Positions 1 to 46,664 of a stretch of DNA of 46,664 nt are shown here, one piece after another. The DNA is taken from IMG/VR virus record IMGVR_UViG_3300028610_000664, positions 1 through 46,664 of that record; one strand, 5' to 3'. A program made the translations under genes and the position numbers. The stretch is from a virus. A model generated the notes under the pieces. That model searched no databases. It was not told the origin of the DNA and saw only the letters and a program-made list of their open reading frames with translations. Numbering within the stretch: the first letter of the stretch is position 1; every line of letters begins with the position of its first letter.

Positions 1-3000
1 TTCTGATTCACAATCATCACTTCCGAACCTGTCGAAGTATCGAAGGCCGGGTACGAGTGTGGGTGAAGCTGCAAGATCGAACCTGTCGCAACGGACAAGT
101 CAAATGTTGCAGCCCCTACTGTGGGGGTACAAAGCGTACCGCTTCTCCACGTCGCTGGCTGGCTACGAATCCAGAAGTTGTTATGTGCAATGTGGCCGGT
201 TTCCAGATCCCAATTGTGGTCAGTCCATGCGTGCATTTTGTACACGCCATCAGTCTGCGCCGATGCAGCGGTTTGGCAGAGGATGGTGGCAAGCCGTGCG
301 TGTTCAGCGGCGGGGAAACTAGACGTTGAAACCGTGAGGGCCTTTGTACTTTGCAGGATGTAAACGTAGTTGATCTGCGGTGACGTGTCAGTACCCGGAG
401 TCAAAGCTATGCTGGCGGGAGTGGGATCGCAATCGTGTGTGTGAGCGCCATCAGAGAACATGAATCGGACATCTCCCCCACCGCTTTGCTCAAGAGAGAA
501 TGTAATTGTCGTGCCGTTAGACGCTACACTTACAGAGGTTTGATCAAGCGTCTGCCCAATAGTTGTGCCTATGGTAGCAAGTAGATCAAGAGTAAGGTCA
601 CTGAACCCAACCAGACTATCAGGTGTAATTGCAACCAGAATCTGGCCGTTGCCCACACCCTCTACTACGACATGGCCAACAAATACATGATGGGCATCAG
701 CGACAGGTTTAGTGGTAGTGAATTCTCCCGCTACCTCTGACAGCCACAAGTCGGAACCTGCTGCCATGCCATCAGTATTTACCTCACGCACCAGTCCGGC
801 TGTAGTGACATAACCGTTGGCGTTGTGGGCAATATCTTCCGTGGCGACAGCTATCACTCGCGACGTAACTTCATCACTTGCGTCAGCTAAATCAATTAGC
901 GGCCTGTTTCCTGATGCGCCTGTGATGTAAACGACAGCACCATTGTCAATCTGTACGCCGGTCGTGTTGCGTGCTCGTATAACGTGTTCCTGGCCGATCT
1001 GCAGGTTGACATTGCCGCCCGGCAAACCGAACTCTAATGTACCCTCATCCGCATTCCAGGTTAAGCGGCCTTCCGCTGGCGTCGGACTCGCCACACTGGT
1101 ATCGAATTGCAGGTAGGTGGCCGAGAGTCCATCAAAGTCAGCGTCAACAGTGCCAGCCTGGATTGAATCAAACCCGGTTATATCTATGTCCGTCGTGTTC
1201 GTGCCAACAATGGCAAGGTCAGCATTGTCGTGGCGTATTGTTACCTTGTTTGCGCCGGTTGTTCCCCGCAACTCAAGCGTATTGCCTCGGTGGATGACGA
1301 AGCCATCGGTGTTCGAGCCGTTAAAGTTCTGCGTGTAGTATAGAGTGCCGTCGCCGTCTTCAAACCAGTAGCGGAGAATATCTACGTGCTTCTCGAACAT
1401 CACATCTGTAGTGCCGATTGTGCGTCCGTACCACCCGACACCACCGCTTTCGTACCACCTATGATCTATACCGTCCAGCCACTTGTGCCTGCTGGTCTGT
1501 GTGTAGTTGACATTTAAGAAGGCACCGTCATGCGTAATCGCCATGTTGTCAGTACGGGCGTCGTCCCAAATAGTCACACCTTCTGCAGAGAACGGTCCCA
1601 AGACAGCGAAATCGTCTAGTACATTCAACGTACGGTCAATCTGGACTATGTCCACGAGCTGTGTCTCTGCATCGTTCCATAGGGTCAGAACAAACTGCTC
1701 ATTGTCAACTCCCATCTCCCAGAGTTGATTATTGGCAGCGGCGTCTGTCTGCTCAAACCGAATCTTGGGCTGGGTGCTTTTCCATGTCCAATAGGTTTGG
1801 ATTTCTTCTTGGACGGATTTATCAGTGAGGTTTTCTTCAAGTATACCGCCGTACGTTGTGGCAGTGATGTCGTCGAAATCCACGTCCACGGTGCCAGCCT
1901 GGATCGAAGTGATGTTGGTAATATTTATGTCAGTGGTGTTGACGCCATCGATATTGATGTCGGTATCGTCGTGATCGATCGCTAGATAGTTGGCAGTAGT
2001 AGCTCCTCTGATCCGTATCTCGTTTGCATCGAGGTACATGTCAACTGAGGGGTCACCCAGAATGAATGGCGCAACGACGTTCCCCGTTTGCGGGAAGGTT
2101 GCGGTGGGAGGCGTAAAGGCAGTGGTGTACCGAGCTACGCCTTTCGTAATACGTATGTCGTCTATGTAGGTTGCGTGGTCGCCAGCGCCGTTGCTCTCCA
2201 TCGATAAGACTTCGAACTCGTGGTCGCCAGTAAAGAGTGTGATCCCCGTCACGTCCACAGTAGTGGCACACGCCACTCCATCCACGTAACAGGTAACGGT
2301 GTTGCCGTCTCGCACTAGGGCCATGTGGTACCACGTATCAACTGCGTACGTATCCGTCGGCCATGCTATAGATGCACCGCCACCCGTACCTGTGCCATCT
2401 GTAGAGTAGGTGAAGACAAACGTCTCAGCCGTGGAGTTGAAAGTCCATAAGAAGGATCGCTCAAGCCATATCCACTTGGAGAAGATTGGGATGTCTGTGG
2501 CCGAGAGCCGTTCAAAATTCAGGAAGCACTCGAAGGTAAAGTCTCCGGCAGCCATATCGAAGTCAGTACTGTTTACTGTCGTACCCCAACGAGCAGACAC
2601 TGCCCCCGCTGCATCGTCGCAGAACATCGAGACTGTACCGAACTTAGCTTGCGTGCTACTTACTTGGGCAACACCACCTGAAGCTTCTGTCGCTGTCAGT
2701 GTGTGGCTGCCAATGTCAGATATGAATTCTCCATCACCGTCGCCAGAAGAAGTCTCAGCAGTGGCCAGTAAGACCACACTGGCAAGGTCATCGTCTCCCG
2801 TGACAGCCGCTCCAAGTATTGCAAGCTCGACGGCGGTGCCAGCCGAGTTAAGCCAAGTGATGGCACGGTCATTGTTGAGCTGATTCGTTAATCCCAACAG
2901 GCGTGTGGTGTAGCCTACATTGCCAACCTTGAAGAACTCGTCCGCCGCTGGCGTACTCCATGCAAAACTAATGAGGAAGTGGTCCCACCACTCAGCGCTA

Positions 3001-4910
3001 CCACTGCTGCCGGTATCGACGACATAATCAGCATCTATTGTGTCACCTGCTGTCCAGCTTTGGTCATCCGAGACAAGCCAGTGAGGGTCTGGGCCGTGGT
3101 AAGTTCCGGCCTTCGTGAAGTTCTCGTCGAATATGCCAGCTAATGTAGCGTCTCCGCCACCATTCAAGTCGTTACGAAGTAGAGCATCGGGAGAGTCCGA
3201 GGCAGCGCCAGTTCCGCCTGTACCGCATCCCATTATGCAGTAGTCTGCTGTTGCGGCAGCAGTAAAGGCTAAGGTTTGGATGGCTCTAGGTGGTTGACCA
3301 GTAAGCGCGCCACTTCGATCAAGATACTCACCATGGTAGTCGAGGAAACCGTTCAAGCGTATCGCAACGAGACACGCATACTTTTTATCGACCGGCCAAC
3401 CGCTAGTCCGTGCTTGAATCTGTAGCGTCGTTCCTGCATCGGGCGCTTGCCAAAGGTGACAGAAGCCAAAGACATTCGTATCGCTAAAGTCGCCCATGCC
3501 TATGCCGGAGCCAATCTGAATATTGGTGCCATCACTGACTTGGCTATCGACGTTATTAGAGCCGCCAGTGTAGTCTTCGATTTGCATAGAGCCAAAGACC
3601 AAGTAATCACTAACACCGTCACCAATGGTTACGCCATCGTGCATATTGCTGTATGCAGAAGGAAAGGAGCCGTCGTCTATCTCTACGAGATTAGTATCTA
3701 CGTCGGTGGTGACGTTAGAGCCGAGGTCAGCGACCTTGATCGCCATGAGTGTTACTTTATCGGCAAAGCACGTATCGACACCAGCATTGCCAGATTTTAT
3801 CTGCAACTGTAAGTCGCCTTGCGAGCCAGCGTTGACGACTCCGCCCCAATAATACATCATGCCGTGTAAATTGACCTGCAACCCCCAAGGAGGTTCGTAT
3901 AGCATTTCCGAACCGCCGACGAGCGTACCGTCCTTAGTTAGCTGGACGCCATTCAGGGGGGTATTACCACCAGCAGCGCCGACAAACGCTCGTACGAATA
4001 CGACGTAGTCTTCATTCGCTTCCAGTTCTGCGAACGTGATTACTGCGCCAGTCACATCAGTATACGTACCGTTGGTTGTAGATACGCCCGTCATTATTCT
4101 CTTGATTACGTGCCCAATTGCTGTACCTGATCCACCTGCTGCTGGTGCAAATTGAAGAAGGCTAATCTGGTTGTCGTCTGTATTGAGCCACTTTATCCAC
4201 TGCTCAGAGTTAATGATGAGATTCGATGAATCATCGACATACACATCTACTCCTGGTTTGAGGTACAGATTCCCGCCAGGAACTTGTACCGTAAGATCGC
4301 CAGAGGCGGGGAAATTTTGCCTGATGGCTGACTCTACTGAATCTCCAACCGCGTAAAAACGCAGATCGCCGAGGGGCATATGGAGGTCGGCACCGTCCCA
4401 TTGCAGTAGTTGCTGGGTGGGTTTCCAGTCACCATCGTCGTCACGAAACAGAAGGTCGTAATTGTTTGCGCCGGTAATATCAACATCGCCAAGATCGCCG
4501 AGGTCGATGTCCCCACTAATGTCTTGTGGAGGATGTTCGTGGTCAGTAGTTGACAGTCCAAGTTGGGCGGCAGTCTGGTCAATCCATTCCCCGGAGGCAG
4601 TGTCGTAACTAAGGATGGAATTGTCAGAGGGAGAAGTGAGCGTTACATCACTAAGGTTGCCAAGGGCAATCGAACTGTCCCCAGTTTCCACATCAATATT
4701 GAGGATGAAGTCACCGTCCGAATCGATTATGCCAAGGTCAATCAGCTCCTCGAAACGGATAAAACTTTTCAGGTAGTTGCCGTCTTGGCGCTCATGCGTT
4801 TGGATAGAGTCTTTTACCGCCTGCAGTGCAGCCGTATGTGACTCCAAAGAGTCATCGATATTCGGCAGGCTGGGGTATAGCCTATTCGCTTTGGTGGAGA
4901 GCGTAGGCAT
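1..4910 (-). CDS. giant LamG-containing tail fibre/virion protein (partial, C-terminus beyond left edge)
   Basis: An uninterrupted minus-strand frame starts with ATG at 4910, directly after the stop of the tail hub gene, and stays open to base 1, so at least 1636 residues are encoded. An AGGGA ribosome binding site lies in the end of the hub gene. Residues of about 770-945 form a concanavalin/LamG-like jelly-roll, with the typical WYHMALVRDGN and YIDDIRITKGVARYT segments. A module near residues 960-1020 is repeated near 1208-1270, both copies sharing NTTDI and SIQAGTVD. The C-terminal part carries the VFVGHVVVEG segment common in phage fibre proteins. It probably forms the adhesive or spike part of the tail that binds host surface polysaccharide. 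The fold of the remainder was not recognised. Confidence 0.85.
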   Translation of the reverse strand, partial: MPTLSTKANRLYPSLPNIDDSLESHTAALQAVKDSIQTHERQDGNYLKSFIRFEELIDLGIIDSDGDFILNIDVETGDSSIALGNLSDVTLTSPSDNSILSYDTASGEWIDQTAAQLGLSTTDHEHPPQDISGDIDLGDLGDVDITGANNYDLLFRDDDGDWKPTQQLLQWDGADLHMPLGDLRFYAVGDSVESAIRQNFPASGDLTVQVPGGNLYLKPGVDVYVDDSSNLIINSEQWIKWLNTDDNQISLLQFAPAAGGSGTAIGHVIKRIMTGVSTTNGTYTDVTGAVITFAELEANEDYVVFVRAFVGAAGGNTPLNGVQLTKDGTLVGGSEMLYEPPWGLQVNLHGMMYYWGGVVNAGSQGDLQLQIKSGNAGVDTCFADKVTLMAIKVADLGSNVTTDVDTNLVEIDDGSFPSAYSNMHDGVTIGDGVSDYLVFGSMQIEDYTGGSNNVDSQVSDGTNIQIGSGIGMGDFSDTNVFGFCHLWQAPDAGTTLQIQARTSGWPVDKKYACLVAIRLNGFLDYHGEYLDRSGALTGQPPRAIQTLAFTAAATADYCIMGCGTGGTGAASDSPDALLRNDLNGGGDATLAGIFDENFTKAGTYHGPDPHWLVSDDQSWTAGDTIDADYVVDTGSSGSAEWWDHFLISFAWSTPAADEFFKVGNVGYTTRLLGLTNQLNNDRAITWLNSAGTAVELAILGAAVTGDDDLASVVLLATAETSSGDGDGEFISDIGSHTLTATEASGGVAQVSSTQAKFGTVSMFCDDAAGAVSARWGTTVNSTDFDMAAGDFTFECFLNFERLSATDIPIFSKWIWLERSFLWTFNSTAETFVFTYSTDGTGTGGGASIAWPTDTYAVDTWYHMALVRDGNTVTCYVDGVACATTVDVTGITLFTGDHEFEVLSMESNGAGDHATYIDDIRITKGVARYTTAFTPPTATFPQTGNVVAPFILGDPSVDMYLDANEIRIRGATTANYLAIDHDDTDINIDGVNTTDINITNITSIQAGTVDVDFDDITATTYGGILEENLTDKSVQEEIQTYWTWKSTQPKIRFEQTDAAANNQLWEMGVDNEQFVLTLWNDAETQLVDIVQIDRTLNVLDDFAVLGPFSAEGVTIWDDARTDNMAITHDGAFLNVNYTQTSRHKWLDGIDHRWYESGGVGWYGRTIGTTDVMFEKHVDILRYWFEDGDGTLYYTQNFNGSNTDGFVIHRGNTLELRGTTGANKVTIRHDNADLAIVGTNTTDIDITGFDSIQAGTVDADFDGLSATYLQFDTSVASPTPAEGRLTWNADEGTLEFGLPGGNVNLQIGQEHVIRARNTTGVQIDNGAVVYITGASGNRPLIDLADASDEVTSRVIAVATEDIAHNANGYVTTAGLVREVNTDGMAAGSDLWLSEVAGEFTTTKPVADAHHVFVGHVVVEGVGNGQILVAITPDSLVGFSDLTLDLLATIGTTIGQTLDQTSVSVASNGTTITFSLEQSGGGDVRFMFSDGAHTHDCDPTPASIALTPGTDTSPQINYVYILQSTKALTVSTSSFPAAEHARLATILCQTAASAQTDGVYKMHAWTDHNWDLETGHIAHNNFWIRSQPATWRSGTLCTPTVGAATFDLSVATGSILQLHPHSYPAFDTSTGSEVMIVNQ

Positions 4911-6752
4911 TTAGGCGTCCCTAAGTTCTCTTGGTGTCGTCGCGATGTGTAACGAGAAGACCTCCGTATTTCCAAACAACTCAAATTGCCAGATGTCGGA
5001 TTTAAAACCTGTCGGCAGGCGGAAGATGTCCTCGTTGTTTATGATTGCATCGAGCACAGTTTCATCCCGTATTTTCACTTTAACACGTACAGCAAGCACG
5101 AGCAGAGAGAAGAAGGTTAGCGGGTACAGCAAGCTGCCGCCGAGTGGCTGACGAGTTTCCGCATCAGTCCAACTTGGCACGAGGCCCTGGTTGGGGGCCG
5201 GGCTGCCGCCGAGTGGCCCGCCATTCAAAGTATTCAGGCGAGCGAGACTTCCAGGCTGCGCACTGATAGCTGTGAATAGCGCCTCATTATACGGGCGGTA
5301 AATACCTTCGACATCGATCTGCCCACTCGTGGAACCCGAAACGAAGTTGACACGAGCAGCACCGAAATTCAGTGGCCTTGGAAATTGGTAGACCTTAGAC
5401 TGCCAGCGCCATTGCAAACGAGTAGTGCCTTCCGGGTCAAAGTCATAAACGCGATCGTTCGCGAGAAGCAATACATTACCCGAGTAACGATCTGTTTCGA
5501 TTCCCTCTACATCGGAGAAAGCATCGAGTTCAACGAACCGTGCCATAGGGTTTTGCGGGTCAAAAACGAACCCAAAACTGGCGCTGTTGAAAGCAATATA
5601 TTGTAAGCCAAGATTGGCGGCATAGATCAACTCAGGATTATAGGTTGCCCATTCCTCTTTGGTGAGTACGTCGCTGGTTACAACCTGGACGGAACTTCCG
5701 TTCGCCAATACCAAGCCGTTAATCGACGCGTACACAACACCTACCGTGGTGGACACGATGCTACGGCGGGAAGCACACGGCTCAACGGCATCAACTTTGG
5801 TCATCGTGAATGAAGCCGGACTCACGCCTCGTCCGAAGTACGGTTGTGATTCGGTACATATCACGACTGTAGAGCCAATCACGCCCAGTCCAACAATGTC
5901 AAATTCAGTAGACAGCTCATACGATGCGGGCCACGCGTGCGGGCGATACGGTTCAGAGAACACCAATCGGCGTCCCACCCAACCAATAAGATAGCCATTG
6001 GGCATGACGACAAAGCCCTCCAAGGTGGTCGGAGGCGCTACGAATGTGGTGGACTCCAGCAAGTTGTTCACTGCAACATCGTCATTTGTTTCCGAATCTG
6101 AATATGAGTCGGTGGCGAGTGCAATCTGTGCAACGAAGTAAAAATTCGTTGAGGCAAAACCGGGCACTGTCCGGTAGATATTTTTAAGCGTGATGTTCCG
6201 ACTTGCTTGGTCGGGTACTGTCGTATCCAAGCTGTCCAGTTCCCATGTACCTGCATCGCCAGTAGCGAGTGTTGGTTCTGATGGCGGCCCTTCTTCGCCG
6301 TACGCACTTACAAAGGTGTATACATAGGCGCGAGTTTGATCCGAACCACTAGGGGGGGTCACACCGGGTGAGCCAGTTGGGGCAGGCACGCCGAGGAAAT
6401 ACTCGCCGTCGCCATTCTGGATTCGCGCTGCGGTGTTCATCTTGGGGACGCCGTCGCCTGCCCAGTAATAGCGATCGTATGCATCGTTGACAAGTGGAGA
6501 ACGGGCGACATCCACATCCCTGCTATTGAATATGATCCAGGCATCGTTAGGGGTGTTAGGCACACGGAAGGCCCGGCGCAGAGTACTGACTTCTCCGGTG
6601 AGGTCGGCGTCCTGTTCGAGAGAGCGGAACCCGCGAAGTTCTCCATTTAGGAGTTTGGTATTGCGGGCAGCCGTGGCATTCATCGGGCCTAGAAGCCGAT
6701 CAGATGCGCGGGGAACTAACCCTTGAAAGCCCTCTAGTTTTATTGCCGCCAT
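4911..6752 (-). CDS. tail hub / tail tubular B-like virion protein
   Basis: This 613-residue protein sits between the neck genes and the fibre gene, and its stop codon directly abuts the fibre start. It is beta-rich, with repeated short blades such as GYLIGWVGRRLVFSEP and GNVLLLANDRVYDFDP, as in the large propeller-like hub proteins of short-tailed phages (T7 gp12-type position in the gene order). There is no signal peptide or membrane segment. Position and fold character support a tail hub or nozzle role; the exact family is inferred, not proven. Confidence 0.7.
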   Translation of the reverse strand: MAAIKLEGFQGLVPRASDRLLGPMNATAARNTKLLNGELRGFRSLEQDADLTGEVSTLRRAFRVPNTPNDAWIIFNSRDVDVARSPLVNDAYDRYYWAGDGVPKMNTAARIQNGDGEYFLGVPAPTGSPGVTPPSGSDQTRAYVYTFVSAYGEEGPPSEPTLATGDAGTWELDSLDTTVPDQASRNITLKNIYRTVPGFASTNFYFVAQIALATDSYSDSETNDDVAVNNLLESTTFVAPPTTLEGFVVMPNGYLIGWVGRRLVFSEPYRPHAWPASYELSTEFDIVGLGVIGSTVVICTESQPYFGRGVSPASFTMTKVDAVEPCASRRSIVSTTVGVVYASINGLVLANGSSVQVVTSDVLTKEEWATYNPELIYAANLGLQYIAFNSASFGFVFDPQNPMARFVELDAFSDVEGIETDRYSGNVLLLANDRVYDFDPEGTTRLQWRWQSKVYQFPRPLNFGAARVNFVSGSTSGQIDVEGIYRPYNEALFTAISAQPGSLARLNTLNGGPLGGSPAPNQGLVPSWTDAETRQPLGGSLLYPLTFFSLLVLAVRVKVKIRDETVLDAIINNEDIFRLPTGFKSDIWQFELFGNTEVFSLHIATTPRELRDA

Positions 6753-6761
6753 GATGTGCCT

Positions 6762-7130
6762 CTAATGAATATCTGTCCAAGTCAACCGTACTGTTATTGA
6801 AGCGCTTGCTGTCTGCAATGTCACAGTGTCGGTGACGGTTACTCTCCAAGTTTCTGCAGAAGGATTATCGCTCTCACATACACTCTGTCTCCAGAATGGG
6901 TTTTTGATTGTAGCGTTGAAAATTGCATACGGGCCTCTCTGGGCTGGGGTGCCTATTTGCTCCCAGAGGTAAGTATAACTCCCGCTGCCTTGCGATACTT
7001 GTACATTTGGGCCACTAGCCGTGACCGTTCCGCAAGTTTGAAAGTCAAAGCCTTGACCAGTGCAGTTTTGCGCAGTGACCTCTAGCGCTAGAGCGCCAAA
7101 ACCTATAGTACCGAAAGGAAAGAGGGGCAT
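6762..7130 (-). CDS. Ig-like small virion protein
   Basis: The 122-residue product starts at the ATG that overlaps the upstream stop (TAATG), which points to coupled translation. An upstream in-frame start at 7163 would overlap the neighbour by 34 bases and is less likely. The pattern SGSYTYLWEQIG followed by WRVTVTDTVTLQTASASITV resembles a PKD/Ig-like beta-sandwich, a fold phages often display on virions to bind surfaces. It lies among tail genes, so a decoration or tail accessory role is inferred. Confidence 0.6.
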   Translation of the reverse strand: MPLFPFGTIGFGALALEVTAQNCTGQGFDFQTCGTVTASGPNVQVSQGSGSYTYLWEQIGTPAQRGPYAIFNATIKNPFWRQSVCESDNPSAETWRVTVTDTVTLQTASASITVRLTWTDIH

Positions 7131-8248
7131 TACGCAAAGTCCGTCGCGTAAGCTCCATACCATGTGGTGCCTGCGTCATCAGTCCAAAGGTCGATAAAGT
7201 CAACCTCGCTGGCTCCTGTACTCAGAGTTGGCGCTGATCCGCCGAGCGCCCATTTCACCGATGCAGGCCAAGTAATAGTTTGTCCGCCTGCTCCTTGAGT
7301 AATCTTCAGTCGCAATGCACCATATCGGGCGGTGATGGGTGGATTGGTGATGCTGAAAGTAACGATGTCCACAGCTAAGTCTAGCTCAATATATTGCCCT
7401 AATTCGTAGTCAAGAGCTGTGGTCGTCGTTGCAGTCACGGCTTGGCGTGCTACTGCAAAGTCGTTTATCAATGCACGGTCAACTGTATTATCGTTCAGCG
7501 TCAGATCGCCGTTAGCGATGTCCACATCGACGCCATCAATTTTGAGGCCGTCAGTAGTGACGAAGGTAACAAGTATGTCATCGCCATCGTGGGCAATTTG
7601 CATGTAGTCGGTGTCAGTAGCATCGTAAATACGTAGATACCCACCATTACCTTTACCAATTTGGACGCCAATAGTTGCGGAGACGAGATCGATCACACCC
7701 GCTGTATCAAGCAAGGCGACGATGTCATCTGTATCCACGACGAGGCCCGCACCACCTGCGGTAGCTCGAACGCCACTACCGGCAGGGACGACGATCTCAT
7801 TGTCTGTCTGGTCGAGTGTGCCACGGATGGACATGCCAATTGACTGGCCGCCGGTAATCCTTGTCGTACCTGTCAGATAGGCGTTCTCGATTTCGTTGGT
7901 GGCCATGTCGAGATTGCCGGACATTGTATCGCCGGTAACCTGAACGAATTCTTCCAGCACTGCGGCAGTTACGCGGAGTTCAACACGCGTCACGGTGAGA
8001 GTGAATGCTTGGCCGACGGTGCCATCTTCGCCACGTACGACCGTGAGCAAGTCATTTGTCCTGCTCGTGCATTTGCAGATCTCAACATTGCCAGACTCAT
8101 CTTCCAATGACGCCATAAAATATTGTGCGCCCGTGGGAGACGGGAAAAGGGCACCGAAACCAGCAGCGACCTGTAGGACAGTCTCACTGTTGTCGATCGT
8201 CGCGGCGAGTAATGCACTCGCGTTATTGGTAAAGATTACATCAGCCAT
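7130..8248 (-). CDS. tail-associated virion protein (fibre-like)
   Basis: The 372-residue product begins with a segment typical of phage tail proteins (FMASLEDESGNVEICKCTS, then LTVVRGEDGT), followed by VTGDTMSGNLDM, a motif that often precedes fibre shafts. The middle is aspartate- and glycine-rich (YMQIAHDGDDILV) and resembles the repeat module of the giant fibre downstream. It overlaps the upstream neck gene by 8 bases. A minor tail or fibre-network protein is the likely role. Confidence 0.65.
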   Translation of the reverse strand: MADVIFTNNASALLAATIDNSETVLQVAAGFGALFPSPTGAQYFMASLEDESGNVEICKCTSRTNDLLTVVRGEDGTVGQAFTLTVTRVELRVTAAVLEEFVQVTGDTMSGNLDMATNEIENAYLTGTTRITGGQSIGMSIRGTLDQTDNEIVVPAGSGVRATAGGAGLVVDTDDIVALLDTAGVIDLVSATIGVQIGKGNGGYLRIYDATDTDYMQIAHDGDDILVTFVTTDGLKIDGVDVDIANGDLTLNDNTVDRALINDFAVARQAVTATTTTALDYELGQYIELDLAVDIVTFSITNPPITARYGALRLKITQGAGGQTITWPASVKWALGGSAPTLSTGASEVDFIDLWTDDAGTTWYGAYATDFA

Positions 8249-8912
8249 TGCCGCCTAGCCTCTTAACTTGCCAGCCTCTGGGATACACCCAGCTCTGAGC
8301 GTTATTAAAACCCTGCTTCCTCTGCGCTATATAGTACCCGATCGCACGCAGGAAGATGGTTCTATGTTCTCCGGCAACGGCGGGGGCTGAGTAAGGCTTG
8401 TTGGGGTGTTTGTACACACGTGAGAGATACCCGCTCACGAGTGCGTCGTAGTACTTGAGCGTGATCTGTCGAGGTAGATCTGTAGCATCAAACGCGGGAA
8501 TTAGCGCTACCGTCACATCCAGAAAATCCTCCGTGGTATTCACCATGTAGGGCCACACACGAATGTGATCCGGATTCGAAGTCACGAAGAAACTGATGGG
8601 GTCGTCGGACTCCTCAAATTTTGAGGGCCGTTGAGCTATAGGGACTAGGTATTTGCCCCCCGTGGCCAGAGCAACGCCGAGGACAGCTATGACCTCTGTA
8701 TTGCTGTCGCCGTCGGTAATCACGAGGTCAGTCTCGCCCGCAGTTGCATCAACGTCGTCGATGATTGCCGTCCAGGTGAGAGACTTCTCGAAGAACTCTC
8801 GGGCAGCGAGGCGAAGCTCGCGCATTGCTACCGAGCGAACGATACCGGGCGTCTGTGGAAGCGTGTCCTTAAGTATCTGCTCGAATGTCTCTGTGTATTC
8901 GTCATGTGCCAT
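8241..8912 (-). CDS. neck/adaptor-type virion protein
   Basis: This 223-residue protein has an N-terminal helical part (RELRLAAREFFEKSLTW) and a C-terminal helical part (RTIFLRAIGYYIAQRKQGFNNAQ) flanking a beta-rich centre. This arrangement is seen in head-to-tail adaptor or tail tubular A-like proteins of short-tailed phages. It lies one base after the other adaptor-like gene and before the tail genes. Assignment is by gene order and sequence pattern. Confidence 0.6.
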   Translation of the reverse strand: MAHDEYTETFEQILKDTLPQTPGIVRSVAMRELRLAAREFFEKSLTWTAIIDDVDATAGETDLVITDGDSNTEVIAVLGVALATGGKYLVPIAQRPSKFEESDDPISFFVTSNPDHIRVWPYMVNTTEDFLDVTVALIPAFDATDLPRQITLKYYDALVSGYLSRVYKHPNKPYSAPAVAGEHRTIFLRAIGYYIAQRKQGFNNAQSWVYPRGWQVKRLGGNG

Positions 8913-8913
8913 C

Positions 8914-9294
8914 TTAGATCCCTAGCAACTGTAGTCTGAACTGCTGTAGGAGCATCGAAGCCCTACCGTCATCAGTATACTCGTCGTCGAAGATTTCGGC
9001 TACGCCAACCACGTAATTCACCAGAGGATTGTAGAATTGCATCTCAAGGCCGAATGGGTCAGTCCAGATAATTTCGCCGGAGCCAGGGCTGGACTCAACA
9101 ATTCGGGGGATGGTCAGATCGCTGTCAGCATACAGGTCGTAGAAGGCATCGGGCCTTTTCGCACCAAGGTCGTGCAGGCCGCGATTGAGAACGTTGAGGA
9201 GAGTGCTATCGGAGTAACGCTCGGTGGTGGAGTTGGTGTCCTGTAAGACCTCACGTGATTCCGTGATTAGATCACTATATGTCTTTGCAGCCAC
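8914..9294 (-). CDS. head-tail adaptor protein (DUF6682-like)
   Basis: The 126-residue product starts with GTG behind a strong AGGAGG. The N-terminal pattern (TYSDLITESREVLQD, RYSDSTLLNVLNRGLHDL, then RPDAFYD) matches phage adaptor proteins that dock under the portal; I recall the family name DUF6682. It is the first gene after the coat gene and the hairpin that follows it, the usual position for an adaptor. Confidence 0.65.
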   Translation of the reverse strand: MAAKTYSDLITESREVLQDTNSTTERYSDSTLLNVLNRGLHDLGAKRPDAFYDLYADSDLTIPRIVESSPGSGEIIWTDPFGLEMQFYNPLVNYVVGVAEIFDDEYTDDGRASMLLQQFRLQLLGI

Positions 9295-9317
9295 CGTCAG
9301 TTTCCTCCTAAGGGGAA

Positions 9318-9349
9318 CCCCAGCTGCACCAATGCCGATGCAGCCGGGG
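9318..9349 (-). terminator. hairpin between coat and adaptor genes
   Basis: On the minus strand CCCC-G-GCTGCA pairs with TGCAGC-T-GGGG around a 10-base loop, with one mismatch. Only a weak T-run follows. It probably lowers read-through from the highly expressed coat gene rather than ending transcription fully. Confidence 0.5.
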
Positions 9350-9374
9350 CCTGTTCATGGGGTCACGAGGCGTC

Positions 9375-10379
9375 TTAGCCTTCGTTACCTTTCTTGACGT
9401 GTCCCAGTCCAACTGCAACGCCGTTCACGATTCGGTAACCGTAAACTTGCAATCCACGCAGGAGGTTAGAGAACGACCGCTCGGAGCGGAGAGTTTCCAA
9501 CTTGGTGAACTGCGCAGCGAAGGTCAGTGCGGCAGTGACGCCGAAAAGAACCGGATACGCGGTGGGCGTGCCAGTTGCCGGAAGCAAGAGGTTCGACAGG
9601 TAAAGCGTGAATCTGTCGATCATGCCAAGGCGACCGTTACGCTGAATCGACGTGCCGTCACCCGCCAGAGAGGCGTCTTTCAGGTCAGACCGCTTGATGC
9701 GGGCTGCCAGCCAAGCTGGGATTACCATGAAACGACCTGACTCGGGGATATTCTGCTCGTCAAGACATTGGCCACAGTTGATGATGAAATCAACGATCTT
9801 CTCAGCGTTTGCGGCAGTGTCACCCGCGAAGGTGCCTGCGCCAGCGCCGGAGACGAACTGCGGTGTGGCTGCAACGCCGAGGTCCAGATCACCGGAAATT
9901 GCTCCGGCTGTCAGGCCAACGTTGCCGCTATCGATCTGTGCGCCTTCGCCAGTTACGTCAGTGATGTCAGCCAAAACGCCAGTATCGACGGCGACCTTCA
10001 TAGCTTCTGAGGCGTCTTCTGCCCAGACAGAAAGCTGGTCGATGTCTGACTGAATCTCCATCACGTCATCCAGGGCAAGGTTGAAATACTTGCCTTTGTC
10101 GATAAGCAGTGATTGCTTGGCGACAGATGGACGGGTAACGGCCAAATCTTGGTCTGCTTCGTAATCAGAGATAGTCACGTCAGGACGGCTACGGATCTGA
10201 ACCGTATCGCCTTTGTTCTTAATCTCGCCTTCGTAATCGGTGTTAGCGATTGCGCCAAGGACGGTTGCATCGTAGAACTTCTCTACGAGTTTACCGCTCC
10301 ACACTTCCGGAATGAAGACTCCGGCGTATGCGGGGGACGGGGCTGAACCCGACCACGGGGTACCGAGGGGATATGCCAT
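9375..10379 (-). CDS. major capsid (coat) protein
   Basis: The 334-residue product starts at ATG 10379, preceded by AGGAG seven bases upstream; a longer frame to 10418 lacks such a site. It follows the scaffold-like gene and precedes the adaptors, the classic coat position. Segments such as FIPEVWSGKLVEKFYD and the conserved NKGDTVQIRSRPDV stretch are typical of HK97-fold coat proteins of P22/N4-type phages. It forms the icosahedral shell. Confidence 0.85.
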   Translation of the reverse strand: MAYPLGTPWSGSAPSPAYAGVFIPEVWSGKLVEKFYDATVLGAIANTDYEGEIKNKGDTVQIRSRPDVTISDYEADQDLAVTRPSVAKQSLLIDKGKYFNLALDDVMEIQSDIDQLSVWAEDASEAMKVAVDTGVLADITDVTGEGAQIDSGNVGLTAGAISGDLDLGVAATPQFVSGAGAGTFAGDTAANAEKIVDFIINCGQCLDEQNIPESGRFMVIPAWLAARIKRSDLKDASLAGDGTSIQRNGRLGMIDRFTLYLSNLLLPATGTPTAYPVLFGVTAALTFAAQFTKLETLRSERSFSNLLRGLQVYGYRIVNGVAVGLGHVKKGNEG

Positions 10380-10431
10380 AATAGTGCTCCTAGTTAAAGG
10401 CTGAAGTCGTACCAGCAATTAACCAAAGTGG

Positions 10432-11490
10432 TTATGCAGTTATGCGACCCGACGTTTGCGCTGCGAACAAATCCTTCTCTAAAGCTACGAACTCCGGTGA
10501 GAGTTCCTGGCCCTTCCGATGGACCTCGTTCTTAGCGGCGTAGAAATCGCTAATCATCTTGCGGGACCAAACCCGCTTACCACTTTCATTTGGAGCGCCT
10601 GTCGTCCCGGTTTTCGGCGTTCCGGGGGCCACTAATTCTTCGAGAGCTTGTTGTGGTTCCTCCGGTGTTACTGGAGGAGTAACTTCACCCTCTGGTGCTA
10701 CGACTGCGTTTTCTGTCTGAAAGCCTTTAAAAATTGCAATAACAACTTCTGCGTTATTGCTGTTGAAAGCGTTTGTGAGAAGTTGGCCGCGTGGTACTCC
10801 TGCGTACGGGTCATTTTCATTCAACCATCGCAGGAAGACCTTGTTCTCGTTTTGCTGTAACCATTCAGGCACAGCTTCCGTGAGAGCAGCAAGCAACTTG
10901 TCACGCTGAGACTTTAACTCATCCTCTACCGTTTTGGAAGCGGTTTGTTCGCCCGCTGCAATACGGTCACCCAAGGGTTGGACGCGAGAATCGATCTGAG
11001 GGATGAGTGTTCGTTCGGCGACACGACCAATCAGGTCAATGAGATCAGGGCCAAACTGCCGGGTTTCCTCATCAGTTACGACGGGAAGCTCAGTAGCGGC
11101 AGGGGCTGCGGGGGCTGCGGGGGCCTGGACAGTCTGCATACTGGCGATCAGACTTTCGGTATTGTTGACTCGCTGCCGAAGTTCTGTCACTTGATCCTGG
11201 CTCTCTCTGAGATCCCGACTTAGTTTCGGAACCTCTGCATTGTATTTGCCTTGCAGGACTTTGTACTTGTGTTCCATACCCTCGTCAACAGGTTCGGCGG
11301 GGGCTGGTTCAACCACGGGGGCAGGCTCCTCGCTCACGGCGGGGGCTGCTGGGGCTGCTGGGGCTGCTGGGGCTGGGGCTGAATCGGCTGCCGGAGGGGC
11401 TGCCGGATCTTCCACTGGCTTGTTTATTTCTTCGAGAATTCTGTTTGCTTCATCGACTTGCTTTTGTACTTGAGCGGGGAGCGCACCCAT
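10432..11490 (-). CDS. scaffolding protein
   Basis: The 352-residue product starts at ATG 11490 with GGAGG eight bases upstream, rather than at the ATG five codons earlier. It has an alanine/proline-rich N-terminal region, a central coiled coil (about residues 75-115, heptads around YKVLQGKYNAEVPKLSRDL), another Ala/Pro linker, and a charged helical C-terminus. Low complexity, acidity and position just before the coat gene are hallmarks of scaffolds that shape the procapsid and are then removed. Confidence 0.75.
   Translation of the reverse strand: MGALPAQVQKQVDEANRILEEINKPVEDPAAPPAADSAPAPAAPAAPAAPAVSEEPAPVVEPAPAEPVDEGMEHKYKVLQGKYNAEVPKLSRDLRESQDQVTELRQRVNNTESLIASMQTVQAPAAPAAPAATELPVVTDEETRQFGPDLIDLIGRVAERTLIPQIDSRVQPLGDRIAAGEQTASKTVEDELKSQRDKLLAALTEAVPEWLQQNENKVFLRWLNENDPYAGVPRGQLLTNAFNSNNAEVVIAIFKGFQTENAVVAPEGEVTPPVTPEEPQQALEELVAPGTPKTGTTGAPNESGKRVWSRKMISDFYAAKNEVHRKGQELSPEFVALEKDLFAAQTSGRITA
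11342..11377 (-). repeat. 9-base tandem repeat in the scaffold gene
   Basis: Three full GGGGCTGCT units (plus-strand reading) and a partial fourth encode the Ala-Ala-Pro linker of the scaffold. Slippage here would change linker length in steps of three residues. Confidence 0.8.
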
Positions 11491-11508
11491 GGCGTATTCC
11501 TCCAATAG

Positions 11509-11739
11509 TTATGTTTTGATTTTCGACAGGAGAGCTGGAGCTGACGCAAATGCCTTGATGATGCCGTCAGTAACTTCGACTTTACCTTGTGAGCGTCTGA
11601 GCTTCACGTCGTCTAAGTGCTGAGAGCATTCATCCCGAAACTTGCTTCGGTTTTCCGCAATCCATTCCAATACTACTGTGAAGTCCGGATGTCCTCGGAG
11701 ATTCACCAATGCTTGAGTTGCTTCTTTAGTTAATTTCAA
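11509..11739 (-). CDS. small head-operon protein
   Basis: The C-terminal frame is well supported, but the start is uncertain. A TTG at 11739 with TATAGGAA upstream, just after the previous stop, gives 76 residues; an ATG at 11844 would give 111 residues but overlaps the upstream gene by about 90 bases. The protein is helical and basic (ALVNLRGHPDFTVVLEWIAE, then FRDECSQHLDDVKLRRSQGK). Its role was not recognised; the position between portal and scaffold suggests head morphogenesis. Confidence 0.55.
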   Translation of the reverse strand: MKLTKEATQALVNLRGHPDFTVVLEWIAENRSKFRDECSQHLDDVKLRRSQGKVEVTDGIIKAFASAPALLSKIKT

Positions 11740-11752
11740 GTGCGTTCGATTC

Positions 11753-11944
11753 CTATATGCCGTATCGGTCGCGCCTCGCTTCTTCGTCGCTGAGAGAGCC
11801 GTCGTATCCGGCATCGACTGCCGAACCGTCTTTTGAAAAATCACGGCTCCTGCGAGCTTCCGGAGTAGCGTGGCAGATTGTAATGTCTTTCACGCCGTCC
11901 AGACTTTTCAGAATGTGCGTTTTGCCTGTGGATTTCTGAGGCAT
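11753..11944 (-). CDS. small hypothetical head-operon protein
   Basis: The 63-residue product starts at ATG 11944, immediately after the stop of the upstream gene, with an AAGG site in the end of that gene. It is basic at the N-terminus (MPQKSTGKTHILKSL) and acidic near the C-terminus (SLSDEEARRDRYGI). No family was recognised. Confidence 0.5.
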   Translation of the reverse strand: MPQKSTGKTHILKSLDGVKDITICHATPEARRSRDFSKDGSAVDAGYDGSLSDEEARRDRYGI

Positions 11945-11945
11945 G

Positions 11946-12140
11946 TTAGCCTTTTCCACCAGCGCCGTGCGGGTCGCCAACGCCAGACGTTACGCCTGAC
12001 GTACGGTTGATCGGTAGATCTTTGTTGCCCTTTGTGGGTCCACAGAACTTACTGGACTTGACAGAGGAATGTGATTCCTGGCCAGTCTGGTTGTAGCCCT
12101 CGGACGGGTTGTCGGGCAGGAACTTGCCTTTAATAGTCAT
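11946..12140 (-). CDS. small hypothetical head-operon protein
   Basis: The 64-residue product lies downstream of the portal gene and has TAGGAG about 12 bases before its ATG. It is rich in Gly, Ser, Asn and Lys with little predicted structure (SEGYNQTGQESHSSVKSSKF). No family was recognised. Confidence 0.5.
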   Translation of the reverse strand: MTIKGKFLPDNPSEGYNQTGQESHSSVKSSKFCGPTKGNKDLPINRTSGVTSGVGDPHGAGGKG

Positions 12141-12212
12141 TTCGCCGAACTCCTAATACGTATGGAGAGATTTCACGCCGAGTCTATCAGCGCCATGGGT
12201 AGGGGTCAACCA

Positions 12213-14342
12213 TCAGGCCCTCATCCCTGGCCGCCCTGTGGGGCCTTGGAAGTCGCCTTCGACCTCCTCACGCGCCGCTTCAGGGGGTGCCCGTTCGTCC
12301 TTGGGGGCTGGAGTCTGGCTGGGGTCGCCACCTTGGCCGGGTGCAGTTGGCACACCTTGGGCCTGGGCGGCAGCTTGCTGCTGCATATTCATCCGGATTT
12401 GCTCGTCATCAGGGACGGTTTTCTCGTGTTCCAGGCCCAGATTCTGGGCAACGCTGCGCAGGATATTGGCGCGGCCTTCTGGTCCGACGATTGCCATATC
12501 AATCGGGTTCGCTGTGAGCTGCAAGAATTCGAGTTGCCTCATGCGATCCTGTTCGCGCTTCACAGCGTGGCCGACACCCTTCACAACGATCAACTCATCG
12601 CCCCGGAACATGTTCGGGTTCGTGAGCATAATCATGTCATACAACTGGTGCAGGATTGGATCGATTATATCCCGGTCAATACTGGCCGCGATATTCTGGA
12701 GGGTCTTCGAAGCGTTGCCCATCAGCATCGCCAAACCTGACGCAGTCCTGCCAGCACCACCGACTTTTTCATTGCCAGTCATGTACTTCGGAATCGCGCT
12801 GATTTCGTCGCCCATCACTGAGAACTCTTTGTAGATGCCCATCAGTTCCTGCGCATTCATTTGCGGTTGGAAGAACTCAATTGGCTTCGTGCCGGAGGTC
12901 ACAAGTGCTGGGTCGTAATTCACATGCCATCGCTTCCACGGGAACATGTCATCCGTCTCGCCGGGCAGTAACACGGCGTCGTTGATTATTACCTGCGGGC
13001 CTGACGAAATTCCTGCGTTGTTAACCAGCGAGCGGGCGGCGGCATTGCAGATTGTCTGAACGTCTTCGAGTAAGTCCGGCAGGCCGTAACCAATCATGGC
13101 ACCTGGGACTTGCTCGAAGGCGGTAATGTAATAGGGGGCACGTTGATTAGAGGCGGGGTTGATCTGAACCTTGATCACGTGGCGATCGATCAACCATGCG
13201 GTGACGAAGTATTCTTCAGTCGGGTCAGGGACTTTGTCCTCAGCCATGCCCCACTCCAGGAGCAATCGACCTGATACCCAACCCGTGTACTCGGCTGTGT
13301 CAATCAGGGAGGTGCCAGTGCGTGCCCAACGTTCTCGGTCTTCCAGTTCGGCCCGAGCTGTATCGATCGTATCCCACCACTCGTGGAGGCCATCGACCAT
13401 TGCCATCTCCAAGACTGCATCGATGGCTTCAGAGTTGTATCCAGGTAAGTCTTTTACGGAGCGAAGTTCCTTGCGCGTAACCTTGACCCTCTCGACAAAT
13501 TCAGCCTGTTCAATCGACGCAGCACCCGGCGACCAGTAGAGGTCGAACGGCGATACACGTTTCCAGAACATCTTGGGGATCGATTGCTGTGTCGGCTTCT
13601 TGTCCACCCATTTGGTCTGTGTAACGCGACGGACCTCAGGCCCTTTCATAACAGCGTAAGGGAAAATGGGTAGATCGATTAGGAACTCGGCGAATGCTTG
13701 ATAGAAGTTACCTTCGGTAAGAATGTCATCGAGCTGGTTCCCCGCCTTCTCTGCCTCGTCGTGAGCAACTTTCTTAGCCGCTCGCTCGGCTGCCTTGCGG
13801 AGTCCTGCAATTCGGTCGGCGACCATTTGCTGGTCAACCTGTTGCCCCGACTGCATCATCGTATTCACTTCTACATTTACAAGCTGTTGAATATCAGTTT
13901 CGATGCTCGCCGGGGTGACAGGAACGGGGGTAGCCTCTACATCCCATGGACGTTCTTGGGATAGGTACACATCACGAAGGAGTGCAGTGGCGGCGCGACA
14001 CTTTGTGGGTGTCACTCTGGCAAAGACCTCACTGCCTCCGAATAATTTAATCTCGTTCATCTTTGCGGTGTCGTACATCCCCTTGTACGTTCGCAGGGCG
14101 TTGAGTAGTCGTTCTGAGATGCCCTCAGCGTTGCGGAAGTTTCGCATATCCGTCATTCTTGCGCGGATGTGGCTTGCCAACATATCTTCAACTGCTTCTT
14201 CTTCTTGCCGTAGGCGCAGTGCATCGGCCTCGGCATTTTCATTCTGTTGGAGCTGGGCACCAGAAACTACGCGGAGCATACCCCGGCCTGAGTCGGGTCG
14301 AACAGGAATAGCCTGGGGAGTTGCGGTCTGATAAGTAGCCAT
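12213..14342 (-). CDS. portal protein
   Basis: The product of about 709 residues is taken from ATG 14342, which has GAGG six bases upstream; in-frame ATGs at 14351 and 14378 are possible. It has the features of the large portals of P22/N4-type phages: a helical N-terminus, the conserved central KMFWKRVSPFDLYWSPGA and MIGYGLPDLLEDVQTICNAA segments, and a Gln/Pro-rich, acidic C-terminal tail. Twelve copies should form the ring at one capsid vertex through which the terminase pumps DNA. The gene is read leftward, divergent from the small gene at 14400. Confidence 0.85.
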   Translation of the reverse strand: MATYQTATPQAIPVRPDSGRGMLRVVSGAQLQQNENAEADALRLRQEEEAVEDMLASHIRARMTDMRNFRNAEGISERLLNALRTYKGMYDTAKMNEIKLFGGSEVFARVTPTKCRAATALLRDVYLSQERPWDVEATPVPVTPASIETDIQQLVNVEVNTMMQSGQQVDQQMVADRIAGLRKAAERAAKKVAHDEAEKAGNQLDDILTEGNFYQAFAEFLIDLPIFPYAVMKGPEVRRVTQTKWVDKKPTQQSIPKMFWKRVSPFDLYWSPGAASIEQAEFVERVKVTRKELRSVKDLPGYNSEAIDAVLEMAMVDGLHEWWDTIDTARAELEDRERWARTGTSLIDTAEYTGWVSGRLLLEWGMAEDKVPDPTEEYFVTAWLIDRHVIKVQINPASNQRAPYYITAFEQVPGAMIGYGLPDLLEDVQTICNAAARSLVNNAGISSGPQVIINDAVLLPGETDDMFPWKRWHVNYDPALVTSGTKPIEFFQPQMNAQELMGIYKEFSVMGDEISAIPKYMTGNEKVGGAGRTASGLAMLMGNASKTLQNIAASIDRDIIDPILHQLYDMIMLTNPNMFRGDELIVVKGVGHAVKREQDRMRQLEFLQLTANPIDMAIVGPEGRANILRSVAQNLGLEHEKTVPDDEQIRMNMQQQAAAQAQGVPTAPGQGGDPSQTPAPKDERAPPEAAREEVEGDFQGPTGRPGMRA

Positions 14343-14399
14343 GGGCCTCATCTTGCAGGTATGATGTGCTGGAGTCAATCATAACCTATGGAGATCCGT

Positions 14400-14882
14400 A
14401 TGGATACCGCCCTGGCTGTTCAGGACGACCAACTAACTCTGGGCCACCTTAGCGCAACAATATGCGCAGAGCTGGCTGCAGGACTCGCCGATGCCGATGG
14501 TATCAAGGCCAAGTACGAGATTACGGAGGCCCAATGGCGGAAGTTGAAATCTGCCCCCCTGTTCCGGGCAATGCTCAAGGACGCTTTGCGCAAATTCCAG
14601 GGAGATATTGGGGCACCCGCCCGAATCAAGATGAAGGCGGAGATTCTTCTGGAGGATTCCATACCAGTACTCGACGGTATAATCCACGACAAAGACGGGG
14701 CTGCCTCGAATAAACTTGACAGCATCAAACAGCTCACAGTTCTGGCCGAAAAGACCGGCAATAAATCTAGTGATCGGGGCGGGGCCAGCGGGACGGGCTT
14801 CAGTGTCAATATCCATATCAACACAGGCGAAGGTCAGGAACCGGAACCTGTTATGGTCATTGAGCAAACCCCGGAAGATTAA
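14400..14882 (+). CDS. putative small terminase subunit, on the opposite strand
   Basis: The product has 160 residues from ATG 14400, which has GGAG seven bases upstream; an earlier ATG at 14388 is possible. The N-terminal half reads like a helix-turn-helix recognition unit (ADADGIKAKYEITEAQWRKL), followed by helices ending in DSIKQLTVLAEKTGNK and a Ser/Gly-rich tail with an acidic end. This pattern is common in phage packaging proteins placed next to the terminase. It would bind the packaging site and recruit the large subunit. It is the only plus-strand gene in the left arm, and its stop codon overlaps that of the large terminase. Confidence 0.55.
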   Translation: MDTALAVQDDQLTLGHLSATICAELAAGLADADGIKAKYEITEAQWRKLKSAPLFRAMLKDALRKFQGDIGAPARIKMKAEILLEDSIPVLDGIIHDKDGAASNKLDSIKQLTVLAEKTGNKSSDRGGASGTGFSVNIHINTGEGQEPEPVMVIEQTPED

Positions 14883-16318
14883 GTCCAGGAGCCTTTTGGC
14901 AGGGGTGGCTTTAACGGGCGCGGGCACATCGACTGCATTACCTTCCCCAGATAGTTTGCATTCGTAGACATGCACATGTACTGAAGCGAGTCACAGAGGT
15001 CAGACCACGGATGTGTTTTCTCTGGCTTGTCTTCCAGTATTCCAGTTTGCTTCCGCCGATACCGATACCAATATTTCATCGCCTGAATCAGCAAGGTACA
15101 GTTGTTTGAGAATATAAGTTGGGGTCCACCGTCCACCTGATGCAAAAGCATTTGCTCCACTGCGCGTACGCGAGGGTCAACGTTATTCGTCGGGGCTGCA
15201 TAGACATCAAACCCCAGCCGCCGCAATACGTCGAACGGCGAGTCTTCGTTGGTCTGCGATTTATCTCGGCCTTTTGGATCGGCGACCATGAATATTTTCA
15301 TCCCCATGTATTTCTCATGCAGGAGGGGACGAAGTAGCGTCGTTGCGAATTGCTCGATACCCATGTCCTCCGACGACAACTCATCGTACAGGACGAGCCG
15401 TCCGCGATTATCGATCTGCCCGATCAGACACGCGGGAGTTCGGCCAAAGTCCTGACCAATCATAATTGGCATTGCCCTATTAACTTCCAGCGTATCGTGC
15501 TCTTTTATATGAAAGCCGGGATTGAAGGATGCCCGGAATACTGCTTGGCCGCCCAAGGATTTTCCGTACTGTCCGTGGACATGGATGTGCGACCAGTCGG
15601 GGTTGTTATTGGCTTCGAGGTTTGGATAGTAATCGTCCGGCAAGTTCTCGACATTTTCCGCGTTGTCGTCAAGTCCACCCGGCTGCCGGAAGAAGGCCCA
15701 GTTTGGCGGACGCTCAATCTCCAGCTTGGTGTACCAGTCTGAATCTTCGTCGGGCGGATTTGACTCGGCGATGATGCCGAACCAAGTCGGCTTGGCAATA
15801 GCCTTAGACGGGAAACGTCCCAGACGACCGGAGATCGCATCGATAAGCCCGATGTCAATTTCCCGGAACTCACTAATCCACGCACCTGTAAGGTTGAGGG
15901 ACAGTAGTCGCTGTTGATCCTGTTTGGTGTCCAGGGGGATAAGCATCCAGTCGCTCTCCACCTTCGTTCCGTCGGCCAGTGGGAAACGCACTTGGATCGT
16001 GGCGTCTGTAACACGGTAGTGAGCGATCGGCGAGAGCCAGAGTTGAATGTCGGCAAGACAGGTCTGCCGCAACTGCTGCAAGGTATTACGAACGATTGCC
16101 ATACGTGTTTGCCGAATACCCCTTGCGTTGGGTTCCTGCAATCTTGCACGCCTCAGCAATTCCATAAAGCACCCAGCCGATTTTCCGGAACCGACAGGCC
16201 CCATGATCAGCCGGACGAAGGAATCGTCCAACATAAATTTGCCAACAGTCGGCGGCGTAATGAAATTTAATTCATTAGGGTTGGCGTCGGCACTGACATC
16301 GCGTTGGTCACCAATCAT
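14879..16318 (-). CDS. terL: terminase large subunit
   Basis: This 479-residue ATPase/nuclease packages DNA into the procapsid. Walker A is GPVGSGKS near residue 40, and an adenine/arginine motif (RQTRMAIVRNT) follows. The ATPase acidic motif lies around WISEFREID. The RNase H-like nuclease begins at MIGQDFGRTPACLIG, with a second acidic site in MVADPKGRD and a third in WSDLCDSLQY. The length is normal. It overlaps the upstream 57-residue gene by four bases (ATGA), and its stop codon overlaps that of the convergent gene at 14400-14882. Confidence 0.9.
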   Translation of the reverse strand: MIGDQRDVSADANPNELNFITPPTVGKFMLDDSFVRLIMGPVGSGKSAGCFMELLRRARLQEPNARGIRQTRMAIVRNTLQQLRQTCLADIQLWLSPIAHYRVTDATIQVRFPLADGTKVESDWMLIPLDTKQDQQRLLSLNLTGAWISEFREIDIGLIDAISGRLGRFPSKAIAKPTWFGIIAESNPPDEDSDWYTKLEIERPPNWAFFRQPGGLDDNAENVENLPDDYYPNLEANNNPDWSHIHVHGQYGKSLGGQAVFRASFNPGFHIKEHDTLEVNRAMPIMIGQDFGRTPACLIGQIDNRGRLVLYDELSSEDMGIEQFATTLLRPLLHEKYMGMKIFMVADPKGRDKSQTNEDSPFDVLRRLGFDVYAAPTNNVDPRVRAVEQMLLHQVDGGPQLIFSNNCTLLIQAMKYWYRYRRKQTGILEDKPEKTHPWSDLCDSLQYMCMSTNANYLGKVMQSMCPRPLKPPLPKGSWT

Positions 16319-16488
16319 GCGTTAGCCCTCTTTAGGAATGGCACCAGGAACGGATTCTTAGGCCATCGTTCGTAGTGTTGGATTACTCCTCTGATGAACG
16401 ACTTGTCTCCTCGGCGCAATGCATCAACAATCCGATCTGAGTCGTTGATGTTCTCAAACAACTGTGCAACTGTGAGCTTAGGTTTCAC
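16315..16488 (-). CDS. small protein upstream of terL
   Basis: The best start is GTG 16488 with AAGGA nine bases upstream, giving 57 residues and a short overlap with the sulfotransferase gene; longer frames would overlap it more. The protein is helical and basic (VAQLFENINDSDRIVDALRR). Its stop overlaps the terL start by four bases, so it is co-translated with the terminase. No function was recognised; an additional packaging factor is conceivable. Confidence 0.55.
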   Translation of the reverse strand: MKPKLTVAQLFENINDSDRIVDALRRGDKSFIRGVIQHYERWPKNPFLVPFLKRANA

Positions 16489-17023
16489 CGGGGAGTTTCC
16501 TTGCTTGTTCCCACATTTTCCAGTCGGCGTCATAGAGCTGTCTCCACAGTTGATAGTTCTCCTCCGTACACACCGGGCTGGGCGGGGATCTGGTCTGCCG
16601 AAAATGCATTCCAAGTGTTTTCGTCGATACCTTGATAGGTGGATTCGCCAACATGTAACGCAGACTCACCAAAGTACATCCCTCCAGAGGCAACCCCTCT
16701 AGCTGCGAGTGCATAGAACGAACATGTAAGTCCATCGTCTCTTGCGGCGAAAAAAATAAAAACGTCATCAGATCGTCGAGGGATTCGCAGGGCGGATAGC
16801 CACGGCGTTCCATATGCATATCTTGCGGCGGCCAGAACATTGCCCAAGCAGAAAGTAGCCGGTCCCAAGGATTTCGCACGACGATAAACTTCTGCTGACA
16901 TTCTATCCACTTTGGTTTGCTCTGGTTGTATGAATAAGTGCGCAAGAGCGTTGTCGAACCACACCTTGGGAAAACGCGTAATCCCACGTCGCCTTTGACT
17001 ATCCAATGTGCATCCGGGTCCAT
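16478..17023 (-). CDS. sulfotransferase family protein
   Basis: The 181-residue product starts at ATG 17023, which overlaps the upstream stop (TGATG). It carries the two hallmarks of PAPS-dependent sulfotransferases: an N-terminal P-loop-like PRCGSTTLLRTY for the 5'-phosphosulfate, and VVRNPWDRLLSAW for the 3'-phosphate. The later LHVRSMHSQLEGL matches the H..Q segment of carbohydrate sulfotransferases of the family 2 type. It is short for the family but keeps the core. It could sulfate host surface sugars, lipids or a virion component. No PAPS synthesis gene is seen, so host PAPS would be used. Confidence 0.8.
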   Translation of the reverse strand: MDPDAHWIVKGDVGLRVFPRCGSTTLLRTYSYNQSKPKWIECQQKFIVVRNPWDRLLSAWAMFWPPQDMHMERRGYPPCESLDDLMTFLFFSPQETMDLHVRSMHSQLEGLPLEGCTLVSLRYMLANPPIKVSTKTLGMHFRQTRSPPSPVCTEENYQLWRQLYDADWKMWEQARKLPGET

Positions 17024-17232
17024 CACGCTGCCATTGGCGGCGGATCGAAAACCAACGGCTCCTCTGGTGCAGGAATGACGGCCAGGAGATTTGGGCCGAA
17101 CGTCGCCTCGGGAGTTGTTACACTCTCGAAATTTTTGACAATTGACCAAGCGTGGTTGGATAGATTCTTTTCGTTTCCTGAGTTATGGAACTCCACGACT
17201 TTCGGAACCATGATGATTGCCCGATACTTCAT
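17023..17232 (-). CDS. small hypothetical protein
   Basis: The 69-residue product overlaps the upstream RHH gene (ATGA) and the downstream sulfotransferase gene (TGATG), so all three are translationally coupled. It has a proline-rich C-terminal tail (IPAPEEPLVFDPPPMAA). No family was recognised. Confidence 0.55.
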   Translation of the reverse strand: MKYRAIIMVPKVVEFHNSGNEKNLSNHAWSIVKNFESVTTPEATFGPNLLAVIPAPEEPLVFDPPPMAA

Positions 17233-17381
17233 TTTACAGTGCCGAGATAGGTGTCCACCGCACGTCGCATAAGCTCAGACATTGGCAGTCCAGTCTTCTC
17301 GGAGTGCTTCATCATTCGCCTGTACTGTGGCTTGGTTAAGATCAGGTGTATTCGAACACCGTTCATTGATTTACGGGGCAT
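17229..17381 (-). CDS. ribbon-helix-helix DNA-binding protein
   Basis: This 50-residue protein has the whole pattern of a MetJ/Arc-type ribbon-helix-helix fold. A basic N-terminus is followed by a strand (NGVRIHLILTKPQYRRM), a first helix (RRMMKHSEKTGL), the turn at GLPMSEL, and a second helix (SELMRRAVDTYL). Such proteins bind inverted repeats as dimers, with the strand entering the major groove. It is coupled to both neighbours by start/stop overlaps. It is the clearest candidate transcription factor in the window. Confidence 0.75.
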   Translation of the reverse strand: MPRKSMNGVRIHLILTKPQYRRMMKHSEKTGLPMSELMRRAVDTYLGTVK

Positions 17382-17608
17382 CAGATTTCCTTTTGTCGGA
17401 CGACATCAATCGTCCTACCGTTAATATTGGTGATGTATGCAATCTCGAATTCTTCGCGGGGGCCGACTTGCTCTAAGTAACAAGAGTCGCCATCAAGCGA
17501 GCGGGACATTTCAACGCTAATGCTTCCTGGCCCTTGCACAACTTGGTACTGGACAACTGCGCATGACTTATAGCTTTTGTCGGGCCGTACGAATCTGATT
17601 GTGAACAT
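17381..17608 (-). CDS. hypothetical protein
   Basis: The 75-residue product is beta-rich and soluble (FTIRFVRPDKSYKSC, FEIAYITNINGRTIDVV). Its stop overlaps the start of the RHH gene (TGATG). No family was recognised. Confidence 0.55.
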   Translation of the reverse strand: MFTIRFVRPDKSYKSCAVVQYQVVQGPGSISVEMSRSLDGDSCYLEQVGPREEFEIAYITNINGRTIDVVRQKEI

Positions 17609-17626
17609 TCTATTCCTTAGTTTAAC

Positions 17627-17956
17627 TTACCAAATTACATTTGCCGTGCAGCCAGCTGACTCCAATTCCCAGACAGAGAGTAGTGCTGTCTTCCTTCTTG
17701 AAGGCCGTCCACATCCCTTGCTGATGTAATCACACTTGATTATTACACCACCTGCCGGGCAGTTATTCTGGAGGTGCAAATATCTTGCCAGCGCCTTCTC
17801 ATACCTCTGAATACGTGCATCCTCGCGCTCGTGCTCTTTGTCCTCAAGCAAACCAGCGATGCATAATTCGCTTCCTTTGCAGGTGGCAATTTCTTCCTCA
17901 GAAAGAACTGCACAGCCGCTTATCGCCAGGACGATCAGTAACCACCATCTTTTCAT
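17627..17956 (-). CDS. small lipoprotein
   Basis: The 109-residue precursor starts with a lipoprotein signal (KRWWLLIVLAISGC): a basic start, a hydrophobic core and a lipobox with Cys15 as the likely lipidated residue. The mature part is helical and charged and has six further cysteines. An outer-membrane lipoprotein such as an outer spanin or an exclusion factor is possible, but no proline-rich spanin signature is present. It overlaps the upstream gene by four bases. Confidence 0.6.
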   Translation of the reverse strand: MKRWWLLIVLAISGCAVLSEEEIATCKGSELCIAGLLEDKEHEREDARIQRYEKALARYLHLQNNCPAGGVIIKCDYISKGCGRPSRRKTALLSVWELESAGCTANVIW

Positions 17957-18159
17957 GTCCGCGTACTCCTCTCAGGTAATTCAGTCTGAAGTGGGAACCG
18001 ACGGCACTCCAGCGTCCATACTGCGGTCATTCCTTTTTCGTACTCTTGCTTTTGCGTTGCCCGTTGTGCCTTAACACATTCTGTGAGCGAATCGTACTCA
18101 AGGTCAAACTGGGTATGCCCCATAACCGAGAACACGTTCACTATCAGCCACCATTTCAT
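17953..18159 (-). CDS. small protein with hydrophobic N-terminus
   Basis: The 68-residue product begins MKWWLIVNVFSVMG, a possible uncleaved signal or membrane anchor, followed by a charged helix (YDSLTECVKAQRATQKQEYE). It is coupled to the lipoprotein gene by an ATGA overlap, so the pair may act together at the envelope. Confidence 0.5.
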   Translation of the reverse strand: MKWWLIVNVFSVMGHTQFDLEYDSLTECVKAQRATQKQEYEKGMTAVWTLECRRFPLQTELPERSTRT

Positions 18160-18177
18160 ACCTTCGAGACTACCACC

Positions 18178-18201
18178 CTCGCCCTAGATTCCAGGGGCGA
18201 G
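18178..18201 (-). other. hairpin ahead of the lipoprotein pair
   Basis: CTCGCCC pairs with GGGCGAG around a 10-base loop in the short gap between two genes. There is no T-run on the minus strand, so an RNA stability or processing hairpin is more likely than a terminator. Confidence 0.4.
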
Positions 18202-18219
18202 AGCGGCAGAAGTGTGGCA

Positions 18220-18693
18220 TTATGAATCGGCTGTAACGCCTTCGTTGTCGAACGGCTGCTCGATCTCGATCGCAGCATCGGCTGGAAGATCAAAAATTTC
18301 AATCGAGCCAACGTCTTCGGGAGTGATGACTTCAGTCTCGGCGTCATCGAAAAAGCCATGATCGTCACCGGCATCTTCTCCGCCTTCGTCTCTGTCGTCG
18401 ATCACACCACCGATTTCTTCGACGGCTGGCGCATCAACTTCATCAACATCCGTATTGATGTCGAAATCTTCGGCTTCGGTTGGGAGTTCGGGGGCCACGT
18501 CAGCACCTTGTTCAAGAGTAGGCGCTTCAACGGCTGATTCGATGCCTTTGATCACTAGCTTTTGATTTCCGCCAACAGTCAGATCGACTGAGGCACCGGC
18601 CTCGACAGAATGCGATGCACGCAGATTTCCACCAAGGGTTACATCGACGGAGAGGGATTCTTCGCCGGTTGCTTCTATTCGTACATTGCTCAT
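18220..18693 (-). CDS. acidic hypothetical protein
   Basis: The 157-residue product has a short beta-rich start (VRIEATGEESLSVDVTLGG, then SVDLTVGGNQKLVIKG) and a long, very acidic, probably disordered tail. CTGGAG precedes the ATG. It is the first gene after the promoter-like box at 18736-18763. No family was recognised; the acidic tail recalls DNA-mimic or minor head proteins, which is only a suggestion. Confidence 0.6.
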   Translation of the reverse strand: MSNVRIEATGEESLSVDVTLGGNLRASHSVEAGASVDLTVGGNQKLVIKGIESAVEAPTLEQGADVAPELPTEAEDFDINTDVDEVDAPAVEEIGGVIDDRDEGGEDAGDDHGFFDDAETEVITPEDVGSIEIFDLPADAAIEIEQPFDNEGVTADS

Positions 18694-18735
18694 TTCGGAC
18701 TCCAGGTTGGCCCCAAGGAGGGGGGCTGTGGGCGC

Positions 18736-18763
18736 ACTATAACATTAAACGCCCACTAATCAA
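18736..18763 (-). promoter_or_regulatory. leftward promoter-like box (copy B)
   Basis: On the minus strand TTGATT and TATAGT are separated by 16 bases containing AGTGGGCGTTTAATGT. The whole 28-base box differs from the copy at 20665-20692 at a single base. The spacing and both hexamers fit a sigma-70 promoter for the genes from 18693 leftward. Confidence 0.65.
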
Positions 18764-18773
18764 ACCCGGAATC

Positions 18774-19127
18774 TTACGTGTCTTGTTTGCCTTCTACGCT
18801 GAGACTGAATGTAAACGACTGCCCAGCTGAACCAGCGACATCCCACGAGGCTCGTATGACACCACCGATCGGGCCAGCCAGAGTCCGGCGAATCGTTGCG
18901 ACAGCTTCTCCCTGTTGCGGGAATGTATCGATCACGAAGTACACGCCTGTTAGGGGGTGTTTCTCCTCGATCGTTACGTCCAGTAACGGGCTTGTGCCTG
19001 CATAAGCGGTAATGTCAAGGACAAAAATTGCATTGTCCGGGGTGTAGGCCAGATCAGCGCCATCGTCGTCAGCCGTTTCGGCTCCCGATGCATGAAGCAA
19101 GCTTACTTGTGCGAATGCTCTGCTCAC
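18774..19127 (-). CDS. beta-rich protein, paralogue of its upstream neighbour
   Basis: The 117-residue product aligns along its length with the neighbour at 19124-19480: both share FVLD(I/V)T, a PLLDV/PTLDV strand, the YF.ID.F segment and a C-terminal (F)(T/S).SV(E/Q)GK. It looks like a small beta-sandwich. Start and stop of the pair overlap by four bases. Role unknown; virion decoration is one option. Confidence 0.6.
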   Translation of the reverse strand: MSRAFAQVSLLHASGAETADDDGADLAYTPDNAIFVLDITAYAGTSPLLDVTIEEKHPLTGVYFVIDTFPQQGEAVATIRRTLAGPIGGVIRASWDVAGSAGQSFTFSLSVEGKQDT

Positions 19128-19480
19128 GCTTCATCCCCTTCTTTGCCCTGGACTGAAACGGTGAAGTCATAGTCAGCGGCGGCGACTTGCGTGATGTCGT
19201 AAGCAACACGGAGTCTTGATTCGTGAAGGGCGGTAAAGACCTTGCGCTCGGTAGCGACAGAGTCGGTCACCTGCGTGAAAGAATCGATGGTGAAGTATTT
19301 ACCCGATACCGGGTCTTCGGATTCGATACGCACGTCCAGTGTCGGGGTCGTGCCATCGGCTTTGGTAACGTCAAGGACAAAGACTACTGCACGGGGCAGT
19401 ACTTCAATGACGCTGCCAACTTGGTCATCGCCTTCAGTTTTCGCAACGGCGGCAATGAGCTGTTGTCTAAAGATTTGCAT
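19124..19480 (-). CDS. beta-rich protein, paralogue of its downstream neighbour
   Basis: This 118-residue protein is the upstream member of a tandem pair that probably arose by duplication. Shared strands include VFVLDVTKADGTTPTLDVRI and YFTIDSF. CTGGAG lies about 12 bases before the ATG, just after the palindrome at 19496-19511. No named family was recognised. Confidence 0.6.
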   Translation of the reverse strand: MQIFRQQLIAAVAKTEGDDQVGSVIEVLPRAVVFVLDVTKADGTTPTLDVRIESEDPVSGKYFTIDSFTQVTDSVATERKVFTALHESRLRVAYDITQVAAADYDFTVSVQGKEGDEA

Positions 19481-19495
19481 GGTCGTGCTCCAGGA

Positions 19496-19511
19496 AGGGT
19501 GAATTCACCCT
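19496..19511. repeat. 16-base perfect palindrome
   Basis: AGGGTGAATTCACCCT is perfectly self-complementary and lies just before the ribosome binding site of the 19124-19480 gene. It could be an operator or an RNA hairpin. Confidence 0.6.
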
Positions 19512-19547
19512 CGCATCGTACCTCCCCTACTGATCAGGGTCAACAGG

Positions 19548-19838
19548 TCATTCGACCTCACGCTTGGCGACGAACTTGAGCAGCCACATGACCGCCTCAT
19601 CGATCTTGGTCTGGGCGATGCTCAGCTCCCGTGCGGCCCCGTAGCGCGAGGCCAGCTCTATCGTATATGCCTGAAAGTCGTCCCCGTGCTGACTGATCAG
19701 TGCCAAATCGCGCTCCTCGGCAGAGGGCTGCCTGATATGCGTCACCGTCCCTGGCCGGATCACTGCGGCCTTACACTCCTCACGCGTGAAATGCTCGGAG
19801 TCCTTCGGCGCATCATGTACTTCTCGATCGTCGCTCAT
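19548..19838 (-). CDS. Acb2/Tad1-hairpin-like protein, candidate anti-CBASS/anti-Thoeris sponge
   Basis: In this 96-residue protein the C-terminal half reads AARELSIAQTKIDEAVMWL, which matches the signature I know from Acb2 (DUF7681) proteins: RE.(S)LA.TKL(E/D)EAVMW. These helical-hairpin proteins form hexamers that sequester cyclic nucleotides made by host CBASS and Thoeris defence. The N-terminal 35 residues are charged and not part of the known core. Family membership is fairly likely from the motif alone; function is inferred. Confidence 0.6.
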   Translation of the reverse strand: MSDDREVHDAPKDSEHFTREECKAAVIRPGTVTHIRQPSAEERDLALISQHGDDFQAYTIELASRYGAARELSIAQTKIDEAVMWLLKFVAKREVE

Positions 19839-19839
19839 G

Positions 19840-20103
19840 TCACCACTTCCTCCGGCTATTCACGCCGTACCTGCCCTCAATGGCGCTCAACGCCTGTGAC
19901 AAGAACTCAACTGTAGTCTTCACCTGTGCGCGAGCCGACGTTCCGTTCGGTAACCGAATGTTGAAGGAAATCAAAGCCTCGGGCGCATTGGACAAATCAC
20001 CGAAATCTTTCGTGATGATCTCCATATGCTCCGAGACGAAGTTCTTCTCAGACACTTGCTGGAAGCGTTCGTCGCTGCCGAGCGTCAGTTCAATATTACT
20101 CAT
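19840..20103 (-). CDS. hypothetical protein
   Basis: The 87-residue product has a beta-rich middle (ALISFNIRLPNGTSARAQVK) and a C-terminal helix with a basic end (SRRKW). It sits one base upstream of the Acb2-like gene, so the two are co-transcribed. No family was recognised. Confidence 0.55.
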   Translation of the reverse strand: MSNIELTLGSDERFQQVSEKNFVSEHMEIITKDFGDLSNAPEALISFNIRLPNGTSARAQVKTTVEFLSQALSAIEGRYGVNSRRKW

Positions 20104-20190
20104 TGGTTATATTCCCTTCACTTATTCATAAGTGCTGGTGTTTTTGGCCGCTTCTTCGCGGGTGGTTTCGGCATTGGCCATCCCGGCCAT
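20104..20190 (-). other. short gap with a possible 22-residue peptide
   Basis: An ATG directly after the stop of the ParB-like gene opens a 22-codon frame (MAGMANAETTREEAAKNTST start). No ribosome binding site beyond the coupled stop is seen, so it is not called a gene. Confidence 0.2.
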
Positions 20191-20658
20191 TCAGGCGCGG
20201 GTTCGTACACTGGCCAACATCTCCATTAAAACCTTGCAGTCCTTGAATGCTTTTCCGTCGTAGCTCGTGTGGTCTTCCGTCAGGACGCCCTTCCAGATCT
20301 TTCGCATGAAGAAGCCCAGCTCGAATGGTTCAATCTTTCGTCCGCCCCCAGGCCATGGGGCCGAAGGCCGCGCAATTAGTATTCCCGCTGCGTGTGTCGT
20401 GCCCAACTGCTTCATCGCCTCGGCGCGGTTGTTGCCGGTGCGGATCACCCACTCGTCGTTGAACTCTACTATGAGGGGGTTTATGCAGCCGTCTTTGGCA
20501 ATGCTTTCCTTGAGCGTGAGGAAGTGCTCGACCGACATCACGCCAGTCGTGACATCTCCCAGCTTGGGATGACCCGGCCCGGCCTGATAATCTTTGTACG
20601 TCGTGGTGCGCCACTTGAAAAGTGAAAGAGGTAATGTCTCGTAGTAGCGAACTTCCAT
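20191..20658 (-). CDS. ParB/sulfiredoxin-fold protein
   Basis: The 155-residue product contains the ParB-like core: LKESIAKDGCINPLIVEFN, then WVIRTGNNRAEAMKQLG. GNNR matches the G.(H/N)R nucleotide-binding motif of ParB N-terminal and phage ParB-like nuclease domains. It lacks the helix-turn-helix domain of partition ParB proteins, so it is more likely a phage regulator or nuclease of this fold. It is the first leftward gene, and the promoter-like box at 20665-20692 ends only seven bases from its ATG. Confidence 0.7.
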   Translation of the reverse strand: MEVRYYETLPLSLFKWRTTTYKDYQAGPGHPKLGDVTTGVMSVEHFLTLKESIAKDGCINPLIVEFNDEWVIRTGNNRAEAMKQLGTTHAAGILIARPSAPWPGGGRKIEPFELGFFMRKIWKGVLTEDHTSYDGKAFKDCKVLMEMLASVRTRA

Positions 20659-20664
20659 GGCGGC

Positions 20665-20692
20665 ACTATAACATTAAACGCCCACTTATCAA
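20665..20692 (-). promoter_or_regulatory. leftward promoter-like box (copy A)
   Basis: On the minus strand TTGATA (20692-20687) and TATAGT (20670-20665) lie 16 bases apart, with the same spacer as copy B at 18736-18763. A start site seven bases downstream would fall on the A of the ATG at 20658, which suggests a leaderless or nearly leaderless transcript. Confidence 0.65.
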
Positions 20693-20948
20693 GAGTTTTT
20701 ATTTAGTCATTTTTTAGGTCGAATTTTTTACCTCACTTCGAGACTGAGGTATGACACGCGTGTGAGGTTTCGGGCCTTGGGCGCACATATAACACCCACT
20801 ATTCGATTTTTCTGAAACCCATGTGTGAACTACCTAAACGTACGTACGCCCCCGGCCCCCCCTTGGCCCGGTACGGGGGGTGCGCCTTCGGCCCTACAGC
20901 ATGGGCGTTCCTAACATCTGTATGGTGAGAGACGATAGACCACAGAAC

Positions 20949-20965
20949 TTACACAGCCTGTGTAA
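20949..20965. repeat. dyad 1 (TTACACAGCCTGTGTAA)
   Basis: This is an inverted repeat with one central base, extending to 21 bases (20947-20967). It lies 15 bases before the ATG of the first early gene, with AGGAG in between. Confidence 0.85.
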
Positions 20966-20980
20966 GTACAGGAGAAAACC

Positions 20981-21532
20981 ATGTCAAAGAAAGTTAGCAC
21001 GACACCCGTTCACAAAGGCGCGGGTAAGGTTGCGCAAGCAGTTGCCAAAGTGTATGGCATCGTGGCGCAGAACGGCAACGTCATCACACAGTGTGTGGCG
21101 AGTGCCAAGCAGGTGTACAAAGGCGCAGACATTCCGAAAAAGGATTTGTCCGCTATCGCTGACAAGGTTGCGATGCTTCGCGATTGGACTCCCGCAAGTG
21201 CGGGGCCGCGCAAGTCTGAAGTGCGCAAGATTCTGCGAGTGTACACTCGGTTGCCGGAAGCGATTACCGCTTACATGGCGAAGCACGACAGCTTCACATG
21301 GCACACCGCTGTGAAGTTAGCACGTTGCCTAGTTCGGGAACCCGCGCTTAACAAAGCGTTGGCCCTGATGGACGCAGCGCCGAAGGCCGATCCCGCGACA
21401 CCTCTGGAGTTGTGTGGCAAGGCTACTCGCCGCCTTATCAATCTGGATACCACATCAGGTAGCAAGGCGCGCAAGTTCCAAGACGCAGTTCAGGACATTG
21501 CGGAATCGATGGGGATTCCCAAAGTCTTTTGA
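20981..21532 (+). CDS. first early gene, hypothetical protein
   Basis: The 183-residue basic helical protein has AGGAG six bases before its ATG. Its own promoter region and the UUCG-type terminator directly after it make it a separate, probably highly expressed early unit. Segments such as EVRKILRVYTRLPEAITAYM and KARKFQDAVQDIAESMGI look like small helical bundles. No family was recognised; a host-takeover or DNA-binding role would fit the position but is not shown. Confidence 0.7.
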   Translation: MSKKVSTTPVHKGAGKVAQAVAKVYGIVAQNGNVITQCVASAKQVYKGADIPKKDLSAIADKVAMLRDWTPASAGPRKSEVRKILRVYTRLPEAITAYMAKHDSFTWHTAVKLARCLVREPALNKALALMDAAPKADPATPLELCGKATRRLINLDTTSGSKARKFQDAVQDIAESMGIPKVF

Positions 21533-21539
21533 GAGAATG

Positions 21540-21566
21540 AGCCTCGCTTCGGCGGGGCTTTCTTTT
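21540..21566 (+). terminator. rho-independent terminator
   Basis: AGCCTCGC pairs with GCGGGGCT around a TTCG tetraloop, followed by TTCTTTT. It closes the first early transcription unit. Confidence 0.85.
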
Positions 21567-22040
21567 GCCCACAGGTGTGACATTTTCCGGATGCGCCTTC
21601 GGCCCGGATATTACACAGGGTGTGTAAGATTAGATACGAGCGTGTGTCAAGCTTGGGGGCCGGGGGCGCACGGAAACCGTTATCATCAGCCGCTACCGGG
21701 CAAGGTGGACAAGCTGGACGCGGGTCTGGACACACGAAATGGCTATATATATACTATCCTACCTACCTAGTATAGTATGTCATTGTATAGAGAGAGAGCG
21801 TGTATATGTTGGGGGTGTAAACAATGAGAGTGTGTTTTGAGGTTTATATTATTATTCTCTCTTATGGCTCTGTTCCCCACACACGCAGACATACTAGACA
21901 TGGTGCGCCCAAGGCCCCAAAACCCTACACTTCACGCGCCCAACAAGGCGTTATCACCACGACAAGCCGGGTACAAGGTGGACATACCTTGTCAATCCAC
22001 CGCTTCACAAGCACGTTATTCTAATACAATGGAGAAACCA
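21567..22040 (+). other. long leader/intergenic region with repeats
   Basis: No convincing gene is seen. The region holds a second TGCGCCTTCGGCCC copy (21594-21607; the other is at 20880-20893), dyad 2 (21611-21627), two GTTATCA motifs, a copy of the 14-base element, and an AT-rich segment at about 21742-21800 with TATATATACTAT and an inverted AGTATAGTAT that could contain promoters. A TTG at 21837 would open a frame with a signal-like start in phase with the next gene, but it lacks a clear ribosome binding site. Confidence 0.5.
21611..21627. repeat. dyad 2 (TTACACAGGGTGTGTAA)
   Basis: The arms TTACACA/TGTGTAA are intact with a three-base centre. It lies in the long leader region after the first terminator. 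Confidence 0.75.
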
Positions 22041-22424
22041 ATGATTGAGCATCGCGCACCACCGAATAGATTGTCCCGAGTCGAAATAGACTTCGGCAGC
22101 GGCAGCAAGGCTAAGCGTTACTACGAGCGCTTGGTGAGTCTGATGCCACTTGTCAAACACACACTTGAGAAGCTTGGCAATAAAGACCACGCGGATCTTC
22201 TGAACAGTTGGCAGCACACGCTGGGGTACAGGATAGCCGAGGCTCCTCACTGGATTGTAGAGTGTGATGCCTTAGTTTGGCAGGCGTTATCACGGGGCCT
22301 CAGGCACCAAGGCACACAGGGTCGGACGATGTACGAGTGGATACAACGGAACCACACGCGGTACTACGACACACGCCCGTGGCGGGAGAATGGATATATG
22401 CCCGGCTCAAGGCGGCGACTGTGA
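22041..22424 (+). CDS. hypothetical protein
   Basis: The 127-residue product starts at ATG 22041, seven bases after GGAG. The frame stays open back to a TTG at 21837 and includes an ATG at 22029, but those starts lack good sites. It is basic and helical (GSKAKRYYERLVSLMPLVKH, LLNSWQHTLGYRIAE). No family was recognised. Its stop overlaps the next start (GTGA). Confidence 0.6.
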   Translation: MIEHRAPPNRLSRVEIDFGSGSKAKRYYERLVSLMPLVKHTLEKLGNKDHADLLNSWQHTLGYRIAEAPHWIVECDALVWQALSRGLRHQGTQGRTMYEWIQRNHTRYYDTRPWRENGYMPGSRRRL

Positions 22425-22768
22425 GCCGTACCACACACGCTCGTAAAGCCCGGATACAGGACGCGGCCAGGGACAGACGGCGTGCGAAGCGCGAGCGCCG
22501 CGAGGAGAAGTACATCCTCTGCCTGTTATGCGTTGGCCCACCACCGGCAGAGTCATTTGACTGGAAGGAGTACGAAGCGTGGAAGCAGGCGGTGCGGAAC
22601 TATTGGCGGGATGTGCATTGGGACGCGTCTCCGCCAATGGCTACCACTACACCGTACAAGTTCTATGACGGATTTGTGAAGTGGCTCAACGATGAACGGC
22701 GATGGGCACGGAAGCAGCCAGACATTGCAACGCAGGTGAAGCTAATCACTGATGTGATGAACGATTGA
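22421..22768 (+). CDS. hypothetical basic protein
   Basis: The 115-residue product starts at GTG 22421, overlapping the upstream stop; the open frame extends further upstream but would overlap more. A strongly basic N-terminal helix (ARDRRRAKRERREEKY) is followed by an aromatic-rich C-terminal part (FDWKEYEAWKQAVRNYW, FVKWLNDERRW). No family was recognised; nucleic-acid binding is possible. Confidence 0.55.
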   Translation: MSRTTHARKARIQDAARDRRRAKRERREEKYILCLLCVGPPPAESFDWKEYEAWKQAVRNYWRDVHWDASPPMATTTPYKFYDGFVKWLNDERRWARKQPDIATQVKLITDVMND

Positions 22769-22779
22769 CCTGACGATAC

Positions 22780-22796
22780 TTACACAGCCTGTGTAA
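22780..22796. repeat. dyad 3 (TTACACAGCCTGTGTAA)
   Basis: An exact copy in the gap upstream of the 22848 gene, 51 bases before its ATG. A repeated CTGACGAT/TTGACGATACT sequence flanks it. Confidence 0.85.
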
Positions 22797-22847
22797 CTTT
22801 GCGGGCTGAAACCTGACGATTAACTTGACGATACTAGGAGAAGAAAG

Positions 22848-23330
22848 ATGAACATCAAACGATTCAATTGGCTCATGGTGGCAGGACTGGTGGTGGTCGT
22901 TATCATCGCCGCCCGCGCTATCCCCCACGACACGACTGACCCAGAGGGAGGACGCAGCGGCCTGTCTCTTTATATAGATGAACTGACAGGATGCCAGTAC
23001 ATCCGGGTTGGCTTCTTCACCAAGCTCACGCCACGTTTAGACGAGAACGGTGCGCACCTATGTAAAGGTGACGAGCAACGCTGGCAGGATTACTACGCCC
23101 GGCAAGCGAAGGAGCAAGCCGAACGTGACGCAGAGGAGGCAAGGTACAACGCCCTGACTCTTGAGGAACGAAGGGCAGAGAACAAAGCGAAGGCCGACGC
23201 CCGCCGCCAACTCAGAGAACTACTGGCAGAGAAAGCCAGAAGGCTTGAGATAAAGAATGAGCGTGAACGCTGCGCCAAAATGCCCGAGTCACTGAGGGAG
23301 TACGCGAATTGTGGTGACGCCAATGATTAG
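22848..23330 (+). CDS. membrane-anchored coiled-coil protein
   Basis: The 160-residue product has one N-terminal membrane segment (residues 9-23, rich in Val and Ile) and a long charged helix in its second half (QAKEQAERDAEEARYNALTL onward) that should form a coiled coil. AGGAG precedes the ATG. The layout resembles inner-membrane spanins, but the early position argues against lysis. No family was recognised. Confidence 0.6.
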   Translation: MNIKRFNWLMVAGLVVVVIIAARAIPHDTTDPEGGRSGLSLYIDELTGCQYIRVGFFTKLTPRLDENGAHLCKGDEQRWQDYYARQAKEQAERDAEEARYNALTLEERRAENKAKADARRQLRELLAEKARRLEIKNERERCAKMPESLREYANCGDAND

Positions 23331-23460
23331 GCAGCAACCACCGTGGGGGCCGGGCAACACGCGCCAGCCTTGTCCGTGTCCTCACCTGCGATCAGGCAAG
23401 GAACAGAAGATCGACGAGAGTGGCAAATGTGCCAGATGTAAAACACAAAGGAGCAAATGA
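23323..23460 (+). CDS. 45-residue zinc-ribbon-like protein
   Basis: This small frame overlaps both neighbours by a few bases (previous stop, next ATGA). The cysteines CPCPH and CARC, about 19 residues apart, could bind zinc. The tight coupling supports it as a real gene. Confidence 0.55.
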   Translation: MIRQQPPWGPGNTRQPCPCPHLRSGKEQKIDESGKCARCKTQRSK

Positions 23461-23729
23461 AAATGTTGGACTTAGTTTACCTATTGATCTGTACAACAGG
23501 ACTCGTACCCGATCCGGAACATTGCGCGGTGTACGAGCTGCGCCCGCAGTACGAAATGACTCAAGCAATGATTGACGAGAAGGTTGATCGTATCTGTGAA
23601 ATGGCTTATGAAGCGACAGCCAAGTATGACGGTCAACTCACCAAGTGTGAAGTGATCGACGAGGACGAGAAGTTTGAGTTCGACGCGACCGGGTCGCGCT
23701 TCTTCCCGGTACCAACCACATCGATATAA
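23457..23729 (+). CDS. small hypothetical protein
   Basis: The 90-residue product has AAAGGAG upstream of its ATG. It starts with a hydrophobic stretch (LDLVYLLICTTGLV), possibly a signal or anchor, followed by an acidic soluble part with four cysteines in all. No family was recognised. Confidence 0.5.
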   Translation: MKMLDLVYLLICTTGLVPDPEHCAVYELRPQYEMTQAMIDEKVDRICEMAYEATAKYDGQLTKCEVIDEDEKFEFDATGSRFFPVPTTSI

Positions 23730-23730
23730 C

Positions 23731-23747
23731 TTACACAGCCTGTGTAA
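23731..23747. repeat. dyad 4 (TTACACAGCCTGTGTAA)
   Basis: An exact copy ending 16 bases before the ATG at 23764, with AAGGAG between, the same arrangement as dyads 1 and 6. Confidence 0.85.
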
Positions 23748-23763
23748 CTTCAAGGAGAACAGC

Positions 23764-24234
23764 ATGAACATCACCCTTATACTCACCATTGCGGTGGGCG
23801 TTATCATCGGCGGGCTTGTCCTAGTGCATCGGGACTGGATTGGCCGACAATCCCTCGCGCTTACATTGCTGCTGGCAAGAGCAATTGCACGCGGTGCTTA
23901 CGTGGCACGTTGGTACATTGGTGCGTGCATTGTAGTGAGTGCGTTTGTCCTTTGGTTTGCCATGACGCGGCCAGAGCATAGCCCCGGACAGTGGTGGGCA
24001 AATCAACTTGTTAAGTCTGCGTTCATTGGCCATTGCCAAGACAAAGGTGGCACATACAGTTCTGGCGATGGGAACTACTTCTATTGCTTTGAGAGAGCGT
24101 ACACAAAAGACGTAAAGCTTAGATGGTCATGGGCATACAGCCGGTCAGGTTGCAGGCTGACTACCTATAACTACCCCGACATGTCCGCTGCCACTGAGCA
24201 TTACACCGAGCCACTGTGCAAGGACGCACGATGA
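23764..24234 (+). CDS. two-pass membrane protein
   Basis: The 156-residue product starts at ATG 23764 behind AAGGAG. It has two membrane segments (about residues 3-20 and 47-66) and a cysteine-containing C-terminal domain of about 85 residues (CQDKGGTYSSGDGNYFYC) that would face one side of the membrane. No family was recognised. Confidence 0.6.
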   Translation: MNITLILTIAVGVIIGGLVLVHRDWIGRQSLALTLLLARAIARGAYVARWYIGACIVVSAFVLWFAMTRPEHSPGQWWANQLVKSAFIGHCQDKGGTYSSGDGNYFYCFERAYTKDVKLRWSWAYSRSGCRLTTYNYPDMSAATEHYTEPLCKDAR

Positions 24235-24488
24235 CCTACACCGAAGAAGAATTCATTGCGTGTCTGCTAGTGAATGGGTGGGTCAAGTCCCACGACTACG
24301 ACAACAGCCAGATGACATATTGGCAACAGGTTGATGTGTGGTTCAAAGGGACTTGGCCCGATCGATGGGCGTGTTCCGATGCTGGTTCACGTGACACCAC
24401 ACGTGGGCAAATGGAATTCAAGATACAGTTCTGGAGTTGGGGCAGAGAGATATTCGACGGCACTGTGCCCCCACCAGTACTCCCTTAA
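24231..24488 (+). CDS. small hypothetical protein
   Basis: The 85-residue product is coupled to the upstream gene by ATGA. The start TYTEEEFIACLLVNGW resembles the start of the next gene's product (EVEFAACLLEIGG), and both are Trp-rich, so the two may be related. No family was recognised. Confidence 0.5.
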   Translation: MTYTEEEFIACLLVNGWVKSHDYDNSQMTYWQQVDVWFKGTWPDRWACSDAGSRDTTRGQMEFKIQFWSWGREIFDGTVPPPVLP

Positions 24489-24499
24489 GGAGCGTTATC

Positions 24500-24736
24500 A
24501 TGCGCGACCCACGTGAAGTAGAGTTCGCAGCGTGCCTACTTGAGATAGGTGGGCCACCGCTGCTCATGGTTAAGAGCGACGGTGTGCTTGTGTCAAAGAC
24601 TGGCTACATGTTTACCGCATCACGATGGTATGAGAGGCACATCGAGCCACCACCAACAACGCCGGGGGAGACTACGCGGTTCACCAGTTGGTGGTTGGCG
24701 TACAAGCAATGGATATGGGAGAACCGTCATGCCTGA
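24500..24736 (+). CDS. small hypothetical protein
   Basis: The 78-residue product starts at ATG 24500, which overlaps a GTTATCA motif, with AAGGAG eight bases upstream. The N-terminus (EVEFAACLLEIGGPPLL) recalls both neighbours (EEFIACLLVNGW and EADFLAFLTYAGPPPI), so these three genes may be diverged tandem copies. Confidence 0.5.
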   Translation: MRDPREVEFAACLLEIGGPPLLMVKSDGVLVSKTGYMFTASRWYERHIEPPPTTPGETTRFTSWWLAYKQWIWENRHA

Positions 24737-25094
24737 CTGGCCACACATCAAGGACATAGGCGGCCACAAAACACTACAGACGTTTGCGGAAGCTGACTTT
24801 CTCGCATTCCTAACGTATGCCGGGCCGCCACCAATTGAGAAAGAAGGGGAGTTGTACCGCACGACAATGCTGCGCCAGCGAATTAAATACATTCAGTTGG
24901 CAGATAACTTCTGTTGCTCATACTTCGGTGACCCCGAGACTTGTCAGGAGTATGCAGACTACATCGGATTCTACGGCAAGTTCATCGAGTGGCACGCTTG
25001 CAAAATAGCTATTGCAGTTCCAGACCCTACGCTATTCGTGGAGTCTGATGTTTGTGTATATAAATGGAGAAAGGCACATGAACGAAAGAAATGA
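24729..25094 (+). CDS. small hypothetical protein
   Basis: The 121-residue product overlaps the upstream stop by eight bases. Its start contains EADFLAFLTYAGPPPI, similar to the products of the two preceding genes. The remainder is helical and aromatic-rich. No family was recognised. Confidence 0.5.
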   Translation: MPDWPHIKDIGGHKTLQTFAEADFLAFLTYAGPPPIEKEGELYRTTMLRQRIKYIQLADNFCCSYFGDPETCQEYADYIGFYGKFIEWHACKIAIAVPDPTLFVESDVCVYKWRKAHERKK

Positions 25095-25341
25095 CATGAG
25101 GTACGAGAACCAACTTAAGTTCGACCAGATGATTGCCTACATTGCAAAGTCAGAGCATTGCAAGACGGACGAGGATTGGGACGAACTGGTTGACAACATG
25201 CGTGCGTTAATCACACCACGCGGCACGATGAACAGGCAATTGCTTTTGTCCACCGTGTTCCAACAATGGAGCCGCGAACACTTCAAGAAAATTCTCGCGT
25301 CTTCGCAACGACACTTTGCAAAAAAGGAGAAAGGAAAATGA
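25078..25341 (+). CDS. small hypothetical protein
   Basis: The 87-residue product starts at ATG 25078 with GGAGAAAGG upstream. It is highly charged and helical with a basic C-terminus (QRHFAKKEKGK). It overlaps the next gene by ATGA. No family was recognised. Confidence 0.5.
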   Translation: MNERNDMRYENQLKFDQMIAYIAKSEHCKTDEDWDELVDNMRALITPRGTMNRQLLLSTVFQQWSREHFKKILASSQRHFAKKEKGK

Positions 25342-25814
25342 ATCAGCGATTCGAAGATACATTGGTTAGGGCTTTAGATTCGATTGCAGGTATGTCAAGA
25401 GACTACCGAGTGCTGGAAGAAAGAAACCGGCTGGCATTCAAGAAGCTACAGGAGCAGGACGAAACCATTCTCAAGCTGACCCGGATGCTGAACGAACCGG
25501 CAGATTGTGAGGACTGTCCGCACCAGCACCCCGAGTACCGCGAAGCAAGGTTCGCATTGATTGACGGTGCAACGTTATCATCGTTGCCCGGCCCCTTCTG
25601 CAAATGGCTGGAAGGTGAACGGAGGGCTGAGCGTGAGGATTCAGACATAGACCTTGCAGTTGGCATGGGTGGACAGTCATTCACTCAAGATGCATGGGAG
25701 AAAGAGCAAGGCTACCCATTCGCCTCTGCGCCCAAGGCCCCACGGTGCTATGACACGTACTTTGATGTGACGTGCTGGCGGTGGGTTCACAACACGGTGA
25801 GGATATTCGGATGA
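25338..25814 (+). CDS. coiled-coil protein with possible zinc site
   Basis: The 158-residue product begins with a helical heptad region (residues 5-50, YRVLEERNRLAFKKLQEQDE) and then has CEDCPHQH, a possible metal site. The second half resembles part of a soluble domain with no recognised family. It is coupled on both sides by ATGA overlaps. Confidence 0.5.
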   Translation: MNQRFEDTLVRALDSIAGMSRDYRVLEERNRLAFKKLQEQDETILKLTRMLNEPADCEDCPHQHPEYREARFALIDGATLSSLPGPFCKWLEGERRAEREDSDIDLAVGMGGQSFTQDAWEKEQGYPFASAPKAPRCYDTYFDVTCWRWVHNTVRIFG

Positions 25815-25945
25815 TCCGGCTACCTGTGTACATACTGTCGTTCACGATCATGTGTGCGGCAGCAATCGAGGGACAATGGGCGTGGGTTATCGTGCTTGCA
25901 GCGGTGACCTACGCCATACTCCCCCCTAAAGTAACAGGAGAATAA
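25811..25945 (+). CDS. 44-residue membrane peptide
   Basis: The ATG overlaps the upstream stop. Almost the whole peptide is hydrophobic, with two short membrane stretches (PVYILSFTIMCAAA and WVIVLAAVTYAIL) joined by EGQW. It could be a holin-like or host-membrane-modulating peptide; there is no direct evidence. Confidence 0.5.
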   Translation: MIRLPVYILSFTIMCAAAIEGQWAWVIVLAAVTYAILPPKVTGE

Positions 25946-25946
25946 C

Positions 25947-26129
25947 GTGGAACCTTTTATTATTGTAATGGTGGCATTCATGGTGTGGTTTGTCGTGGGC
26001 ATCGTAGAGATACTGATCGACCACTTCTCAACACACTACTTTTCAATTGGGCTGTGCAACAAGGTGCGGATCACGCTGGCTGTTGTAATCATGGGATGCC
26101 TTGTCGCCTACTGTGGGGTGACGACATGA
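25947..26129 (+). CDS. 60-residue membrane protein
   Basis: The product starts with GTG behind AGGAGAATAAC. It has two membrane segments (residues 4-24 and 42-56). It forms a run with the membrane proteins on either side and overlaps the next gene by ATGA. Confidence 0.55.
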   Translation: MEPFIIVMVAFMVWFVVGIVEILIDHFSTHYFSIGLCNKVRITLAVVIMGCLVAYCGVTT

Positions 26130-26494
26130 GCTACCACCCCCGGCACGACAAGCACATACCCTCGCATCTTTGGAAGCATGTAAAGGTGTGGCGGGCAGAG
26201 GATGAACTACGGGCGAAGGCTCGCAGAGCCAGACAGTTGTTTAAGTGGAGCGTTATCATCGCGGCCCTGTGTGCAGCACTGTTGTACCTGGGTTTGATCG
26301 CCAGTGTGTACGAGCATTCAGTATCGCACACGCCCAGCGTGCTGCCAGTGGAGACGGTAGCTCGCTTCATGGGAATACCGAGACGGCTGTGCGACAACAC
26401 AAAGTCTCACCGAGTGTGGGCTGAGTGCATGGGTGTCGGGTACAGGGACAATGCAACTGATCGATACTTATATACGCATCGCGAAGATGACTGA
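26126..26494 (+). CDS. single-pass membrane protein
   Basis: The 122-residue product starts at ATG 26126. It has a basic cytoplasmic N-terminus (about 40 residues, Arg- and His-rich), one membrane segment (residues 43-62) and an outer domain with two cysteines. No family was recognised. Confidence 0.55.
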   Translation: MSYHPRHDKHIPSHLWKHVKVWRAEDELRAKARRARQLFKWSVIIAALCAALLYLGLIASVYEHSVSHTPSVLPVETVARFMGIPRRLCDNTKSHRVWAECMGVGYRDNATDRYLYTHREDD

Positions 26495-26510
26495 GTAAAC
26501 CAACCATGAC

Positions 26511-26527
26511 TTGCACAGCTTGTGTAA
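26511..26527. repeat. dyad 5 (TTGCACAGCTTGTGTAA, degenerate)
   Basis: This copy has two changes from the consensus. It lies 62 bases before dyad 6 in the same gap, so the pair could bind a regulator cooperatively or form one larger RNA fold. Confidence 0.7.
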
Positions 26528-26588
26528 GGTTTGGGCGGCGCTGCCTTTATTGGCATGGGTCTTTCTCCTGCCCACCGCTGCCCGAATC

Positions 26589-26605
26589 TTACACAGGCTG
26601 TGTAA
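26589..26605. repeat. dyad 6 (TTACACAGGCTGTGTAA)
   Basis: A perfect dyad with central G, ending 16 bases before ATG 26622, with GGGAG in between. Confidence 0.85.
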
Positions 26606-26621
26606 GTTTAGGGAGAATGAA

Positions 26622-26795
26622 ATGTGTAAAGCAATGGACGACCTCAAGGCCGAGAACAAAAGGCTGAGAGTTTTACTCCGAGCTAAAGACGCAAGAATAG
26701 TTGCGGCGCTTGGCCGGATTGGGCACATCGAACGCCGCTGCCATGCTCTTAGACGGTGGCTTGTTCCTGTAGTTAAGGGGAAGAATGGTGAATGA
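26622..26795 (+). CDS. small coiled-coil protein
   Basis: The product has 57 residues from ATG 26622 behind GGGAG. A frame open to 26511 would translate through the dyads and is less likely. The first 40 residues form a basic leucine-zipper-like helix (DDLKAENKRLRVLLRAKDAR). DNA or RNA binding is possible. Confidence 0.5.
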   Translation: MCKAMDDLKAENKRLRVLLRAKDARIVAALGRIGHIERRCHALRRWLVPVVKGKNGE

Positions 26796-26979
26796 CATGA
26801 AGCAGGACAAAGTAGGTGTCACGAAGAAGCTACTGGATATGATCTTGGGTGCGCCCAAGGCCCACACTCCCCCACCACCGCTGAACCGAAAGACTCGCCG
26901 GTACATGGGGGCAATGCAACAGAAACGCAACGCAGCACCAAGGCGTAGAAAATATGAGGGCCGTGGTGTTAAGCGATAA
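26785..26979 (+). CDS. small basic protein
   Basis: The 64-residue product is very basic towards the C-terminus (NAAPRRRKYEGRGVKR). ATG 26785 or 26797 may be the start. The 14-base element at 26850 encodes part of its proline-rich middle. No family was recognised. Confidence 0.45.
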   Translation: MVNDMKQDKVGVTKKLLDMILGAPKAHTPPPPLNRKTRRYMGAMQQKRNAAPRRRKYEGRGVKR

Positions 26980-27496
26980 CCTCAGACGGAAATTACATGA
27001 GCTTTCAAAGAGCATGTACAACAACTCACGCACCGAGGAGTTCTTCAATTGGCAGGAAGAATTTGAGGAGTGTGCCAAGTACATTAACCGCGTAGTTAGA
27101 GAGGAGAAAGAATCAATGCTACTGTTTCCGGACATGAGGAGAGAGCAGTACGAGGGCAATGACAATTTTGTTTTTGCCGCACCCTGCACCAAAGTGGAGT
27201 GGGACTACCTGCACAGCAAATCCGTGCAGGAGGAACACTACTTACCCTACATCTTTATGAAGGATGACCCCGACGATGTAACTTGTCTAGTCCTTCGCCT
27301 TCCCGAAATAACTGACGAACAAGCTGTCACAACCGCCGCATGGATACGTGTATCTGAGGAGTACACCGGCATGATTTACGCTGTGAGCTTCGAGTCAGTC
27401 CCTTCCGTACAATCGTTATCATCAATCGTAGCCCGTACCGCTGGCTGCAACCCCAAGCAAGTTAAACACATAGAAATCAACAGGAGTAATGTATGA
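26954..27496 (+). CDS. hypothetical protein upstream of the MoxR gene
   Basis: The 180-residue product overlaps the previous gene by 26 bases and the MoxR gene by ATGA. It is acidic with a helical N-terminal half (FFNWQEEFEECAKYINRVV) and a beta-rich C-terminal half (YTGMIYAVSFESV). Coupling to the MoxR gene suggests it may belong to that module. No family was recognised. Confidence 0.6.
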   Translation: MRAVVLSDNLRRKLHELSKSMYNNSRTEEFFNWQEEFEECAKYINRVVREEKESMLLFPDMRREQYEGNDNFVFAAPCTKVEWDYLHSKSVQEEHYLPYIFMKDDPDDVTCLVLRLPEITDEQAVTTAAWIRVSEEYTGMIYAVSFESVPSVQSLSSIVARTAGCNPKQVKHIEINRSNV

Positions 27497-28578
27497 ACCT
27501 AGCACAAGCAAAGAAGCTAATCATCAAGCTGTTCCACCGTCAGATTGAAACTGGCGAGCGATTCAGTATCGAGCTAGTCTCTGGCCCCGGCATGGGGAAA
27601 TCAGAAGGCATAGCACAAGTGGCGCACGAACTGGCCACGTTACCGACAGACAAAGGTGGACTAGGCGAGCCTTGCGGCTTCCTACCATTCTTCCTGAGTA
27701 CGAAAGAAGCACCGGACATTGGCGGCTTCGGATTACCGGGCAAGGACGTTGACGGCACCCCCATCATGCGCTTCACGAAAGCACCGTGGATGCCCCGCAA
27801 AGGCGCACCCGCACACGGCATCGTGTTCCTTGATGAATTCCGTCAGTCCAACCATGATGTGCAGAAGCCTTCCGCTGAACTGCTACTCAACGGTCAGGTA
27901 GGTGAGTCCAAGCTACCTATTACGTGGATGGTAATCGCCGCGTCCAACCGAGAGAAGGACAGGTCAGGTGTGCAACGTGAACTCGCCTTCGTTGCCAACA
28001 GACGTATGGAAATTAAAATCGAGCCAAACCTGGATGCGTGGGTTCATTGGGCAGAGGTCAAGGCCATCCATTGGGCCGCAGTTGCGTTCGCCAAGCATCA
28101 ACCCGGCCTGATCTTTCGCGAGGATATTCCTGAGAAGTCTGGCCCATTCTGCACACCCCGATCATTCGTGAAAATGTCTCACATGATTGGTGAGCTTGAA
28201 ATGGAAATGTTTACCGAGGCCGCTGCAGGATTGATAGGCGAGGGAACCGCAGCACAATTCGTAGCGTTTCTACGAGTGGTTGAGCAGCTTCCGTCATTCG
28301 ACGAGATCATTGCCGACCCAAAGAAGTGCAGGACGCCCGAGACGGATCGCCCAGATGCACAGTACGCAACTATGCAGATGATCGCACACAGGGTGGACGA
28401 TGACACAGCTACACCAGCATTCACTTACCTCAAGCGTATGCCGAAAGAGTTTCAAGTGGCTGGCCTGAAGGCGACGTTGCGACGGTGTCCCGCTGTGTTA
28501 CGCAGCAAAGACTTTAGCTCATGGGTGCGAGACAACAAGGACTTGCTGGTTAACGCGAACCTTCTCGACGCTTCGTGA
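27493..28578 (+). CDS. MoxR-type AAA+ ATPase
   Basis: The 361-residue protein has Walker A GPGMGKS (residues 31-37), Walker B IVFLDEF (D114, E115), a sensor 1 region MVIAASNREKD and a following arginine-rich LAFVANRRMEIKI segment. These identify a MoxR-branch AAA+ remodelling ATPase. MoxR enzymes typically act with VWA-domain proteins, and one is encoded downstream at 30756-31937 in the same operon. Its partner and substrate are unknown. Confidence 0.85.
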   Translation: MNLAQAKKLIIKLFHRQIETGERFSIELVSGPGMGKSEGIAQVAHELATLPTDKGGLGEPCGFLPFFLSTKEAPDIGGFGLPGKDVDGTPIMRFTKAPWMPRKGAPAHGIVFLDEFRQSNHDVQKPSAELLLNGQVGESKLPITWMVIAASNREKDRSGVQRELAFVANRRMEIKIEPNLDAWVHWAEVKAIHWAAVAFAKHQPGLIFREDIPEKSGPFCTPRSFVKMSHMIGELEMEMFTEAAAGLIGEGTAAQFVAFLRVVEQLPSFDEIIADPKKCRTPETDRPDAQYATMQMIAHRVDDDTATPAFTYLKRMPKEFQVAGLKATLRRCPAVLRSKDFSSWVRDNKDLLVNANLLDAS

Positions 28579-28796
28579 ACCCGCATACACACAGCGGTGG
28601 GTTTCCTATCTTCCTAGTGGAGTCGAAGCTTTACCGCTGTGAGTGTGGATTCGAAAAAATGCTAGATACAAATCACTACCACGAATGCTACCCCTACTGC
28701 ATTGCATGTCAGAGGCAGTCAACGTGGAAGTGCCGAGAGTTAGATTTTGACATTATAATTAAACGAGTAGAGGAGCAAGACAATGCCCGACAATGA
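28575..28796 (+). CDS. small zinc-finger-like protein
   Basis: The 73-residue product starts with GTG overlapping the MoxR stop by four bases. It carries CECGF, HYHECYPYCIAC and a further Cys, so one or two zinc ribbons are likely. It sits between the ATPase gene and the next module gene. Confidence 0.55.
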   Translation: MNPHTHSGGFPIFLVESKLYRCECGFEKMLDTNHYHECYPYCIACQRQSTWKCRELDFDIIIKRVEEQDNARQ

Positions 28797-30144
28797 CTTT
28801 GACGATATATCCAGCCTGTTACAAGATGTGCTGGACGATAAGCCGGTAGAGATACCTGCTGACACGCCCGCTGACCCCTTCAAAGCGAAGGGTGATCCGG
28901 TAACTGCCAACCAACCGGAAGAACCAGAGCCGGACGATGGCGACATCCTTGGGGACTTCCTCAATGACATAGTAGAGGAGGAAGCTACACCAATACCGTT
29001 ATCACCGATCGATGAAGCGGTCGATGAGGCGGTGGCAGAAGTTGAGGCCGTGATCGAGGAGGCAACGGAGGAATCTTACACAGCCTGTGTAAGTTCTGAT
29101 GGTCTGTCAACCGCCGATGTTGTGGCGGGGATAGACGCGGAGCAACTAGAAGCCGCTGCGCCCGAGGCCCCACAGACCGCTGAGCATGTGTTCGCAGAGC
29201 CAGTAGAGAAGGCGGCGGTGCCAATGCCCACGTTCACTACGGACGAGCTGACGGAGAGCATTGACATACGCAACTTCGCTACCTTGGTCACGTTGAACAC
29301 GCAACGGTGGCACGCAAAGGCCAAGGACAGGAAAGCTGCGCTTGACGCTGCCGACGCCGCTGGTGCGGACAAGGACGCGTTCGATGCCCGTAAGAAATTG
29401 CTCGCGGGCTGCGACACTGAGCTTCGGGCTGTGCATAAAGAGATTGACAATGCACGTGCTGAGCATTACAGGCTCACCATGCCGTGGTCAAGCATCGGGC
29501 TTAACGATGTTGGCAAGCGAGCGGGTGGGAGGCTGATGCCGAACACGTTGTTCCTTGATTACACCACAGCTATGGCAAGGTGCAAGGCAGCAATGGAGGC
29601 CAAGCTCACTGAGTTCGAGACAAAGTACCCGAGCTTGATCGCCATTGCACAACAGAAGTTAGGTACTGCATTCGATCCTTCCCAGTACCCGAACCCGTCA
29701 AGCATACGCCAGCACTTCACGCTGAGCTTTGACTTCAACCCGATCCCTGTCGGCTCCGACTTCAAGGGACTACAGCAAGCACAGGTAGAGAAGCTGGGTG
29801 CTGCGCTGAACAGAAAGACGCGGGTGATGTTGGAGAATGCAATGCAGGATGTGTGGAAGAATCTCTACGAGACTGTAGCCCACGCGTATGCAAGGCTGAA
29901 TACTCCGGGTGCGATGTTCCATGCATCGTTGATCGACAAGCTGCGCGATCAGGCCGAGCTTATGAAACACCTGAATGCAACTGGTGACAAGAACATTGCA
30001 CAGGTGGCTAATCTGATCAGTGGTGATCTGATTAAGTTCGACCCGAAAGACATTCGCAAGGACGACGCATTGCGTAAGCGACTCGCCGACTATGCCAAGA
30101 AGGTGGTTGACTTCATGGAGGGCGTAGCGAATGCCAGCCCCTAG
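28783..30144 (+). CDS. helical protein of the MoxR/VWA module (DUF3150-like?)
   Basis: In the 453-residue protein the first 150 residues are acidic and probably disordered. The rest is helical, with two coiled-coil stretches around RKAALDAADAAGADKDAFDA and KELEK-type repeats near the C-terminus. A protein of this type often sits between a MoxR ATPase and a VWA protein in phages (I recall DUF3150), but that match is only by context and general character. Dyad 7 lies inside its acidic N-terminal coding part. Confidence 0.5.
   Translation: MPDNDFDDISSLLQDVLDDKPVEIPADTPADPFKAKGDPVTANQPEEPEPDDGDILGDFLNDIVEEEATPIPLSPIDEAVDEAVAEVEAVIEEATEESYTACVSSDGLSTADVVAGIDAEQLEAAAPEAPQTAEHVFAEPVEKAAVPMPTFTTDELTESIDIRNFATLVTLNTQRWHAKAKDRKAALDAADAAGADKDAFDARKKLLAGCDTELRAVHKEIDNARAEHYRLTMPWSSIGLNDVGKRAGGRLMPNTLFLDYTTAMARCKAAMEAKLTEFETKYPSLIAIAQQKLGTAFDPSQYPNPSSIRQHFTLSFDFNPIPVGSDFKGLQQAQVEKLGAALNRKTRVMLENAMQDVWKNLYETVAHAYARLNTPGAMFHASLIDKLRDQAELMKHLNATGDKNIAQVANLISGDLIKFDPKDIRKDDALRKRLADYAKKVVDFMEGVANASP
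29076..29092. repeat. dyad 7 inside a coding region (TTACACAGCCTGTGTAA)
   Basis: An exact copy within the 28783-30144 gene, where it encodes part of a disordered acidic segment (SYTACVSS). It shows that the element spreads or is kept independently of gene boundaries. Confidence 0.85.
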
Positions 30145-30763
30145 GTGGGAGAACCACAGTTCTGCGTGGAGCCGCACATTCAATTTTCGAAGCAAGGGCA
30201 AGAAAACTTGGTTGAGTGATGCCAACTGCCCTATACGGATGCGCGGTTATACCGAGCTTCGGCTAGGCGACCTCGATGCAAAGTTGCGTAAGAAGATTGA
30301 CACCGCTTTGCGTCGGGGCTATGCCTTGGAACGTAACTCACAATTGCGTCCTATGCTGGACATGCTTGAGAAAGTCCAGCCCGAACAGATGCTACCTATC
30401 GGCTACGTGGGCAAGACCGAGCTAACCCTTTTCCTCGCCACTGAGGATGAGGCCGACGACTTACAGAAGGAGTTGAACGCCAACACTGTAATGACCGAGG
30501 CTTTCAGAGGGAGCAGGATTAGGGTCAGGAAGGGCCGCGATGGTTGGTGGCTAGTTCAGGTAGACCTGTACAAACCAAGGGGCGCAAGAGGGAACACGAA
30601 GCACATGGCCCCATGCTTTACACAACTGCGCGTAACAATAGATGAATGGATGAAACCCGATGCCTCTATACGAGAGGAGTTCGCCCGATGGTGCGCTGAG
30701 GACAACAAGGTTATTAGGATTCCATTCGACTCACACTTAAAACGAGGAGTAGATAATGAGTGA
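30131..30763 (+). CDS. basic hypothetical protein of the MoxR/VWA module
   Basis: The 210-residue protein is strongly basic and lies between the helical protein and the VWA protein, overlapping both by 8-14 bases. It contains LRKKIDTALRRGYALERNS and a beta-rich GWWLVQVDLYKPRG segment. No family was recognised; the position suggests a module component. Confidence 0.55.
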   Translation: MPAPRWENHSSAWSRTFNFRSKGKKTWLSDANCPIRMRGYTELRLGDLDAKLRKKIDTALRRGYALERNSQLRPMLDMLEKVQPEQMLPIGYVGKTELTLFLATEDEADDLQKELNANTVMTEAFRGSRIRVRKGRDGWWLVQVDLYKPRGARGNTKHMAPCFTQLRVTIDEWMKPDASIREEFARWCAEDNKVIRIPFDSHLKRGVDNE

Positions 30764-31937
30764 TGACAGCCATCCGTTATACACGGAAGTAAAAACAGCA
30801 ATGCTGTTACATGTACCCTTCTTTGCCAGCATCCTGCTAGACATGATGACGGTTAAGATAGGGAAGTTCCCCGATGTATTCGGGAGCAGGACACCCACCG
30901 CAGCAACTAACGGTAAGACCGTTTGGTTTGACAAAGACTTCTTTGAGAAGATGAAGCTGCCCGAGCGTGTGTTCGTCCTCTGCCATGAGATTGGCCACGC
31001 GATGTGGTCACACATGTCCAGAGGCAAGCACTACTTTGATGCAGGATTCGAGGGCGAGAAGTTTGACCCTGGTAGGTGGAACAGGGCGGGCGATTACGTT
31101 ATCAACGATATGCTTGTCAAGTGTAACGTGGGCAAGATGCCCCAATGTGGCCTGCATGACCCGAGCAAGTACACATCCGAAATGCTTGTCGATGATGTGT
31201 ACCGCGATCTTAAGGACGATCCTGACGACGGTGAAGGAGCTGGGCAGGGAGAGGGCGGCTCGCTGGATCACCACATCCTTGAGATAGGTAGCACAAGCGA
31301 GGTTGAATGGAAACGGGCAGTACAGACCGCTGCCGATGCCGCCAAATCACAGGGTAAGCTCCCCGCTGACCTTAAGCGGTTCGTCGAGGAACTATTGAAC
31401 CCCAAGGTGCCGTGGACTGAGAAGCTACGTAGCAGCCTCACACGCTGCGCTGGGCGTGACTCCACTACTTGGTCAAAGCCCCACAGGCGGCGACTCATTA
31501 CCCAAGGCATTGTGATGCCGAGCTATACCGGGTTTGCTTCGGGCCACATCGTGTTCGTAGTCGATACCTCAGGGAGCATGTCTCAAGATGAAATGGCACA
31601 GGGGTTGAGTGAGTGTGACGCCATTCTCTCCGACTGCCAGCCAGAGGCGGTTACTCTGATAGGCTGTGACGCACGTGTGAACAGCCGACTTGAGCTTTAC
31701 TCAGGTGACTCGCTGGCCGATGACCCACCCCCATTAGGCGGTGGCGGTGGCACATCTTTTGTCCCGCCTTTCGATCTTTTGGCCGAAGAAGGGATCGTCC
31801 CTGCCTGTCTGGTGTACTTCACAGACATGATGGGAACCTTCCCCGATGATCCGGGCTATCCAGTGATCTGGTGTTCGACAAGTGAGAAGCACGAAGGCCC
31901 ATTCGGGGAGACAATCTACGTTGAGCTTGACGAGTGA
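30756..31937 (+). CDS. metallopeptidase-like/VWA protein (DUF2201 type)
   Basis: The 393-residue protein fuses two domains. The N-terminal part has a zinc-protease motif HEIGHAMWSH (H77, E78, H81), typical of the putative metallopeptidase domain of DUF2201 proteins. The C-terminal part is a von Willebrand A-like domain with a perfect MIDAS start DTSGSMS (D270-S274) and a later TDMMG aspartate. MoxR ATPases commonly act on VWA partners, so the ATPase at 27493 probably works with it. The target is unknown. Confidence 0.8.
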   Translation: MSDDSHPLYTEVKTAMLLHVPFFASILLDMMTVKIGKFPDVFGSRTPTAATNGKTVWFDKDFFEKMKLPERVFVLCHEIGHAMWSHMSRGKHYFDAGFEGEKFDPGRWNRAGDYVINDMLVKCNVGKMPQCGLHDPSKYTSEMLVDDVYRDLKDDPDDGEGAGQGEGGSLDHHILEIGSTSEVEWKRAVQTAADAAKSQGKLPADLKRFVEELLNPKVPWTEKLRSSLTRCAGRDSTTWSKPHRRRLITQGIVMPSYTGFASGHIVFVVDTSGSMSQDEMAQGLSECDAILSDCQPEAVTLIGCDARVNSRLELYSGDSLADDPPPLGGGGGTSFVPPFDLLAEEGIVPACLVYFTDMMGTFPDDPGYPVIWCSTSEKHEGPFGETIYVELDE

Positions 31938-32614
31938 GCCGCCGTTATCATCGCGGGCCTGTCGGCAAGGGTGGCATGGTTGGTGATCCTTCCTCACGCA
32001 TGTTCGCACTTGCTAAGGAGCTGTTGTGGCGTCAACGGCAAATCTACCCTTTCCCCTGCGATCAAGAGGAAGTGCTGCTCTCGCTGTTCCCCACAGAAAT
32101 GCAGGATACGGTGCTGACTGATGACGTTAGGTTCGCGTGGAATAATCTTACACACTGTGTAAGTACGGGAACCTCCTGCATCATAGAACTGGATGGTGTA
32201 ACGGGCAAGGCGTTCTGGATGCGCTTTGACAACCCGGTGCCTGTCCCGATGAACGCCGAGGCGTTTACGTTGCCAAGCGTCAGTCCTCATTACAGTGAGG
32301 TCTACAACTGGTGGCACAAAGCTATGGAGATTCATTCGGAGTTGAGCGAGTACGAGAAAGCTGTGTGGACATTCATACAGAAGGCGTGCCACCCGTTGCT
32401 TGTGGAAATGTATTGGCCAGAGCTACACACGTTCGTTGACTTCAAGTTATCCCCTAGTCAGGCGCTAAACCCGATGCTCCTCAACAAGAGACGTGTCGTA
32501 CCCATGCCCACCGCCGCTCAAAGCGATGGGATCATTCAAACCCTAGCAGCCAGTACGCTGCTCCCCCCACATGTATGCACAGCGTGGGTGGACTACGAAG
32601 TGGAGGAAGCATAA
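31934..32614 (+). CDS. hypothetical protein, possible paralogue of the next gene
   Basis: The 226-residue product is coupled to the VWA gene by a four-base overlap, so it may belong to the module. Near its end it has YWPELHTFVDFKLSP, which resembles VWPELLPFMDSESK in the next gene's product. Dyad 8 lies inside its coding region. No named family was recognised. Confidence 0.55.
   Translation: MSRRYHRGPVGKGGMVGDPSSRMFALAKELLWRQRQIYPFPCDQEEVLLSLFPTEMQDTVLTDDVRFAWNNLTHCVSTGTSCIIELDGVTGKAFWMRFDNPVPVPMNAEAFTLPSVSPHYSEVYNWWHKAMEIHSELSEYEKAVWTFIQKACHPLLVEMYWPELHTFVDFKLSPSQALNPMLLNKRRVVPMPTAAQSDGIIQTLAASTLLPPHVCTAWVDYEVEEA
32148..32162. repeat. dyad 8 inside a coding region (TTACACACTGTGTAA)
   Basis: This is a shortened copy with intact TTACACA/TGTGTAA arms and one central base; the inner G and C of the full element are missing. 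It lies in the 31934-32614 gene. Confidence 0.75.
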
Positions 32615-33351
32615 TGTCTTTTACTCTCCAGTTCAGAAATTCATTCCCACGCGAAATGCAAGGGAAGTTTGAAGTATATTGGCACTTGATGCACCCTCAG
32701 ACAATCGATCGCGCAGATATTTATCGGTGGGGGTGGGACGATGAAGAATGGAATGCGTTGAAACTGTTGGAGAGACGACGGAGTGACGTAATCTGCTCGG
32801 CTTCTCAATGGCAGGAGTGGACTTTCACCATGCACTTCGGTGGGAAGTACCCCGAGTATGTGCCAAACCATGCGAAGCTTGGATACAAATGCGCCAAAGG
32901 CAAGCCGGTTATAAACGTAAAAGAAACCGATCTGCCCGACGCACTGAGGGATGAACTGCGATTGTGGATCATCGAAGCATTCAGGTATCAGCGGCTTTCG
33001 TTTCAACTGCTGCGACAGTTAAATGCCCTGCTCGCTGTGCAGCGGGAAAAAGCTCCGGGGACAAATCGCTACGGTCGAACTGTATGGAAGAACGACTCAC
33101 AGTGCAAAGGGATATGCAACACGACCAGTACGCTGTACGCGGTGTGGCCCGAACTTCTACCGTTCATGGACTCAGAGTCAAAGGCCACGTTGCGCCACAG
33201 GAAAATGCGTACTTCCCTGCCGCGTGTGTGGGACGAAGATGACCTAAAAGAATTCCATGCGGTGGAGGGCATGGACGAATTAACAGAAGCACTCAGCACC
33301 ATGTCACTCATACCCAATGAGAAAGACAAATACTATCCTAGTCTGAATTAG
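32614..33351 (+). CDS. hypothetical protein, last gene of the first early operon
   Basis: The 245-residue product starts at ATG 32614, sharing a base with the previous stop, and has TGGAGGAAGC upstream. Its C-terminal half contains VWPELLPFMD and RKMRTSLPR, resembling the previous gene's product. The dyad and terminator directly after it mark the end of the transcript. No named family was recognised. Confidence 0.6.
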   Translation: MSFTLQFRNSFPREMQGKFEVYWHLMHPQTIDRADIYRWGWDDEEWNALKLLERRRSDVICSASQWQEWTFTMHFGGKYPEYVPNHAKLGYKCAKGKPVINVKETDLPDALRDELRLWIIEAFRYQRLSFQLLRQLNALLAVQREKAPGTNRYGRTVWKNDSQCKGICNTTSTLYAVWPELLPFMDSESKATLRHRKMRTSLPRVWDEDDLKEFHAVEGMDELTEALSTMSLIPNEKDKYYPSLN

Positions 33352-33368
33352 TTACACAGGCTGTGTAA
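33352..33368. repeat. dyad 9 (TTACACAGGCTGTGTAA)
   Basis: A perfect dyad between the stop of the 32614-33351 gene and the terminator at 33374. It is the rightmost copy found. Confidence 0.85.
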
Positions 33369-33373
33369 CTTTG

Positions 33374-33400
33374 GCCCTCGCTTCGGCGGGGGCTTTTTTT
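33374..33400 (+). terminator. strong rho-independent terminator
   Basis: GCCCTCGC pairs with GCGGGGGC around a TTCG tetraloop (one G-T wobble) and is followed by seven T. It separates the module operon from the replication operon and is almost the same as the terminator at 21540. Confidence 0.9.
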
Positions 33401-33403
33401 GTC

Positions 33404-33433
33404 TTGCGGTGTGATCTCCGAGTGTGTTATTAT
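33404..33433 (+). promoter_or_regulatory. possible rightward promoter of the replication operon
   Basis: TTGCGG and TATTAT are 18 bases apart, directly after the terminator and ahead of the 33457 gene. The right end overlaps a CGCCCACTTA sequence shared with the leftward promoter boxes, so the site may be regulated in a similar way or may work in the other direction. Confidence 0.45.
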
Positions 33434-33456
33434 CGCCCACTTACAAGAGAGGCCAC

Positions 33457-33735
33457 ATGGGTCTAGTTAGAAAAATCCTAATGCTGTTCGGGCGGCAATA
33501 CGTCATGCTGCGGTATGGCAATAAACAATCCTTCCGTATCCAACACGCTTACTGTATTGCTGGTCACTGGTATGTCAAGGGCGCAGATGGGGGTACTCAT
33601 TTCATGCTCACTAACAGCATACGTGTTACCAACCCCGACAAACCTCACTTCGACCCCGGCACGATGGTGTCCTCTAATGACCTCTGGATACCTGTTACGA
33701 AGCGAGTTGATGCAGGGGTCAGAATGTATGGCTAG
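33457..33735 (+). CDS. small hypothetical protein
   Basis: The 92-residue product starts at ATG 33457 with AGAGAGG upstream. It is beta-rich and basic (FGRQYVMLRYGNKQSFRIQ). It is the first gene of the replication operon. No family was recognised. Confidence 0.55.
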   Translation: MGLVRKILMLFGRQYVMLRYGNKQSFRIQHAYCIAGHWYVKGADGGTHFMLTNSIRVTNPDKPHFDPGTMVSSNDLWIPVTKRVDAGVRMYG

Positions 33736-33774
33736 ACAGGCCGTTATCATAGGCGCTATCGGGCGGGAGTTTCC

Positions 33775-35625
33775 ATGGATTTGATTACGCTCGACTTCGA
33801 GACGTACTACGACAAAGACTTTGAGTTGTCGAAGATGCTCACAGAGGATTACATATGCGACGACCGATTCGAGATAATGATGGTCGGCCTAAAGTTAAAT
33901 GCGGAACCTTCAAAAGTTTTCAGTTTCCGTACGCTAGAAGAATACGACCAACTGTTCCGGGCTTGGAATCTCCGTGGAAATGCAATGGTGTGTCACCATA
34001 CAGCCTTCGATGGGCTGATTCTAGCTATCCGGTTCGGGATCATACCACCGATGCTCTTAGATACGCTTGGCATGGCGCAGGCATTATTAAAGCCGTACCT
34101 AAGGTCAGTTGGTTTGGCAAGCTGCTTGAAGCATTGCGACCTTGGAGTGCAAAAAGGTACATACGTGGGGAATATGAAAGGGCGTCGTCTTGCCTCTTTA
34201 TCCCCTACGGAGCTGGGAAAGTACGCCCGATACTGCGCGGACGACTGCGACGGGGAGTACGCTTTATTCCAACACCTTGTCAAACAACTGCCAAAGCAAG
34301 AACTAGAAATCATCGACATGACTTTGCGAATGTATTTGGAGCCGCAATTCCAACTGGACTTCGAAACACTGCAAGGCGTGTATGAGGACACCGTCAACAA
34401 AAAGGCCGAGTTGTTATCATCGTTGCCAACAGGTATTGACAAAAAAGATTTAATGTCTAACCCGAAGCTTGCTCAGATACTTGAGGGGTACGGAGTGATC
34501 CCCCCAATCAAAGTATCTCCCACAACTAACAAGCCTGCTTTCGCTTTTGCAAAGACCGACCCTGGTTGGAAAGATTTAGAAGATGAGTACGAGGACGACC
34601 CCCTGATAGCCCCTATCTTGGCTGCACGAACAGGTGTCAAGTCCACCCTGGCTGAGACGCGTGCGCTAAGGCTCATGGGCATCGCGAAGGATCACCCCAT
34701 GTTCAGGGTACCGCTGCGGTTCTACGCTGCTCACACCGGGCGGTACGGCGGCACGGAGAAGATCAATTGCCAGAACTTCACCCGCATCAAGCCCAAGCTT
34801 GGCCATAGGAGACAACTGCGGTATGCGGTCAAGGCCCCCAAGGGACACAGCGTGCTGGCTGCTGACCTCTCACAGATTGAGGTACGCATCAACGCATGGC
34901 TGTCAAATTGCTTGTCCTTGCTGTCTGCTTTCCGCACGGGGCGCGACCCCTACTGCGAGTTCGGCTCCAAGATATTTCACCGAGCGATCACCAAGGCTGA
35001 CGAGAAAGAACGGTTCATTGCCAAGACGTGTATCCTCGGCCTCGGCTATGGCATGGGGTGGAAGAAGTTGCAAGCGACGTTGCGGAAGGATGACGTTAGG
35101 CTGACCAACGAACAGGCTTATGATTACGTGAACATCTACCGTAATACATATAGAGAGATCACAGGCAACTGGAACCAATGCGGCACGGCCATCGAGATCA
35201 TCGCGCACGGTGGCAAGTTGCAGCTTGGCCCCTGCATGGCGGAGCATAACAAAATCCTCCTGCCCAATGGCATGGCGCTGGTGTACCACAACCTACGGTA
35301 CGTTGACTCGAAGAAGTATAAAGGCTGGACGTACGACTTCGGTGGCCAGGGTCGAACCTTGTGGGGCGGTACGATAATAGAAAACATTTGTCAAGCACTC
35401 GGACGGATAATTGTCATGGAGCAGATGCTTGCCATTAAGAAAGAGCTTGGGGTACGACCAGCGCTTCAAGCCCACGATGAATTAGTGTATGTTCTGCCAA
35501 CTCCACAGATCGCAGGATATGAGCAAGAGATTCTAAAGCTTATGAGAATTCCCCCCGGCTTCGCACCGGACTTACCAATTGATGCAGAGGCCAACCACGG
35601 CCCGACATATGGAGACGCAAAGTAA
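33775..35625 (+). CDS. family A DNA polymerase with 3'-5' exonuclease
   Basis: The 616-residue enzyme has an N-terminal exonuclease with Exo I DFETYYD at residues 7-13, HHTAFDG as an Exo II region, and an Exo III-like YCADDCDGEY. The polymerase part has motif A DLSQIEVR (D364), motif B RFIAKTCILGLGYG and motif C AHDELVYV (D568). No 5'-nuclease domain is present. The residue matching E. coli Pol I Phe762 is Leu421. It should be the replicative enzyme of the phage. Confidence 0.9.
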   Translation: MDLITLDFETYYDKDFELSKMLTEDYICDDRFEIMMVGLKLNAEPSKVFSFRTLEEYDQLFRAWNLRGNAMVCHHTAFDGLILAIRFGIIPPMLLDTLGMAQALLKPYLRSVGLASCLKHCDLGVQKGTYVGNMKGRRLASLSPTELGKYARYCADDCDGEYALFQHLVKQLPKQELEIIDMTLRMYLEPQFQLDFETLQGVYEDTVNKKAELLSSLPTGIDKKDLMSNPKLAQILEGYGVIPPIKVSPTTNKPAFAFAKTDPGWKDLEDEYEDDPLIAPILAARTGVKSTLAETRALRLMGIAKDHPMFRVPLRFYAAHTGRYGGTEKINCQNFTRIKPKLGHRRQLRYAVKAPKGHSVLAADLSQIEVRINAWLSNCLSLLSAFRTGRDPYCEFGSKIFHRAITKADEKERFIAKTCILGLGYGMGWKKLQATLRKDDVRLTNEQAYDYVNIYRNTYREITGNWNQCGTAIEIIAHGGKLQLGPCMAEHNKILLPNGMALVYHNLRYVDSKKYKGWTYDFGGQGRTLWGGTIIENICQALGRIIVMEQMLAIKKELGVRPALQAHDELVYVLPTPQIAGYEQEILKLMRIPPGFAPDLPIDAEANHGPTYGDAK

Positions 35626-35798
35626 TGAGCATAACAGTTGAGTGGATGCCCGACGAAGGCGCGTACATCGTGCGCCAAGATAGTGAGTTCATCGGTGATT
35701 TCGTAGACCTTCTCCCAGCGTGTGAGTTTGCCCTCGCCGTTTCCCATGGGTTTGCAGGATCGTATGTTGAGATCGTAGCGGTGAACGCTGATGCTTAA
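35625..35798 (+). CDS. small acidic protein
   Basis: The 57-residue product starts one base into the polymerase stop (TAATG) and overlaps the next gene by eight bases. It is acidic and beta-rich (WMPDEGAYIVRQDSEFIGDF). The tight overlaps support translation. No family was recognised. Confidence 0.55.
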   Translation: MSITVEWMPDEGAYIVRQDSEFIGDFVDLLPACEFALAVSHGFAGSYVEIVAVNADA

Positions 35799-36114
35799 CA
35801 ACTTCCCTACAGCACCCGAGGTCAAATGGATCGCTGGCAACCAGCCGAGCGAAATGCGGCTTGAAATATCAATGCCGCCAGTCACAGTACCGAACAAATG
35901 TGAAGACTTACTTTTCAAGCTTGGCTGGATGGAGCGTACCTGCGACCCGGACACTCAGGAGTCTCTTTATTATAAGCCCCCGCCACAGGACGCCGAGGAA
36001 AAAGTCAGGCAGGGCTGGGACTACGACTTGCAGAATGGCTACTGGCACTGGTACGAAGCTATGGCCTACGAGTTCGGCAAGTTCATGTCGATAGGGGATG
36101 ACAGTCATGGATGA
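35791..36114 (+). CDS. hypothetical protein
   Basis: The 107-residue product is acidic with an aromatic-rich C-terminus (WDYDLQNGYWHWYEAMAYE). It overlaps both neighbours by eight bases. No family was recognised. Confidence 0.5.
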   Translation: MLNNFPTAPEVKWIAGNQPSEMRLEISMPPVTVPNKCEDLLFKLGWMERTCDPDTQESLYYKPPPQDAEEKVRQGWDYDLQNGYWHWYEAMAYEFGKFMSIGDDSHG

Positions 36115-36346
36115 CAAGATTGTTCAGTTTCAGCCGCCGACCGTCGCTGAGAATATAATTCAGTCTTTGGTCGATTCAGATCGAGGGGAAGACGAAGAAC
36201 TGTATGTACTACGTGCGTACAGAGACGAGGATGGTGTGCGTCAACTTCAATGGTTCACAACTGAGTGTGAGTCGAAGGTCTGGTCGGTCGGTGCGCTGCA
36301 CTATGTCGCGCACAGGTTAATGGAGTGGGAAAACGATGAAGAATAA
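36107..36346 (+). CDS. small acidic protein
   Basis: The 79-residue product starts at ATG 36107 behind AGGGGAT. It is acidic (SLVDSDRGEDEELYVLRAY, then EWENDEE). It overlaps the nuclease gene by 11 bases and may be its partner. No family was recognised. Confidence 0.5.
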   Translation: MDDKIVQFQPPTVAENIIQSLVDSDRGEDEELYVLRAYRDEDGVRQLQWFTTECESKVWSVGALHYVAHRLMEWENDEE

Positions 36347-37004
36347 ACCGTTTGCATGGTCATTCTCCGTGATTGACATGTTCGAGGTATGCGCCAAAAA
36401 GTTCTGGCACCTTAAGCGTGAGAAGGATTTTAAAGACGCTGACAGTAGCGCTGCTCGGGACGGGAAGTACGTCCACGAAGTAATGCGCAACCGTGTTATA
36501 GATGGCATCCCTCTCCCTATCGGAGTCAGGCCCTATGAAAAGATTGCGGCCCGGTTCGCTGACGCAGAGGGGGCTAAGCACGGCGAAATGAAACTCGCAC
36601 TGAATAAGAAATTCGAGCCGCGAGACTTCTTCGCCAAGGATGTATGGGTACGTGCCATCGTTGACTTGCTAATCGTTCGCGGTGACACAGCTATTATAGT
36701 GGACTGGAAAACTGGCAAGAAGAAAGAGCGATGGGATCAACTCAGGCTGGCGGCTGCGATACTGTCACGGTACATGCCTGAGATTAACCACTTCACACTG
36801 GTGTACGTATGGCTAAAAGATTCGGAGCTAAGCAAAGATACCATCGAGAAAGACGACCTCAAATCCGTCTGGATGGAATTTCTACCAAGGGTCAATGCTA
36901 TCGTGACCGCGATCAACGAGACGAATTTCCCGGCACAGAAATCGGGGTTATGCGGGTGGTGCCCTGTAGAGACATGTCCCCATTGGGTAGACAGGTCGCA
37001 ATGA
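36336..37004 (+). CDS. Cas4/RecB-like PD-(D/E)XK nuclease
   Basis: The 222-residue protein starts with SFSVIDMFEVCAKKFWHLK, the usual Cas4/RecB opening with its first cysteine. The nuclease core is in WVRAIVDLLIVRGD, AIIVDWKTGK and QLRLAAAILSRY. A C-terminal cluster (CGWC, C, CPHW) with the N-terminal cysteine could hold an iron-sulfur cluster. It probably trims or recombines phage DNA ends, or degrades host DNA. Confidence 0.8.
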   Translation: MKNKPFAWSFSVIDMFEVCAKKFWHLKREKDFKDADSSAARDGKYVHEVMRNRVIDGIPLPIGVRPYEKIAARFADAEGAKHGEMKLALNKKFEPRDFFAKDVWVRAIVDLLIVRGDTAIIVDWKTGKKKERWDQLRLAAAILSRYMPEINHFTLVYVWLKDSELSKDTIEKDDLKSVWMEFLPRVNAIVTAINETNFPAQKSGLCGWCPVETCPHWVDRSQ

Positions 37005-37306
37005 GTACTGCCCACAACCTCCACTCCATGACCGGCTCCATGCTGATATTCAGCGGCGACCGGCTCATGGTTCACCGGGGTAAGGGCATCAACAGTGACA
37101 TTGACGTACTGCCGAGGGGTGTCAGTTCATCCATAAAGAAGGTTCACAGAGAATACATATTCGCAAAGATGCTGGAAATGGTGCGCGTAGAATTTTACAA
37201 TGGTAACTTCGCAACGCTGCTCCTACACGAAACGAGGCCCGACCCACTTGATGACGACGACTTGCAGGAGTTCAGAGCGCGATGCGTAATGATCCACGAT
37301 CTATAA
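37001..37306 (+). CDS. hypothetical protein between two nucleases
   Basis: The 101-residue product starts at ATG 37001, overlapping the nuclease stop by four bases. It is mixed alpha/beta with a basic middle (RGVSSSIKKVHREYIFAKML) and an acidic end. It overlaps the next gene by 25 bases. No family was recognised. Confidence 0.5.
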   Translation: MSTAHNLHSMTGSMLIFSGDRLMVHRGKGINSDIDVLPRGVSSSIKKVHREYIFAKMLEMVRVEFYNGNFATLLLHETRPDPLDDDDLQEFRARCVMIHDL

Positions 37307-37650
37307 AAGAGTCCTATGTCAAGGAACGTGTCAAGAAGCTGCTGCTAAAGTACGGCGCTTACTATTTCATGCCTGTGCAGTCGGGGTACGGCGCGGCGGG
37401 GCTGGACTTCTACGGTAGTCACAAGGGCAGGTTCTTGGCCGTTGAAACGAAGCGGCCTGGGAAACACCTGACGCCCCGGCAAGAACTAATAAAAGAAGCA
37501 ATCGAGAAAGCGGGGGGTATAGTATTTATAGTTGGTGAGGCTGCGCATTACAAATCATATAAAGACAAAGCAACCGACCAGATCATGGAGAAGCTTGATA
37601 CGTTCTCAGGAATGGAAGCCCTCGAAGGGTGGTTACTGCTAGGCATATGA
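37282..37650 (+). CDS. VRR-NUC domain nuclease
   Basis: The 122-residue protein matches the small phage VRR-NUC proteins: GYGAAGLDFYGSHKGRFLAV followed by ETKRPGKHLTPRQELIKEA, with catalytic D, E and K in the GLDF...ETK arrangement. These are structure-specific (junction or flap) endonucleases. It is coupled to the SNF2 helicase gene by ATGA, so the two probably act together in recombination or replication-fork processing. Confidence 0.8.
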   Translation: MRNDPRSIKESYVKERVKKLLLKYGAYYFMPVQSGYGAAGLDFYGSHKGRFLAVETKRPGKHLTPRQELIKEAIEKAGGIVFIVGEAAHYKSYKDKATDQIMEKLDTFSGMEALEGWLLLGI

Positions 37651-39203
37651 CTGCTGCCTCTACAAGAGCCATCCTCAACAGCGCTGCGCGGGAGTTCTAC
37701 CTCCCACACAACGAACAGCTATACGCCCTAATCCCCGAGGCCCGTGAGGTCATGGTCAAGAAGGTGTCGCTCATGGCGCTGCCTCACACGACTGACGTAA
37801 CGCGGCTCGCACGCAACCTGGGGTACATAGTCCCGGCACCTATCTTGAGCCAGTACGCATGGCCCACTGACCCGGTTCCCTTCACCACGCAGAAGACGAC
37901 TGCCGCACTTCTTACGATGAACCCTCGTGCCTACGTCCTCTCGGAAATGGGGACGGGCAAGACCCGCGCCGCCTTGTTCGCTTGTGACCACATGTTCCAA
38001 AAGCATGTGATTAAAAAAGTGCTGGTGGCTGCACCGTTATCAACACTGTCACAAGTGTGGGACAGAGAAATCTTCCAGTACTTTGGCCACCTGACCGTGC
38101 AGGTAGTTCACGGCACGCGGGAACGCCGCATCGAGCAGCTTAAGAAACCTGCTGACATATATGTGATCAATCACGATGGTGTTGGCGTTGTCCTGAAAGA
38201 ACTCAAGGCCATGAAGTTCGACGTGGTAATCGTTGACGAGATCGGCTGTTACCGCAATAAGAAAACTGATCGCTGGCGTGACATGGAGACAATCGTTAAG
38301 CCCGCTCCCTACGCATGGGGTATGACTGGCTCGCCGACTCCGAACACTCCTGTAGATGCATGGGGGATAGCCAAGCTGCTGACCCCACAGAGAGCGCCCG
38401 CATGGAAGAAGGAATTCCAGCGCCGCACCATGACACAGATTACACAGTTCCGTTGGATAGCCAAGCCCGACGCGAACGACCACGTTTACTCCATGCTTCA
38501 ACCGGCGGTGAGGTACAAGCGCGACGACTGCCTCGAACTGCCAGACGTTAGCTACGTCACCACAGCTATTCCACAGTCGAAGGGGATCAAGAAGGTCTAC
38601 GATCAACTGGTGTCGAAGCTGCGGGTACTCTTTAAAGAGGGGCAGGTGACAGCCGCTAACGAGGGCGTCCTGTTTATGAAGCTTATGCAGGTGGCGTGTG
38701 GCTGGGTGTACACGACCGACCGGGGCATCGTCTCCCTCGACAACCGCGCCCGAGTGAAAGAGGTCATCGACCTTTACGACCAAGCTGCAGGTAAAGTGAT
38801 CGTGTTTGCCGACTTCAAACACGCTGCCTACGAGCTTCACAAGTGTATGCTGAAAAAGAAGATCAAAGCCGTGCTTGTCACAGGTGATACGTCGAAGAAA
38901 GACCGGGACATGATCTTTAGCTCGTTTCAGAACAACACTGAGAAGTCGATGATTGTGGCTCACCCCAAATGCATGGCTCATGGGCTGACCCTCACCGCAG
39001 CGAACACTATTATATGGTTCACGCCGACGACCTCGCTAGAGACGTACGAGCAAGCTTGTGCTAGAATCCAACGTCCCGGCCAGACCAGAAAATCTCTTAT
39101 TATTCATTTGACTGGCTCCCCAATCGAGAGTAAGATTTACTCACGGTTGAGACAGAAAGCAAGTATCCAGGGTGCCCTTCTCGACATGTTTGACGACAAC
39201 TAA
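37647..39203 (+). CDS. SNF2-family DNA helicase/translocase
   Basis: The product has 518 residues from ATG 37647, overlapping the previous stop. Motif I EMGTGKT (E100-T106), motif II VDEIG (D197, E198, where DEAH is usual) and the motif VI sequence ACARIQRPGQ identify an SF2 SNF2-like translocase. A VRR-NUC nuclease gene immediately upstream is a common phage pairing. A role in fork remodelling or recombination is likely. Confidence 0.85.
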   Translation: MTAASTRAILNSAAREFYLPHNEQLYALIPEAREVMVKKVSLMALPHTTDVTRLARNLGYIVPAPILSQYAWPTDPVPFTTQKTTAALLTMNPRAYVLSEMGTGKTRAALFACDHMFQKHVIKKVLVAAPLSTLSQVWDREIFQYFGHLTVQVVHGTRERRIEQLKKPADIYVINHDGVGVVLKELKAMKFDVVIVDEIGCYRNKKTDRWRDMETIVKPAPYAWGMTGSPTPNTPVDAWGIAKLLTPQRAPAWKKEFQRRTMTQITQFRWIAKPDANDHVYSMLQPAVRYKRDDCLELPDVSYVTTAIPQSKGIKKVYDQLVSKLRVLFKEGQVTAANEGVLFMKLMQVACGWVYTTDRGIVSLDNRARVKEVIDLYDQAAGKVIVFADFKHAAYELHKCMLKKKIKAVLVTGDTSKKDRDMIFSSFQNNTEKSMIVAHPKCMAHGLTLTAANTIIWFTPTTSLETYEQACARIQRPGQTRKSLIIHLTGSPIESKIYSRLRQKASIQGALLDMFDDN

Positions 39204-39212
39204 GGCGAACTA

Positions 39213-39656
39213 ATGACCAAGAGAAATCGTGCAAAGCAACTGCATTGCTACATGAACCCCTTCCAAAAATGGCTCAACTGCTGGCGACTTCGCCGGATCA
39301 TTTCAGCCCTGCAAGAGCAAGTTAACCACGGCAACAGTGAGCTTGTTTGCGACTTTGCAAAGAGCCTCGAAGCCTCGGAGATCATGTCTCGCGGCGTAAA
39401 GAAAAACGCAGAGGTTATCATCACAGTCGAACGTGCTGAACTCGACTCATTCATTCGGTACATGTGTTCGTTGCATGATGCGAAGCTCTCCCGAATTATG
39501 ACGGCCAGGATTGGCCTCGCTACGTTAATGACACGTAACGACAAAACGCTTGGCCAGCCAGCCAAGGAAGTCATCAAGGATGAAATGACTCGGTCATCCA
39601 AACCGAGATCAGAAATCATCAGTCACGTAGGAACCCAACTAAGGTTAAAGTTATGA
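39213..39656 (+). CDS. hypothetical protein
   Basis: The 147-residue basic helical protein lies between the helicase and the next gene, overlapping it by four bases. Segments such as CWRLRRIISALQEQVNHG suggest amphipathic helices. No family was recognised. Confidence 0.55.
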   Translation: MTKRNRAKQLHCYMNPFQKWLNCWRLRRIISALQEQVNHGNSELVCDFAKSLEASEIMSRGVKKNAEVIITVERAELDSFIRYMCSLHDAKLSRIMTARIGLATLMTRNDKTLGQPAKEVIKDEMTRSSKPRSEIISHVGTQLRLKL

Positions 39657-40069
39657 CCACATCAAAAGCTGTCGCTCCGCCCGCAACCCCGCAAGACCGT
39701 GTCAAGAGTTTCGTCAGGCTGCGCGACTACAAGAAAGCCGCCGACGCGGAATTTAAAAGGTCTATGAAGCGTGTCAACGACGCCATGACCAAGCTTGAGG
39801 GTCAGTTAATGAAAGACCTCCAAGCATCAGGGGGCAAATCTATTTCAGGCGAGTCGGGTGTCGTGTACATCAAGACCGTCTCAACCGCGACCGTAAAGGA
39901 TCGCAGCGAATTTCTAAGGTTTGCACTCAGTTCGGCTGAGAACCTAGAAGCTATGGACGTTCGTGCCAACAAGAAGATTGTTCGCGAACTCGCAGATAAG
40001 GGCACAGTCGTGCCGGGTGTTAATTACACTGAACTGAAGTCGGTCGGTGTCCGCAGAGGAAAAAGCTAA
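39653..40069 (+). CDS. hypothetical protein of the replication operon
   Basis: The 138-residue product has a basic helical first half (DYKKAADAEFKRSMKRVNDA) and a second half with a strand segment SGVVYIKTVSTATVKDRSEF followed by a helix and VVPGVNYTELKSVGVRRG. It resembles small proteins often placed beside phage helicases, but no named family could be given. It shares one base with the next start. Confidence 0.55.
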   Translation: MTTSKAVAPPATPQDRVKSFVRLRDYKKAADAEFKRSMKRVNDAMTKLEGQLMKDLQASGGKSISGESGVVYIKTVSTATVKDRSEFLRFALSSAENLEAMDVRANKKIVRELADKGTVVPGVNYTELKSVGVRRGKS

Positions 40070-41178
40070 TGGGTACAGAAGTTGCAAAACCAGTTGCGGG
40101 ATTGCCCGCGCACTTACAGAACATCGTTACGCCTGAGGCGTTTGACGAGTTCGCGGGCGGAGTCACAAGTAGCTTCCCCGTTATTTCTTACAGAGGCCGA
40201 ACGTGGCGCGTTCGCAAAGGTGGAGAGGAACAGGTCTACCTGAACGAGCAGCAAGAAGCCATTCAGTCTCTTGAGGTTGTGATGCTCAAGTCCAACCCGG
40301 TGCCGTCGAAAGTTTTCTACGGGGCCAAGTACACCGAAGGCGACCAAAGCCCCCCGGCTTGCTGGTCTGCAAATGGCACTCAGCCTGATGCTGGTGTGTT
40401 GGCACCTGTCAATGCGCTCTGCGTGAACTGCCCCAACAACGTGTGGGGATCGAAAATCTCCGAGAGTGGCGCGAAGACACGTGCATGTTCTGACGTTCGT
40501 CGGTGTGCCGTCTCTTTCAAACACCAGCTTGAGGAATTCGAAGCTGGTACGCGGAAGAAGTCTGACATTGATGTGTTGCTACTGCGCATTCCGCCAGCAA
40601 CACTGAACCCCCTTAAGGACTATGTCACCAAAGTTCTTGAGCCGAAGGGTGTACCGCCGTACGTGCTGATTACTAAGATCGGTTTCGATACGGATGTTGC
40701 ATACCCGAAGCTTACGTTCAAGGGCCTTCGCTTCCTGACAGAAGCTGAGGTCGGCGTAGCGATGGAACTGCGGGACGGTGAGGAAACACGTCGCATCCTC
40801 AACGAGTCTCTTGAGAATTCTCCAGTCGATGATGGAGAGGGAACTACCAGCGGCGCTGGTCAAGTATCAGCCGGTACTGCGCAGCCTGCTGCCGACGCCA
40901 CCGCCAAGGCTCCCTCTCCGTCTACCCCCAAACTGCAGCCCGTCGAGGAGGAACTGTTCTCTGTACCAGTAGAAGACATTGCTCCCGCACCAGCACGGGC
41001 CGCTACGGTGGAACAGGACGCAGCACAAGTGGTAGAAGCTGCTCCGGACGTTGTTCCCCCACCCGTTGTCGAAGCCGTTCCCGTCCCCGCTGCAGCCATC
41101 GTAGAGGTTCCTCTGGACCCCGCTGCCCCGGCCACGGAAGACGACTTCAACGACATGCTTAGCTCAATCCTCGACTAA
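40069..41178 (+). CDS. putative zinc-containing ssDNA-binding protein
   Basis: In the 369-residue protein the central region carries four cysteines in CVNCPNN...CSDVRRC, a likely zinc site as in some phage ssDNA-binding proteins. The C-terminal 130 residues are proline/alanine-rich and highly acidic at the end (EDDFNDMLSSILD). An acidic tail of this type recruits partners in SSB proteins. Its position between helicase and primase genes supports a replication role. The assignment is inferred. Confidence 0.5.
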   Translation: MGTEVAKPVAGLPAHLQNIVTPEAFDEFAGGVTSSFPVISYRGRTWRVRKGGEEQVYLNEQQEAIQSLEVVMLKSNPVPSKVFYGAKYTEGDQSPPACWSANGTQPDAGVLAPVNALCVNCPNNVWGSKISESGAKTRACSDVRRCAVSFKHQLEEFEAGTRKKSDIDVLLLRIPPATLNPLKDYVTKVLEPKGVPPYVLITKIGFDTDVAYPKLTFKGLRFLTEAEVGVAMELRDGEETRRILNESLENSPVDDGEGTTSGAGQVSAGTAQPAADATAKAPSPSTPKLQPVEEELFSVPVEDIAPAPARAATVEQDAAQVVEAAPDVVPPPVVEAVPVPAAAIVEVPLDPAAPATEDDFNDMLSSILD

Positions 41179-41187
41179 GCGGTGGCG

Positions 41188-41224
41188 ACGGGGGGTTACT
41201 CTTGGCCCCCCGTTGCTATTTTAA
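41188..41224 (+). terminator. terminator-like hairpin before the primase-helicase gene
   Basis: ACGGGGGG pairs with CCCCCCGT around a 10-base loop, followed by TGCTATTTT. It lies between two genes of the same direction, so it may give partial termination or protect the upstream mRNA end. Confidence 0.6.
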
Positions 41225-41234
41225 AGGCGACGGA

Positions 41235-44060
41235 ATGAAGTTATCGGGATTTCTAAAGGCTGTAGTGCCAGAAGGCACGATGGTGATTGGCAAGAAAGGT
41301 GCCAACTTCCGCCATTCAGTTTGTAAGTCCCAGGCGGCTGCCCTAGCCACTATCAAGAAGCTCGCCGGTACCACCGACGACATATATTTTGCTCTCGCAA
41401 CATTCAAGCAAGGCTTCCACCCAAACGCCAAAGGCAAGAAAGTCCTGCGCGTTCGCGAGAACATAGACCAGTTGAAAGCGGTTTGGTTTGACATAGACTT
41501 TAAGGACGGGCTGTCAGACCCCACGCAAGTAGTCGCCGCTCTGCGTGAGTTTTCAAAAAGTACGGGGATGCCCGCGCCGTCAATCCTCGTACACTCTGGC
41601 AACGGAATCCACGCGTATTGGGCATTCACTGAGAGTGTGCCATACGCACGATGGCAGCCGATGGCTGACAAATTAAAGGGGCTTGCTCTTGGACATAAAC
41701 TTCCCATTGACTCCGTATGTACAGCGGACGGGTGCCGAGTGCTACGTCCGCCAGGGACGAAAAATTACAAGGATGCTGCCGCCCCCAAACCCGTCTACTT
41801 CCTTTATGACCGGGGACGATTGTACGATCCCGCCACACTTGAAGTCGCCTTGGGCGGCGTGTTACCTGCCCAAGCCGGAACGGTGGGGGACGCCAATGAC
41901 GGCCTCGGAAGTGTTCCAGCGTATGCAAAAGGTTTACTCGGGAACACTCAAGAATTTGCTGGATCAGGTGTCGCTAACTATGCTCCAGTCGAATCCTTCT
42001 TTGCGCAAATCACTGAACAATGCGGAGTTGCGAAACATTGGGCCGTCACCAAAGGCAGCGATTGTACCGAGCCTGAGTGGACGGCTGCGCTCCAACTGCT
42101 CAAGCATTGCACAGATGGCGAACTATGGGTGCATGACTTATCCAAGGGACACGCCGACTATGACGCGGTTAGCACAGATGAAAAGTTTGCTCAACGCCGG
42201 GAGAATAATGCAGGCCCCTCGTTGTGTAGGACGCTCGGTGCTTACCGACCAGATATATGCGCAGCGTGTCCACACAATGGGAAGATCAAGACACCGATAG
42301 TCTTAGGCGTCGAGGTAACAGTAAAGACGCCGAGCGGCATCGCCCTGACTAGCTGGCGGATCAACCCTGATGGTAAGGGTATGGATCGCAAGATGCTCGA
42401 TCCTGATACAATGCTGTACGCATGGGTGCCAGCCTTGAGACGTGTGTTCGAAAGTGTCAACGCAACGGAGTCGGTACTAACGAAATTTTTTGAGCTTCAC
42501 TTTAAGGTGAGGATGCAAGGGGCCAAGGATATAGAGATCATCCTGCCCACCGGACACTTAGGTAACGACAACAAACTACGGGAAACGATGGCAAGCTTCG
42601 GCGCTCCACTGCGGGGCAGCGAGCTAATGCCGTTCAAAGATTTTATGGGCACATGGCTAGAGAAACTACAGAAGGAACGGGACATAGCGTCCGTTACGGA
42701 ACAGCTTGGCTGGGTGAAAAATGCTGACGGTGCGATCGAAGGTTTCTCCGCTGGCACCACCACCTACATGGGTGACGGTACCCAAAAGATGGGTGTCCGC
42801 ATCGCGAAGGAATTCCTGGCGGTCGGTCGCATGTACGAAATCGCAGGCACCGAGGCCCCATGGAGTAGAGTATCGGCGTTCCTCGCGGAGCAGAACAACC
42901 CAGCGTTCACCGCGATAGTCGCCAGCGCCTTCGCAGCGCCCCTCCTAACGTTCACAGGGGTTCAGGGAAGCATCCTGTCCCTCGTGTCTACTGAGTCAGG
43001 CGTGGGCAAAACGTCGGCTCTCAAGTGCGCACAGGCGGTGTGGGGCAGCCCAACACATGGGATGAACTCCATCGAAGACACGCGGCTCTCTGTAGCACGC
43101 AAGCTGGGGTTCTTGAATAACCTCCCCGCCTATTGGGACGAGCTGCGCGGCGAGAAGACCATGGAAGAATTCTGCCACCTTGCCTTCCAAGTAGCTCAAG
43201 GCAAGGAGAAGTCGCGGCTGGACAGCTCCGCTACCATGCGGGATGTCAACACATGGGAGACAATGGTTATTGCCGCGAGCAACGAATCGATATTTGACTT
43301 AATGGGCACCTACTCAGCCGGTTCTGACGCAGGTGTTGCAAGGACGTACGAGATCACCGTCCACCCGTTCGACTCTCCCAAGAGCCGGGCAGAAATCTCA
43401 ATGCTGTTTGAGACGCTGAATCAAAACTATGGCCACGCGGGGCAGAAGTACGCGAAGTACCTCGCTGAACACCACAAAGAAATTAGGGGCATGGTTGGGA
43501 AGATGTTCGAGTCACTAAGCGCCCAAGGCCAGATGAAGCCGCAAGAGCGGTTCTGGTTCTCCATGATGACCGCCTTAATCGTCGGTGCCGCCCTCGCCAA
43601 AAAGATAGGGCTGGTTGACATAGACGTGAAGGCGCTCGGGCATTACCTCCTAAAGAATGTCCACCTTCTCCGTGCCCGTTCAACGTCATCGATGATCGGG
43701 TCTACGCCCTCTGAGTTGATCGCCGCCTACATGCAACAGCATCAGGACAAAGGACTGATCGTTGACAAGCTCGCCAAGACAGGGCAACGCGGCTACGTGC
43801 CACAGATCATCAGCCCGCCGAGGGCCGACAGAATCATATACCAGTTATCGCAGGACGATAGTATGGTGAGAGTTGCCAAGGGTGACTTCTGCTCGTGGCT
43901 GTTACGCAGCAAGGGAATTAACTGGAGTAGCGTAGCGGCGAAATTTAAGCAAGACCTCCACGTGTCTTCGTTAAAGACAAGCCTCGGGTGGGGAACAAAA
44001 TGGTCTACGCCCCGGCTGAACTGCCTGGATATGACCCTGGAGTTTGGTGAAAAGAAATGA
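41235..44060 (+). CDS. primase-helicase (AEP primase plus DUF927-type helicase)
   Basis: The product has 941 residues from ATG 41235, preceded by AAGGCGACGGA; an upstream start would translate through the hairpin. The N-terminal third looks like an archaeo-eukaryotic primase, with acidic FDIDF (D86, D88) and SGNGIHAYW (H126). The C-terminal half has Walker A ESGVGKT (residues 587-593) and an SF3/DUF927-like helicase layout with the conserved YWDELRGEK segment. It would prime and unwind for the phage polymerase. Confidence 0.85.
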   Translation: MKLSGFLKAVVPEGTMVIGKKGANFRHSVCKSQAAALATIKKLAGTTDDIYFALATFKQGFHPNAKGKKVLRVRENIDQLKAVWFDIDFKDGLSDPTQVVAALREFSKSTGMPAPSILVHSGNGIHAYWAFTESVPYARWQPMADKLKGLALGHKLPIDSVCTADGCRVLRPPGTKNYKDAAAPKPVYFLYDRGRLYDPATLEVALGGVLPAQAGTVGDANDGLGSVPAYAKGLLGNTQEFAGSGVANYAPVESFFAQITEQCGVAKHWAVTKGSDCTEPEWTAALQLLKHCTDGELWVHDLSKGHADYDAVSTDEKFAQRRENNAGPSLCRTLGAYRPDICAACPHNGKIKTPIVLGVEVTVKTPSGIALTSWRINPDGKGMDRKMLDPDTMLYAWVPALRRVFESVNATESVLTKFFELHFKVRMQGAKDIEIILPTGHLGNDNKLRETMASFGAPLRGSELMPFKDFMGTWLEKLQKERDIASVTEQLGWVKNADGAIEGFSAGTTTYMGDGTQKMGVRIAKEFLAVGRMYEIAGTEAPWSRVSAFLAEQNNPAFTAIVASAFAAPLLTFTGVQGSILSLVSTESGVGKTSALKCAQAVWGSPTHGMNSIEDTRLSVARKLGFLNNLPAYWDELRGEKTMEEFCHLAFQVAQGKEKSRLDSSATMRDVNTWETMVIAASNESIFDLMGTYSAGSDAGVARTYEITVHPFDSPKSRAEISMLFETLNQNYGHAGQKYAKYLAEHHKEIRGMVGKMFESLSAQGQMKPQERFWFSMMTALIVGAALAKKIGLVDIDVKALGHYLLKNVHLLRARSTSSMIGSTPSELIAAYMQQHQDKGLIVDKLAKTGQRGYVPQIISPPRADRIIYQLSQDDSMVRVAKGDFCSWLLRSKGINWSSVAAKFKQDLHVSSLKTSLGWGTKWSTPRLNCLDMTLEFGEKK

Positions 44061-44356
44061 TGGAGCTGACCGCAGGCATCGTGTATTTCTTTAGCGTGTT
44101 TGCGAAGGCGTTCCAGCAACGCAACGTTAATTTTATGAACTACAAGTTAGCGGTTCCCACATCATACGTTCTCTCCACCTGTGACATGGCTATATTCAGT
44201 CTGGTCGCATGGAACGCAGTGCAATCAGAATCCTTACTCGGCTTGGCCATACGCATGAGCCTAATGGTTTTCGCAGTTGGCACCGGGGGCGCACTCGGCT
44301 CCGTGCTGGCCATGTACATCCACCACAAATATTTCACGGACGAACGCTTCCAATGA
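44057..44356 (+). CDS. membrane protein
   Basis: The 99-residue product is coupled to the primase gene by ATGA. It has two or three hydrophobic segments (TAGIVYFFSVFAKAF, then AIFSLVAWNAV, then LMVFAVGTGGALGSVLAMYI). A holin role is possible by topology but unproven. Confidence 0.5.
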   Translation: MMELTAGIVYFFSVFAKAFQQRNVNFMNYKLAVPTSYVLSTCDMAIFSLVAWNAVQSESLLGLAIRMSLMVFAVGTGGALGSVLAMYIHHKYFTDERFQ

Positions 44357-44460
44357 CACTCGCAATCTACATAATTTTGGCTGGATACCTAGGGGGTATT
44401 GCCTTGTTCGGTCTAGCCCTCTACTTGGAACACCGTTACCAACAACGGAGAAAGAAATGA
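44353..44460 (+). CDS. 35-residue membrane peptide
   Basis: The frame overlaps both neighbours by ATGA. It has one hydrophobic segment (AIYIILAGYLGGIALFGLAL) and a basic C-terminus (QQRRKK), giving an N-out/C-in single-pass peptide. Confidence 0.5.
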   Translation: MTLAIYIILAGYLGGIALFGLALYLEHRYQQRRKK

Positions 44461-44828
44461 ACCTAGCATACTACGCACGTTGCCAAACGATCTATGGATC
44501 AATGCAAGAGTGCCGTGACATTGAACTGATCGCTGAGCTGGACTCTCACGTACTCCCGTTCGATGCGGAAGTATCTCACGCGGTTATCGTGGCACAGAAT
44601 AGTGGCCTCTGCGTCATGGAGACTGTGTTCCAACCCCTTGTCGAGAAGTGCGACATACTGTTTTTTCGCGCTCTACCGGACGGTAGAATCCCAGCGGGGG
44701 TAGCCAGGGAGATAGGGTTCGCCCGTGGGTTCGGTCTGCCCGTGCTTGAGATACCAAGTGGTGTCATTCACAGAACAATGAATGTCGCCGAAACGAGAGA
44801 ATATTTACGGGAGTCAGGACAACGATGA
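44457..44828 (+). CDS. nucleoside deoxyribosyltransferase-like protein
   Basis: The 123-residue protein has the Rossmann-like layout of the family: an N-terminal YYARCQTIYGS, the middle LVEKCDILFFRALPDG, and the AREIGFARGFGLPVLEIP helix and strand typical of nucleoside 2-deoxyribosyltransferase-like folds. The catalytic acid could not be fixed by eye. Such phage proteins may alter nucleotide pools or bind NAD-like ligands. It overlaps both neighbours by ATGA. Confidence 0.6.
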   Translation: MNLAYYARCQTIYGSMQECRDIELIAELDSHVLPFDAEVSHAVIVAQNSGLCVMETVFQPLVEKCDILFFRALPDGRIPAGVAREIGFARGFGLPVLEIPSGVIHRTMNVAETREYLRESGQR

Positions 44829-45379
44829 AGGACTACGATAAGAAACTAACCAACCCGAAAGATGCGATCGGCTCGAAGAAGCTGCCGCTGCATCTAGTTC
44901 CCGACACGCTCTCCATAATGGCTTGTCCCTCCTTCCTTGAGGGGGCACTCAAGTATGGCCAGTTTAACTGGCGGATCTTTGGGGTACGCCTCAGCATCTA
45001 TCTTTCAGCCCTGGAGAGGCACCTAAAGAAATACAAGAACGGCGAGGATCGTGATCCGCAAACCCTTGTCCACCACCTGTCAAGCGTGATCGCCTGTGCT
45101 GCCATCATTCTCGATGCCGAGGCGTGTAAGATGCTTGAGGACGATCGCCCCCCACATCATCCCACATCGGAGCTAATCGATGGTATGATGGATCACATCG
45201 CATACCTGAAAGACCTGTACAAAGATCAGAACCCGCACCAGAACACACATAAGGACTCGTTATGGGCACCCGAGAAAGTTCATCCGAATATTACAAAAAG
45301 TATCACTCCTCCAAGAAAGCCAAGAAACAGCGTGCTGCTCGGAACAAGGCGCGGCGGGAAGCCAAGCGGGCAGGATTAG
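44825..45379 (+). CDS. dATP/dGTP diphosphohydrolase-like protein (DUF5664 type)
   Basis: The 184-residue product begins with NPKDAIGSKKLPLHLVPD and EGALKYGQFNWR, and continues with YLSALERHLKKYKNGEDRD and HHLSSVIACAAIILDAE. I recognise these from phage proteins annotated as the dATP/dGTP diphosphohydrolase N-terminal domain (DUF5664), helical MazG-related enzymes that hydrolyse purine nucleotides. The last 39 codons overlap the next gene in another frame and look atypical for the family. Confidence 0.65.
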   Translation: MKDYDKKLTNPKDAIGSKKLPLHLVPDTLSIMACPSFLEGALKYGQFNWRIFGVRLSIYLSALERHLKKYKNGEDRDPQTLVHHLSSVIACAAIILDAEACKMLEDDRPPHHPTSELIDGMMDHIAYLKDLYKDQNPHQNTHKDSLWAPEKVHPNITKSITPPRKPRNSVLLGTRRGGKPSGQD

Positions 45380-45519
45380 TCCACGACGGAGACGGTAAGG
45401 AAGTGGATCACAAGCGGCCACTTTCGAAGGGTGGCTCGAATGCGAAGTCTAACAGGCGGATTGTATCTCGGAAGACGAATCGCTCTTATCGGCGCGATGC
45501 AAAGAACCGTCCCATCTAA
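45262..45519 (+). CDS. HNH endonuclease-like protein
   Basis: The 85-residue basic protein has an HNH-type core: EVDHKRPLSKGGSNAKSNRRIV, with DH followed by G and N at the usual spacing. No second zinc pair is visible. It overlaps the upstream gene by 118 bases in another frame, and its stop overlaps that of the convergent SPFH gene. Such proteins can support packaging or cut DNA. Confidence 0.65.
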   Translation: MGTRESSSEYYKKYHSSKKAKKQRAARNKARREAKRAGLVHDGDGKEVDHKRPLSKGGSNAKSNRRIVSRKTNRSYRRDAKNRPI

Positions 45520-46073
45520 TCTTCTTCGTGGCCAGCAAACCCAAAGGCCCCTTCGCCAGCGTGACTGAATATCTTAGTCTCGCCGAACGAACTGATGAAG
45601 GCGTCCTCGACCTTAACGCCGAATGGACGTAGCGCACTCCGCGCTCCCTGTGCGACCTCATTGCGAATGTCATTGCTCGATACCATGTCTATGACTATCT
45701 GATCGAAGTCGCGGGACATGATTGCGGCTACAGTGCCCTTCTGCCCCATTTCCTCAACCGTATCGTCAAAGTCGGTAGTCTCTACCAGGGCCTTCATAAT
45801 ATCGTCCACCGTGAAGACGATCACTGTCTTAACCATGACAGTCTCGCCGTCCTTGGTTGTTAATTCTTGCTGCACTTCAATGGACTGACGCTTGATCGGG
45901 ATTTCTTCCACGGTCGTCGTAAGGGGCCAGTACCAGTACAGCCCCGGCTTGACCACCTTCACCTTCCCGCCCGGCAAGAACTTCACGCCGCCGTAGTTGG
46001 CCTGCATCAGCTCCAAGTTAGGAAGGTAGGTTACGATCCACGAGAAGAAGTCGTTGAGGAATTCAAGGGGCAT
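45516..46073 (-). CDS. SPFH/band-7 domain protein
   Basis: The 185-residue protein has an N-terminal amphipathic helix (FFSWIVTYLPNLELM) and a band-7 fold (PGLYWYWPLTTTVEEIPIKR, SIEVQQELTTKDGETVMVKT, VIVFTVDDIMKALVETTDFD). The following helix starts the usual oligomerising region but is short. Bacterial SPFH proteins such as HflK/HflC build membrane rings that control proteases. It is coupled to a secreted HExxH protein by an 11-base overlap. Confidence 0.75.
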   Translation of the reverse strand: MPLEFLNDFFSWIVTYLPNLELMQANYGGVKFLPGGKVKVVKPGLYWYWPLTTTVEEIPIKRQSIEVQQELTTKDGETVMVKTVIVFTVDDIMKALVETTDFDDTVEEMGQKGTVAAIMSRDFDQIVIDMVSSNDIRNEVAQGARSALRPFGVKVEDAFISSFGETKIFSHAGEGAFGFAGHEED

Positions 46074-46434
46074 GGTAGTCGCCTACCAACCCGTGCAGCA
46101 CTTCGTGGCCAATACTGGTCGTGTGTTCCTTATCGACTGATATTGGACGTACGACCCAAATCTCACAGAAGCCTATGTCGTCGCCGTCCTCGTGATGCAC
46201 TTCGCACTCTGAGTAAGCTGCGGTGTCGTAGAAGTCTTCCTCGCCCCGAGCTGTGAGCGTTTCCTGCAATTCCTTAGTCGTGTCGAACCAGTTGACCTTT
46301 ATGAGCAGGTTGCTGTTTTCGTACTCGGGGACAACATCTTCGGCGTGTGCGTCGGTGGCGTGACCGAGGAATAGCAATGCAGTTACAATGACGCCTATGA
46401 TCCAGCCCGTGTGGCTTTCGATCCAATCCTTCAT
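46063..46434 (-). CDS. exported metallopeptidase-like protein
   Basis: The 123-residue product starts at ATG 46434, overlapping the upstream stop. An N-terminal signal or anchor (GWIIGVIVTALLFLG, cleavage possible at AHA-ED) leads to a periplasmic domain ending in GHEVLHGLVGDYH, a zinc motif with H110, E111, H114 and a possible third ligand H121. Its place beside the SPFH gene suggests joint action at the membrane. Confidence 0.65.
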   Translation of the reverse strand: MKDWIESHTGWIIGVIVTALLFLGHATDAHAEDVVPEYENSNLLIKVNWFDTTKELQETLTARGEEDFYDTAAYSECEVHHEDGDDIGFCEIWVVRPISVDKEHTTSIGHEVLHGLVGDYHAP

Positions 46435-46664
46435 TCGAAGCACCATTCCCCGTCAATAATTGGCAGGAGTGAACGTTTCCCGTTCGCGTACAGGATCGCA
46501 TGGCAGTTCAGCCATGACGACGGCCCTGAGTTGTATTCGAGTTTCAGCGGCGTGCTGGTGCCTACCTGCATACAGCCTTCCTCGATACCGGGACTGTGAC
46601 TGTGGCCAATGATTGACTTCACGCCGACACGTCGCAGGTTCTGTCGGGAACCACGTGCGCCATT
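46431..46664 (-). CDS. calcineurin-like phosphoesterase, C-terminal part
   Basis: Seventy-seven codons are present and the frame is open to the right edge. GARGSRQNLRRVGVKSIIGH followed by SHSP contains the late GHSH motif of metallophosphoesterases, and the VGTS...LEYNSGPSSWLN segment is a tail I recognise from phage phosphoesterases. The N-terminal metal-binding motifs lie beyond the window. It heads the short leftward operon with the two membrane-associated genes. Confidence 0.7.
   Translation of the reverse strand, partial: NGARGSRQNLRRVGVKSIIGHSHSPGIEEGCMQVGTSTPLKLEYNSGPSSWLNCHAILYANGKRSLLPIIDGEWCFE

Follow-up and report, generated by a model that had tools for sequence, protein, structure and literature searches.

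Background

The palindromic operator of KorB, an autoregulated protein, has a G/C centre. On plasmid RK2 such operators (OB) lie at many promoters, and repression by KorB acts over a long range (PMC11790492). A 15-bp element of the SPbeta prophage of Bacillus, SPBRE, occurs at about ten places of the genome and is bound by one phage repressor, MrpR (PMC10516654). In the cluster A mycobacteriophages, for instance L5 and TipsytheTRex, numerous stoperators are dispersed over promoters and the short intergenic gaps along operons; their motif is private to each phage, and the distance between motifs tracks the distance between repressors (PMC9283540, PMC6550527).

The window considered here, i.e. 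the whole stretch of DNA that was analysed, is a 46.7-kb virus record with leftward structural genes and rightward early and replication genes, which diverge from a junction at approximately 20.7-20.98 kb. The dyads to the right of this junction resemble the stoperators in being numerous (9 in the window, about 8-11 in nine other phages, 44-52 in contig G030 and Rhizobium phage RHph_TM3_14A), in that the motif distance tracks that of the proposed regulator (see below), and in being placed at stops, starts and terminators (PMC9283540). They differ in being palindromes with a variable spacer, whereas in cluster A a 13-mer without symmetry follows the direction of transcription. The cluster A repressor is a monomer with a helix-turn-helix and a second DNA-binding domain, to which the regulator proposed here, the product of the first rightward gene, is unrelated (no Pfam, PDB-sequence or fold match), and cluster A phages are temperate, whereas no lysogeny genes were found here. 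As with SPBRE and MrpR, one motif is repeated at about ten places of a phage genome; however, MrpR is a regulator of lysogeny with the fold of a tyrosine recombinase, and the first-gene product has no such similarity (its model of nine helices found no counterpart in the PDB, and PF00589 was not found in 12 records). A likeness to KorB may lie in the palindromes beside the first gene, through which this gene would be regulated, but KorB is a CTPase clamp of the ParB family, and the first-gene product has no detectable ParB or CTPase domain and gave weak, non-significant fold matches. Finally, the promoters of phage N4 are hairpins with a 3-nt loop and go along with a virion RNA polymerase gene, whereas the spacer here is 0-4 and the giant proteins tested belong to other families.

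Results

The dyads of the window

All nine dyads listed in a preliminary description of this DNA are present (Table 1), namely six perfect 17-mers of the form TTACACAG-S-CTGTGTAA, two near copies and one variant (dyad 8) that is two bases shorter than the form described before. The window holds eight dyads with at most three mismatches, compared to a mean of 0.11 in shuffled sequences (largest number 2), and its largest palindrome family has 7-8 members versus 1-2 across 20 shuffles. As had also been described, dyads 1, 4 and 6 end 15, 16 and 16 nt ahead of an ATG with a purine-rich site between, and two dyads (7 and 8) lie inside genes. The dyad-bearing stretch reaches from the first rightward gene to the terminator ahead of the DNA polymerase gene.

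Table 1 Positions of the dyads and accompanying elements in the window
Feature	Position	Strand	Remarks
Promoter-like element TTCCTA-n6-GTATGGTGAG	20908..20929	+	common to leaders of relatives
Dyad 1, TTACACAGCCTGTGTAA, perfect	20949..20965	none	flanked by promoter-like box and ribosome site of gene 20981; relative G001 has it at the same place
First rightward gene, proposed operator-binding autoregulator	20981..21532	+	183 aa, basic (pI 9.9), nine helices predicted
Terminator-like hairpin	21539..21560	+	3' of first gene
Dyad 2, one mismatch (TTACACAGGGTGTGTAA)	21611..21627	none	past terminator of first gene
Dyad 3, perfect	22780..22796	none	intergenic
Dyad 4, perfect	23731..23747	none	stop codon on one side, ribosome site on the other
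Dyad 5, two mismatches (TTGCACAGCTTGTGTAA)	26511..26527	none	makes up a pair of sites with dyad 6
Dyad 6, perfect	26589..26605	none	precedes ribosome site
Dyad 7, perfect	29076..29092	none	within gene 28783-30144
Dyad 8, variant TTACACA-C-TGTGTAA, 15 bp	32148..32162	none	within gene 31934-32614
Dyad 9, perfect	33352..33368	none	stop codon TAG before, terminator after
Terminator-like hairpin with T run	33373..33394	+	directly 3' of dyad 9; dyad-bearing block ends here
Octamer CGTTATCA, 14 copies	21678, 21949, 22285, 22898, 23799, 24493, 25573, 26251, 27414, 28997, 31097, 31943, 33742, 38035	+	

Private palindromes in related phages

A megablast search of the window against phages and an Rfam search gave no match, and nothing on such elements in these phages was found in the open-licence literature. 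Relatives, several dozen IMG/VR contigs, were obtained by scans with portal, vWA and primase proteins. By portal, the nearest cultured phages are the Rhizobium phages RHph_TM3_14A, TM27A/B and TM29 (48%); phages of the HMO-2011 type come next, at a considerable distance. Exact matches to the dyad pattern in IMG/VR contigs L005, L006, L008 and L009 were discarded as chance or unrelated, L007 being the only relative among these matches.

An unbiased search revealed a repeated-palindrome family in nearly every contig covering the early segment and in none of the contigs with structural genes only. In the nine relatives with this segment covered, it is filled by the approximately 8-11 palindromes mentioned above, the sequence of which is private to each phage. 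The arms read TTACACA in the window, G001, G003, G012, G013, G023 and G026, TCACACA in G006, G007, G008 and G021, ACACACA in G028 and L059, TTACAAC in G017, G018 and L060, TTACACG in L033 and G020, TTACAG in G029, TTGCTAG in G009 and G010, TTACTT in G030 and TTACCT in RHph_TM3_14A. In the window, most half-sites are 3 bp apart; a spacer of 1 bp prevails in most other phages, and G021 has a mixture of 0, 1 and 2 bp. The spacer varies over 0 to 3 bp within as well as between phages, with an overall range of 0-4 bp.

Conservation in relatives, on which the preliminary description had made its reading depend, was found, as they have sites at the same places. Dyad 2 has counterparts in G012 and G013 at +618 to +623 with spacers of 1 and 2, and the pair of dyads 5 and 6 corresponds to two sites 74 bp apart in G013, where the homolog of gene 28783-30144 also holds an internal site and the 15-bp form of dyad 8 is the main form. 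The order of stop codon, dyad and terminator seen at dyad 9 recurs in G004 (with a 15-bp site), and that of dyad and terminator in G021 and G028. The latter two phages share eight sites in alignable flanks with the palindrome at the same place, the arms being TCACACA in the one and ACACACA in the other. Both arms thus differ in step, as expected from one trans-acting reader of double-stranded DNA.

The last site lies 0.4-2.1 kb ahead of the DNA polymerase gene in nine of nine phages (the window and eight others). The sites avoid the interior of open reading frames (54 of 95 inside versus 81.5 expected), and a start preceded by a Shine-Dalgarno sequence follows 0-25 nt downstream of 29 of them, in 10 phages, against an expectation of 9.7, the commonest gap being 13 nt; the dyad-plus-ribosome-site layout proposed for the window is therefore a recurrent one. 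In several phages (G013, G017, G021, G028), the spacing of sites tends to widen away from the early promoter. A palindrome of the phage's own type is found within about 130 nt of the start of the first gene in 18 of 18 cases. Its position varies, being upstream of the promoter-like box (G006, G013, G021, G028, G029, L059), between this box and the ribosome site, or within the initial codons of the gene. This box is putative and was deduced from conservation.

A different extent was observed in the cultured phage RHph_TM3_14A (L118/L119), where 52 copies of TTACCT-N3/4-AGGTAA are spread across the whole 60.9-kb genome and both transcription units, also deep within long genes including one of 6.9 kb. 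Their spacing (mean 1.1 kb) is more even than random, with a CV of 0.56 versus 0.97 (0 of 2000 simulations). G030 has 44 sites genome-wide, the spacing of which is not significantly even. Scrambled-motif controls gave 0.15 and 0.05 sites for RHph_TM3_14A and G030, respectively.

The first-gene product

All relatives of the TTACACA and TTACAAC types in which the junction is covered carry a homolog of the first gene there. The family is basic throughout (pI 8.8-10.3) and shares 17-71% identity with the protein of the window; W69, R77 and E80 are invariant, and the family taken as a whole is without a conserved stretch. AlphaFold models of the proteins from the window (pLDDT 84.8) and G017 (pLDDT 87.4) agree on nine helices; from the secondary structure alone, a helix-turn-helix at residues 91-119 is possible. 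A PDB fold search with both models gave no significant match, including to any DNA-binding protein, and the window model had no match among viral models at E ≤ 0.001. Pfam and PHROGs gave no function, a PDB-sequence search no match, and no match was obtained either by tblastn with the first gene in phages and plasmids or by a scan with the single protein. The first genes of G009/G010 and RHph_TM3_14A/G030 have no detectable homology to this family; in a profile comparison, the values were E=0.0034 (probability 9.5) for G009/G010 and 0.45 for RHph_TM3_14A, i.e. no firm homology.

Divergent from the first gene lies a gene for a ParB-N-like protein (20191-20658, minus strand) with homologs in three relatives only. 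A C-rich block (CCCCCTTGGCCCGGTACCCC) is conserved at the junction approximately 100-120 nt upstream of the first gene (in the window at 20862, as CTTGGCCCGGTAC, and likewise in most relatives) and is a candidate for a terminator, an origin or part of a promoter.

Covariation of the putative operators with proteins

In 15 phages, the distance between operators correlated with that between first-gene proteins (r=0.58, p=0.0005; 0.59 with TerL controlled), and the correlations with TerL (0.09) and portal (0.15) were not significant. The preliminary description had named a ribbon-helix-helix (RHH) protein encoded at 17229-17381 as the first candidate for the binder. Its correlation with the operators fell from 0.35 to 0.02 given the first-gene product, which itself kept 0.49 given the RHH protein. 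Few other early genes were present in enough relatives for testing, and when a wider range of proteins was scanned, on subsets of phages that were smaller and differed, the values were mixed, among them r=0.67 for the primase (without G009, G010 and G030). In view of this high value, the correlation of the first gene is strong but not conclusive. The predicted helix at residues 107-119 changes together with the inner arm of the operator (TWH with TTACACA, RRxH with TTACAAC, TRVA with TTACACG and KHDA with TTACAG). Since the letters of the operator changed in step with the first gene, its product is likely the regulator that binds the dyads.

A strand-specific octamer

No 8-mer is more over-represented in the early region than CGTTATCA, all 14 copies of which lie on the plus strand. 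They start past the first gene and follow the same genes as the dyads in varying reading frames. Six phages have a total of 56 exact copies in sense and 0 in antisense orientation in their early segments, and G009 and G010 have CTATCAT in place of the octamer (9:0 and 9:1). The RNA structure flanking the copies is no more stable than in controls. The octamer is a candidate for a promoter -10-like, pause or antitermination signal. A separate dispersed motif, TTGTTAG, occurs in G008 (L067-L070) genome-wide, 41 times on one strand and 30 times on the other, far above expectation.

Discussion

The distribution of the sites is not random. They occupy the early operon and hold their places in relatives while their sequence shifts in step and tracks the first-gene product. 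The most probable explanation, for which we consider the chances to be somewhat better than even, is that a single regulator encoded by the phage uses the dyads as its operators on DNA. Gene 20981-21532 most likely codes for this regulator, which would control its own gene and lower early transcription. The protein would be made at once from the early promoter, bind the operator beside its own start as well as those scattered along the early operon as far as the terminator ahead of the DNA polymerase gene, and thereby block the promoter and obstruct elongation along the operon. A site next to the start of its own gene points to autoregulation, and the sites along the operon point to control of elongation, as by stoperators, or action over a long range, as by KorB. 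That the first-gene product binds the dyads, that binding represses and that repression acts on elongation are all steps we infer. Speaking against this reading are the lack of a significant fold match to any DNA-binding protein, the variable spacing of the half-sites and the first genes of G009/G010 and RHph_TM3_14A/G030, which have no detectable homology to the family. Operators for a trans-acting DNA-binding protein had been proposed before, and the comparison of genomes supports this; a strictly rigid dimer is doubtful because the spacing of the half-sites varies within and between phages.

An immunity function, by which the regulator of a temperate phage silences the early operon as a whole in a lysogen or a plasmid prophage, would agree with the layout and the covariation of motif and protein, both of which are as in cluster A mycobacteriophages (PMC9283540, PMC6550527). 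It is nevertheless improbable, as no integrase (PF00589) was found in 12 records, some of which are incomplete, and when one genome from each of 84,980 species was searched for the portal, only a portal fragment turned up, in a metagenome-assembled genome (MAG) without a first-gene match. The fragment, a 1.3-kb piece in Myxococcales MAG bin5 (CP070713.1, L121:10001-11332), is 77% identical, with 500 N in the stretch and no phage gene nearby, and was rejected as a prophage; it is probably an assembly chimera but might be a hint of the host. For the operator reading itself, it is a difficulty that early genes strewn with putative repressor sites in a phage without a recognised integrase require an explanation other than lysogeny. 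As no integrase was found, we prefer a timed shut-off of early genes in the lytic cycle to lysogenic silencing. It is also possible, yet unlikely, that the sites are architectural or partition-like, i.e. that a protein loads at the dispersed palindromes, perhaps slides from them as the clamps of KorB and ParB do, and coats, condenses or protects the DNA, with control of the first gene as a by-product. The even distribution over the whole genome of RHph_TM3_14A and deep into its long genes, the genic sites of the window and the nearby ParB-N-like gene would all be in line with this. However, the sites end before the DNA polymerase gene in the window and eight other phages, the ParB-N-like gene is present in only three relatives and the first-gene product matches neither ParB proteins nor CTPases.

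The alternative that the element acts in early messages, as a processing site or as a translational operator by the ribosome site, had also been raised before. A stem with a 3-nt loop can be drawn for most copies, both mismatches of dyad 5 are compatible with G-U pairs and 29 of the 95 sites adjoin a ribosome site. We favor DNA over RNA and regard hairpins in messages as highly improbable, since several relatives have a site upstream of the promoter-like box, G-U pairs are not preferred (transcribed-strand mismatches are G-T in 3 and A-C in 6 cases, 10 versus 9 in RHph_TM3_14A) and sites occur inside genes, ahead of terminators and, in RHph_TM3_14A, over all transcription units. The RHH protein, with its RHH_3 match, its Arc-like PHROG and its wide occurrence in relatives, would be a DNA-binding candidate, but a variable residue of its strand does not track the operator class and, given the loss of its correlation described above, there is very little chance that it is the binder. 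Least of all do we expect the dyads to be promoters of the N4 kind, i.e. hairpins recognised by a virion RNA polymerase. The presence of very large virion proteins and of short inverted repeats scattered over the early region would suit such promoters; however, spacers of lengths other than 3 nt occur, the matches of the giant proteins from G008 and RHph_TM3_14A are to polyvalent/DarB-like or unknown families and not to RNA polymerase, and a search for PF00940, made without a positive control, gave no match. The giant late proteins with similarity to DarB-like or large polyvalent proteins are encoded at 11071-18865 in G008 (LPD39) and at 47471-54394 in RHph_TM3_14A.

Beyond the operators themselves, the fast-evolving early proteins with what may be a new DNA-binding fold, their tens of private palindromes of flexible spacing and the strictly oriented octamer CGTTATCA might together form a two-element control of elongation in lytic phages, extending over the early operon or, in some, the whole genome. 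We put this forward tentatively and consider it rather doubtful.

Conclusions

To our knowledge, good descriptions of dispersed operators that affect elongation come mainly from temperate mycobacteriophages. Judged from the genomes compared here, the phages of this group, without a recognised integrase, may possess an independent, palindromic version. The cultured Rhizobium phage with its 52 evenly spaced sites, the first gene of which is not detectably related to that of the window, makes the question testable. Moreover, the relatives would provide more than a dozen natural candidate pairs of protein and operator with diverged specificities, and such pairs could serve as material for understanding DNA recognition by a protein of unknown fold and the joint shift in specificity of a regulator and dozens of sites.

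Follow-up and report, generated by a model that had tools for sequence, protein, structure and literature searches.

A conserved phage gene module coupling a MoxR-type ATPase to a metallopeptidase-VWA protein in a replication gene neighborhood

Gene content and layout of the module

A tight run of rightward genes lies at positions 27493 to 33351 of the window, the whole stretch of 46,664 nucleotides that was analyzed. In the list of open reading frames, this run consists of genes B, C, D, E, and F, followed by G and H. A reading made from the sequence only had proposed that five genes at this place (B to F) are coupled by overlapping starts and stops. All five were found to be open, with overlaps of 4 to 14 nt, and across the whole run the coordinates give overlaps of 1 to 14 nt (B/C 4 nt, C/D 14 nt, D/E 14 nt, E/F 8 nt, F/G 4 nt, and G/H 1 nt). 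The features of the module and its surroundings are listed below.

26954-27496, + strand: gene A, 180 aa, fast-evolving accessory gene upstream of the run, overlapping B by 4 nt
27493-28578, + strand: gene B, 361 aa, AAA+ ATPase of the MoxR/midasin-like kind, predicted motor; N4 gp24 family
28575-28796, + strand: gene C, 73 aa, Cys-rich (CxC...CxxxC..C), possible zinc-binding protein; accessory
28783-30144, + strand: gene D, 453 aa, acidic helical protein, putative remote DUF3150 protein; third core component
30131-30763, + strand: gene E, 210 aa, basic (net +8); accessory
30756-31937, + strand: gene F, 393 aa, HExxH metallopeptidase-like domain plus VWA domain; N4 gp25 family
31934-32614, + strand: gene G, 226 aa, accessory; between F and the polymerase in many relatives
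32614-33351, + strand: gene H, 245 aa, from an ATG overlapping the G stop; accessory
33373-33394, + strand: intrinsic-terminator-like hairpin with T-run, directly after H
33775-35625, + strand: family-A DNA polymerase (PF00476, 2e-26); context, not part of the module
36336-37004, + strand: RecB-like exonuclease (phrog_69, 9e-19); context
37629-39203, + strand: SNF2-type helicase (phrog_62, 5e-102); context

A GGAG-like ribosome site precedes most starts of the run, the exceptions being C and G. The hairpin after H is probably the end of the module transcript. A near-copy of this hairpin is present at 21539-21560, and an Rfam search of positions 20000-37000 gave no match.

The genes of the run differ in how widely they are shared. 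A phage megablast search found no near relative. Gene A has a homologue in locus L017 (49-50%) and weaker ones elsewhere, and homologues of G and H were found among relatives as well. Gene C had no significant family in Pfam or PHROGs and a single homologue (L036), and homologues of E were found only in L011, L033, L036, and L037. Of the proposed five-gene module, B, D, and F form the conserved core; C and E are restricted to close relatives.

The conserved core: B, F, and D

The protein encoded by B matches phrog_1297, annotated as "ATPase" (2.2e-68), with residues 24-354 aligned to positions 26-355 of the 356 in the profile. It has no Pfam match of its own at E ≤ 1; homologues that exceed the Pfam cut-off include gp566 of phage G (AAA_3, 8e-9) and the SBP1 protein (AAA_5). 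Profile matches to proteins in the PDB include midasin (8e-12) and McrB. The Walker A and Walker B motifs, the sensor-1 Asn, the Arg finger, and the sensor-2 Arg are each kept in 70-74 of 74 B homologues.

The F protein was assigned by Pfam to DUF2201_N (PF13203, 1.7e-35, 123.4 bits against a cut-off of 23.2) and DUF2201 (PF09967, 3e-19, 69.8 bits against a cut-off of 26.4), in agreement with the DUF2201 assignment that had been guessed beforehand. It also matches phrog_1314 (1.3e-86, residues 4-391 on 10-392 of 394), on the same strand as B. The N-terminal metallopeptidase-like domain contains H77, E78, H81, H86, and D113, and the C-terminal VWA domain contains the MIDAS residues D270, S272, S274, T333, and D357. 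The earlier description of a MoxR-type ATPase beside an HExxH/VWA fusion with complete motifs was borne out, as HExxHxxxxH and the full MIDAS are intact in all 79 full-length viral F homologues, and the zinc-motif and MIDAS residues are invariant in 69 aligned homologues with 31-80% identity to the window protein. The AF2 model of F has a pLDDT of 90.6, and its VWA fold was matched in the PDB (Z 12.7). The VWA domain filled the PDB fold list, in which the zinc peptidase part had no separate row. In PHROGs and RefSeq this family is labeled "HNH endonuclease". That label is wrong: the window protein, N4 gp25, and four further known phage homologues each match DUF2201_N and DUF2201, and none of them matches an HNH profile. 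Its spread through these resources masks the peptidase-VWA nature of the protein from their users.

The DNA polymerase is less conserved than either F or B. Between nearest relatives, F is 80% identical compared to 67% for the polymerase, and B is 77% identical compared to the same 67%, the B figure coming from a different relative. Purifying selection was evident in nearest relatives for both genes (pN/pS 0.18 for F and 0.21 for B), which indicates that the module is not a product of chance.

Gene D encodes a disordered, acidic N-terminal part with a conserved motif, followed by a confidently modeled helical or mixed core at about residues 150-453 (AF2 pLDDT about 95). The suggestion that this helical protein belongs to DUF3150 was upheld for fold and remote homology and not for the window protein itself: sequence searches place window D in no family of Pfam or PHROGs, and direct profile search of window D and close relatives gave no DUF3150 (PF11348) match at E ≤ 1. 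The Foldseek match was to a phage protein annotated as "DUF3150 domain-containing" (A0A6J7WV52, E 4.6e-16, TM 0.83 by target). In addition, a D homologue in the record of locus L060 scored 27.7 bits for PF11348, above the cut-off of 24.9, with seven further records below it. Judged by predicted fold and by this homologue, D is a remote DUF3150 protein. A PDB fold look-up returned helical-bundle look-alikes only (up to Z 8.9) and was uninformative, and phrog_1342 was rejected as the D family, having matched just one relative, and that weakly. No description of D and no paper with DUF3150 was found in the literature searched.

D runs through the phage-specific branch of the F tree and is missing from its cellular branch. 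It is present in 46 of 81 viral rows, including 22/22 of the window's own branch, and in no row of the cellular branch. Recognizable D is also missing from a 27-row sub-branch and from the Pseudomonas N4-like phage LIT1, so D is not needed everywhere. When D was sought elsewhere in 16 records of phages with a D-less F locus, none was found, in a search run without a positive control. A pattern search of cellular genomes likewise found none. Three bacterial contigs reached through F do encode D (Variovorax, an Armatimonadetes MAG, and a gammaproteobacterial MAG). The Variovorax contig also has homologues of the exonuclease and the helicase, suggesting that it is a provirus.

Gene neighborhood and related systems

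B accompanies F in all 59 viral loci with at least 5 kb of upstream sequence, and the two are on the same strand in 73/73 loci. Annotation-free clustering of the genes around F gave F, the polymerase, B, the helicase, D, and the exonuclease as the six commonest families. The polymerase was the commonest conserved neighbor of the module (59 loci in this unbiased clustering), and a polymerase, exonuclease, or helicase homologue lies downstream of F in 49 of 58 loci. The commonest identified neighbors are the DNA polymerase, SNF2-type helicase, and RecB-like exonuclease and not structural genes. A point against a replication role is that the B-F pair of Bacillus phage G and of Vequintavirinae does not adjoin polymerase genes. 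Distance correlations (B-F 0.84, B-Pol 0.84, D-F 0.82, and D-Pol 0.76) singled out no partner.

The module had been presented as an isolated puzzle, a view that did not hold given its neighborhood of replication genes and two published precedents. By profile match, the B-F pair is not new and is that of the phage N4 gp24/gp25 family, the core pair of the N4-like family (Schitoviridae) (PMC7650795). As in the window, N4 gp24/gp25 (PHROG 1297/1314) comprises an AAA+ ATPase and then a DUF2201_N-DUF2201 protein on one strand. The N4 genes are in the middle-gene region, ahead of the helicase, polymerase, exonuclease, and primase, and middle transcription of this region has been described (PMC4193335). 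Knock-down with dCas13d (CRISPRi-ART) has been applied to N4 in E. coli BW25113 (PMC11879866). The LIT1 pair has low identity to window B and F (about 27-29%) and differs further in lacking a recognizable D and in having its VWA protein in the cellular part of the F tree, although this placement is unsure. A MoxR plus metallopeptidase-vWA pair was also already described in jumbo phages by Iyer et al. 2021 (PMC7824862), where group 2.2 members resemble the window in having an N-terminal metallopeptidase fused to vWA, plus MoxR. Virion assembly was proposed for that pair, whereas in the window a third protein, D, and a replication gene neighborhood are found. The closest isolated-phage relative found was Rhizobium phage RHph_TM3_14A (F 34.7%, B 32.1%). 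Its pair is likewise followed by the polymerase, RecB-like exonuclease, and SNF2 helicase in the same order, the last annotated as "SNF2 family helicase", but it has no recognizable D and has three small genes between B and F.

Bacterial DUF2201 pairs related to B and F occur in, for example, Alishewanella, Marinospirillum, and Blautia; pairs of the cellular branch have no D alongside. Midasin, RavA-ViaA, and CbbQ-CbbO resemble the window in combining a motor with a MIDAS partner, with midasin differing in that both are on one chain. CbbQ-CbbO is a MoxR-VWA pair that remodels a protein complex. Remodeling of protein complexes is common to the MoxR-VWA pairs of studied role, with midasin and RavA-ViaA among the examples (several are reviewed in PMC7159879). 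What is new here is the universal pairing of B with F, D as a putative remote DUF3150 third gene, the replication neighbors, and conservation above that of the polymerase.

A possible protein-remodeling machine and its alternatives

We tentatively favor a reading in which the module is a core phage machine for protein remodeling or processing that acts in the early or replication stage and not in defense. B would form an ATP-driven AAA+ ring, and the VWA domain of F may grip an acidic residue of the substrate, or of D, via a Mg-MIDAS. The zinc peptidase domain of F could then cut a segment exposed by B, with D acting as an adaptor or dedicated substrate-recognition part, a third subunit specific to the phage branch. 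The most likely target would be a phage-encoded complex for DNA replication. Gene neighborhood is not function, and the hairpin at 33373-33394, which separates the module from the polymerase, counts against a replication role. A narrower and rather doubtful version is that B, F, and D are a phage ATP-dependent protease of new build that processes a component of the replication complex. Here the MoxR-type ring would pass its protein substrate to the zinc peptidase of F, whose fused VWA domain would serve as a clamp, and the DUF3150 protein would be a dedicated adaptor. We know of no AAA+ protease with this combination.

A role in virion assembly or maturation, in which the pair would act as chaperone and co-chaperone for head or tail parts while its peptidase domain trims structural proteins, is possible though on the unlikely side. 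Iyer et al. 2021 (PMC7824862) proposed it for group 2.2 jumbo phages with this architecture, and roseophage gp24/gp25 homologues adjoin a "second structural module" encoding virion proteins (PMC4193335). In Acidianus two-tailed virus (ATV), which has an archaeal host, p618 and p892, a viral MoxR ATPase and VWA protein like those of the window, are known to bind each other as well as virion proteins, are a virion component, and were assigned to tail development (PMC4124505). However, p892 lacks a peptidase domain according to PMC7824862, and in the window as in related phages the structural genes are on the other strand, the module lies within the replication half, and its commonest identified neighbors are replication genes. 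Unfolding or cleavage of a host protein early in infection would fit the early/middle gene position and the intact peptidase motif, and distantly related pairs in bacterial chromosomes make capture from hosts plausible, but slow evolution and conservation across phages of very different hosts favor a constant target of the phage's own, making host takeover improbable.

Two further roles raised by the sequence-only reading, defense and cofactor insertion, were not supported. In multicellular prokaryotes, MoxR-vWA ternary systems have been predicted to act in biological conflict (PMC7159879), yet none of nine genes had a PADLOC match at E ≤ 1, Pfam revealed no VMAP, iSTAND, FtsH, or propeller component, and the core is universal in its phage lineage and slowly evolving, unlike patchy defense genes. 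A defense or counter-defense module is therefore very unlikely. Least credible is a cobaltochelatase CobS/CobT that borrows host CobN for cobalamin. Such a role was put forward for the AAA+/vWA pairs of tailed viruses, archaeal ones among them, in a paper stating that CobT frequently carries a mistaken peptidase annotation (PMC8651126). Matches to DUF2201_N and DUF2201 extend along the length of F with no CobT profile in Pfam, the NCBIfam cobaltochelatase match has an E of 0.28, the peptidase motif is kept in all 79 full-length viral F homologues, and the largest open reading frame in the window (952 aa) is not long enough for CobN.

The whole N4-like family shares few core genes, gp24 and gp25 among them, and our search turned up no published function for either. 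Should the preferred reading hold, with an ATP-driven machine that remodels or cleaves proteins in the replication stage, the pair would represent a phage housekeeping factor of a new kind, on which the putative DUF3150 protein D would offer a third handle.

The metallopeptidase-VWA protein and its ATPase

The first 20 kb of this 46,664-base IMG/VR virus record hold leftward structural genes (portal/head-tail adaptor, terminase, tail fibre and internal virion protein), and after about 21 kb come rightward early and replication genes. The sequence-only reading had proposed a MoxR ATPase/VWA-metallopeptidase module at 27493-33351, and its genes are in place: B, the ATPase (27493-28578); C, small and Cys-rich (28575-28796); D, helical (28783-30144); E, basic (30131-30763); and F, the peptidase-VWA fusion (30756-31937). 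The run also includes G (31934-32614) and H (32614-33351), and its genes are joined by overlaps of 1-14 nt. Two hairpins were found by pattern matching:

33373-33394, + strand: terminator-like hairpin with a T-run, directly 3' of H
21539-21560, + strand: near-copy of the hairpin at 33373-33394

The two are near-identical, with a 16-base common core (CCTCGCTTCGGCGGGG), and flank a stretch of about 12 kb in which early genes run rightward. Since one such pattern match directly follows H and the other lies at 21539-21560, one transcript plausibly ends with the module and the next begins with the polymerase gene.

In profile searches F hits two domains, DUF2201_N (putative metallopeptidase, 1.7e-35) and DUF2201 (VWA-like, 3e-19); its match to phrog_1314 spans the whole protein. 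Two motifs, HExxHxxxxH and a full MIDAS (DxSxS, T, D), are intact in each of 79 full-length viral F proteins. The invariant columns of 69 aligned sequences coincide almost exactly with these motifs: H77, E78, H81, H86, D113 and N117, and D270, S272, S274, T333 and D357, the others being some glycines, F335, T356 and W372. By analogy with other zinc peptidases, the third zinc ligand may be D113 or H86. The predicted model has a pLDDT of 90.6, and its C-terminal part resembles VWA domains in fold comparison (Z 12.7, rmsd 2.6, 133 residues). The RefSeq record and PHROGs label the N4 homologue gp25 (NC_008720) an 'HNH endonuclease'; in profile searches it matched DUF2201_N (3e-87) and DUF2201 (1e-46) and no HNH family. 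This label, attached to the family in phrog_1314 and RefSeq phage records, is wrong, as all five known phage homologues checked contain DUF2201_N and DUF2201 only.

B matches phrog_1297 (2e-68), and a profile of B and its relatives recovered midasin (8e-12) and McrB from the PDB. Although B of the window has no Pfam match, its homologue in Bacillus phage G (tblastn, 6e-19) matches AAA_3 above the cut-off, so we class B with the AAA+ ATPases of MoxR/midasin type and infer the narrower name MoxR. Among 74 B proteins, the sensor-1 Asn and Arg finger are present in all, the Walker A GxGK and sensor-2 Arg in 73 each, and each Walker B acidic position has its commonest form in 70. Two related phages (L009 and L010) have Asn for the first Walker B Asp (FLNER) in an otherwise intact ATPase.

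The third component and accessory genes

D has no significant match in Pfam or PHROGs. In its AlphaFold2 model (44 homologues), the N-terminal part is acidic and disordered, and the core that follows, roughly residues 150-453, is predicted with confidence (pLDDT about 95). At E<=0.001 Foldseek matched the model to eight viral ones, one of which belongs to a protein named DUF3150 (TM 0.83, normalised by target). In one related record (L060), PF11348 matches at 12688-13230, within the D reading frame, with 27.7 bits against a cut-off of 24.9; seven further records have weaker matches. On the strength of the Foldseek match and the L060 homologue, we assign D, by model and profile comparison, as a remote DUF3150 protein, a family of which no mention was found in the literature searched. 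The start of D (28783-28870) encodes a short motif, ISSLLQDVLDDKP in the window and LLADILD-x-KPLP in relatives; many relatives keep it, and it could be where B or the MIDAS docks.

The remaining genes, A, C, E, G and H, evolve fast and are accessory ones found in close relatives. Among nearest relatives, pN/pS was 0.18 for F, 0.21 for B, 0.31 for the D core, 0.33 for the polymerase and 0.43-0.56 for A, E, G and H, values that serve as a ranking only because synonymous sites are near saturation.

Distribution and cellular relatives

A search of 50,697 phage records with F matched 400, the best including Rhizobium, Thermus, Acinetobacter, Vibrio and Pseudomonas phages. In the Rhizobium phage RHph_TM3_14A record, an 'attL' is marked within the ATPase gene (9925-9938), an odd annotation. 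A pattern scan of IMG/VR based on the F alignment yielded at least 564 relatives; the best 80 were retained, and 83 distinct F loci were surveyed. All 59 loci that reach 5 kb upstream of F contain B, and in each of the 73 pairs B and F share a strand; in ten loci B is missing, and these are all cut within 1.6 kb of F. Families around F were counted by all-against-all BLAST, without annotation, and the six commonest were F (66 loci), polymerase (59), B (55), SNF2-type helicase (39), D (36) and RecB-like exonuclease (34). Because the sample was ranked by similarity to the window, it contains too large a share of near relatives.

In a quick maximum-likelihood tree of 118 F proteins, phage-type F forms one set of 84 rows, including four bacterial contigs (SH-aLRT 97%); outside it lie 33 cellular F proteins and Pseudomonas phage LIT1, a long, uncertain row. 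D accompanies F in 46 of the 81 viral rows, most commonly in the order B-D-F. It is scattered across the phage-type set, present in 22/22 rows of the window's branch and missing from one 27-row sub-branch. Sixteen phage records without D beside F yielded no D elsewhere, in a search without a positive control. Three bacterial contigs (L107-L109) carry B-D-F; that of Variovorax, which also has exonuclease and helicase homologues, is probably an integrated phage. In cellular-branch pairs (Alishewanella, Marinospirillum, Blautia and others), B adjoins F and D is absent. The MoxR/VWA pair in the Marinospirillum celere chromosome (L111, 3753-11340) could be an uncharacterised bacterial system; its neighbours are a WYL-domain protein, a 613-aa protein that has no Pfam match and a 733-aa protein in which two regions match AAA. 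In about thirty Lachnospiraceae (including Blautia) and related genomes the F-B pair is conserved, its order mostly reversed (L144-L176).

Possible roles of the module

The gene neighbourhood indicates the replication stage, and we tentatively favour remodelling or processing at that stage. N4 gp24 and gp25, homologues of B and F, are middle genes (PMC4193335) and part of the core shared by N4-like phages (PMC7650795). The main rival, virion assembly, is rather unlikely by our estimate and is kept alive by data from roseophage and from the archaeal virus ATV, whose interacting MoxR/VWA pair was assigned to tail development (PMC4124505); it was also proposed for the MoxR and metallopeptidase-vWA pair of jumbo phages (Iyer et al. 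2021, PMC7824862). Action on a host target appears improbable and a role in defence more so. Viral AAA+/vWA pairs have also been interpreted as CobS/CobT (PMC8651126); a chelatase is the reading to which we give least credence.

By analogy with known MoxR-VWA machines, the ring of B would pull and the MIDAS of F would hold. Peculiar to this module are that its clamp carries a peptidase with intact motifs and that a third protein, specific to phages, is present. The module is real, intact and conserved, and is a variant, itself new, of an already known phage system.
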